DNA from: a virus
IMG/VR virus record: IMGVR_UViG_3300027771_000036
Coordinates: 1 to 40,167 of that record
Length of the DNA stretch: 40,167 nt
Reading direction: 5' to 3' (one strand)
How positions within the stretch are numbered: the first letter of the stretch is position 1; each line of letters starts with the position of its first letter. The position numbers and the translations under genes are program-made. Positions 1 through 40,167 of the stretch are shown here, in pieces. The notes beneath the pieces are model-generated. The model ran no database searches, had not been told where the DNA came from, and saw nothing but the letters and a program-made list of their open reading frames with translations.

Positions 1-617
1 ACACGCTCTGTATTAGATAAATGTTTACCGGATACTATGTCGTTTTGTATACTTTGAAGCCTAGGTGCGTATAGGTTATCTGCATACTTATCAAGACCTA
101 GTTTACGTTCTTCTGGCGTAGTACCACGAAGTTCGGCAGCAGCTCTAGACATTGCTTTTTTACGTTCAGCAACTCTGTTTTCCACTGCCGATTTAGACAG
201 CGGAGTTGCTTCCAAGTGCTTACGGAATAGCTTGGTATCGTAAGAGCCACTGTCAATACCAGCAAGTAACTCACCACGCTCATCCATAATAGCTTTCTGG
301 CCATTAAGAAGGTACTTAGAAGACTCGGCGTTTAAATCATTAATGCTATACTTGTGGTTTTTTATTTCCCCACTCATAGCGTACTTGTTAAAGTTTACGT
401 TAGCTGCTCGTTTATTCTCAGCGTTATCAAATGTAGTCTGTGAACGTAGTTCCTGCTTAAGTCTAAGAGCTTGTGCATCGGCTTGTATTTTAGCCTGAGT
501 TTCCCTATCTACTTGTTGACCGTACATATTAGATAGGTTGTTTAAAGATGCTGTAATACCTTCGGTAGGGTCTACTAAAGTGCCTACTGCTGTTTGTTTA
601 CCGCCATATCCAGCCAT
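1..617 (-). CDS. Helical virion protein, C-terminus outside window (partial)
   Basis: The frame is open from an ATG at 615-617 to the left edge, giving at least 205 residues without a stop. The protein starts MAGYGGKQTAVGTLVDPTEG and continues as a charged, Gln/Ala/Lys-rich sequence without membrane segments, so it is probably largely alpha-helical. The ATG lies 2 nt after the stop of the preceding gene (620-1096), so translation is probably coupled. I do not recognise a family. Its place at the end of the internal-virion gene run suggests a structural or ejection protein, which is inference from position. The true end lies outside the window. Confidence 0.85.
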   Translation of the reverse strand, partial: MAGYGGKQTAVGTLVDPTEGITASLNNLSNMYGQQVDRETQAKIQADAQALRLKQELRSQTTFDNAENKRAANVNFNKYAMSGEIKNHKYSINDLNAESSKYLLNGQKAIMDERGELLAGIDSGSYDTKLFRKHLEATPLSKSAVENRVAERKKAMSRAAAELRGTTPEERKLGLDKYADNLYAPRLQSIQNDIVSGKHLSNTER

Positions 618-619
618 AA

Positions 620-1096
620 TTACGCCATCCCAGTTTGAGCTTTAATAGGTTTAGTAGCACCACCTAAGTTAGCTATCGTTGAAGCTTTAAAAGCATTATC
701 TGTAGCTTGCTGTGCTATGTTTTGCTTAAGACCTGCTGTCTGTGCTTTCATATGCTTTTTCTTGTCACTATACCCTAAAAGTTGCATAGCAAGACCGCCT
801 AGTTGAGCGTATCCTTGAAGAGATTCACCATCTACACCAAACCCCCAATCGCTGCTTTCAGGGTTTTCAGTGCCAACAACAGAAAGACTGCTGGGGGACG
901 TAGATTTAAACTCTTCTGAAACAAACCCACCTGTAGGATTTCTCCAATCAAAAGCTTTAGTAACAGGTACTGGCGCAGCTGATATTACACTACTAGCTAA
1001 GCCACCAGGTACAGTGTCTTCACCTAACAAACCATCATCTGTAACGGAGCCATTGAAATTTGTTTTATATTCGGTAAGCTTTTTTAAGTCAACCAT
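620..1096 (-). CDS. Small virion-associated protein, unknown family
   Basis: 158 residues. The first half is Gly/Ser/Pro-rich with little predicted structure. The second half (from about residue 85) has a hydrophobic Gly/Leu stretch, then a basic helix with SDKKKHMKAQTAGLKQNI and a tail rich in Ala and Gln. It lies 2 nt before the next gene and downstream of the large membrane-spanning virion protein. This pattern is common in small internal head proteins encoded beside ejection proteins, but I recognise no domain. The function is inferred only from position. Confidence 0.75.
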   Translation of the reverse strand: MVDLKKLTEYKTNFNGSVTDDGLLGEDTVPGGLASSVISAAPVPVTKAFDWRNPTGGFVSEEFKSTSPSSLSVVGTENPESSDWGFGVDGESLQGYAQLGGLAMQLLGYSDKKKHMKAQTAGLKQNIAQQATDNAFKASTIANLGGATKPIKAQTGMA

Positions 1097-1155
1097 GTCA
1101 GATTCCTTATTTACTAAAGTTTGTTGTAACTATTGTAGTTATTGTGATTATTATA

Positions 1156-3048
1156 CTACACGAACCTCATGCCTTCAAACATAGGGTCAGTGTACTCTGC
1201 TTTTCTGAGTGCTTGTAAAGTTGTTTTCTGACTACTTCCAGTATGGTGTGTACCTCCGCTAGGCTCATAAGGTAAGTCATAAGTACCTGCGAATATTGAG
1301 TTATCTACTGTGTATGGGTTGGCATAAGTATTCATGTAACCCTTCATAACATCAGTTTCCATAGCTCCTTCTTCAGCTAATTTATCATACTCGGCCTGAA
1401 GGTCTTTATTCTTGCTTGCTATAGTATCTAATTTTTTAAGTTGTACATTAGCGTATACACCAGCTATTTTATTTATAGTCTGTATCGTGTCTGTATTTAA
1501 TTTACCATCCATAGCATCAGCTATTATTTCCCCTATAGGGCCAAATACGCCAAGAACTAAATCAAAAATATACTCTGATATATATTGCTCTACATAATGC
1601 TCTATAGCAGCTTCTACACCTTTAGTAGCAAAATTAGTAACTATAATGGCAATAGCTGCAATTGTTACTAATGGCTCTATAGCTCCACTTACCCAAGCAA
1701 AAGCCATAGCCCAATCAGTTGCGCCCATAGCACTTAAAGCTAATGTAACTAATGATACAACTAATGCACCTACCATGATAGCAAATGCAGCAGCCATAAG
1801 TTGTGATGAGAATAGTTGACCACCTGGAACAAACGCGAGTATTACAGCTATTATAAATACAACAAAGGCCAATGCTTTTTTGTACCATTTTACTTTTTTC
1901 TTGCGATACCCAGTGTCTAACAGGCTGAATATGTAAGTGTTTAAATCTACATGTGTCGTACCAAAAGAACTTGGATTATCTATAACAGCTGCTCTCAAAT
2001 ACCAGCTATTACCACTCTTAAGCCAGTAACTATCATATATGCTGACATCTGGTGATGAGTATTCCCATTCAATGTATTCTCTAGTTACTATGTTCTCATA
2101 GCCAGATTCTGGAGAATCCTCATAGAAAGTAGCTCTTTTTGTATCACTTTGTGTTACATGTTCATTACTGTAGTTTACACCTTTAGTCACGGCATCATTA
2201 AAGTTGAAAAAACTTCTTATACTTTTAGGGAACTGTTTAGTATCCATATCATCAAGTATACGAATTACTACAGCATCAGTTTCGGTAAATGCATGATAAG
2301 GTATCTCTATTGTAACAACTGCTGTACTGTTAATAACTCCATTACTAAATACGGCATCACCTCCTGATAAACCTACTTCAACATCCTTTACTGTGCACGC
2401 AATACCTACATCTCTTAGTGCATACCTAGAAATAACAGCTAACCAAGGGTCATCGGGAGATAAATCATCCTCATCAGGAGTCTCAACTTTAGTGGTAGGG
2501 TCAATAAGTGGTCCTTTATTTATTACCCCTACACCTTCCTGAGTTATCCTATTAGTCAGCCACAAGGACTCAAAATTGTCTATAACAGATTGAGCTACTA
2601 CTTCTTTAGGTGCTGACCAGTTAACTACTGGTACTCCTCTTTGCCCATCAAACCTATCACCTACAACAATAGATGTTGTCAGTGTAAGGTTAGAAGGTCT
2701 TGGACCATCATTAGTGTCCCACCACATACTATTTAAGTTATCTACAACGAAACTTGTGTTTATGTCAGGCTCTTCTGGACCATTATTTTTATTTAATGTA
2801 AACCAGGCACTTCGCAATCCTTTACCATCGTAATCCTTAACATCATCCCACACCCCTAAAAACCTGAACAATTCTTCAGCGTTAGCAGGGCTGTTGGCTT
2901 TAGTGTGGTACACACGGTTAAGGTTTAGTACTTCTACACCATCAACTGTTGTTGTACCCCACAACCTCTTAAGCTTACGGTTAGCACCAGTTTTTGCTAT
3001 AAACGTATCTACTACTTGTTTGCCTCTATCAGGTTGTGGTCTTTTGAT
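1156..3048 (-). CDS. Large internal virion protein with three hydrophobic segments
   Basis: 602 residues if started at the TTG at 2962-2964, or 630 if started at 3048. The frame stays open upstream of the TTG to a stop at 3052-3054, and the added 28 residues read like normal protein. The TTG has no well-spaced SD, whereas an ATC at 3046-3048 has AAGGAAG 6 nt upstream. I therefore place the start there, although ATC is a rare start codon. The first 340 residues or so are soluble and beta-rich. Three long hydrophobic segments follow (near residues 365-460, counted from the TTG), then a helical tail. By position and architecture it may belong to the DNA-ejection machinery, inserting into the host membrane. 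That is inference; no family was recognised. Confidence 0.75.
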   Translation of the reverse strand: MKRPQPDRGKQVVDTFIAKTGANRKLKRLWGTTTVDGVEVLNLNRVYHTKANSPANAEELFRFLGVWDDVKDYDGKGLRSAWFTLNKNNGPEEPDINTSFVVDNLNSMWWDTNDGPRPSNLTLTTSIVVGDRFDGQRGVPVVNWSAPKEVVAQSVIDNFESLWLTNRITQEGVGVINKGPLIDPTTKVETPDEDDLSPDDPWLAVISRYALRDVGIACTVKDVEVGLSGGDAVFSNGVINSTAVVTIEIPYHAFTETDAVVIRILDDMDTKQFPKSIRSFFNFNDAVTKGVNYSNEHVTQSDTKRATFYEDSPESGYENIVTREYIEWEYSSPDVSIYDSYWLKSGNSWYLRAAVIDNPSSFGTTHVDLNTYIFSLLDTGYRKKKVKWYKKALAFVVFIIAVILAFVPGGQLFSSQLMAAAFAIMVGALVVSLVTLALSAMGATDWAMAFAWVSGAIEPLVTIAAIAIIVTNFATKGVEAAIEHYVEQYISEYIFDLVLGVFGPIGEIIADAMDGKLNTDTIQTINKIAGVYANVQLKKLDTIASKNKDLQAEYDKLAEEGAMETDVMKGYMNTYANPYTVDNSIFAGTYDLPYEPSGGTHHTGSSQKTTLQALRKAEYTDPMFEGMRFV

Positions 3049-3092
3049 AGGTTACTTCCTTATCTATTGTAGTTGGTGAGGTTTTCACTTAC

Positions 3093-3992
3093 CTAAGCGT
3101 CCGGCACTGTAAACGGAGTAGGTATAGCTTCAGTAGCAGTACCACTAGCAGCATTCAAGTTTTCTGCACAGTTTTTTACCGTGTACAGTAAATCTCTTTC
3201 AGGAGAGTCGGTAGCAAAGCTAAATACTCCTGAAGCTATTACAGTACCTAACATTGATGCAGAACCTGTAAGTGCGTTAGCCCAAGCGTTATACGTATAT
3301 CCTTTACCCTGCTCTACAGCAATTTCTTGTTGGGTATCACTAAGAGTTGTGTACGCCCCATGAGTAGCTGTAACTCCTGTAATACCTGTAGCACCTTGTG
3401 TAAACGTGTATGAGCCATAATTTACATATGTATCAGCAACAACTTTATGTATAGCTGCTTTTGATTCATTAATTTTAGATGTTAGTAAGTTTTCTTCTAT
3501 AGCTGCATTGGTAGTTTGCTGTGTAACTAGCAACATATCATTCCAAACTTTACCTGTATCATTAAGAGCTAGTAATGTATCAGTAGCCACATCGAATGTA
3601 CCACTACCGAACATGCGATGAGATTCAATCTTAGCTAACCTAGTTTGCCATTTTACCTCATCTGCTTGTGCAGTCTTTAGCAGTAACTCTTGTTCTAATA
3701 TAAGTAACTGTTGGTCTAATTCTAACTTCTTTAGGGCTAATTCTTTCTCATACTTAGCCCAATCCAAAGCACCATTCATAGCAGCACTAGTGATACCATT
3801 TACAGCACCACCAATAATACTACTTATGATTTCAGATTTTTTAGCGTCATCTAATGAACCATCAGCTACTAATTCAATAACTGTTTCTTTTGCTCTTATG
3901 TACACAGAATCCCCATTAAGGGACTGCTTAACTAAGGCGGAATACTTATCAAGTATATCTAAAGGTATGCTAACTGTACTTGTATTAGCCAT
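3093..3992 (-). CDS. Coiled-coil virion structural protein
   Basis: 299 residues starting MANTSTVSIPLDILDKYSAL. GGAG lies 7 nt upstream of the ATG, and the start is 2 nt from the stop of the preceding 439-aa gene, so expression is probably coupled. A Gly/Ala-rich helix (about residues 60-80) leads into a strongly heptad-like segment rich in Leu, Glu and Lys (about 80-125, with LDQQLLILEQELLLKTAQ). The second half is Thr/Ala/Gly-rich. No catalytic motif is visible. It is probably an internal or tail-tip structural component; the exact role is unknown. Confidence 0.8.
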   Translation of the reverse strand: MANTSTVSIPLDILDKYSALVKQSLNGDSVYIRAKETVIELVADGSLDDAKKSEIISSIIGGAVNGITSAAMNGALDWAKYEKELALKKLELDQQLLILEQELLLKTAQADEVKWQTRLAKIESHRMFGSGTFDVATDTLLALNDTGKVWNDMLLVTQQTTNAAIEENLLTSKINESKAAIHKVVADTYVNYGSYTFTQGATGITGVTATHGAYTTLSDTQQEIAVEQGKGYTYNAWANALTGSASMLGTVIASGVFSFATDSPERDLLYTVKNCAENLNAASGTATEAIPTPFTVPDA

Positions 3993-3994
3993 TA

Positions 3995-5314
3995 TTATGC
4001 TCCGGTGTAATTAGGTAGGTACTTGAATGCTGGGTCTGCATCTCGAGATGTTTCAGACTGCTTCATAACATTATCAAGGCCAAGTTTAGCAGCCTGTTTA
4101 TCTTTTAACACTCTCTCAGTGTACATACTTGCACGCTGTTCAGTACTTGTAACTAGTGCATCATCTAACTGAGTATTAGCTCGTACAGTGGAATCTACTG
4201 TTTCTACTAGCTGAGCAGTCTTTATTTCTTCTTCAGTACCCAGGATTATTTGTTGTAAGTCAGAGGTTTCTTTTTCTTCATCAAGCAGTACACGCTGTTT
4301 AGTGCCAGTAGCTTCTGCTTCGGACATTTGACGTTCTTTTACATCAACACCTTTTTTGATATCTAAAATTTGGTTAGCTATTACGCCGTCTACCCCGTTG
4401 TTTAGTGCTTCCGACTCAATCTGCTCTTGTTTAAGAAGAACATTCTTAGAAGACTCTGCAGTGGCTATTGAAGTTTTAGTTATTACATCTAAGTTCTGTG
4501 ATGTTTTAAGGGTTGTACCAGCTACAATATCAAGCAACTGCTTATCCAGTATCCCATCTAGTGTATTCTGCTTATCTTCTGACTCAGTTTTCTCTATGGT
4601 AAGTTTAACGTTCTCTATTGAGTTCAAAACTTCTTGTTCAGCATTAAGTACATTCTGTTCTTTAACAAGAACATCTTGGGAACCTATAGCTATCTGTGTG
4701 TCTTTAAGTAACCTATCTTTAATACCATTCAGTACTAGTTCTGATTCCTGACTCTGAAGTAAGTCAACCTGCTCCTGTATTTGTAGAAGCTTCTCAGGGT
4801 TCATAGAAGTAGCTTCAAATTGCTTAAGCTCTTCTTCTGTATCTAGCAACGTTTGCTGCTTAATATTGGTAGTGTGTTGGTCAACTTGTAAGGTAGTATT
4901 CTCATAAGACTTTATAAGTAAATCTTCAGCTAATATAAGCTGTTGAGCATCTGAAGTTTCTTTTTGCTCATCAAGAAGTATACGATTCTTAGCACCGGTA
5001 GCTTCTTTCTCAACCATATCACGTTCAGAAACATCAACCTGTTTGATAATCTGAAGACGCTGTTCTGCTTTTACAAGATTATCAGCTAATACACCAGCTA
5101 CTTGAGCCTCTGTAAGCTCATCTTGCATGTGGAATTGTATACTTTGTGCAAGTGCTGCTTGCATGCTTCCAAGGTATACAGTGGCGTAGTCAGTGCCTGT
5201 AATTCTGTTGTTTAAATACTGTGTTTCTATTTGACCGTTAATGCTGTCCATCAACTTATCGAAAACGCCAGTACCTCCAGTGTTAGTTACGTCATCTATA
5301 TTAATGTCAGCCAT
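3995..5314 (-). CDS. Long coiled-coil virion protein with internal repeats
   Basis: 439 residues, with AAGGA about 6 nt before the ATG. Almost the whole protein after residue 60 is a Glu/Gln/Leu/Ile-rich coiled coil. It contains an internal duplication: a segment near residue 95 (VSERDMVEKEATGAKNRILL, then DEQKETSDAQQLIL) recurs near residue 320 (VKERQMSEAEATGTKQRVLL, then DEEKETSDLQQIIL). The N-terminus MADINIDDVTNTGGTGVFD is copied in a separate 30-codon ORF just upstream (5393-5485). It is probably an elongated internal or tail component of the virion. No enzymatic motif is seen. Confidence 0.8.
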   Translation of the reverse strand: MADINIDDVTNTGGTGVFDKLMDSINGQIETQYLNNRITGTDYATVYLGSMQAALAQSIQFHMQDELTEAQVAGVLADNLVKAEQRLQIIKQVDVSERDMVEKEATGAKNRILLDEQKETSDAQQLILAEDLLIKSYENTTLQVDQHTTNIKQQTLLDTEEELKQFEATSMNPEKLLQIQEQVDLLQSQESELVLNGIKDRLLKDTQIAIGSQDVLVKEQNVLNAEQEVLNSIENVKLTIEKTESEDKQNTLDGILDKQLLDIVAGTTLKTSQNLDVITKTSIATAESSKNVLLKQEQIESEALNNGVDGVIANQILDIKKGVDVKERQMSEAEATGTKQRVLLDEEKETSDLQQIILGTEEEIKTAQLVETVDSTVRANTQLDDALVTSTEQRASMYTERVLKDKQAAKLGLDNVMKQSETSRDADPAFKYLPNYTGA

Positions 5315-5392
5315 AGTTATTCCTTAAATGTTATAAAATTCTAATTTGTTTGCTATACTGCACTACTAAAAGCTGCGCTACAAGACGCTAGC

Positions 5393-5485
5393 CTACTCAA
5401 TGTGTTTATTGATACTCTCCATAAGGACATCGAATGTACCTGTGTTACTGCCATTTGTTACGTTTTCTATATTAATATCAATCAT
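5393..5485 (-). CDS. 30-residue mini-paralogue of the next gene's N-terminus
   Basis: This short ORF translates as MIDINIENVTNGSNTGTFDV followed by LMESINKHIE and a stop. It aligns almost end to end with the first 30 residues of the 439-aa virion protein that follows (MADINIDDVTNTGGTGVFDK, LMDSINGQIE), then stops. It has its own SD (AAAGG about 8 nt before the ATG). It may be a functional small protein, for instance a competitor for a binding site of the long protein, or the remnant of a tandem duplication. Intact frame, conservative substitutions and a retained SD favour expression. Confidence 0.55.
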   Translation of the reverse strand: MIDINIENVTNGSNTGTFDVLMESINKHIE

Positions 5486-5563
5486 TACTGTACCTTTCTT
5501 GTAGGTAATAAACTACTATTACGTTATTATATTATACCCAGGTATGAATACAGAAACAAAATT

Positions 5564-5809
5564 ATGTATAAAACTGCAATAGGTATTGCTCTGCTTCTAT
5601 CAGCTTGCTCGTCTACATCCTCTGTACATACTTTAAGTATACATGGTGTAGAAAGTGGAATGATTACATTACTAAAAAGCGGATATAACGTAAATGGTAC
5701 CCGTATATGCATTTACAAGCTTAAAAACACATCTAACATACACATTGATGCACATGATGTAGGTAGTATAAATAACTTTACGTGCCCGAAAGTATTAAGT
5801 ATAAATTAG
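5564..5809 (+). CDS. Small predicted lipoprotein on the opposite strand
   Basis: 81 residues. It starts MYKTAIGIALLLSACSS: Lys at position 3, a short hydrophobic core, then the lipobox L-S-A-C with the Cys at about residue 15, typical of signal peptidase II substrates. The mature part is about 65 residues with two further Cys. The frame extends upstream but lacks a sensible start there. The chosen ATG has no strong SD, which lowers confidence. It is the only likely plus-strand gene in the 36 kb of minus-strand genes and converges on the ThiE-like gene. Phage lipoproteins in such positions often block superinfection (T5 Llp type); that role is inference. Confidence 0.6.
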   Translation: MYKTAIGIALLLSACSSTSSVHTLSIHGVESGMITLLKSGYNVNGTRICIYKLKNTSNIHIDAHDVGSINNFTCPKVLSIN

Positions 5810-5824
5810 TTACCGTGTTGTCTG

Positions 5825-6421
5825 TTATAGGCTTTTAATTTTTTGTAAAGTCTTTTGTATGTCTTTACTTCTGTATATGTCACCAATAATAGCTACTTTA
5901 AATACGCCTTTTTCTTTTACTTCAAAAGCGTTTTCTGCTGTAACACCACCTATAGCCACAATACGTTTTTTAGTGTTCTCTACTACACACTTTAAAGTGT
6001 TAATATTTACAGTACCATCAAAAATGTTTGTGTTAGTGGTAGTTTTAAACATTGGTCCTACACCTAAATAGTCAGCATTCTTATAGTAGTCTGTTCTCAG
6101 TTGATTTATGCTGTTTATTGTGTACCCTATACTGCAGCTACTTGGTAGTACTTCTCTTGCTTCTATTATACAAGTATCAGTGGGGCCTAAATGTACACCG
6201 TCAGCATTAAAAACTAGAGCTGCTTTTACATTATTATTAACTATAAAAGGTACGTTATAGTAACTACACATATGTCTTAGCTTCCGTCCTACGGCGTAGT
6301 AGCCTTCACCTTCCCAACAAAATTGAAAAGTATCTATTCCATTTTTTAGAACTTCTAAGCTTATATCAAATACCTTAAGTCTATGCTCTTTAGTGTAGCT
6401 AGTTAAAAATTCTATATCCAA
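5825..6421 (-). CDS. ThiE/TenI-like thiamine phosphate synthase homologue
   Basis: 198 residues, about the length of bacterial ThiE. Family motifs are clear: FIVNNN (59-64; usual FIVNDR), ADGVHLGPTD (73-82), SIGYT (97-101), ADYLGVGPMFKTTTN (116-130) and VAIGGVTAEN (155-164), in the order of a TIM-barrel ThiE. ThiE joins HMP-PP and a thiazole phosphate to make thiamine phosphate. Several pyrophosphate/Mg residues differ: the QxRxK strand is FQFCWEGEG, the Asp after VN is Asn, and the Lys after TxT is Asn. Catalysis is therefore doubtful; a TenI-like or repurposed role is possible. The TTG start at 6421 overlaps the end of the preceding SAM-binding gene by 10 nt and has AGGTG just upstream, so translation is probably coupled. 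Confidence 0.85.
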   Translation of the reverse strand: MDIEFLTSYTKEHRLKVFDISLEVLKNGIDTFQFCWEGEGYYAVGRKLRHMCSYYNVPFIVNNNVKAALVFNADGVHLGPTDTCIIEAREVLPSSCSIGYTINSINQLRTDYYKNADYLGVGPMFKTTTNTNIFDGTVNINTLKCVVENTKKRIVAIGGVTAENAFEVKEKGVFKVAIIGDIYRSKDIQKTLQKIKSL

Positions 6422-7560
6422 GGTACACCTAGTAAATTCACTTCGACCACGTTTCCATAAGGTTTATTGCTGTAGTAGACAACCTCATCCAAAAAAGGGA
6501 ATCCGGTACCTAACAGTACCTCCAGTTCTTTTGGAGGAAGTGAGTAAGCATTGCTTACTGGTATGTTTTTTTGCAGCAGCTCACCTGTTTTAGACGTTTT
6601 ATCGTGACCTTTATTCAGATATATGGCCTTTACTTTTTTAGTAACTAAATCTAGTTCCTCAGAAAAACACTCATTACTATTAGTTATCCTATAAAAGTCT
6701 GTAATTTTATTATCTTTGTATTTTACAGAGTACCAAATGTTTTCATGTTTCCATGCAACTTGTACAGAATCATACATATTTGTCGATAAGTTAAAAATAC
6801 ACAAATACGGTAGAACATCACAAGTTTTATCATAAGGTAAGTCAAAAGAGTTTTCTTTTACTAGGTCAGATAATTTTTCTATATCTTCAGACAAGAATAC
6901 ATCATATATGTGTTTTTTAATGTTACTGTTTGTAGTGTTTAAAACATCAAATACAGCGTTATTGGCAGGTACATAATCATCACCGTAAAATCGTATATTA
7001 GGGCTTAAATGTGAAAACATGCCTACTTCTACATCGTCACTAAGATTGTAGTGGTCTAAGCATAAGTAGTCATACGTCTTTGTTGCGTTTTCTATACTGT
7101 CATTAACTATTGTGACCTTATTCTTTGGTAACTCTGTATCGAGATAAAGGGCTATAACCTCTTTACTGATTTCATACACTGTTACACTAGTCACGTCTTT
7201 GCTTATGTTTAGTATAGTAGTTACCACACCAAGACCGAGGCCGGACACACACACATCACCTTTTACACCAATAAATTGAGAAGATAAATTTTCTATATCA
7301 CGAATATTGGTGGTCATCCAAACCTTATCTTTTTCCTTTAGTACATAGCTATTATTACTTACACAGATTTCGAAATCGCCAAAAGTACCTGCTTTTAAGC
7401 CTAAAAACATAACTGAGGTAGGGCTTATACTACTATTAGTAGGTATAGTAGGTAGAGTTTCTGTGTCCTGTACCTTTTCTACTTTGCCGACACTTTTATC
7501 ATCTTGCATAAAGCTTATAACTCTTTTCACTTTACCTTCGTTGTTTTTTACAACTAACAT
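6412..7560 (-). CDS. SAM-dependent methyltransferase / spermidine-synthase-like protein
   Basis: 382 residues with AGGAG about 5 nt before the ATG. The middle is a class I SAM-binding Rossmann fold: the glycine motif SGLGLGVVTTIL (about 106-117), the acidic ribose-binding position in VTVYEIS (126-132), and DSIENATKTYDYLCLDHYN (154-172), resembling the D-x-I-x-D strand of spermidine synthases and related enzymes. Residues 50-100 form a preceding beta domain with VLKEKDKVWMTTN. The 180 or so C-terminal residues are unrecognised. It ends inside the start of the ThiE-like gene. The substrate is unknown; a small molecule, nucleotide or virion protein are all possible. Confidence 0.75.
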   Translation of the reverse strand: MLVVKNNEGKVKRVISFMQDDKSVGKVEKVQDTETLPTIPTNSSISPTSVMFLGLKAGTFGDFEICVSNNSYVLKEKDKVWMTTNIRDIENLSSQFIGVKGDVCVSGLGLGVVTTILNISKDVTSVTVYEISKEVIALYLDTELPKNKVTIVNDSIENATKTYDYLCLDHYNLSDDVEVGMFSHLSPNIRFYGDDYVPANNAVFDVLNTTNSNIKKHIYDVFLSEDIEKLSDLVKENSFDLPYDKTCDVLPYLCIFNLSTNMYDSVQVAWKHENIWYSVKYKDNKITDFYRITNSNECFSEELDLVTKKVKAIYLNKGHDKTSKTGELLQKNIPVSNAYSLPPKELEVLLGTGFPFLDEVVYYSNKPYGNVVEVNLLGVPWI

Positions 7561-7571
7561 GACGCTCCTAG

Positions 7572-8582
7572 TTATTGAAATATAGTGTATGGTACACTGA
7601 TACTGGCGTAAAAATCACCAACTATTATACCTCTATTCTGATTAAGCTCAAAATTAGTAGAGGCAAAGACGTGAGCACCAGCAGAATCCCTTCCTACATA
7701 ATAAGAGGATATAGCGTATGTGTCTCTAATAGGCAAAGGTCCGCCTGGTGATTGGGAGGTAGGCTCTATAACCAACCAAGAGTCTTTACCACTAGCTAAT
7801 GTGTTTGTTGTCATTGCTACATCCCTATCAAAAAATACACCATTAGCAGGTGCTACCTGGAAATAACTACTATAATTTAGTTGCCCTGAGCTTGAATAAA
7901 CCTTCAATCCATAACCACTAGAAATATCAGCTACTGCATCTGCACGTCTGAATACTCTATATTGCACACTACTAGCTGAAGCAATAAGCTTAGAGTTTGG
8001 GTGTTTGATTGTACCATACCTCAAACGAGCCAGTCTTTCGCTAGGTTTTAACTTTATAGATACAATGTCATCCTCTCGTAACTGTGGGTATGAGTTGTAG
8101 TGATACCACTGACTATTAAAAGAGGTTGCTGCTTGATAAGAATCATAGTACATAGTACCTTCCTCTACCACTACATAAACAGGATACTTACTACTAATAA
8201 TACTCTGGTCTAATCCATTTTTTATATATAGCCCATAACCACTTTCTGCAGGGACTACACGAAAAAACCATATAAACTTTATAGTACCATATTCAGTAGG
8301 AGCTGTCTGAGTACCCCATGCAAACCCATTACGAGTAGTTACTTTTATCCTACTATTACCGTCATCAAAAGATAATGCATACATTGACAAATACTGGTTA
8401 CTCTCGTCGTCTACGCGTAAAAACCCATTAGTACGTGACCAACCTGCTGGATAGGCTACGTAGTAAATAGTATCTACGTTATCTACAAATTGGCAGTTTA
8501 TTGTAGTGGTGCTTATGTAACTGGCAGGAGTTATTACCTCAGCATCATAGCTTCCTGTGTTTAAACTAAGACCATAACTCAT
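7572..8582 (-). CDS. Tail protein with repeated YGL modules
   Basis: 336 residues. It begins MSYGLSLNTGS and has related starts later: SGYGLYIKNGLDQSIISSKY near residue 115 and SGYGLKVYSSSGQLNYSS near residue 223. The YGL-plus-beta-hairpin pattern resembles small phage tail proteins annotated near lambda-J-like fibres (DUF6453-like), a recollection not checked by search. The rest is Tyr/Ser-rich and beta-rich, as in receptor-binding or tail-tip proteins. It follows the 2045-aa fibre gene after a 52-nt gap holding a promoter candidate. A host-recognition accessory role is inferred. Confidence 0.7.
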   Translation of the reverse strand: MSYGLSLNTGSYDAEVITPASYISTTTINCQFVDNVDTIYYVAYPAGWSRTNGFLRVDDESNQYLSMYALSFDDGNSRIKVTTRNGFAWGTQTAPTEYGTIKFIWFFRVVPAESGYGLYIKNGLDQSIISSKYPVYVVVEEGTMYYDSYQAATSFNSQWYHYNSYPQLREDDIVSIKLKPSERLARLRYGTIKHPNSKLIASASSVQYRVFRRADAVADISSGYGLKVYSSSGQLNYSSYFQVAPANGVFFDRDVAMTTNTLASGKDSWLVIEPTSQSPGGPLPIRDTYAISSYYVGRDSAGAHVFASTNFELNQNRGIIVGDFYASISVPYTIFQ

Positions 8583-8602
8583 GATACTAAATCCGATAAG
8601 TG

Positions 8603-8630
8603 TTTATAGTGAAAATAATCTTTATTGTAA
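8603..8630 (-). promoter_or_regulatory. Candidate sigma-70 promoter before YGL protein, SAM and ThiE genes
   Basis: On the minus strand TTACAA (8625-8630), a 16-nt spacer, and TATAAA (8603-8608) lie in the short gap after the 2045-aa fibre gene. It could give the YGL/SAM/ThiE group separate expression. Such matches occur by chance in AT-rich DNA. Confidence 0.35.
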
Positions 8631-8634
8631 TACA

Positions 8635-11600
8635 TTACGCAAGATTCCCTAGTTTAACTCTTAAAACATTACCATCCCAAACTTCTATACTGTCGCTACC
8701 AATAACCAATCTAGAACCAGAAGTAGCACTTTTTACATTTAGTGTGCCAGAAAAAGTAGCATTTTTACCTATTATTATATCTGATACTAAAGCTGAAGAA
8801 GCAATAGTTCCTTTAACTACTTGGTTACCATTTACAGTAAAAGTCCCTTGTGCAGACCAACTACTGCCGGTGTACTCGTATATGTGGGTCCATCCATTAA
8901 CAGTATCAGTATTTGTAACTACTAATGTATCTCCTGCTATTTCTGTATCATAGTTAGAAGATGCTGCTGAATTCCAGTAAGTACCACAATCACTTGCAGC
9001 AGCTGCTGTAGACAAAGAGTTTAAGTCAGCTGAATAACTAAGTACCGCAGTTCCTCTAGGACCCTCTGCCCCATCAACAGCTGCGTTTACATAAGCTGTA
9101 GCAGCAGAGCCATGCTCTACTTTAATATTTTTAGCAAATGCTAAACCGGTAGTTATATTACTTGGATAGTGATAAACATTAACGTAGATAGGAGTACCAC
9201 TTGCAGCATCTGCTGGGACAGTCATAGTAGCGCTTAGTCTTTCGTAAGAAAGACTTACAGACCCTACACTACCAGAAGCAGTCCAAGGAGTATTATATAT
9301 ATATAACCTCGACTGCGCCTCAGCGGTTTTAGCATCACTGTCTATTTTTAAATCAGCAGATACCGTGAGTACATCTCCCGCACTCAAATCTACGCCTACC
9401 GTACCTACTAGCCTGCTATAAAAGCCATAAGCATTACTGGATAATTCTGCTGCCCCCTTTTTCAGAATATTGGCATTTACACCGTCAGTACCGTCTTCAC
9501 CTACAAATTTTACATAAGTAAGACCACTAGGTACTGTTGTAGGAGCAGTGACGGACCAATCATAGAAGTTCACATACTCCTGAGAGATGTAAGTGAATGT
9601 AGCGTTAAGACCAGCAGTGTTATCAGCGTATATAGGAAGCACACCTGCACTATCTCCGTTCTCGCCTACAAACAGTGTGTAAGTTAGCCCAGAAGGTATA
9701 GAAACTGGTGCCGATACGGTCCATTCATAGTAGTTAGCATAACGTTTAGTGCCTTGTGTAAATGACGTATTAGTTCCGGCAGCATCATCTGAATATATGA
9801 TAGTTATACCAGAAGCATCTCCAACACCTCCATCAACTACAGTGGCTACTTCACCATTACTGAACGTTAAAGTTGTAGCATCTCCGACTTTACTGGCCAC
9901 AACTGTTAACGCATCAGGAGATATACCATCTACTCGATGTGAGTATACTATTGCTGTAGACCAAGAAACGGATACACTGGTTTGTGTAGAATTGCCTGTA
10001 ACCAGTGCTGTTGAAGCATAAACTTTTTGGTTATCTGCAGTAATGCTGGGTACACCTACAGCCCATCCTGTAGACCCGACAGTTAATACACTGGTTGCTA
10101 AGTTGTACGTACTGGTAGGTAGTGTAGGAGCAGCCCCAGTAGTTGGTACACTGTATATAAATATTTCACGAATTAGCGGATAGTCTATTATTCTTTTATC
10201 TGAGTATACTGAAGATTGTCCACCTTCACCTACCACATCTTTGATTGACCATAAATCTCCGGCACCTGCTGAAACACTACTTACATCTGTGTACCAAGTA
10301 TCAGCTCCACCAGGGTCTGCAGGAGTTGTAGCTTTACGTGTAAACAGGAAATCTGTGTACCCACCGTCTACACCTTTTTCACTAAGTGTAGTCCAGTAGT
10401 CTCCGTCTGCTATGGAGGTTTCTGCAGGAACATCTTGTAGTGATATATAACTAGAACCTTCAGAAGCGACTAAGTCCCCACTGTCATAGACAGCGTAGTA
10501 GTCGTGTAAACCTTTCGGAGTAGTTTTAGTAGCTTCTGTATTTTCTTCTCTTAATACTATACTTGAAGACAGTCCTGTGCCTGTAACTTTAAATACCGCT
10601 TTTACTGTTGGGTGTTCAGGATTCACTATTGAAAATGTCTTAGCACTGACCCAGAACTCACTATCAAATGCAGTACCTTCTGTTAGCCCATCATTAACTT
10701 GGGTAATACCTGATGAATCAAGACCAAACCCCGACTTGTAGTACGAACCGCCTAAAATTACGGTGCTGTCGTAAGCAAACTTATTCTCAACAGATAAGCT
10801 TGATGCATCAGCATACGTCCTACTTGATACAGCTAGGTCATTAATAGACGCAGCTACGTGTCCATGTTTGTTGTTAACAGCATTATTTAAGTCTACAAAC
10901 CACTTACTTCTAGAAACTACAGCTGCTGCGCCAGTAATATTCCATATACTGCCATCAAACCTATACTCCGTAGTATCTCCAGTTAGTGGGTCCAATACAC
11001 TAAGAATGTCGCCTAAAGCTATAAAAGTACCATTACCGGAAACTTCTGGTACAGGTTCTTTGTCACCCCAACCAGTAACCTTCCTATAAAGCACACCACC
11101 AGTAAACCAGAACGAAACAAAACCAGCTGCGACTGTTTCAACAACCTCAGCAACTATCTCTACGTACTGCGCAGGGCTGTTAGTTATAGCACCTCCAACA
11201 TCTAGGTAGTTTCCATCAGCATCTGTATCGTATTCTGCTTCTGATACAACAACATCATAATTAGCAGGTGCAGTAGCACCAGACCATGCATAGAAACTAG
11301 AAATCTTACCGTCAGCAGCACCTTGTGCAGTCTCAGCTACCTTAAGAGACTTAAGCACATCTGTCTGTTCTATAACTGACCAACTATCTGTAGAGCTGCT
11401 GTACCAATACCCATTATCGGTAGTCCTGTTGTAAGCTATATTACCATTAGCTGCCTCAACAACCTCAGCAGTAAGGTAAGTTGCTTTAATATTATCTAGC
11501 TCTGCGGCTTCTAAAGATAGGACAACATCAAAAAAGTAATACTCTAGTTTACCGTCTGTCTGGTTTTGTAGTGTGGCAACTTTAGGGTTCACCTCACCTA

Positions 11601-14600
11601 CGAAAGCGTCTAAATTCTCTGTATACTTCGTAGCTAAAACCCATACAGTACCTACGTAAATGTAAACCTCACCAACAATCTTAGTGGTGTCTGTAGGTGC
11701 TACATTAGGTATCCACATGTCACGCTCTATCATACCAGTAGGAGCAGCAGTGTTGAATATTGTACGTTTACCGTCAGTCAAATCTCTTAAAGCAGCTATA
11801 TTTCCTGTAGAACCTGTCTGTTCTGTCCAACTACTGGCACCATATTTATACACTTTGACTACATCATAAGTGACACCATTAGTGGCAGTAGATAATGTAG
11901 TCTCAACATATAAATCGTTAGTTTCCATTCCTGTTTCTGCGTCTACGTCACTGCCACTGAATACAGTAACAACTCCATCCAGTTCATCAGCAACGTAAGC
12001 TGTAAGAAGAGTAGTTCCATCTATCGTAGCCGTGCTTAAATCTATGGATACTGTGCCGTCTGAAAGACCTGTCTCTAACAACACAACTCTGGTGTCATCA
12101 GTGTATTTGGTAGCTAAAAACCACCCACCGTTATATTGGTATAGTTCACTAGGAATATATGTTAAGTCATCTGAGCCGGTAGTAGGTATCCATATATCAT
12201 TAACTTCACCGGCTGGTACGTCATTTGATACATTTCCGTATATAGTTCTTTTACCATCTGCTACATCAGATAACGCAGTTATATTATTATTAGTGGTGAT
12301 ACTAACCCATTTGAGTCCTGCACCTAGACCACTATTATACTTATACGTGTATACAACATCATATGTAACGTTACTACCACTAACGGATTTTATATCTGTA
12401 GTATTCCAGATGTATATGTCGTTATCTTCAACACCTGTAGGCAAACCATCTGCTGGTGCTACTGTTCCACTGTACACATGAATACGCTTATCAGCTTCTG
12501 AAGCTATATAGCTTACTAATGTAGTATCAGTAGCCCCTATTGTTATAGTAGATGCATCTAGTGGTATTGAACCATCCTGAATTCCAATAACGATATCGTC
12601 ATTAGTATAATCTACTTCAATCCATGTAGGAGTAGCAGTATCTGTACATTTGTATATCTTGCCTACTGTGTATGCCCCTGATGTACTTGAAGGTATCCAT
12701 AGGTCATCAAGCTTAATTTTCTCATCAGTTACATTTGGAGCATTATTAGCAGCATTTCCATATATAGTTCTTTTTCCATCAGCTAAATCGAAAGCGTTTC
12801 TAGAGATATCCGAAGATACTGTCCAAGTGTAATCAAACAGTGCAGCGTTAGGTGACTCTATGTATTCATATACTCTACCTTGAGAGTAAGCACCATCAAC
12901 GTCACAGTACCAGTAATCACCACATCTAAAATCACTAGGTACAGAAGTACTGTCACTAAAAGGAGGTGTAGCACCACCGAAATACGTGTCTACTTTACTA
13001 TCTACTTGGTTAGACAGGTTATCTGTTATTGCATCATACCTTGTTGCCTTAACCCATGAAGAACCACTGTACCTATATATCTCATTTTCAACGTACTCTA
13101 TTACATCAGTGAACGTTGCTGAAGGAAAGAATAAGTCATTGTCCCTAAAAGGATTAGTGATGTCTTCAACAGGAAGGCTATTACCACTGTATATGGTTCT
13201 CTTACCATCAGATAAGTCTGCTAATGCTGTTATGTTGTCATTACTATTTATCTGAACCCAATCAGTACCGTTGTACTTATATGTATTGATAACATCAGTA
13301 GCAACTCCACTATTCCCAGTAGCTGTAGTACTTTCTATGTAGATATCGTTAGTCTTCATACCTGTCTGAGCAGTCTTATCTGTACCACTAAACACTACGA
13401 CTTCTTTATCTATTTCACTTGCAACATATGATGAGAAAGATGTAGTTCCTACGTATGCTTTATCTAAATCTAGTTTCGTATTACCATCAATAAGGAAGCC
13501 TTCCACTAGTGCATCATCAGTATACTTGGTAGCCAACTCCCAGTCTGGAGCAGAGTACGATTCACCCAATAATTTTGGTGTTACACAAATATTTAACTCG
13601 CCTGTAGGACCTTCTGACCATAAATCACCTACATCGTATGGTGCAAACGGAGTAGTTGTGAACACTCTACGTTTATTATCGGCTAAGTCATATGCATTAA
13701 GTGCTTGTTCGTATGCATCTTGTGCAGCTTGGTCTATAATTACTGACCACGTAAATCCTTCAGCATCCGTAGAGTAGTACGGACCTGTAGAATCTACTAC
13801 GGTTTTAATAAATTTGTAGCTTGCAATATACTCTTTAGTTCCGTTACTGGCAGTACTATATTTTATGTACACATCACCTATGTGAGCTAACCTTACGTCT
13901 TCATTTCCAGCTGTGTTGTCATCACTCCACCAACCTGCATAAGGCTCTGCTCCAGTAATTAATTCTGCAGTGAGTGGATTTTGTGGATTAAGTATTACAT
14001 CATACTCATCAGACACTGTCTCTATAACACCATCAGTCTGCTTTTCTACAACAAGAAGTCGTGAAAGTATGCCTGTACCATCAGGTGTTCCTGTGCCGTC
14101 AATTAACCCTACTTGAGTATGTAACCCAGTAACTGCACTAGCCACACCTGACAAATTACTTTCTTGGTCTTCAAACGCAGTTGTTAAAGCATTTAAACTT
14201 ATAGCAGTAGAGCTATCTAAAGCAGCTACTGTGCTATTAACTGTAGTTATCTGTGAAGATATATCAGCAGATAGCGTTGCATTTAAGTCTGTAACTCTAG
14301 TAGCCATAGCTAAGTCATTACCTGCTACAACAACATCTAAATCAACTATCTGTGCAGTATGCTGGCCAACAGTTGTGTTTAAAGTAGCTAAATGCTGACC
14401 TATATGAACACCTAGAAAAGCGTTAAACTGCAGTTCTTCAACATATGTATTAGCAGCTACGTCAATAGAGGCTATAGCGTTTCTTACGTCCTGTACTAAA
14501 GTATCGTAATCTACTAGTCCTGCGTCTACTGATGCTTCAACGGTACTTTCAATTAGGTCAGTAAGCCATGTAGGTGCGTCACCTGAAGCTATATTAATAT

Positions 14601-14772
14601 AGAAAGAATCTCCTACTATAGAGTACTCTTTCTTTACTGCAGTAATTTCTTTGGGGGGTAAGGTATCTACTGTATGGTTGCTTGTATCAGCAGATATTTC
14701 AGTAGCTACGTCTGTAACTATCTCAGTAGTATCTAATATTATTTCAGTAGTTGGTGTAGTTTTAATCGACAT
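8635..14772 (-). CDS. Giant modular tail fibre / host-specificity protein
   Basis: 2045 residues. The N-terminal 250 or so are Thr/Val/Asp-rich with heptad-like helices. Residues from about 340 to 1030 hold at least four copies of a roughly 140-175-residue module marked by D(L/V)xDGKRTI followed by a D(I/L/M)W(I/F)P-like strand and ATKYTD-type linkers; a diverged copy DNKRRVF is near 367. Around 1690-1770 two tandem units end SGLTY.xFVGE(N/D)G, and a short collagen-like GAEGPRGT lies near 1905. The last 90 residues (VNGNQVVKGTIASSALVSDI onward) resemble the C-termini of lambda-J-like fibre proteins. It probably contacts the host receptor. Its start overlaps the previous gene by 11 nt. Confidence 0.9.
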   Translation of the reverse strand: MSIKTTPTTEIILDTTEIVTDVATEISADTSNHTVDTLPPKEITAVKKEYSIVGDSFYINIASGDAPTWLTDLIESTVEASVDAGLVDYDTLVQDVRNAIASIDVAANTYVEELQFNAFLGVHIGQHLATLNTTVGQHTAQIVDLDVVVAGNDLAMATRVTDLNATLSADISSQITTVNSTVAALDSSTAISLNALTTAFEDQESNLSGVASAVTGLHTQVGLIDGTGTPDGTGILSRLLVVEKQTDGVIETVSDEYDVILNPQNPLTAELITGAEPYAGWWSDDNTAGNEDVRLAHIGDVYIKYSTASNGTKEYIASYKFIKTVVDSTGPYYSTDAEGFTWSVIIDQAAQDAYEQALNAYDLADNKRRVFTTTPFAPYDVGDLWSEGPTGELNICVTPKLLGESYSAPDWELATKYTDDALVEGFLIDGNTKLDLDKAYVGTTSFSSYVASEIDKEVVVFSGTDKTAQTGMKTNDIYIESTTATGNSGVATDVINTYKYNGTDWVQINSNDNITALADLSDGKRTIYSGNSLPVEDITNPFRDNDLFFPSATFTDVIEYVENEIYRYSGSSWVKATRYDAITDNLSNQVDSKVDTYFGGATPPFSDSTSVPSDFRCGDYWYCDVDGAYSQGRVYEYIESPNAALFDYTWTVSSDISRNAFDLADGKRTIYGNAANNAPNVTDEKIKLDDLWIPSSTSGAYTVGKIYKCTDTATPTWIEVDYTNDDIVIGIQDGSIPLDASTITIGATDTTLVSYIASEADKRIHVYSGTVAPADGLPTGVEDNDIYIWNTTDIKSVSGSNVTYDVVYTYKYNSGLGAGLKWVSITTNNNITALSDVADGKRTIYGNVSNDVPAGEVNDIWIPTTGSDDLTYIPSELYQYNGGWFLATKYTDDTRVVLLETGLSDGTVSIDLSTATIDGTTLLTAYVADELDGVVTVFSGSDVDAETGMETNDLYVETTLSTATNGVTYDVVKVYKYGASSWTEQTGSTGNIAALRDLTDGKRTIFNTAAPTGMIERDMWIPNVAPTDTTKIVGEVYIYVGTVWVLATKYTENLDAFVGEVNPKVATLQNQTDGKLEYYFFDVVLSLEAAELDNIKATYLTAEVVEAANGNIAYNRTTDNGYWYSSSTDSWSVIEQTDVLKSLKVAETAQGAADGKISSFYAWSGATAPANYDVVVSEAEYDTDADGNYLDVGGAITNSPAQYVEIVAEVVETVAAGFVSFWFTGGVLYRKVTGWGDKEPVPEVSGNGTFIALGDILSVLDPLTGDTTEYRFDGSIWNITGAAAVVSRSKWFVDLNNAVNNKHGHVAASINDLAVSSRTYADASSLSVENKFAYDSTVILGGSYYKSGFGLDSSGITQVNDGLTEGTAFDSEFWVSAKTFSIVNPEHPTVKAVFKVTGTGLSSSIVLREENTEATKTTPKGLHDYYAVYDSGDLVASEGSSYISLQDVPAETSIADGDYWTTLSEKGVDGGYTDFLFTRKATTPADPGGADTWYTDVSSVSAGAGDLWSIKDVVGEGGQSSVYSDKRIIDYPLIREIFIYSVPTTGAAPTLPTSTYNLATSVLTVGSTGWAVGVPSITADNQKVYASTALVTGNSTQTSVSVSWSTAIVYSHRVDGISPDALTVVASKVGDATTLTFSNGEVATVVDGGVGDASGITIIYSDDAAGTNTSFTQGTKRYANYYEWTVSAPVSIPSGLTYTLFVGENGDSAGVLPIYADNTAGLNATFTYISQEYVNFYDWSVTAPTTVPSGLTYVKFVGEDGTDGVNANILKKGAAELSSNAYGFYSRLVGTVGVDLSAGDVLTVSADLKIDSDAKTAEAQSRLYIYNTPWTASGSVGSVSLSYERLSATMTVPADAASGTPIYVNVYHYPSNITTGLAFAKNIKVEHGSAATAYVNAAVDGAEGPRGTAVLSYSADLNSLSTAAAASDCGTYWNSAASSNYDTEIAGDTLVVTNTDTVNGWTHIYEYTGSSWSAQGTFTVNGNQVVKGTIASSALVSDIIIGKNATFSGTLNVKSATSGSRLVIGSDSIEVWDGNVLRVKLGNLA

Positions 14773-15133
14773 AAACTTCTGGCACCTTAGCTATGAAGTC
14801 TCCGTTATTTACGGTACTGCATGTTAGAATAAGTTTGTACACAGGTCTTAAGTAGTACCTGTCTACTTTAGTGCCTTTATCAGCTACAAGGTTCGCTGTA
14901 TCAGCTAGTGGTATTACTAGGTTTACTTTACCGTTAGGAGCATCTTCTACTACCAATGCTTGATTGGTTACTTGTGCGTAGGGTACATCACCATCCAGAG
15001 ACACTAAGTCTGCAAAGAATGTATCACCAACTTCTATAGTTAAAGGAAGAGTTGAGTTATCTTGCTTTATTGTGAAGGTAAAGGTGTTATCAGAACCCTT
15101 TGATATTGTAAACTTGGTAACATCGCAGCTCAT
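14762..15133 (-). CDS. Small beta-rich tail protein, fibre partner
   Basis: 123 residues with AAGGA about 7 nt before the ATG. The sequence KFTISKGSDNTFTFTIKQDN followed by a polar beta-rich body resembles N-terminal attachment domains of phage baseplate/fibre proteins (BppU-like pattern, from memory). Its last codons overlap the start of the 2045-aa fibre, so the two are probably translated together and may interact. A structural role is likely; no enzymatic motif is seen. Confidence 0.7.
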   Translation of the reverse strand: MSCDVTKFTISKGSDNTFTFTIKQDNSTLPLTIEVGDTFFADLVSLDGDVPYAQVTNQALVVEDAPNGKVNLVIPLADTANLVADKGTKVDRYYLRPVYKLILTCSTVNNGDFIAKVPEVYVD

Positions 15134-15156
15134 AAAGAGTCCTTAAATAAAATTTA

Positions 15157-15176
15157 AGAGGGTTTTTACGCCCTCT
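15157..15176 (-). terminator. Hairpin between the HeH-like gene and the fibre unit
   Basis: AGAGGG (15157-15162) and CCCTCT (15171-15176) form a 6-bp perfect stem. On the minus strand it is followed by a T-rich tail (TTAAATTTTATTT). It lies after the stop at 15198 and before the gene starting at 15133. The U-tract is imperfect, so it may be a partial terminator or a processing/stability hairpin. Confidence 0.55.
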
Positions 15177-15197
15177 GTATACTGTTTTACATATCAG

Positions 15198-15701
15198 TTA
15201 TTTACTATCTTCAAAGTTGATATTATAACGTGTACGTAGTCTTGTACTTGTTAACCCAGTTTTAGTATTACGTATATGTAGAGGAATCATAACCTCTTTT
15301 AGTACGTCAATATGTCCTTGGGCTACTTCAATTTTTTCATTTAACGGAAGTACACGGGTACCTAAGTCAAAAAATTGGTTAGAGCAGTTAACTAAACATG
15401 TAGATGTGTGGTTGTTTACTCTTTGGTCATTATCCACGATTGAAATTATTCGTGTCTTACGTGCAGCTGCTTCACGTTGCTTACGTATATCTAATGCTTT
15501 ATTTGTGCTTTTTGGTTCTACTTTAACTTCTACTACAGTAGCTTCTTGTTTTTTAATAATTGCTGCTAGTGCAGGGCCTGAAGTCTCTTGAGCTTCATAA
15601 TGCTCATCAATCTTAACTTTTAATTTATCTACACCTATCTGTGCATTGTGCTTAATACCTAATGATGCTGCTTCGCTTTTTAGTTCTTCTATATCTGACA
15701 T
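15198..15701 (-). CDS. HeH/LEM-like N-terminal protein, capsid-region
   Basis: 167 residues. The first 35 (MSDIEELKSEAASLGIKHNA, then KLKVKIDEHY) match the short helix-extended-helix pattern of HeH/LEM-like domains, which occur at the N-terminus of several phage head proteins. A basic linker (residues 65-85) follows, then a beta-rich C-terminal half (DLGTRVLPLNEKIEVAQGHI). It directly follows the major capsid gene but is separated by a strong terminator and has its own promoter. It may be a head-completion or decoration protein; this is inference. Confidence 0.7.
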   Translation of the reverse strand: MSDIEELKSEAASLGIKHNAQIGVDKLKVKIDEHYEAQETSGPALAAIIKKQEATVVEVKVEPKSTNKALDIRKQREAAARKTRIISIVDNDQRVNNHTSTCLVNCSNQFFDLGTRVLPLNEKIEVAQGHIDVLKEVMIPLHIRNTKTGLTSTRLRTRYNINFEDSK

Positions 15702-15747
15702 GGTTCTAATTCCTAAGAGGGTTTTTAGATTAAATTGTTAATGAGTA

Positions 15748-15776
15748 ATTATATTAAACTGTGTGTTTAATGTAAA
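15748..15776 (-). promoter_or_regulatory. Strong sigma-70 promoter with inverted repeat in spacer
   Basis: On the minus strand: TTTACA (15771-15776), exactly 17 nt, then TATAAT (15748-15753). It sits between the capsid terminator and the gene starting at 15701, so it should restart transcription for the HeH-like and fibre genes. The spacer region holds the perfect inverted repeat ATTAAAC-ACACA-GTTTAAT, a possible operator. Confidence 0.75.
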
Positions 15777-15784
15777 GGTACTAC

Positions 15785-15808
15785 GTAAAAAGCCCTCCGA
15801 AGAGGGCT
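15785..15808 (-). terminator. Intrinsic terminator after the major capsid gene
   Basis: On the minus strand AGCCCTC, a TTCG tetraloop, GAGGGCT, then TTTTTAC. The 7-bp GC-rich stem with a stable UUCG-type loop and T-run lies about 20 nt past the capsid stop codon. It is nearly symmetric, with an A-run on the other side, and could act in both directions. Confidence 0.85.
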
Positions 15809-15828
15809 ATAAAACTACCCGGTAAATA

Positions 15829-17010
15829 CTATGCTGAAGCAGATACCATTAGTTTAAGTAACTTATCTTCTTGCAAGATGATACCTGCGTAGAAGAAGTT
15901 ATACGAGAAGAAACCGTTTGTACCGTAAGTGTTGCCACTATCGATTTTAGAAGGAGACTTCGAGTTAAACTTAATTTTACCTTGACCTTTAAGACCAACT
16001 GTAGCAAAAGAGCCTTCAGTAGGGAAAAGGATAGGGAAAACATCGTAGTTAGTACCATCATTAGACAAGCTAGCAGTGTTACCATCAGAAGATGTAAGTG
16101 CACCAGCACCGTTGTAAACTACTGCTGATTCTGATTCGATGAAGCGTACTTCATGCATAGCACCAACTTCGCCATCAGCTAATGTATCTGCTGAAGCGTA
16201 TTTGTGAGATGCAATGTAGCTGAACTCTTCAGTAGAACCAGTACCACGAGTGATTGTTTCTAAATCACCTTTAACGTTTGCACCGATAATTGCGTAGTAC
16301 GCTTTAGCGATAGTACGTGTATCAATCTTCACGTCACCAGATACTAGCATGGTGTTTTTCTTAGCACGGTTACGCACTAGTTTACGTACTGCTTTACGCA
16401 TTAAATCGTAGTTTACAGTTGAACTGCCATCTACAGTTACGTTAGAGGTAGCAGAACCACCAAACATTACGTTACCAGTAGCTAACATATCACGCTGTAA
16501 CAAGTCTTCTTGACGAGAGTTTGCTAGCTCACCAAGTTCTTCACGATAGCGTACTTGCATTGAATCTTCAGAGAAAAGTTCAACTTCATCAGTGTAGTCA
16601 ATCATTTCGCCGTAACGTGCTAAGCTTGTTTCCATAGTTACTTTTTTCAAAACAACTTTGTTTACGTTAGTAGCACCTTCACCCAATGAAGCAGCAGCAT
16701 CTAAGCCAGTAGTGATTGCGTCAATAGAACGAGCACTTAAGAAACCTTTGTCGCTAAACTCAGCATCATCTAAAGCACGGTCATATAAATGTAAGAACTT
16801 AGAGATTTTAAAAGTCTTACCCATTTTCTTAGGCATAGACTTACGGTCAGCGAACTGGCCATATAAGTTTACACGGTTAGCGGCTTTAACACCTGCACGG
16901 TCATAAAAATGAGTTACTGTGTTACCAAGAGCAGTGCCCTTGTTAACGCCATTTTGCATTGTACCGTCAACTGTTGCGGTAGTAGTACCGTTACCATATG
17001 TATTAGACAT
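15829..17010 (-). CDS. Major capsid protein, N4-gp56 family
   Basis: 393 residues. The pattern GKTFKISKFLHLYDRA (65-80), VTMETSLARYGEMIDYTDEV (about 124-143), then a long Glu/Arg/Leu helix (REELGELANSRQEDLLQRDM) and YDLMRKAVRKLVRN is typical of N4-gp56-type capsid subunits with the HK97 fold; about 390 residues is the usual length. The protein should form the icosahedral shell. GGAAAA precedes the ATG. The gene follows the scaffold with a 52-nt gap and is followed by a strong terminator, as expected for a highly expressed gene. Confidence 0.93.
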   Translation of the reverse strand: MSNTYGNGTTTATVDGTMQNGVNKGTALGNTVTHFYDRAGVKAANRVNLYGQFADRKSMPKKMGKTFKISKFLHLYDRALDDAEFSDKGFLSARSIDAITTGLDAAASLGEGATNVNKVVLKKVTMETSLARYGEMIDYTDEVELFSEDSMQVRYREELGELANSRQEDLLQRDMLATGNVMFGGSATSNVTVDGSSTVNYDLMRKAVRKLVRNRAKKNTMLVSGDVKIDTRTIAKAYYAIIGANVKGDLETITRGTGSTEEFSYIASHKYASADTLADGEVGAMHEVRFIESESAVVYNGAGALTSSDGNTASLSNDGTNYDVFPILFPTEGSFATVGLKGQGKIKFNSKSPSKIDSGNTYGTNGFFSYNFFYAGIILQEDKLLKLMVSASA

Positions 17011-17062
17011 AACATTTTCCTATTTAGTTTTAGTAGGGCAGCTATAAACTACCCGAAAGTTT

Positions 17063-18325
17063 TTACATTGAGTCCTGTAGGTTCTTATACCACGCATCAA
17101 AACTTTCGTCTGATTCGTCAAGGTAGTCCGTAACACCACTGGTAGCAGAGGCACTTTTCGTAGGTGCTGCTGCTTTACGTTTGGCTGAAGCTTTTTGAGC
17201 TGCAACACGCTTACTAGACTCAGCTTTAGCATTAGACTTTCTAGTTTCTTCCGCTTCTTCAGCTTCGGAGTTCCTCTGGATAGTTTGTTGCTCTAACTTT
17301 GTTGCCTTAGCAGCATCTTGTTTAACTTTAAATGCTTTTGTATCAGCCTCTTTACTAAAGTGTTGCTGAGCAGCCAACTTATAATAGTCTAAATCTGCTT
17401 TAGTTCCACCATCAAAGACTTTTAGCTTTTCAGCGATAGGCTGTAATGTTCCATACATCCCACTTTTCACGTCTTCGTGAAGTAACTTAATCATGTTAGG
17501 GTCTTCTGCCATGGTATTCCATGACTTCTCATCCCATTCCTTAGATAAAATATTATGAGTTGTCGTGTACTCAGTATCTTTGCTTATTTCGTCAACAATA
17601 TCTGAAATAGCCAAAGCACCTTCGTCTCGACCATAATCCTTAGCTTCATAGCCACTATCTGCTTCCGTATCTAATTCGAGGGTATCAGTACCTGTTCGTT
17701 TTAATACTTCAGTAATAGCATCTTTGTCACCCTTCAGCACGTCAATCATAAGACTGACATCGGCGTGATTAAGTTTAGCGTCTTCCATTGCATCTATGGT
17801 TTTACGCCAAGGTTTGATGGCTTGCATCTTTTTGGTGTAATCCATAGCTTTCCCAAATATCTTAGGAAACTGGTCTACTATCTCATCACTCGAAAATTCA
17901 TAATCTTTCCCATTTGCTTTGAAAGCATATGAACGTGCTGGTTGCGGTTCATCTTCAACTTTATCAGTCTCTTCAGAACTTTCTTCTTCTTCTGATTTAG
18001 CATCCCCGTCAGGATTATCTACGTCAGTTTCAGCAGTGTCGTCTTCAGTTACTTCTTCAGTTTCATCTTCTTCGCTAGCATCATGGTCAGAGGCCTCAAT
18101 TTCACTTTCGGTTTGTTCTGCACCATCTTCTTCTAATTCATTATCTAGTTCTACTGTTTCATCAGCGTCTTCTTCAGGACTTTCTGATTCTGCAAATTCT
18201 TCTGTTTCAGCAGCTGGTTCTGCTTCTTCAATGTCGGTATCGGGTGACTTTGCACTAGCAACAGCTTCTTTATAAGCAGCTTCTAGGTCTTCGTCAGACA
18301 TATCCCATAATTCATTATCATCCAT
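17063..18325 (-). CDS. Capsid scaffolding protein
   Basis: 420 residues just upstream of the major capsid gene. The first 130 are extremely acidic (Glu/Asp/Ser/Thr-rich). A middle region (about 130-300) is predicted helical, with YAFKANGKDYEFSSDEIVDQ near 131-150. The last 90 residues are basic and Ala/Lys-rich, ending in DYLDESDESFDAWYKNLQDS. An acidic body plus basic C-terminal tail is the usual scaffold design, where the tail binds the capsid protein inside the prohead. AGGAG lies just before the start. No protease domain is visible. Confidence 0.85.
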   Translation of the reverse strand: MDDNELWDMSDEDLEAAYKEAVASAKSPDTDIEEAEPAAETEEFAESESPEEDADETVELDNELEEDGAEQTESEIEASDHDASEEDETEEVTEDDTAETDVDNPDGDAKSEEEESSEETDKVEDEPQPARSYAFKANGKDYEFSSDEIVDQFPKIFGKAMDYTKKMQAIKPWRKTIDAMEDAKLNHADVSLMIDVLKGDKDAITEVLKRTGTDTLELDTEADSGYEAKDYGRDEGALAISDIVDEISKDTEYTTTHNILSKEWDEKSWNTMAEDPNMIKLLHEDVKSGMYGTLQPIAEKLKVFDGGTKADLDYYKLAAQQHFSKEADTKAFKVKQDAAKATKLEQQTIQRNSEAEEAEETRKSNAKAESSKRVAAQKASAKRKAAAPTKSASATSGVTDYLDESDESFDAWYKNLQDSM

Positions 18326-18336
18326 CTGAGTGCTCC

Positions 18337-18645
18337 TTACTCTTCATCTTCATCTGGTTCAGGTGGTATATTACCTAAATTTTCGATAGTGATGAAATGG
18401 TCTTCAAGTTGTGAGATAGCAATTAAACTTTCCATCACAGCACTTCTATGACCACCAGACACTACAGCATCTTGTGCTAGTAGACTAACTCCGTTTATAG
18501 CTTTATCTTTAAAGTAACCTTCTAAAATTACTCTTTGGAATCGTGGGTCTTTTTTAAGAGCTTCTAAATCTTCCCACATTTTTACCCAGTATTCATTTTC
18601 CACAGTAAGAATTTGTTGTTCATTTTCATTTTCAAGGTTATTCAT
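18337..18645 (-). CDS. Small conserved head-region protein
   Basis: 102 residues, AAGGAT about 9 nt before the ATG. The core KKDPRFQRVILEGYFKDKAI followed by a helical LLAQDAVVSGGHRSAVMESL looks like a small protein often encoded between portal and scaffold in N4-gp56 capsid phages; its role is unknown to me. The C-terminus is acidic (PPEPDEDEE). It is the first gene after a good promoter at 18711-18740, so it leads the scaffold/capsid transcript. Confidence 0.8.
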   Translation of the reverse strand: MNNLENENEQQILTVENEYWVKMWEDLEALKKDPRFQRVILEGYFKDKAINGVSLLAQDAVVSGGHRSAVMESLIAISQLEDHFITIENLGNIPPEPDEDEE

Positions 18646-18710
18646 TATTTGAATCCTTTATCCTGTTAGTTTTTAGTAACGTGCAAATGCAGTAGTTACC
18701 GTCTGAGCTT

Positions 18711-18740
18711 ATTATATACATGCTTTACAGCGATTTACAA
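18711..18740 (-). promoter_or_regulatory. Sigma-70 promoter for scaffold and capsid genes
   Basis: On the minus strand: TTGTAA (18735-18740), 18-nt spacer, TATAAT (18711-18716). It overlaps the last codons of the 45-residue basic ORF and precedes the 102-aa gene, scaffold and capsid. It fits a separate strong transcript ending at the terminator at 15785-15808. Confidence 0.65.
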
Positions 18741-18872
18741 TTTTTTCGCCTTATTGCCTGGTTTTTTACACTTTTTCTTCTTAGTTTTAGGTTTATCTAC
18801 TGTGCCACCGTAGTAGTGAGTAGTACTCTGCCCTTCACCACCTGCGTAGTGATGTGCTAAACCATCAGCCAT
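18735..18872 (-). CDS. 45-residue basic protein
   Basis: MADGLAHHYAGGEGQSTTHY followed by a lysine-rich tail (PKTKKKKCKKPGNKAKKL). The ATG is 2 nt after the stop of the preceding 87-aa gene, the same stop-TT-ATG junction used at 617/620, which supports coupled translation. The highly basic C-terminus suggests nucleic acid binding, for example DNA inside the head. No family was recognised. Too short for standard ORF length cut-offs. Confidence 0.6.
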   Translation of the reverse strand: MADGLAHHYAGGEGQSTTHYYGGTVDKPKTKKKKCKKPGNKAKKL

Positions 18873-18874
18873 AA

Positions 18875-19138
18875 CTACTGGCCAACCATTTGTTGTGCAA
18901 GACCGCCTTGGCCTTGTTGGGGTTGTGCAGGAGCTTGTTGTTGTGCTGCCATTTGCTGTTCAAGAATAGCGATAGCTTCCATAATCATTTCAGGCGGAAC
19001 ACCCATCTTCTCTAATTCTTCTGGAGGAATACCTTCCATAAGTAAGGCAACGATTTCTTCTATTGATGGCATTCCTCCTTGAGCTGCTGTTGGTGCTTGC
19101 TGCTGTGTTTGTGCCATACTTGATGCTAAACCTTCCAT
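18875..19138 (-). CDS. Small Gln/Ala/Pro-rich head-region protein
   Basis: 87 residues. A low-complexity start and end (QQQAPTAAQGG; AQQQAPAQPQQGQGG) flank a helical core SIEEIVALLMEGIPPEELEK, then GVPPEMIMEAIAILEQQM. Comparable short proteins lie beside portal genes in related phages, but their function is not known to me. AGGAG lies about 7 nt before the ATG. The next gene starts 2 nt after its stop. Confidence 0.75.
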   Translation of the reverse strand: MEGLASSMAQTQQQAPTAAQGGMPSIEEIVALLMEGIPPEELEKMGVPPEMIMEAIAILEQQMAAQQQAPAQPQQGQGGLAQQMVGQ

Positions 19139-19157
19139 AATGTACTCCTGATATAAA

Positions 19158-19658
19158 TTAGTATTGGGTATCTAAATAGTTATTAAGGTCTTCAACAGCT
19201 GCAGCTTTATTGCCTGCGTCAAGCTCTGCTTCGCCTTCTTGTTTAGAGTTGAATTGTGATTGTATAAACTCTTGCTCTTTTGCTAAGTTGTTAACAGGCT
19301 CTCTATCTTCAGTACCTATAGCCTTTGTAAACCAATCAGATACACTATCCGAAGCTCTACCAAGTTGGCTGCTTATGTCGTCAATGAGACTAGGGCCTTT
19401 TGGTTCTCGGTAGTTAATACCCTGATTTATGTTATCCTGCATTTGTACATCTGCTAGAGAGCCTTCCGATATTGGGCTATAGTCATCAAGTACTGCCATA
19501 TCTAGTTGTCTAACTACGTCGGCATAAGCGTTATTAGCTCCAATGCTTTCAGACTCTGTGGCTACTGCACGCAACTCATCGTTTTTTGATTTAGCACGAT
19601 AAGCAGCAAGTTCTTCTCTGTCTATTTTATTTTGTCTAGCTTTGTCTATGTAACTCAC
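19158..19658 (-). CDS. Hydrophilic protein following portal, unknown
   Basis: 166 residues starting at GTG with GGAG 7 nt upstream; the GTG overlaps the portal stop (GTGA), so it is translationally coupled to the portal. The protein is charged and mostly helical (DKARQNKIDREELAAYRAKS) with no membrane segment or recognised motif. It is probably a minor head component or assembly factor, inferred from coupling. Confidence 0.75.
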   Translation of the reverse strand: MSYIDKARQNKIDREELAAYRAKSKNDELRAVATESESIGANNAYADVVRQLDMAVLDDYSPISEGSLADVQMQDNINQGINYREPKGPSLIDDISSQLGRASDSVSDWFTKAIGTEDREPVNNLAKEQEFIQSQFNSKQEGEAELDAGNKAAAVEDLNNYLDTQY

Positions 19659-21646
19659 GATAGAACTCCTATATTAGTATCGCCAGCTTTATACTGAGCG
19701 AACATTTGCATTAAGTTAGCTTTATGGTTAGCTTCAGCGAGTTCCATTTGCTGTCTGTGTTTTATATCAGCAAGTTCTACAGACTCTAAGTGAGAGAAAC
19801 CTTCATCTTCTTTAACAAAGTTTAAGTCAGCCATGTCAGCATCGCTATTCATACGCCTAACTTTAGCATTTTCAACTGCTGCTTTAGCTCTCTTAAGGTC
19901 AGCATCAATCAAGTTTTCACCAGCTCTAGCATTTCTATCTTTAACTAAGGCTTTAAGACTTTCGTTTTCAAGCATCAAGTTTTCCATTTGAAGTTTCTTC
20001 ATTTGTTCTTCAGCTGGGTCTACTTGTGGTTGGTATTCTCTAATACGTTTAGCTTGTTCAGGCATACGCATTAAGTCCATTATATCAGCCATTATTTCAC
20101 GTCTAACTGCTGGGTCTTCATTAGGACCAACTGTTTGAAGTAAGAATGAAAGCTCTTGGGACTTAGCAGCGTTATCCTCTGCAGTAGCTATTGTTACATC
20201 AATATCTACTCGACCATCTAGGTCATCACGACGTACAGGAACGAATTCATCATTAGTAACACGTACAACTTCTTCGTCTTCTAAGAATTCGGAGTTATAC
20301 GACATCCATTTACGTATTAAAGGTTTGATTAAGTTTTCAGCTACGTTACGAACTAAGTTCATTCGTCTAACTGCTGTGGCATCCATTGCTCCACGAGCGC
20401 CAGTAGCTGTATTACCTAAACTACCACCATTGATTCCACCACTAAAAGATTTAGTACCAGTAATAGATTCAATCTCATTATTCATGAGGCCAATCATGTC
20501 GAAAGCTGAGCCAGGTATTTGGTTGTAAGCACCTTGCCAGAAGTCATTTAAAGTGCCATTGAACTCGAAGTTCTGACCACCTAAGAATTTCTTACGGTTA
20601 ACAGGGTCTAATGCACCTTTACGTGTAGCAACTTGGCCGTTATTAGATTGGGCCATGTTATCAATGATTCCACGAATAACTGCTGTCTTAACTTTCTGAT
20701 TATCACCAATAAGTTCGGCAGTAGCTTCACCGTGTATCTTGAAAGGAATACTATTAAATGGAACTATAATGAACGGAGGCTTACCGTCTGGATATGGGCT
20801 TGAACTAAGTCTAACAATAATATCGTTAATCCATGCACATACGATAGGTTCTGCTATACCGTCACCATTCATATCGTAGTTACCCCAATACTCATAGATA
20901 ACTAATTTTTTTCTAGGTTCATCTGTAAACCTGAAGTCTGTGTCATCTTCTGAGTCATAGTCCATGTCTTCAGAACTTTGGCCTGCTACTTTATCTAAAT
21001 TTTTGTACCTTCCGTCTGCACGGAGACTGGATAGGTTAGTTTCGTAACGATGAATAATGAACTCAGCGTTATCTAAATTATCTTGGCATGTTGGGTCAAC
21101 GTAGATATCTTCATTACGACATACTTTAGCAGTTGGTTGGTTTTTAGTTACAACCATTTCAGTAATTTCTTCTTGGATTACTATTTCATTACCTAGCTCA
21201 TCTATAACTACTTTATCAACTACTGACTGTACTTCTTTCTCTTCAGTGTCCCAACCAGTCTGTACAACTAATGTACCTTCACGGTCTAATACTTTTACTG
21301 ATTTGGATATGAAATTAAACCTATCGAATTTACGAGTAAATTGGGTATTAAGAAGAAGTTCATTCTGCTTAGCTGCAGCTTCATCTTCCCAAGTAATAGG
21401 GGTACATTTGATAATATCTGATGTACTAACGAAAGGGTCAACAATAGTAGCATGCTGCCATTCTGATTGTTTTTTAATGTCTCTTGAGACAATAGCCGAT
21501 TTACCCTTACGCTCATTGCCATAAGGTGCACCGTCGTACTCAGCTTTCCACCTACCAATAAGTGCATCTTGAGAATTTTTTAGGGTTTCTGCCGATTTCA
21601 TGTCTGCTTTAAGAGCGTTTAACAATTCGGCTTTTTTAACTTTCAT
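19655..21646 (-). CDS. Portal protein, P22-like
   Basis: 663 residues from the ATG at 21646, which has AAGGG 6 nt upstream. The frame also opens at a TTG at 21694, but that lies inside the promoter -10 region and is unlikely. The N-terminal part contains LIGRWKAEYDGAPYGNERKG and SAIVSRDIKKQSEWQHATIV; the centre has FIIVPFNSIPFKIHGEATAE and an SGGINGGSLGNTATGARGAM segment; the C-terminal 120 residues are a long charged helix, as in P22-type barrels. Twelve copies would form the DNA channel at one head vertex. It follows a near-consensus promoter. Confidence 0.88.
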   Translation of the reverse strand: MKVKKAELLNALKADMKSAETLKNSQDALIGRWKAEYDGAPYGNERKGKSAIVSRDIKKQSEWQHATIVDPFVSTSDIIKCTPITWEDEAAAKQNELLLNTQFTRKFDRFNFISKSVKVLDREGTLVVQTGWDTEEKEVQSVVDKVVIDELGNEIVIQEEITEMVVTKNQPTAKVCRNEDIYVDPTCQDNLDNAEFIIHRYETNLSSLRADGRYKNLDKVAGQSSEDMDYDSEDDTDFRFTDEPRKKLVIYEYWGNYDMNGDGIAEPIVCAWINDIIVRLSSSPYPDGKPPFIIVPFNSIPFKIHGEATAELIGDNQKVKTAVIRGIIDNMAQSNNGQVATRKGALDPVNRKKFLGGQNFEFNGTLNDFWQGAYNQIPGSAFDMIGLMNNEIESITGTKSFSGGINGGSLGNTATGARGAMDATAVRRMNLVRNVAENLIKPLIRKWMSYNSEFLEDEEVVRVTNDEFVPVRRDDLDGRVDIDVTIATAEDNAAKSQELSFLLQTVGPNEDPAVRREIMADIMDLMRMPEQAKRIREYQPQVDPAEEQMKKLQMENLMLENESLKALVKDRNARAGENLIDADLKRAKAAVENAKVRRMNSDADMADLNFVKEDEGFSHLESVELADIKHRQQMELAEANHKANLMQMFAQYKAGDTNIGVLS

Positions 21647-21684
21647 ATTTTCCCTTGATAACGGTACAGCAGTATTAGTGCGGA

Positions 21685-21713
21685 ATTGTATCAACCACCT
21701 TACTTACTGTCAA
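21685..21713 (-). promoter_or_regulatory. Near-consensus sigma-70 promoter for the portal unit
   Basis: On the minus strand: TTGACA (21708-21713), exactly 17 nt, TACAAT (21685-21690), with TG one base before the -10 (extended -10). It is the best promoter match I found. The predicted start is near 21678, about 30 nt before the portal ATG at 21646. Confidence 0.85.
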
Positions 21714-21727
21714 TTTAATACCTAATA

Positions 21728-21745
21728 AGCTGCCTTACAGCAGCT
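21728..21745 (-). terminator. Hairpin at the end of the lysis gene group
   Basis: AGCTGC and GCAGCT form a 6-bp perfect stem with a 6-nt loop, just past the stop of the 155-aa gene and upstream of the portal promoter. On the minus strand a T/A-rich but interrupted tail follows (TATTAGGTATTAAATT). Position supports a terminator; the weak U-tract leaves doubt. Confidence 0.5.
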
Positions 21746-21766
21746 ACGTTAGCATGTTTGTAGGAA

Positions 21767-22234
21767 CTAAGCCTTACTGCTGTGCTTTATTTTGGATGTT
21801 AGGAAATCTAGCTTATTTTGGGTGTATGAGTTAACACCGAGTCTTTGCCGTGTATCAGATAATGTCATAATTTCTTTTATATAGTATTCACCTGTGATGT
21901 ACTCTCTATCGTTAGCCTGGAACTCTGTAAATGCGGAGTTCACATCGCTGATTAAGTTAGCTTTTTCAACTACGTTCTTAAGGACATTTATGTGCTCCTT
22001 GATTTCAGTAGTTCCATTATCGCAGCTAGTCCTGTCTCTCTGTATTAGTTCGTAAAGAACAATCAAACCTAGCAGTGTAATAAACGCTATTATCCTTCCA
22101 TTTTGTGGGAGCTTTAGTGTAATAAGTTCTACAACAAAAGGGTTAGCATCACTGAACACAAACAGCAGAGCTATTAGCATTATCAGTGTTTTAGGACTTA
22201 CAAAGCCTTTAAGCAGGGTTATGATAGTGTTCAT
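21767..22234 (-). CDS. Two-TM membrane protein in the lysis group
   Basis: 155 residues. Two hydrophobic segments (about 16-36, TLIMLIALLFVFSDANPFVV, and 48-64, IIAFITLLGLIVLYELI) are followed by a charged cytoplasmic or periplasmic domain with helical character (EIKEHINVLKNVVEKANLIS). It lies directly after the endolysin gene, so a second holin, antiholin or spanin-like role is plausible. I could not assign it to a family. Confidence 0.7.
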   Translation of the reverse strand: MNTIITLLKGFVSPKTLIMLIALLFVFSDANPFVVELITLKLPQNGRIIAFITLLGLIVLYELIQRDRTSCDNGTTEIKEHINVLKNVVEKANLISDVNSAFTEFQANDREYITGEYYIKEIMTLSDTRQRLGVNSYTQNKLDFLTSKIKHSSKA

Positions 22235-22343
22235 TATTTACCTATATTGTTATTATCACCAAAATTGATGAACGCAGTACTGCATATATAAAGTTTAGTA
22301 AGTCTACTATTTTATCCTTGACGTAGCTAGCTAAATCAGTAAG

Positions 22344-22745
22344 TTAGGCAATCTCTATATGACCTCCATCCCACCCGTGAAATATAGTACTTCCAAATGT
22401 ACCTCCCCATACTAAATCCAAACCCATTTCTTTAGATAGTGTGTTGAATACTCCGTACAGAATTGCTAAATGTACTGGGTCCCAACTAGTATGCCCATCT
22501 ATGTAAGCGTAGAAGTCGAATGCTTTACCGCTCTGGTGTTTGCTTTTTATCTTTACACCATCACACTTACTAACTTCCTTAGCAAATAGTCCTGCTTGCT
22601 GTTCCGATGTTCTTATACCTCCGTCTTTAGGGATACCGAAGTCTATCGGTGTAACCAGTATAGCTTTTTTTATTAGCGTAACTAGGAGAGGGTCTACACC
22701 CTCTATACGTTTAAGTGAATTTGAGCTTAACTTAAATTTGTGCAT
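22344..22745 (-). CDS. Endolysin, M15 L-alanyl-D-glutamate peptidase type
   Basis: 133 residues, the usual size of T5-type endolysins. Zinc-site motifs are present: SKHQSGKAFD (68-77; H70 and D77) and GGHIEI (127-132; H129), plus the conserved GGIRT (42-46). This family cuts the L-Ala-D-Glu link in peptidoglycan stem peptides. There is no signal peptide, so it needs a holin; the 3-TM holin gene lies immediately upstream with its stop touching this ATG, and AAGG in its final codons serves as SD. Confidence 0.9.
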   Translation of the reverse strand: MHKFKLSSNSLKRIEGVDPLLVTLIKKAILVTPIDFGIPKDGGIRTSEQQAGLFAKEVSKCDGVKIKSKHQSGKAFDFYAYIDGHTSWDPVHLAILYGVFNTLSKEMGLDLVWGGTFGSTIFHGWDGGHIEIA

Positions 22746-23141
22746 CTACTTACCTTTCAGTTGTGTTAAACCGTATGAACCAAAGAAAAAAATTGATATA
22801 GCGGTAGTTACTGTTATCATCAATGTGCTTGTAGCCAACTCAAAGTAGAACGTAGCTAACTCCATATCAAATGGTGCTGCTATACAACAAAACAGTATTA
22901 AACCTGCTTGTAATTTAATCCACATGACAGCAATAGCTCTACGTGTCCTGGAACGCTCTGTGTTCTCAGATAGCGTACTTTCTACAAACTTCTGTACACT
23001 GACAACAGTTTTACCATTTGCTTCCATTACTTCTTCTGGTGTAAGTTTCATGTTACCAATCCAACCACCTACCTGAGATAGTAGACCCTTGTCTTTATCC
23101 ATTATATCATCTACTACTTTATTACTGCTAAACCAACCCAT
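22746..23141 (-). CDS. Holin, 3-TM (GTA-type) family
   Basis: 131 residues. The N-terminal soluble part (MGWFSSNKVVDDIMDKDKGL and LTPEEV), the linker ENTERSRTRRAIAVMWIKLQ and the following hydrophobic stretches (about 69-90 and 95-125) match the 'holin of 3TMs, for gene-transfer release' pattern, from memory of PF11351. It would open the inner membrane to release the endolysin. AGGAG is about 7 nt before the ATG. It directly precedes the endolysin gene. Confidence 0.82.
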   Translation of the reverse strand: MGWFSSNKVVDDIMDKDKGLLSQVGGWIGNMKLTPEEVMEANGKTVVSVQKFVESTLSENTERSRTRRAIAVMWIKLQAGLILFCCIAAPFDMELATFYFELATSTLMITVTTAISIFFFGSYGLTQLKGK

Positions 23142-23194
23142 AATATTCTCCTATTTCTTGTTGTTACATGCAGCTAACTTCGTCTGAGTCAATC

Positions 23195-23614
23195 TCACAA
23201 CTGTGGCCAACTTACTGAGTAAGGAAAACCTTCTTGTGCTGTTACATCCCTCAACGCTTCTCGGTATGCCGCAACCTCTGGTGTAAGGGTGACATCAGAC
23301 AACGCCATCCAGTCTGTGTTAGTTAACAGCTCAGTACGCTGTTTACGGACATTCTCTGATACGTGTTCAGTAGGTAATTTAGCTATTACGTAACCAGTAG
23401 TCCACTCCCCATCTACTAAGGTATAGCCCGAATCCTTAGGGTAGTGTGTGTTTTTATCATACTCTGGCGTATCTAGTACCGTAACTACATACACTCCGTA
23501 ACCTAGTAATGTCTCACTGTCCATTTTTTTAGGAAAGCTAACATTAGGATGTTCTTGTCTTAATTGAGTAAGGCTGTATTGAGTAGGCTTACCGTCTATT
23601 AGTTTGATATACAT
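23195..23614 (-). CDS. Tail-assembly-chaperone-like protein (copy 1)
   Basis: 139 residues with GGGG about 6 nt before the ATG. The N-terminal half has LRQEHPNVSFPKKMDSETLL and GYGVYVV, and the C-terminal half has LLTNTDWMALSDVTLTPEVA and YREALRDVTAQEGFPYSVSW. The C-terminal motif is the signature of the phage tail assembly chaperone-like family (Phage_tail_APC) found next to fibre genes. It follows the 655-aa PKD/DUF285 gene by 11 nt and may help fold or attach that protein. Confidence 0.85.
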   Translation of the reverse strand: MYIKLIDGKPTQYSLTQLRQEHPNVSFPKKMDSETLLGYGVYVVTVLDTPEYDKNTHYPKDSGYTLVDGEWTTGYVIAKLPTEHVSENVRKQRTELLTNTDWMALSDVTLTPEVAAYREALRDVTAQEGFPYSVSWPQL

Positions 23615-23625
23615 ATTTATCCCCT

Positions 23626-25593
23626 TTAACTTATTATGTCGAGGTACACATTCAGCGTACCAATGGTTGCTCCTAACCTTGCTTCTGCAAAGCTAAGTGT
23701 TGGTGATGAGCTTAGTGTTTTGCTTGGTGTACGTAACCAAAACTTTTTACTTGGAAACCCTGAACCGTTACCACTAGTCTCAGCATACACATACCAACTA
23801 TCATCGACCCCATCTGCATCAACCCTACCAGTACCGCTGCTAGGTGTACCACCCGTGTCTCTATTCCAACTACCGATGGTTGTACCGGCTACCAGCCCAG
23901 ACCACGCAACACTCGGATATGTATCTTCCTGTGCCGTACTTACTTCCATACTGTGGGTCGAACCTCCAAAGGTAGAAAGAGTGCCATCTACATTAATAGT
24001 ATCCAACTGCATATCACCCGTATAGCTAGAGCCTCCAATATACTCAAATACTACCCTAACTGTCTTACCTGCATAAGCGGAGATATCTATGTTATGTGTA
24101 GTCCATGCGTTCACTTCACCTGATATTGTCAGTAATGGGTCTGTTAGCCCTAGTGATGTACCTCCTGGGCAAGTTCCCCATACTGGGGTATTGGCTGTTA
24201 TTAGTGCGCTATTGTGACTGAAATAGTTGGCCCCTCCGATTAGGTTAACGCACCAACCTGATAAATCTTGATTGAAGTTGGTAGCTTCTTGGAACATGTA
24301 GTCCATAGTATTAACATTACTTACATCCCAAGAACTAATATCTTGATTGAACTGAGTAGCAACACCGAACATAAACCTCATAGTAGTAACTGAACTAACG
24401 TCCCAGCTGCCAATATCTTGATTGAATACACTGGCGTATGCAAAGGTTCCGGCTAGGTAAGATACATTAGCAGGCAAAACTAAAGGTACTTGCACTAAGT
24501 TTGTCGCGGAGTAGAAAGCATTGCTCAGGTTAGTGATGCCTAAATCACCAAAACTTAAACACTTTCTAATCTTATTATTATGTGTGTAGACTTCGCCATT
24601 CCCATGCCCGTACCCATCCAGACTACCTGTAATAATAACCTGATACACACCGCCAGTAGCGTAAGAGTGGAGTTTGTAGCCAGTGGTAGTATAGGTGTCG
24701 CTAGTGCCATCACCCCAATCTACTAAAACATCCACATCTGAGGATAGTGGAATACCCACCTCAGTTGTCCCATCACCTAATGTTGTATCGAACTCTAAAG
24801 TAAAAGGTTGTACGGGACAGGTTCCCCACACTGGGGTATTAGATACGGTTAGTGCACCATCAGTTTTAAAACCTGTAGGTTCGGTAAGCATTGTAGGGAC
24901 ACACCAACCTGATAAGTCTTGGTTGAAAGTAGTGGCCCTGTAGAACATATACGTCATATCATTAACATTACTTACATCCCAATTATTTATATCTTGATTG
25001 AAGCTATAGGCATAGAAGAACATGGCTCGCATATTAGTAACATTACTTACGTCCCAAGAACTGATGTCTTGATTAAAGTTATAGGCTTCGTTAAACATAC
25101 TTCGGGTACTAGTAACATTACTTATATCCCAATTACCTATATCTTGGTTGAAGATATGGGCCTTGAAGAACATATAAGACACATCAGTAACAGTGCTAGG
25201 GAGTTCATCAGGTACTACAGTTAAACTACTACAATCCCAAAAGCAGCGATGTAAAGAAGTAATTCCTAAGTTCCCAAAGCTGGTACACCTAGTCAGTTTG
25301 GCATTATGAGGTGGAGTAAACACACTCCCAAAAGCCTCCAATGCACCTGAAATTCTTACTGTGTATATTCCACGCACCGAGTAGTTGTGGCTTGCCAGAT
25401 TTGTAGTAACTGCATGACTAGAGCCATCTCCCCAATTGATTGTCACATCTACTGAGGTGACTGAGGTGCCATCACCAAGAGCTACTGCTATGTCATTTGA
25501 ACCATCACCTAATGAGGTATCAAATACTAGAATAAGGTCGTCACTAGCCACACTGTCTGCGGATGCTGCTAATAGTGTTTTATATAACAACAT
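23626..25593 (-). CDS. PKD/DUF285 (BspA-type) repeat receptor-binding candidate
   Basis: 655 residues, two similar halves plus a tail. Each half has a PKD-like beta domain with INWGDGSS or VDWGDGTS (near 50 and 285), then BspA-type repeats of about 25 residues with FNQDI(G/S)xWD(V/I)S(N/S)V: four in the first half (138-231), three in the second (384-451). Both halves end in GWC....NTPVWGTCP, with paired Cys. The last 180 residues look like a beta-sandwich carbohydrate-binding or MAM-like domain ([19 protein letters not shown]). DUF285 repeats are common on bacterial surface proteins; here they probably form a phage adhesin. The start overlaps the preceding stop (TAATG). Confidence 0.82.
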
Positions 25594-26636
25594 TAGACTG
25601 CCTCCCCTATGTAAGCACCAACAATGTATTGGGCAGACGGTGAAGACACCTTATATAGCACTATAACGTCAGACGTATAAGAAGAAGATACTAATGTAGG
25701 GGCTACACCTGTTACCCAACTGATGGAAGGCCAAGTAACTGGATAAGTCCCTCCGTTTGATAAGTGTAAGATTATGTACTCACCTACGCCTATAGACTGC
25801 GTAAATGTTGTAGCGCCACTTAGTACTTTAGTTTGTATCGTACCATTTGTTGGCTCTAATACCGTCCCTGTTAGGTTATAAACTTCTTCAGTTATAGAGC
25901 CTGTAAAAGATACATTATTAAAGTCAGGTACACCGCCGCCATTGACAACCGTTACATCTAAAGTAGCATCTCCCATATTAGTAAACGTGGCAGAACCAGT
26001 AGCATCACCTGACAACGTTAGTGTCATATCATGCGTATTTGGCAAATATGCATGAGTGTGGCTTGATGCTGCCGCACCTATATTTGCCGCTGTTAAATTA
26101 CGAGTAGCTACAGTAGCATTGGCATCCGTAACATGACCATTAGTATCAGTAGTGACGTTAAAATCTAAATCACTAATTACTGTTGCTCCTGATAAAGGAC
26201 CAGTATCTAAGTTAATATCATCGCCAGCAAATGTTGGATGGGTGTATGTGTAGTTGTTAGCGTTAGTTGCACCAGTATAACCTAAGTTTGCTAGTGTCAA
26301 TGTACGTGTAGATATAACACCGTTAGCGTCTGTAACGTGACCTATACCATCTGTAGTAACATTAATATCAATATCACTTACAACTGTAGCGCCTGTTAAC
26401 GCACCTGTGTCTACACTAAAGTCATCCCCTGCGTATGTAGGGTGATTGTAAGCAGGTCGCCATGTATTAGTATCAGTAAATACGGCTCCTACAGGTACAG
26501 CAGTCTGAACCAATGGATGACTCACGTTACTAACTTTTGCGGTGTTAGCAACTATCGCAGACGTAGCGCCGGTCATTTGTGTCTCAATATCGCTTATACT
26601 TGCTATATCAGTAAGGTTTTCTGTTATTTTACTCAT
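25593..26636 (-). CDS. Tail fibre / receptor-binding protein, 347 aa
   Basis: 347 residues. Two near-copies of a beta module occur at about 58-110 and 120-180: [20 protein letters not shown] and [20 protein letters not shown], each followed by GHVTDAN and a T(R)xLT(L/A)ANxG strand. SSHTHAY at about 192-198 is like metal-binding HxH sites in T4 gp12-type fibres. It shares [10 protein letters not shown] with the 1374-aa fibre ([10 protein letters not shown]). The start overlaps the chaperone-like gene stop (ATGA). It probably trimerises as a fibre. Confidence 0.82.
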
Positions 26637-27004
26637 ACCACTTCTCCTCTATTCAGTAACGCTATAGCTTCATTCCTTAGTGCTATAGTTTCTTCTGGTA
26701 TAGCTATACCTCTAGATAATAATCTAATTTCATACCAGTCAGTATCGTTCAGATATTGTTTAGCAGATTCTGATGCAGTAATCACCTTACCGTCAACTTC
26801 CATATAAGCTTCAGTGAGCTCAACTGCCATATCCAGATATTTATCATTAACCTCTTGAGTCTTACTTTTCATAAGAGGTATATCACTTATATATTCTTTA
26901 TGAATAGCCTTTCTCTCGGCTATTAGTTGTTCAGTTATATGGGTAGGCAATAATGAAAGTTTTGACACCCCTTTTAACCTATTAAATATATCTTCGCTTG
27001 TCAT
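26633..27004 (-). CDS. Tail-assembly-chaperone-like protein (copy 2)
   Basis: 123 residues from the third in-frame ATG (27004), chosen because AAGGAT lies 6 nt upstream; ATGs at 27028 and 27019 are in frame but overlap or touch the preceding stop and lack an SD. The C-terminal motif YLNDTDWYEIRLLSRGIAIP and EETIALRNEAI parallels copy 1 at 23195-23614. It lies between two fibre genes and overlaps the start of the 347-aa fibre by 4 nt, suggesting service to that fibre. Confidence 0.75.
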   Translation of the reverse strand: MTSEDIFNRLKGVSKLSLLPTHITEQLIAERKAIHKEYISDIPLMKSKTQEVNDKYLDMAVELTEAYMEVDGKVITASESAKQYLNDTDWYEIRLLSRGIAIPEETIALRNEAIALLNRGEVV

Positions 27005-27021
27005 TTTATTATCCTTCATGA

Positions 27022-30000
27022 TTAACATCCCGTACAGCTAGTCGGGAGTGCTGGAGTGTTAGCACAAGTTAGTACTGCGGATTCATTGAAGCCAGTACAA
27101 GATGTAACAGAACTTACGTCCCATGAACTTATGTCTTGGTTAAACTCATATGTTTCACTAAACATAGCCTCCATATTCGTAACAGAACTTACGTCCCAAG
27201 AACTTATATCTTGGTTAAAAAACGTAGACCGAAACATAGCCTGCATATTAGTAACTGAACTTACGTCCCATGAACCTATGTCTTGGTCAAAATACGTACT
27301 AGAGAGCATGTCCTGCATATTAGTAACTGAACTTACGTCCCATGAACCTATGTCTTGATTAAAATACGTAGCCTGAAACATACCAGACATATTAGTAACA
27401 GAACTTACATCCCAAGAACTTATATCTTGATTAAAAGGCGCAAAAGTGAACATGTACTGCATATCCGTAACAGAACTTACGTCCCATGAACCTATGTCTT
27501 GATTAAAAAACGTACCATGAAACATGTACTTCATATTCGTAACTGAACTTACATCCCAAGAACTTATATCTTGATTAAAATCCGCAGCCTGAAACATAGC
27601 CTCCATATTCGTAACAGAACTTACATCCCAAGAACCTATGTCTTGATTAAAATCCGCAATCTGAAACATATACTGCATATTCGTAATAGGTACACTTGTG
27701 TATATACCCTCGTTAGGTACAAACATATATCCAAGGGTACTTCTAGCTGGACAATAACTGTTCGTAGGGTCAGTAGCTTCCGTAGGTAATGGGTAGAAAA
27801 ATCGTGGAGCGTTAACAGTTATAACAAAGTCATACTTCTTAATTACTATAAAATCGTCTACATTGGCTGCGTCATTTAATACTACTGATGTACCGTTAGT
27901 CGCCACAAAGTCAGAACTTGCTAACTCTACACCATTACGAAGAACGTCAATCGAATTAACATCGTACGTTACGGTAAATTCAGTTTGTCCTGCGCTAGCT
28001 ATAAACTCGTCTTTAACTATGTCTATACCTAAATTTTCCCAAGAGGCAACACTTCCGCTAGTTGATAAGAACTTACCAGCATGACTCGTTTGAGTAGGTA
28101 AAGCATCAATCCCAGTTAACTGAGAACCATCTCCAGTTGGGCTTAATACTGTTGTACCGACATCTCCATCTTTTAATGTGGTGGAATCATCGTAAACTGT
28201 ATCAGTAAACAATGCACCTACAGGTACATTAGTCAATACCTGCCCATCGTCTACTTTACCATCAAGTGCAGTTTGTAAACCCGCAATACCAGAGATACCT
28301 AATGCATCAAGTGTAGTCTTATTAAGCTTAATAAAATTTACTATTTCTTGTAATGTATCAAGAGTACCGTCATTAGACGTAACTAAAGCTTCTAAGTTAT
28401 CTAACTTACTCTTATCTGCGCTTGTCATTGCACCTGCTAATGAAGTTGTAGCTGCATTAAGTACGCCATCCGAACCATCTGAGCTATTAACTGAGACAGT
28501 AGATGAGCCATGAGTTAGTGATATGTCCGTATCAACATTAGATACAATTCCTGAATATAGACTGTTTACTGCATTATTATTCGAATTATCTGTGCCTGCC
28601 ACATCTACATTCAAGTTTGTTCTAGCAGCACTAACACTAGTTAAGTCAGACAAGTTACTAGTCTGTATTAAAGCACCTGAAAGGGAGGCATAAGCTGCTA
28701 TCCATACTGAACCTTCATACACCTTCATGGTGTCTGTAGTGGTATTAAAATATAGAGTCCCAGCAACTAAGGTACCGCCATCATTATCTAATGTAGGGTC
28801 AGAAGTTTTAGAACCTAGGTAGATACCTTCAAACTGGTCTAGTATATTAGAGGCGCTAGCAGCACTGGTAGCTGCATTGCCTGCACTATTAGATGCTGAG
28901 GTATCACTAGCAGCAGAGTTTGCTGCACTTGTTGCTGCACCTGATGCACTTGATGCTGAGGATGTAGCACTGTTAGCCGAACTAGTAGCACTAGCTGCTG
29001 AACTTGTGGCACTAAATGCTGAGTTACCCTCAGACACTGAAGCTGCTGTTTCTGAAGCGGCTGCGTTAGCTTCACTTGTAGCTGCATTAGTCTCACTGCT
29101 AGAAGCGTTGGATTCACTTAAAGCTGCGTTAGTTGCTGAAGTAGCTGCTTGAGTTGCACTTGTAGCAGAATCACCTGCACTACTAGAAGCATTATTTTCA
29201 CTAGTAGCGGCATTAGTCTCAGAAGTTAAAGCATTAGCTTCACTTGTAGCTGCACTAGATGCACTAGTAGCAGCGTTTGTTTCTGAAGTTTTAGCGTTAT
29301 TTTCTGACACTAAAGCAGCAGCAGCTGACGTTGAAGCTTCATCGGCTTTAGTTACTGCGGTGGAAGCTGCAGTAGACGCTATACCTTCACTAGTATCAGC
29401 ATTAGTGGCAGAAGTAGATGCGCTATCAGCACTTATAACTGCTTCCCCTGCTTTAGTTGTTGCAGTTAATGCAGCAGCTGTAGCAGATGCTTGAGGGTCT
29501 TCCCAAGTAGCACCATTATAGAAACGTGTGTGGTTTAGCGTACTGTTAAAGTAAATAGCACCTGTAAGTAAAGCAGCACCATCGTTATCTAACGTAGGGT
29601 CACTAGCTTTAGTTCCAAGATACCTGTCATCAAAAGTATCATATAAGTTTTCAACAGCAATCTTATCTGCGGCTGTACTTGCAGCATCTGAAGAAGTCTG
29701 TATTTGGTCAGCGTTAGTCTGAACCAGGTCGTCAGCTACTGCGGTTCTATCTAGGCCCGTCTGTATTCTGTCAGCCTGTGCTGATTGTTGGTCTGCGTCT
29801 GTAAGTACTAAATCTGCGGCAACAGCAATTCTATCCAAACCTGTCTGTACTTTATCAGCCTCTGCAAGAATTACATCAGCGTGAGTTAACACAACGTCTG
29901 CATTTGTTAAAACTACATCGGCATTTGTTACGCCTACTGCAGCAGTAGTTGATTGTTGGTCCAAATCTGTTTGAACTAAATCTGCTGCTACAGCTGTCCT

Positions 30001-31146
30001 ATCCAGACCGGTTTGAATTCTATCTGATTCAGCAGACTGTTGGTCAGAGTCAGTTAATACTAAATCAGCAGCTACAGCAATTCTATCAAGTCCAGTTTGA
30101 ACTTTATCCGCTTCGGCCAATATAACATCTGCGTGCGTAAGAACTACGTCAGCGTTTGTTGATATAACATCTGCGTTAGTGATAACAACGTCAGCGTTAG
30201 TGATAACAACGTCACTAGATGTGGCCTGTTGGTCTAGGTCAGTTTGAACTAGGTCAGCAGCAACTGCTATTCTATCCAATGCTGTTTGTGTAGCATCAGC
30301 ATCGGTTAAACCTTCACTTACTAATGCGGCAGCAGCTGAGCTTGCTGACAATGTTTCTGAGTTAGACGCATTAGTGGCTGCTGTTTCTGCATCTGTTTTA
30401 GCTGTCTCTGCCGCTAAAGCGTTAGCAACAATAGCATCTTCAAATGACCCTACTACTACAGCACTGGCTGCAGCAGCATCAGCACTTACTACAGATTCAG
30501 CAGCTTTAGTTGTGGCCGTAGAAGCATCAGTTTCAGCTGAAGATTCAGAAGCCGCAGCTGCTAGTTCACTTAACCTTGCAGCTGTCTCGCTACTATCTGC
30601 GTTAGTTTCTGATGTTTTAGCGGCTTGTTCACTAGTAATAGCAGCAGCAGCTGCATTTGTAGCAGTTAATGCATCGGCTTCAGCCGAACTCTCAGAAGAA
30701 GCAGCATCAATAGCAGACTGTGCAGCAGCAAGTTGACTTATTAAAGCAAGAGCTGCACTACTAGAAGATTCTGATGCACTTGTAGCAGCATTAGTCTCTG
30801 ACGTAGCAGAAGCAGCTTCACTGGCTGCAGCAGCAATCGCAGCGTTAATAGCTTCACTAGTATCTAAGGCGTACCATGCGTTATCGCCTAAGTCATAGTA
30901 CGTGATAACTTCAAAACCAACAGAAGTGTTGAAAAAGAAATCACCATCTTGTAGAGCTGAGCCGTCAAGTCGTAATTCTGGTGGTGTATCTGCTGCACCT
31001 AAGTATTTATAGGTAACTTCAAGTCCTTCAGACGCAGCCACGATAGCATCTATATTATCAGCTACAATTTTGATTGTGTCATATTTACTGTCTGTAGCTC
31101 TGTCTATACCAACGCCAGTATTTTGGAGTGATGTTATTCTACGCAT
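27022..31146 (-). CDS. Long tail fibre with DUF285 repeat tip
   Basis: 1374 residues. The N-terminal 95 include a beta module with [19 protein letters not shown]. Residues 95-282 and 545-765 are Ala/Ser/Thr-rich coiled repeats of the [11 protein letters not shown] type. Residues about 282-485 repeat (I/V)QTGLDR.AVAADLV.TD.DQQ and NADVVLT units. The [13 protein letters not shown] module recurs near 505 and 775. Residues 1155-1347 hold eight 24-25-residue DUF285 repeats, and the end is Cys-rich ([14 protein letters not shown]). It likely attaches to the tail by its N-terminus and presents the repeat tip to the host. It starts at the stop of the adaptor gene (ATG/TAA overlap). Confidence 0.88.
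27103..27681 (-). repeat. Eight tandem 72-75-bp repeats encoding the DUF285 fibre tip
   Basis: Each unit encodes NMxxMF-xxxx-FNQDI(G/S)SWDVSSVT. The coding sequence for SWDVSSVT and FNQDI is nearly identical between units, while the codons for the two residues after NM and the four after MF vary strongly (for example QAAD, HGTF, TFAP, QATY, SSTY, RSTF). Seven units are 24 codons and the last is 25. Confidence 0.9.
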
Positions 31147-31772
31147 TAAGCGAATCCTCTATCAGTTACACGACCAGACATACTCATTGAGTCGCTTGGA
31201 AATGCTACACCTAAGTCAATAGCCTTTTTACAGCTTCGTTCAAATCTGGCCCAGTGGGCATTGTTCTCTGCTTGAGAATCACTCTTAATGCCTAAGTGTG
31301 CTCGATACCCTATATAGTGCAGTAAAGCATCTATCAATACTTCAGGTAAATCCAGCGTTGTTGTACCATCTGTTGCTTGTACTGTTGTAATTACTGCAGG
31401 TTTTGTAACATATAATATTGCTATAAAAGAACCTGTTGAAGGAAATGGTACTTGTATAGTATTCCAATCATTGAAAAATATACTATACTTATCATCTTCG
31501 TTGTTTATTCCAATAGGTGAGTAGTCTGAGTCACACAATTCAGGAACTTCACCAAATGCACAAGTAGCGTACATAAAGTTAGCAGGCATATCATAGTAAG
31601 GTTCTGCGTCTAAGAGTTCTACGACGTGTTCTTCAACTTTTACAGGAAAGCGCTTGTAAAGTTCTAACATTCCTAAGTTAAGAAATGCGACAATAACATT
31701 GATGTCATCTTTGATGGAAACACTAGACAGTTCACTGTATTTCGCTAAATTTACTACGTCTTGTATTACCAT
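31146..31772 (-). CDS. Head-tail adaptor protein (DUF6682-like)
   Basis: 208 residues. The helix-rich start ([20 protein letters not shown]), the central [20 protein letters not shown] and the C-terminal [20 protein letters not shown] followed by [16 protein letters not shown] match the adaptor/connector pattern (T7 gp11-like, DUF6682 family from memory). It should bind the portal ring and carry the tail. AGGAAC precedes the ATG. It lies between the large terminase and the long fibre. Confidence 0.82.
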
Positions 31773-31820
31773 GACTAGTTCCTATTGTTATAGTTTTGTA
31801 TAGTTTCAGGTGGGGTATAA

Positions 31821-31855
31821 GCAGTTATATACCCAAATATAACTGCATTATATCA
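31821..31855 (-). promoter_or_regulatory. Extended -10 promoter with downstream 9-bp inverted repeat
   Basis: On the minus strand TGATATAAT (31847-31855) is an extended -10 without a good -35. Just after it lies the perfect inverted repeat GCAGTTATA (31821-31829) / TATAACTGC (31838-31846), which spans the predicted transcript start. It could be an operator or a hairpin at the 5' end of the adaptor/fibre mRNA. Confidence 0.5.
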
Positions 31856-31862
31856 TAACGAA

Positions 31863-33479
31863 TTAAAATACATTACTGTTAGTTTCTTGGTAATAATCAT
31901 CATCATCTTCACCCCATACTGACTCCCAAATAATACCATCCTCAGTTATTTCTGATATAGATAATTCTTCTGTTGAAGCTGGTGCATACACATCCATTTC
32001 TGATAGCTGATTAAGTAAATCTATAGCATCATCATGAAGTAAGGCACCTACTCCACCTGCGAGCGTAAATCTACTGAGTTCATGGACCAGTTCCTCAACT
32101 AGGGTGAATAGTTTAGGATTAGAGCTAGCCAACAATTCAGGTCTTGGTATCCATACTTTACCTTGCTTAAACTTAGGCTGTACCCCGGTAACGAATCTGT
32201 GCACCTTATCTTTGAGTGGACGAATACCCTCTTCTTTGCTTCCAGGTTTCTTGGCGAATGTGAACCATATGTTTCGTTTAATCATCATCTCACGCATGAT
32301 TGATATAAACCCTCCCTGCTGTCCAGAGCTTTCTATACCTACACTCAATGGGTCCCACTTCTTAGCGTACCTAAATACATCATCTATGTTTTCTTGCATA
32401 GTTTGACGAATACATTGACCATCTACTAGGAGCCAATCATTATTACTTGAGATGGCCCATACAGCTATCGTAGAGTAATCTGCTGACTTCTTGGTACTGG
32501 TGGCGAAATCTGTAGAGATATAGTAGTTATATTGATGTCTGTTCTTCATAAATACAGAAGGGTCAAACCACATAATGTCACTTTCATCAACCAACAACGT
32601 GGCCAAATCGGTAACCTCTAACATATACTCTTGATAAAATAACTGAGTAGTACCGGCAGATTTAAACTGATTGTACATATCACTAGCGTATTCAAAATCA
32701 AAGTTATCAGGCCATACACTATTATATTCTTCTTCAGGTACAGGGAATTTGTCACATAGAGGGAATCTCACCACACTGTAACTACCGCTGTTCTTGAGTT
32801 TATGAAGTAAGTCATCCTCACTTATAGGCGTGCCTATGTAGATAACTTTATGTTTAGCTTTCAATGCAGGTAATGCAGAAGCGAACCAGTTAGTCTCAAT
32901 AGTTTTACGAATTGTTTCAGAAGTAGCCGAGTCATTATGAAGAATATCATCTGCTAAAAGTACGCTTGGTCTGTGTCCAGATGGTGACCTTGCTCCACGC
33001 CAGTTAACATTCATACCTTTTCCGGCTACAAACATTTCCACACCATCAGAGTTAACTAGCTCCATTTCCTTATCTGTTACACGTTTAACTTTTAGTACTT
33101 GGCCAAGAAACGTAGAGTTTGAAATCTTACTAGCAACGTTCTTAAAAAATTGTTTAACGTTACCTTCAGCACTGGCACCAAGAAATATAATAAATGGGCA
33201 TTTACCAAACCCTGGCCATTCACCTAGAGCTGCTGCAAAAATTACAGCATACTCAGCAATGGTAGATTTACCTACACCACGACAACACTCTTCTAAAACA
33301 TTTCTATCTGCTTTAGCAGAGCTAAATAGTTTGTCAGCCATTTTGTAGTGTATTTCAGGAGAACTAAGTTCTTCATTACCGGTAGCTCTTATAAAAGCTA
33401 TAAATTTCAAGGCTATAGCGCTAGGTATGTACTTTTCAGGTAAACCCTTCATAGCTGATGTTATTTGATTGAGTTCCAT
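31863..33479 (-). CDS. terL: Terminase large subunit
   Basis: 538 residues. ATPase motifs: Walker A CRGVGKST (66-73) and Walker B PSVLLADDI (171-179). Nuclease-type acidic motifs follow: YYISTDFATS (about 316-325), VGIESSGQQGG and, near the C-terminus, LHDDAIDLLNQL. It would cut concatemeric phage DNA and pump it through the portal. The gene follows its probable small subunit by 5 nt. The Cys-Arg-Gly start of the Walker A is a common variant. Confidence 0.95.
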   Translation of the reverse strand: MELNQITSAMKGLPEKYIPSAIALKFIAFIRATGNEELSSPEIHYKMADKLFSSAKADRNVLEECCRGVGKSTIAEYAVIFAAALGEWPGFGKCPFIIFLGASAEGNVKQFFKNVASKISNSTFLGQVLKVKRVTDKEMELVNSDGVEMFVAGKGMNVNWRGARSPSGHRPSVLLADDILHNDSATSETIRKTIETNWFASALPALKAKHKVIYIGTPISEDDLLHKLKNSGSYSVVRFPLCDKFPVPEEEYNSVWPDNFDFEYASDMYNQFKSAGTTQLFYQEYMLEVTDLATLLVDESDIMWFDPSVFMKNRHQYNYYISTDFATSTKKSADYSTIAVWAISSNNDWLLVDGQCIRQTMQENIDDVFRYAKKWDPLSVGIESSGQQGGFISIMREMMIKRNIWFTFAKKPGSKEEGIRPLKDKVHRFVTGVQPKFKQGKVWIPRPELLASSNPKLFTLVEELVHELSRFTLAGGVGALLHDDAIDLLNQLSEMDVYAPASTEELSISEITEDGIIWESVWGEDDDDYYQETNSNVF

Positions 33480-33484
33480 CAGTA

Positions 33485-34192
33485 TTACTCCACAGTATCT
33501 TCATGTTCAATAACTTTTAATGAGCCTAGTGTTTCTAGACTTACGGTACCACTTTCCATCATACCCATCTGCCTAGTTACTATTTCTGCAAGCTGGTCAT
33601 TAAGTTGCTGGACTGCAGAGTCTTCTTTAATACCTACGTCTAATTCAATCTTCATGTGCTCTGGGCCACTAGTTGCAGCTAATAATTCTTTGGCAGCACT
33701 AACTCTATCTCTGTCATACCTACCGTTTTCCATAACATCAGCCAATACACCCATGGCCTTATAGCGTTGACCTGCAAATATTAAATCGAGAGGTACTTGG
33801 CTTGCTGTAAGTATATCTACTACAAGCTTAGAGCGTCTATACCTAGAGGCAGCGCTAGTAAGTTCTGCGTATTGTGGATGGTCAGTCTCTAATTCAGCTC
33901 GTAGTATTACGAATTCTCTGTCATAAAATACACGCTTATAAGCTTCTGTGTAATTTGATTCATTACTGACTACGTAAGCACAAAACCGGATAGCATTTAG
34001 GTATTCTGGAATTGATGCTCTTGTACCTTTAATAACGTTTTCATAAAGGGCGGCTGACTGCGCTAAAGTTTCTCCTTGAAATTCAGGCTCACTAGCAGAC
34101 CTATTTATAATGTCCACCGCTTTCTGAGTAATTGAATTTTTCTTATTAGGCATTAGCCTTTTCATGTCTTCTAAAGTAGTCATGCCACTCAT
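33485..34192 (-). CDS. terS: Probable terminase small subunit
   Basis: 235 residues with GGAG about 6 nt before the ATG. It is mostly helical. The segment RDRVSAAKELLAATSGPEHM followed by KIELDVGIKEDSAVQQLNDQ is what I associate with small terminase-like proteins just upstream of terL in related phages. I see no clear helix-turn-helix. The assignment rests mainly on its position 5 nt before terL, its size and its helical content. Confidence 0.7.
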   Translation of the reverse strand: MSGMTTLEDMKRLMPNKKNSITQKAVDIINRSASEPEFQGETLAQSAALYENVIKGTRASIPEYLNAIRFCAYVVSNESNYTEAYKRVFYDREFVILRAELETDHPQYAELTSAASRYRRSKLVVDILTASQVPLDLIFAGQRYKAMGVLADVMENGRYDRDRVSAAKELLAATSGPEHMKIELDVGIKEDSAVQQLNDQLAEIVTRQMGMMESGTVSLETLGSLKVIEHEDTVE

Positions 34193-34269
34193 AGTAACTC
34201 CATCATGTGTAAATGTGTGTACTTAAATTTTCCTAAGTTTACCAAAAAACATGATTATGGGCAAGAATG

Positions 34270-34659
34270 CTACAACTTCTTGTTAACTACGAAGAACGTA
34301 CCTGATTTCTTTTTAGGTTTTCTAGCTTTTCTAGGCTTAGCCGGTTTGACTAACTTATCGTAAGCCTCTGTGACTAAATCTACTGGGACATCAAAGAACT
34401 CTGTGTAACCACTAAACTTTTTATCTGGTCTGTGGTTATGTGCTTTGAATAGTTCATGAAGTTTTTTCTCTTTACCGTAGATATTGGTAGTGGTTGTAAA
34501 TCTACGTGGGTTACATAGCGGGAATACTCTGTACCTTTGAAATATACTCACTAATATCTCAGCTACTCTTTCCTCTATGGACCTTGTAGTGACACCTATT
34601 TTTATTAATGTCTTACCTTCTAGTTCAAAAAGTAACACGTAAACAATACCTCTAGTCAT
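34270..34659 (-). CDS. T5orf172 / GIY-YIG-like domain protein
   Basis: 129 residues from the ATG at 34659; a second ATG at 34686 would add 9 residues. The chosen start has AGGAG upstream and begins just before the domain. Motifs: GIVYVLL (4-10), KIGVT (20-24), R31, EKKLHELF (64-71) and SGYTEFFDV (83-91), matching the T5orf172/MUG113 branch of the GIY-YIG fold. The C-terminal tail is strongly basic (PAKPRKARKPKKKSG). It may nick or bind DNA; it could be a homing-type nuclease or a packaging helper, given the position beside terS. Confidence 0.8.
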   Translation of the reverse strand: MTRGIVYVLLFELEGKTLIKIGVTTRSIEERVAEILVSIFQRYRVFPLCNPRRFTTTTNIYGKEKKLHELFKAHNHRPDKKFSGYTEFFDVPVDLVTEAYDKLVKPAKPRKARKPKKKSGTFFVVNKKL

Positions 34660-34762
34660 CTTCAAAGGATAACTCCTCATAATCATTTTCTTCTAAGTTA
34701 TCTAACTCTTCTTGCAGTAATTCTTTTATCTCTTTATAGGTGAGTTCGGCTTTATAGGTCAT
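34652..34762 (-). CDS. 36-residue acidic protein overlapping the T5orf172 gene
   Basis: MTYKAELTYKEIKELLQEEL followed by DNLEENDYEELSFEDD. It is strongly acidic, while the next product has a strongly basic tail. Its stop overlaps the chosen start of the T5orf172 gene in ATGACTAG, and it carries the AGGAG that serves that gene. It could be a leader that couples translation or a small partner protein. No clear SD of its own is seen, so confidence is moderate. Confidence 0.45.
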   Translation of the reverse strand: MTYKAELTYKEIKELLQEELDNLEENDYEELSFEDD

Positions 34763-34805
34763 GAGTAGTTAACTTTAGGAATAAAACCAAACTATACCAC
34801 AAGAA

Positions 34806-35570
34806 TTATGTCTGTAAATACTTAGACTTAACAAGAGCCGCTACTTTTTTACCTAACGGCGTATCCGGGTGTAGGTTTGAACCAGTGTCTTTGGCCATTT
34901 TAAATAGCTCCCAATATTCACTCTCTGCCGCTGCATTATTAAAGTATTCTTCAAGATTGGTGGTGTAATTTCCAGAACTGACCGGTTCAGGTTGCACTTC
35001 AACTACTTGTTTAGCGTACTTACGGTTAGCTTTTAAAGTTCTCCATAAACCATTAATAGTTCCGTAGTCCTCTACCTTTTCAAATTCAGCGTTATATAGT
35101 CTGACTTTATTTTGGTGAAGTAGAACTTGAAGGTACTCAGGATTTTCTTTTTCAATGAAACTAATCTTACTAACATAGTTAGAATTTAATCTACTGAAGT
35201 GCTTTGGCATATCTGACTTAGTAACACCCCGTGCTTTACATATAAGGTAGGCTTCTGTTTTGGCTGCATCAACATCTGTAACTTTATTGATGGCATTACT
35301 GGTTATAATGGCTAGTGCTTCCTCATCACTAATATTTCCAACTTCCCTATAAGTAACACCAATCCCTAAATCTATACATGCAAGGTATCGGTGCCTCCCG
35401 TCAATAATTTGGCTATTTCTTAAAATAATCGGTACTAACTGGCCATTAGTAGAAATATCATTCTTAAGTTCTTCTAATCCTTCAGCAGTATATGTCATTG
35501 TCAGTGTCGCTAGTGAATCTACTGTAAGGTCAAGCGCATCTTCAAAACACAGTTCTAAAATACTACCCAT
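34806..35570 (-). CDS. ParB-like N-terminal domain protein
   Basis: 254 residues. GQLVPIILRNSQIIDGRHRY (43-62) is the ParB/Spo0J/Srx nuclease-like box, preceded by the L..S(I/T)..G spacing typical of this fold. Residues 100-160 contain a possible helix-turn-helix (KARGVTKSDMPKHFSRLNSN). The last 70 residues are unrecognised. Phage proteins of this type bind or cut DNA or act as regulators; position next to terminase genes may hint at packaging or replication. It overlaps the preceding gene by 8 nt. Confidence 0.82.
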   Translation of the reverse strand: MGSILELCFEDALDLTVDSLATLTMTYTAEGLEELKNDISTNGQLVPIILRNSQIIDGRHRYLACIDLGIGVTYREVGNISDEEALAIITSNAINKVTDVDAAKTEAYLICKARGVTKSDMPKHFSRLNSNYVSKISFIEKENPEYLQVLLHQNKVRLYNAEFEKVEDYGTINGLWRTLKANRKYAKQVVEVQPEPVSSGNYTTNLEEYFNNAAAESEYWELFKMAKDTGSNLHPDTPLGKKVAALVKSKYLQT

Positions 35571-35901
35571 GAATCAGGCCACCCGCGTAATTTTGTATGT
35601 CTTCAGACAGTAAACGTATATTATGACTAATCAAACCTCCATTTATAAGGCAACTACCATCGGTAAAACTTATCCTATCTTTAGCTACATTCTCTATAAC
35701 TAAAACCTCTCCTGTCGGAACCTTAATAACAGCACCTACACCAACATAACCATCTACTGTATCTACATGCGTCTTACTCAATTCCTCCCTAATCATTGTC
35801 TTAATCAATTCCTGGTGTGAACCACCATTACCTCTAACTGCTTTAAGAAATTTTATATCATCTACCACCTCACTATCTATCCGCATCATTGAACTGCTCA
35901 T
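35563..35901 (-). CDS. Ribbon-helix-helix-like small protein
   Basis: 112 residues. The N-terminal 40 (MRIDSEVVDDIKFLKAVRGN then SHQELIKTMIREEL) fit the beta-strand plus two helices of ribbon-helix-helix DNA-binding domains. The remaining 70 are beta-rich (VGVGAVIKVPTGEVLVIENV). It overlaps the gene before it (ATGA) and the ParB-like gene after it (8 nt), so all three are one translation unit. It may regulate this operon by binding the palindromes in the adjacent control region; that is inference. Confidence 0.65.
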   Translation of the reverse strand: MSSSMMRIDSEVVDDIKFLKAVRGNGGSHQELIKTMIREELSKTHVDTVDGYVGVGAVIKVPTGEVLVIENVAKDRISFTDGSCLINGGLISHNIRLLSEDIQNYAGGLIHG

Positions 35902-36074
35902 ATCGATTCTACCTCCTGACCCGTAGCCTTAGCTCTGGAATCATACATCGATTTATAATTAAGATAATCTTCCTGATGTATCTTAGCCGCAATCGGTTTA
36001 TCATCTTCAACTGCCTTCATCCACTGTTTATGCGAATGGTTCATCTTATCTTCATAATATCTAATCATACTCAT
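35898..36074 (-). CDS. 58-residue small protein
   Basis: MSMIRYYEDKMNHSHKQWMK followed by a charged helical sequence. AAGG lies about 9 nt upstream. The stop overlaps the next start (ATGA), which supports real coupled translation. No recognised family. It is hydrophilic and has no membrane segment. Confidence 0.65.
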   Translation of the reverse strand: MSMIRYYEDKMNHSHKQWMKAVEDDKPIAAKIHQEDYLNYKSMYDSRAKATGQEVESI

Positions 36075-36103
36075 TCTCTCTTACCTTCTAATTAAATTTA
36101 AAA

Positions 36104-36481
36104 TTAAACATCATCTTTACGTCTACGTAACATCATGCCAGGGTTCTCATAAATATTACCAACAACTTCCAACTCATTACCAACCAGCTCAAAAAATGGG
36201 GTGAAAGACTGACTTCCAATATCGGTAATACCAAAACAGGAACGGTTAGACGTAACAGTGCCAAAATAACCAGGCAACTTAAGAACATCACCTGCATAAA
36301 TATTAGTGCCATCTTTATCAACCAAACCCACAAATTGCATAAGCCCACTAAACGCCCAATCATCAGCACCATTATCTTCAATACAAGCATCCAACCACAT
36401 AGCAGAACTGCCATCATAACTAACAATTAGGTTATGGACCATACTCTTTCCGTTCCAACCTCTAAACTTTATATCTTTCAT
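36104..36481 (-). CDS. YopX family protein
   Basis: 125 residues from the ATG at 36481, chosen because GGAAAG lies 7 nt upstream; a GTG at 36496 is in frame but has no SD. Motifs: IKFRGWNGKSM (4-14), SGLMQFVGLVDKDGTNIYAGDV (45-66, shown only in its main residues L47-F50, D57-G58, I61-Y62, G64-D65) and VVGNIYENP (106-114), the YopX pattern. These proteins are frequent in phage genomes; their function is poorly known. It is the first minus-strand gene after the divergent control region. Confidence 0.85.
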   Translation of the reverse strand: MKDIKFRGWNGKSMVHNLIVSYDGSSAMWLDACIEDNGADDWAFSGLMQFVGLVDKDGTNIYAGDVLKLPGYFGTVTSNRSCFGITDIGSQSFTPFFELVGNELEVVGNIYENPGMMLRRRKDDV

Positions 36482-36517
36482 GCTATAACTTTCCACAACT
36501 GTTTACAAACTAGAACC

Positions 36518-36546
36518 AGTGTATAACAAACCACACATATTGTAAA
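36518..36546 (-). promoter_or_regulatory. Candidate leftward promoter for YopX/ParB genes
   Basis: On the minus strand TTTACA (36541-36546), 17 nt, TACACT (36518-36523), about 35-40 nt before the YopX ATG. The -10 matches only four of six positions. Confidence 0.45.
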
Positions 36547-36571
36547 TAAAAAGGCTTATATTTTTATAACA

Positions 36572-36587
36572 GTTATAAATTTATAAC
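36572..36587. promoter_or_regulatory. 16-bp perfect palindrome, candidate operator
   Basis: GTTATAAATTTATAAC is identical to its reverse complement. Related TTATAA units flank it (36565-36570, 36606-36611, 36637-36642), giving a cluster in 80 bp. It sits just upstream of the leftward promoter candidate, as an operator or AT-rich unwinding element would. Confidence 0.5.
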
Positions 36588-36753
36588 ATACTATTTCACC
36601 CTCATTTATAACCTACACTATGTAGTTACTTGTAAGTTATAATTCCGTACAAAAAACATACAGCAACATACTACCCCCAAACAGTTGAGGAAAGATTGCG
36701 AAAGCCATTTAACTACGGGGTATAAGCTTGCCCTTACAGTCCTATATCTACCG

Positions 36754-36793
36754 ATTAGAATCTTGCCGTAAGCTCTAGCCATAAGATTCTAAT
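36754..36793. repeat. 11-bp perfect inverted repeat (hairpin)
   Basis: ATTAGAATCTT (36754-36764) and AAGATTCTAAT (36783-36793) pair perfectly around an 18-nt loop. An outer pair TATCTAC (36744-36750) / GTAGATA (36829-36835) could enclose it together with the anti-SD-like decamer. This suggests a folded RNA or a protein-binding site. Confidence 0.65.
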
Positions 36794-36796
36794 AAA

Positions 36797-36826
36797 CTAC
36801 CGCAGCATTAGCTTGCACCTCCTTAC
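36797..36826 (-). promoter_or_regulatory. Perfect Shine-Dalgarno with three-codon ORF, or anti-SD mimic
   Basis: The minus strand reads TAAGGAGGTG (36816-36825), 7 nt, then ATG CTG CGG TAG: a full-length SD at ideal spacing before a Met-Leu-Arg-stop minigene. The plus strand of the same site is CACCTCCTTA, identical to the 3' end of bacterial 16S rRNA. Which strand is used is unknown. Confidence 0.45.
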
Positions 36827-36946
36827 ACCGTAGATAAACGAATTCCGCAATATAGCCTAAAAAGCAACCAATTTGTATAAGCTAAAAATACTAAAATTTT
36901 TTTAGTAATGTGGGCTGTTCTTGACCTTCAGTAGATGAATTTACCA

Positions 36947-36959
36947 TAGGGTGACCCTA
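36947..36959. promoter_or_regulatory. 13-bp palindrome, candidate operator
   Basis: TAGGGT-G-ACCCTA is a perfect inverted repeat around a central G. It lies 20 nt downstream of a TTGACC hexamer (36921-36926), where a regulator could control a rightward promoter; the matching -10 is poor. Confidence 0.4.
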
Positions 36960-36977
36960 GAGGGTGAGGCTTCCTGT

Positions 36978-37043
36978 GGTGAGTACTGTAAAACCAAAAG
37001 TATGTAAATATTGTATAAATTTATTATAAGGGTATTACTCACC
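36978..37043. repeat. 8-bp inverted repeat flanking an AT-rich stretch
   Basis: GGTGAGTA (36978-36985) and TACTCACC (37036-37043) are perfect complements 50 nt apart. The DNA between them is very AT-rich (TATTGTATAAATTTATTATA), as in promoter or origin unwinding elements. Confidence 0.45.
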
Positions 37044-37230
37044 TAAAGTTCTATAACAAGATGGAGTACCCCCCCACTTTAAACACATAACCATCTTTAT
37101 TACTTACTCATATAGCAGTCCTATACTCAAGGCTATTCTACCCCTCTGACGTGAGAGCGTGCTGCCTGCTGGTAGTCTTATGAGTGGTATAAGTACACTC
37201 GTGCTTACCTATATTAATGGAGTAAACGTT

Positions 37231-37566
37231 ATGGCTGCTAATACAACTGTAATTCTAGTACAAGCTATCAATCTTAAAGGTGAGAAGTCTGAGCCTATCA
37301 AGATGTACCATACGCCTAATGGTGTGTTACGTGGTGAGTTTGTACTAAAGGTTACCGATGCTGGTGTTAATCAGAATGGATACTCACAGGTACGAGTAGG
37401 TAACTTTGGTCTAGGGTTGGTTGGTACACACAGTGCTGATTATGTCGAAGATAAGCTTACTGGCTTTAGACGTAAGAGCGGTGAAGAAGTGTATATAAAG
37501 GCTGAGAAGTATGTGGAGGAATTCGCTACTGCCAAAAGTCTTGATGCTATTACTGAAGAGTTCTAG
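37231..37566 (+). CDS. Unknown early protein, 111 aa
   Basis: The ATG at 37231 has GGAG about 8 nt upstream; an in-frame start 72 nt earlier lacks an SD. MAANTTVILVQAINLKGEKS leads into a beta-rich central part (NGVLRGEFVLKVTDAGVNQN) and a helical end with KAEKYVEEFATAKSLD. No recognised family. It is the first plus-strand gene right of the control region, and a small early or host-interaction protein is plausible. No transmembrane or signal segment. Confidence 0.75.
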   Translation: MAANTTVILVQAINLKGEKSEPIKMYHTPNGVLRGEFVLKVTDAGVNQNGYSQVRVGNFGLGLVGTHSADYVEDKLTGFRRKSGEEVYIKAEKYVEEFATAKSLDAITEEF

Positions 37567-37583
37567 CTAACAGTTGAATACTT

Positions 37584-37628
37584 AATAGGTAGTGCAAGTG
37601 CCTATTGTGAATTCAATTAACGTTAATT
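37584..37628 (+). promoter_or_regulatory. Hairpin and 14-bp palindrome between two early genes
   Basis: AATAGGTA (37584-37591) pairs with TGCCTATT (37599-37606) with one G-T pair and a 7-nt loop. Just after it AATTAACGTTAATT (37615-37628) is a perfect palindrome. There is no T-run, so a terminator is unlikely; an operator or mRNA processing site is more likely. Confidence 0.4.
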
Positions 37629-37653
37629 ATATTAAACAAATTAGGAGTCAATT

Positions 37654-37998
37654 ATGGCTGTAGCAAAGAAAGTTGAAGTAGAACAACCGGTTGTAGAAGA
37701 ACTAACTCACTTACAGCAGCAAATGTTGAAGCTTATGAGTCAACCAAAGAAGAAAGAAAAGAGTTCTGGATTAGGCTTTATGTGGAATAACACCACTACA
37801 GCTGTTGGAGAATTATCGGGTACTGTGGCGGAAGCTGCTACTGCTACTCGATTAATGGCTAGCTTAGGTGTTGCTCAGGCAATGCAAGCAAATATGGAAG
37901 CTGACCAAGAATTACTATCAGCATATGGTATTGAAGCAAACGGTTACGAGGCAGTAGAAGCCGCTAAACTACTTAAGAAACTAATCTTAGGCAGATAA
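37654..37998 (+). CDS. Unknown early protein, 114 aa
   Basis: AGGAG lies 7 nt before the ATG. The first 50 residues are charged (VAKKVEVEQPVVEELTHLQQ, SQPKKKEKSSG), then a Gly/Trp segment (LGFMWNNTT) and an Ala-rich helical half (ELSGTVAEAATATRLMASLG, AKLLKKLILGR). No transmembrane segment is certain and no family was recognised. Soluble, helical and part of the rightward cluster. Confidence 0.75.
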   Translation: MAVAKKVEVEQPVVEELTHLQQQMLKLMSQPKKKEKSSGLGFMWNNTTTAVGELSGTVAEAATATRLMASLGVAQAMQANMEADQELLSAYGIEANGYEAVEAAKLLKKLILGR

Positions 37999-38041
37999 TA
38001 ATTAACGTCCGAGATGACACTAAACTATTTGGAGTATTATT

Positions 38042-38161
38042 ATGAGTGCTGTTGAAGTGTTTGCAGATGTATTGGTTGATGATTATGGTCTTAGTGGTGC
38101 TATTGTGTACTGTAGAGAACATGAGTTATGGTATGAACTTGAGTACTTACATACTAAGTAA
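38042..38161 (+). CDS. 39-residue acidic protein
   Basis: MSAVEVFADVLVDDYGLSGA followed by IVYCREHELWYELEYLHTK. GGAG lies 8 nt before the ATG, and a clean terminator follows the stop by 20 nt, supporting a real last gene of this transcript. No recognised family. Confidence 0.7.
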   Translation: MSAVEVFADVLVDDYGLSGAIVYCREHELWYELEYLHTK

Positions 38162-38180
38162 CAGGTTTGGTAAATTAATC

Positions 38181-38211
38181 AAGAGTGGCTTAGGCTGCTC
38201 TTTTTTTTTTT
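38181..38211 (+). terminator. Strong intrinsic terminator ending the first rightward unit
   Basis: AAGAGTGGC, loop TTAG, GCTGCTCTT: a 9-bp stem with two G-T pairs, followed by a run of about 11 T. It is directly after the 39-residue gene. Confidence 0.9.
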
Positions 38212-38424
38212 CTCCCCTCTACCAAGTTCAAAAAATAATGACATCACACTCAGTTCAAGACAACACACACAGACATTACACAAAGGTCAAGACATAACAC
38301 TCCTTGTGGATAGTCTTTGTGATACTTTCTAAGGGATAGCCTTTTTCCTCTCTCGGAGTCTTGTGATAGGAGCTACAAGAATAAGTGTAGTGTTAACTAT
38401 TAATTTAAACTAAATAAGAGGTAA
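38212..38424 (+). other. Long leader with direct repeats before the next early gene
   Basis: No ORF is convincing. It holds TCAAGACA...ACAC units at about 38255 and 38287, and a direct repeat AGTCTT(T)GTGATA at 38312-38324 and 38357-38368. ACTCC (38299-38303) and GGAGT (38355-38359), plus CTTGT/ACAAG (38360-38364, 38375-38379), could fold it. It may be a 5' leader or small RNA; no strong promoter was seen. Confidence 0.4.
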
Positions 38425-38658
38425 ATGATGGAACTATTAATATTAATAATAGGTGTAGTACTGGTGTGGAAGTTTTCCAGTGTGCTCAATGCGTTGAGTA
38501 TGGCTGGCAGAACTAAAGCTGAAGTAATGTGTGAAGAAGTATTGATGGATGCTGCTGAAGAGCGTACTCAATTAGTTACTGACTTCAAAATAAAGATAGA
38601 AGGCAAGGAAATATCATCTCATCAAGAAGTGTTAACGATGTTAAAGATGAAAAAATAG
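38425..38658 (+). CDS. Small single-TM membrane protein
   Basis: 77 residues with AAGAGG about 4-7 nt before tandem ATG codons (38425 and 38428). Residues 2-18 (MELLILIIGVVLVWKFS) form one transmembrane helix; the rest is a charged cytoplasmic helix (TKAEVMCEEVLMDAAEERTQ) and a short end. Such proteins in early phage clusters often act on the host membrane; no family was recognised. Confidence 0.75.
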   Translation: MMELLILIIGVVLVWKFSSVLNALSMAGRTKAEVMCEEVLMDAAEERTQLVTDFKIKIEGKEISSHQEVLTMLKMKK

Positions 38659-38702
38659 TCCCTAATGTGAGGTGGTCAAATTGACGAAAAAGTAGGGATT
38701 AT
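38655..38702 (+). promoter_or_regulatory. Nested hairpin over the stop codon of the TM gene
   Basis: ATAGTCCCTA (38655-38664) pairs with TAGGGATTAT (38693-38702), one G-T; inside lies GTCAA-A-TTGAC (38675-38685). TTGACG (38681-38686) with TATTAT (38706-38711) 19 nt on is a weak promoter candidate for the next genes. It may be an operator or mRNA structure. Confidence 0.45.
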
Positions 38703-38791
38703 CGCTATTATTTACGATTCTTTCAATTCCACCCCAATTTAGCACTACCTCCAATTCAAGTACACACCTTCACACACAACAAGGATAAATA

Positions 38792-39043
38792 ATGGTTAAC
38801 CTAAACCATACAGGACCTCTTGGTAACAAGTCCTGCAGAACGCATAAACATAACACTCAATTATGTACAGTAGAATTCACTACTATTTTAGGCTTAACGC
38901 AAACAGAGATAGTTAAATACAATACTGATGATGACTTAAACCGTTGGGTAACTAACTATAAATTAGCTTATTGCCCAAGTGCTACTCATAGGGTTGACTC
39001 AGTAAGTAAAGCTAAAGTATCAGATAAAATTAATATTGCTTAA
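38792..39043 (+). CDS. Unknown early protein, 83 aa
   Basis: AAGGATA lies about 7 nt before the ATG. MVNLNHTGPLGNKSCRTHKH has several His/Cys, then a helical LGLTQTEIVKYNTDDDLNRW. The C-terminal third is polar and no family was recognised. It starts a tightly packed run of small genes sharing similar SD sequences. Confidence 0.7.
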   Translation: MVNLNHTGPLGNKSCRTHKHNTQLCTVEFTTILGLTQTEIVKYNTDDDLNRWVTNYKLAYCPSATHRVDSVSKAKVSDKINIA

Positions 39044-39058
39044 ATACCGGAGAACAGT

Positions 39059-39256
39059 ATGACAACCAAAGAACATATGCTCACATACAATGAAGAATGT
39101 ACTAACTGTGGTATTAACCTAGTAGTAGAACCTCGCAGGAACTCATTAGGTACCACTTTATGTACTAACACTAAGTACGGCATAAGGTTAAGCATTAAGC
39201 AAACAGAGGAGCTTATAGAGCAGCTCACTAACATAGTAAAAGAATCTAAAGGATAG
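39059..39256 (+). CDS. Unknown early protein, 65 aa, with CxxC
   Basis: GGAG lies about 8 nt before the ATG. The CTNC pair (about residues 14-17) and a later C35 might bind a metal but the set is incomplete. The C-terminal half is helical (LSIKQTEELIEQLTNIVKES). 15 nt after the previous gene and 5 nt before the next. Function unknown. Confidence 0.7.
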   Translation: MTTKEHMLTYNEECTNCGINLVVEPRRNSLGTTLCTNTKYGIRLSIKQTEELIEQLTNIVKESKG

Positions 39257-39261
39257 AAATT

Positions 39262-39465
39262 ATGCATTTATACAAAAGCTGGGACGACAGCTATTACTTA
39301 ACAACTACCTATGACGGTGAAGTTGGCCACATAGTAAGCGGTCTAAGCATAAAAAGCGTAAAGGTCATATATAAACATGCAGGATTTAAGAAAACTTTGT
39401 CTGTAGTAAAAGCCATGCTAAATATGCGCTCTACCACTACTGTTTACACTATAGAAGGGTATTAA
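39262..39465 (+). CDS. Unknown early protein, 67 aa
   Basis: The SD AAAGGA overlaps the stop of the previous gene (AAAGGATAG). The sequence MHLYKSWDDSYYLTTTYDGE is aromatic and beta-rich, then basic (KSVKVIYKHAGFKKTLSVVK). No recognised motif. Part of the packed rightward cluster. Confidence 0.7.
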   Translation: MHLYKSWDDSYYLTTTYDGEVGHIVSGLSIKSVKVIYKHAGFKKTLSVVKAMLNMRSTTTVYTIEGY

Positions 39466-39476
39466 GGACAGAAATT

Positions 39477-39587
39477 ATGATGTTAATAACAGGCGCATTA
39501 GGCTTAACAGCAATACTATTTGGACTCTACGCAGTAGTGTTCATTATAGCTGTTATACATAAATTAATTACCGGTAAACCAATGTAA
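39477..39587 (+). CDS. 36-residue single-TM protein
   Basis: MMLITGALGLTAILFGLYAV and VFIIAVIHKLITGKPM: essentially one transmembrane helix with a short basic tail. AAGGA lies about 8 nt before the ATG. The frame is intact between its neighbours in the same spacing pattern, which supports expression. Function unknown. Confidence 0.65.
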   Translation: MMLITGALGLTAILFGLYAVVFIIAVIHKLITGKPM

Positions 39588-39597
39588 GGATAGAACT

Positions 39598-39861
39598 ATG
39601 AAAATTGAAGGTGAATTTCCGTACAACAATGATAAAAATACTCTTGTACAAAATGGAACTATAGATTTCTCTCACGGGGAGTTAGAGATAGGTATTGTAG
39701 GTAGCGACACTATGGAAATAGAGTTAGATATGTTCAGAGGTGAGGACATAGTGGCTTTAGCCGCATCTATACATCAGTTCGGACTTAGTAAAATACGTCA
39801 TGAAGAAGCAAATCCAGGCAACAGTATTATTATAAGAACTCAATCAAGTTACTCAGTATAA
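39598..39861 (+). CDS. Unknown early protein, 87 aa
   Basis: TAAGGATAGAA precedes the ATG. The protein is acidic and beta-rich at the start (GTIDFSHGELEIGIVGSDTM) with a helical middle (GEDIVALAASIHQFGLSK). No recognised family. Its stop (TAA) forms the start of the next gene's SD. Confidence 0.7.
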   Translation: MKIEGEFPYNNDKNTLVQNGTIDFSHGELEIGIVGSDTMEIELDMFRGEDIVALAASIHQFGLSKIRHEEANPGNSIIIRTQSSYSV

Positions 39862-39871
39862 GGATAGAACC

Positions 39872-40167
39872 ATGGAAACTAAAGTTGATATTACTAAAGA
39901 TGTACAGGCGTTACATAAGTTTAATGAAATCAAAGAATTAACTACTGTGCACGGTGAGATAGTTAAAGTGGAGGTTAAAGAATCTACTGAGGGTGATACA
40001 TACTACTTCTTACCGGATGATAGTGTAATTCATGAAGATAACTGGAATGAAATTGATAGTGCTAGTGGAGACTATTGGACGTATCAGTTTGGTTATGAAG
40101 ATGAGCAAGTACTACTTGACTACTACTTAGGTGAAGCTGACCAACAAGCAGTTGACAACGTGTGTCA
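39872..40167 (+). CDS. Acidic early protein, C-terminus outside window (partial)
   Basis: The frame is open from the ATG at 39872 to the right edge (98 codons). It has TAAGGATAGAA upstream. The product is acidic and rich in Tyr and Trp (YYFLPDDSVIHEDNWNEIDS, DYWTYQFGYEDEQVLLDYYL), a composition sometimes seen in DNA-mimic or inhibitor proteins of phages; that is speculation. The real end lies beyond the window. Confidence 0.7.
   Translation, partial: METKVDITKDVQALHKFNEIKELTTVHGEIVKVEVKESTEGDTYYFLPDDSVIHEDNWNEIDSASGDYWTYQFGYEDEQVLLDYYLGEADQQAVDNVC

Follow-up and report, generated by a model that had tools for sequence, protein, structure and literature searches.

A ThiE-fold protein with replaced active-site ligands, encoded beside a SAM-domain protein in the tail cassette of an N4-like phage

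The window analyzed here, a 40,167-base linear IMG/VR record (IMGVR_UViG_3300027771_000036) from an N4-like phage, carries a short gene cassette between two conserved structural genes, which encode a pb4-like tail protein upstream (nt. 8635–14772, minus strand) and the virion structural protein phrog_2050 downstream (nt. 3995–5314, minus strand). The cassette includes a 198-a.a protein with a ThiE/TenI-type TIM barrel (nt. 5825–6421, minus strand, TTG start) and a 382-a.a protein with a class I SAM (spermidine-synthase-like) core at about residues 64–170 (nt. 6412–7560, minus strand, ATG start). These two ORFs lie in tandem on the same strand and overlap by 10 nt (nt. 6412–6421); their coordinates, the overlap, and the location among tail and virion genes are exactly those given in the original prediction. 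A search by eye for a slippery heptamer that might fuse the two ORFs by frameshifting found none. Upstream in the same gene run lies a 336-a.a protein (nt. 7572–8582, minus strand) with no database match, whose 'MSYGL' start recalls, by eye only, phage tail-tip proteins. On the other side of the ThiE-like gene, we noted a truncated, 30-a.a copy of the phrog_2050 N-terminus (MIDINIENVTNGSNTGTFDVLMESINKHIE, followed by a stop codon; nt. 5393–5485, minus strand), in which 55 of 90 bases are identical to the adjoining intact gene, and which is possibly a recombination scar beside the cassette.

The gene order of the window is that of the Alteromonas phage AD45-P1, comprising the portal, tape measure, capsid, pb4-like tail, and phrog_2050 virion proteins, followed by two genes without assigned function. 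Given that the major capsid protein (nt. 15829–17010) shares 72% identity with its counterpart in the Alteromonas phages AD45-P1 to P4, the host is, by this sequence similarity, probably Alteromonas or a relative. A scan of the window for promoters and terminators returned no more sites than were found in shuffled sequence.

In AD45-P1 phage, the pb4-like gene directly adjoins the phrog_2050 gene, with nothing in between, while in other kin the same stretch holds tail-tip-like, weakly glycosyltransferase-like, DUF7936, and NlpC/P60 ORFs; one relative (L024) has ORFs that resemble, by eye only, the 336-a.a protein at the same place. We looked for the ThiE-like and SAM-domain genes in 50 records of related viruses, two of them complete phage genomes and 48 of them IMG/VR contigs, and found neither gene; many of the contigs are short and may miss the site. 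Because kin do not have the pair, AD45-P1 phage has no insert, and other kin have different ORFs, the variable cassette seems to have received the pair by an insertion specific to this lineage. A helper acting on the tail or the host surface together with the SAM-domain protein would suit both the position between a tail and a virion gene and the kinds of ORF that kin carry there; however, the pairing is absent from those kin and the protein folds like a soluble enzyme, making this quite unlikely. In the related contig L011 (nt. 18061–19034), the variable stretch holds a weakly glycosyltransferase-2-like ORF followed by a DUF7936 ORF.

The 198-a.a protein matches the Pfam TMP-TENI family with an E-value of 2.5e-36 and 125 bits (cut-off 27) and scores 137.2 bits with the TIGR00693 thiE model, narrowly missing the equivalog cut-off of 145.1; its score with the TenI equivalog model, 49.6 bits, is far below the cut-off of 251. 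Its AF2 model, built with 49 cellular ThiEs, is confident over almost the full length (pLDDT 93.9), and the top Foldseek matches in the PDB are ThiE structures, the best being B. subtilis ThiE (2TPS; E = 8.7e-17, TMq 0.87), with TenI structures at TMq 0.75–0.78. The ThiE rows used in the AF2 run favor a ThiE fold; nonetheless, the sequence profiles agree independently, and the ThiE/TenI fold, in which they place the protein as had been proposed, is firm. Cellular proteins share no more than about 40% identity with it, over partial lengths, and ThiEs (TIGR00693; B. subtilis 2TPS and P. furiosus 1XI3), whose TIM barrel the phage protein has over its full length, share about 25–35%. A frameshifted pseudogene was ruled out, as the reading frame is intact, and the GC3 of the gene (0.23) is like that of the remaining phage genes.

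We compared the active site with that of 110 cellular ThiEs, made up of 80 motif-selected sequences (mostly Bacillota) and 30 gammaproteobacterial sequences drawn by profile, using B. subtilis ThiE numbering. We take R59, K61, and K159 to be pyrophosphate ligands and D93 and D112 to be Mg ligands, roles that, like the numbering, reportedly go back to crystal papers on B. subtilis ThiE from 1999 and 2001. The phage protein has Cys at R59, Glu at K61, Asn at D93, and Asn at K159, positions that are otherwise conserved in 109/110 (R59 and K61) or 110/110 (D93 and K159) of the cellular ThiEs; the R59 and K61 exceptions are gaps in one truncated ThiE, i.e., all sequences with those columns conserve them. 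All three pyrophosphate ligands are absent, and D112 is the one Mg ligand retained. Also retained are Q57, N92, H107, T156, T158, and the GG phosphate loop, whereas S130 is Thr, a residue also seen in 8/110 cellular ThiEs. The original prediction had described the pyrophosphate and Mg motifs as changed and the phosphate-binding glycine motif as kept; the latter was borne out by the alignment, and the former for the four replaced residues but not for T156 and T158 (TxTK) or N92 (VND). The residue changes are firm. Across the 26 columns conserved in at least 90% of the ThiEs, the phage protein is changed at 7 and retains 19, with changes at 5/11 presumed ligand columns compared to 2/15 others (Fisher p = 0.09), an enrichment in the aligned sequences that is suggestive only. 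Besides R59C, K61E, D93N, K159N, and S130T, the protein differs from cellular ThiEs in its phage context and in having no thi neighbors.

Judging from these replacements, thiamine-phosphate-synthase chemistry has likely been lost. It is unlikely that the protein, with its altered residues, continues to make thiamine phosphate as the product of an auxiliary metabolic gene: the score near the thiE equivalog cut-off (137 versus 145 bits) and the retention of Q57, N92, H107, D112, T156, T158, and the GG loop speak for it, but the near-invariant charged R59, K61, D93, and K159 are all replaced, no other thiamine gene was detected by Pfam among the scanned ORFs of the window (a genome fragment), and the window has no Rfam match and hence no TPP riboswitch. 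TenI (1YAD and 3QH2), of the same superfamily and fold, provides a precedent for non-ThiE activity on this barrel, and the shared superfamily and the Foldseek matches speak for a TenI-type thiazole tautomerase or related isomerase. This identity is scarcely credible, however, with structural-alignment identity of only 17–18%, the TenI model score noted above, Pro (P123) in place of the catalytic His found in 5/5 TenI comparators, and the loss of R59 and K159, both of which those comparators retain. Given the four ligand replacements and the missing TenI His, thiamine-phosphate synthase and TenI tautomerase are both improbable identities for the protein.

A second comparison is offered by the ThiE-like domain at the C-terminus of gammaproteobacterial Nudix proteins (PRK08999), which shares the ThiE fold and has D112 and K159 changed, as well as D93 in 9/10 sequences, so that it is not a canonical synthase. 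Unlike the phage protein, it retains R59, has His at K159, and is fused to a Nudix hydrolase. It is a precedent for losing the Mg positions and K159. Our tree, of 71 rows, places the PRK08999 domains in a separate, well-supported clade and the TenI sequences in a clean clade with the phage protein outside. The phage protein itself has the longest end branch (2.64, versus a median of 0.58) and no supported position that would point to a source lineage.

No other convincing viral copy of a ThiE-fold protein was found among the collections searched, in line with the rarity of phage ThiE that had been supposed. A tblastn search of INPHARED (50,697 phage records) gave 13 matches, 12 of which adjoin other thi genes (ThiD, ThiM, TenA, ThiC, and others); the remaining one (L268) starts at a contig edge and belongs to the same Listeria sample set. 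All 11 unannotated matches have the R, K, D, K set intact. Given these neighbors and this intact active-site set, we rejected the matches as true phage ThiEs, and they look like bacterial thi-operon DNA in phage records. In IMG/VR, motif scans found no relative; the two DNA patterns recover 67/80 ThiEs chosen with similar motifs but only 8/30 profile-drawn ThiEs of Gammaproteobacteria, making this absence a weak negative. The sole match of those scans (L176) was a chance match and no ThiE. A fold search of BFVD returned generic TIM barrels only (TMq ≤0.72), with no ThiE-like model standing out, and narrow word searches of an open-access library found no report of a phage ThiE. No relative with the same four residue changes was present in any collection searched. 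The INPHARED records concerned (L268–L275 and L084–L086; Listeria, Enterococcus, Staphylococcus, and faecal clones) hold bacterial thiamine operons that are apparently host contamination.

Searches with the 382-a.a neighbor gave nothing in Pfam or NCBIfam and, by sequence, nothing significant in the PDB, yet its core, with a GLGLG motif, E130, D164, and D169, aligns with a SAM/'spermidine synthase' family of phages. Its AF2 model is poor outside the core (mean pLDDT 52) and confident in the core only, where the best PDB matches by Foldseek are spermidine synthases (TMq about 0.25); together, the alignment and these matches agree with the class I SAM/spermidine-synthase-like fold first suggested, for the core. 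About 200 a.a of the C-terminal part lie beyond the core without an assigned fold. The family includes the Caulobacter phage CcrPW gp338 and a 'polyamine aminopropyltransferase' of the Vibrio phage LV6, with which the 382-a.a protein shares an MSDTPxE-like segment, GDVLxxGLGLG, VxE, and D[IH][WY], while being more divergent and having a long C-terminal extension. The GLGLG, E130, D164, and D169 columns are invariant in the alignment of this family. Annotations in the family vary between methyltransferase and polyamine aminopropyltransferase, and we know of no established function for it. Scanning IMG/VR with a four-sequence alignment found relatives of the core at 23 loci (246 kb in total), in none of which was a ThiE detected by HMM, unlike in the window. 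This speaks against the functional coupling between the two proteins that the original prediction had put forward, as does the absence of both genes from the 50 related records; what links the two is their adjacency, beyond which neither coupling nor a modification of the virion found support. The same prediction's altered-specificity or repurposed reading stands in its other half, given that the loss of ligands argues against a canonical ThiE and for an altered or lost function.

Our best reading is that the phage took up a ThiE, which is now either repurposed or decaying and travels as cargo of a late operon. In its fuller form, a bacterial ThiE would have been captured by the phage lineage and would since have lost thiamine-phosphate-synthase activity, keeping the barrel with its glycine phosphate-binding loop, N92, H107, and D112. 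The pyrophosphate pocket would have turned from net basic to acidic, because it no longer has R59, K61, K159, or D93, the last being one of its two Mg ligands. Expression may be late, with translational coupling to the SAM-domain protein, and the protein may still bind a small ligand, phosphorylated or not, for a purpose unrelated to thiamine. We give this fuller form about an even chance; the residue changes, the PRK08999 precedent, the intact ORF, the confident fold, the phage-like GC3, the longest branch, and the tandem 10-nt overlap count for it, while the lack of a relative with the same changes counts against it, so that selection for a new function is not demonstrable. A new function is nonetheless plausible. 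Alternatively, the captured gene may be a decaying passenger, its function lost and its still-open frame drifting with no role in the phage. This is possible though doubtful: the protein is a singleton on the longest branch of the tree, key catalytic residues are gone, and the variable cassette adjoins a truncated structural-gene scar, but the ORF is intact, AF2 is confident over almost the full length, 19/26 near-invariant columns are kept, and GC3 is like that of the other phage genes. Returning to the repurposed ThiE, one very unlikely, more specific version is that the acidic former pyrophosphate pocket (C, E, and N in place of R, K, and K; D112 retained) holds a cationic group, e.g., an amine or polyamine, and that the protein and its spermidine-synthase-like neighbor process such a compound late in infection as a ThiE-fold enzyme pair.

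If the protein is functional, a virus would here be reusing a fold of vitamin synthesis that no longer has its catalytic ligands. The locus also cautions that a profile match alone is insufficient for calling a gene of this type a thiamine auxiliary metabolic gene, and the ThiE-like/SAM gene pair would be easy to express and assay.

Several further features of the window were noted. The phrog_2050 protein comprises 439 a.a, compared to about 149–256 a.a in several kin, a difference apparently due to internal repeats. Convergent with the ThiE-like gene, and opposite in strand to the tail cassette, lies an 81-a.a ORF (nt. 5564–5809, plus strand; beginning MYKTAIGIALLLSACSS) with a lipoprotein-like signal and lipobox (LLSAC), which recalls, in resemblance only, superinfection-exclusion lipoproteins such as T5 Llp. 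Finally, two large proteins encoded on the minus strand (nt. 23626–25593 and nt. 27022–31146) show strong DUF285 repeats, the latter additionally matching tail-fiber families.
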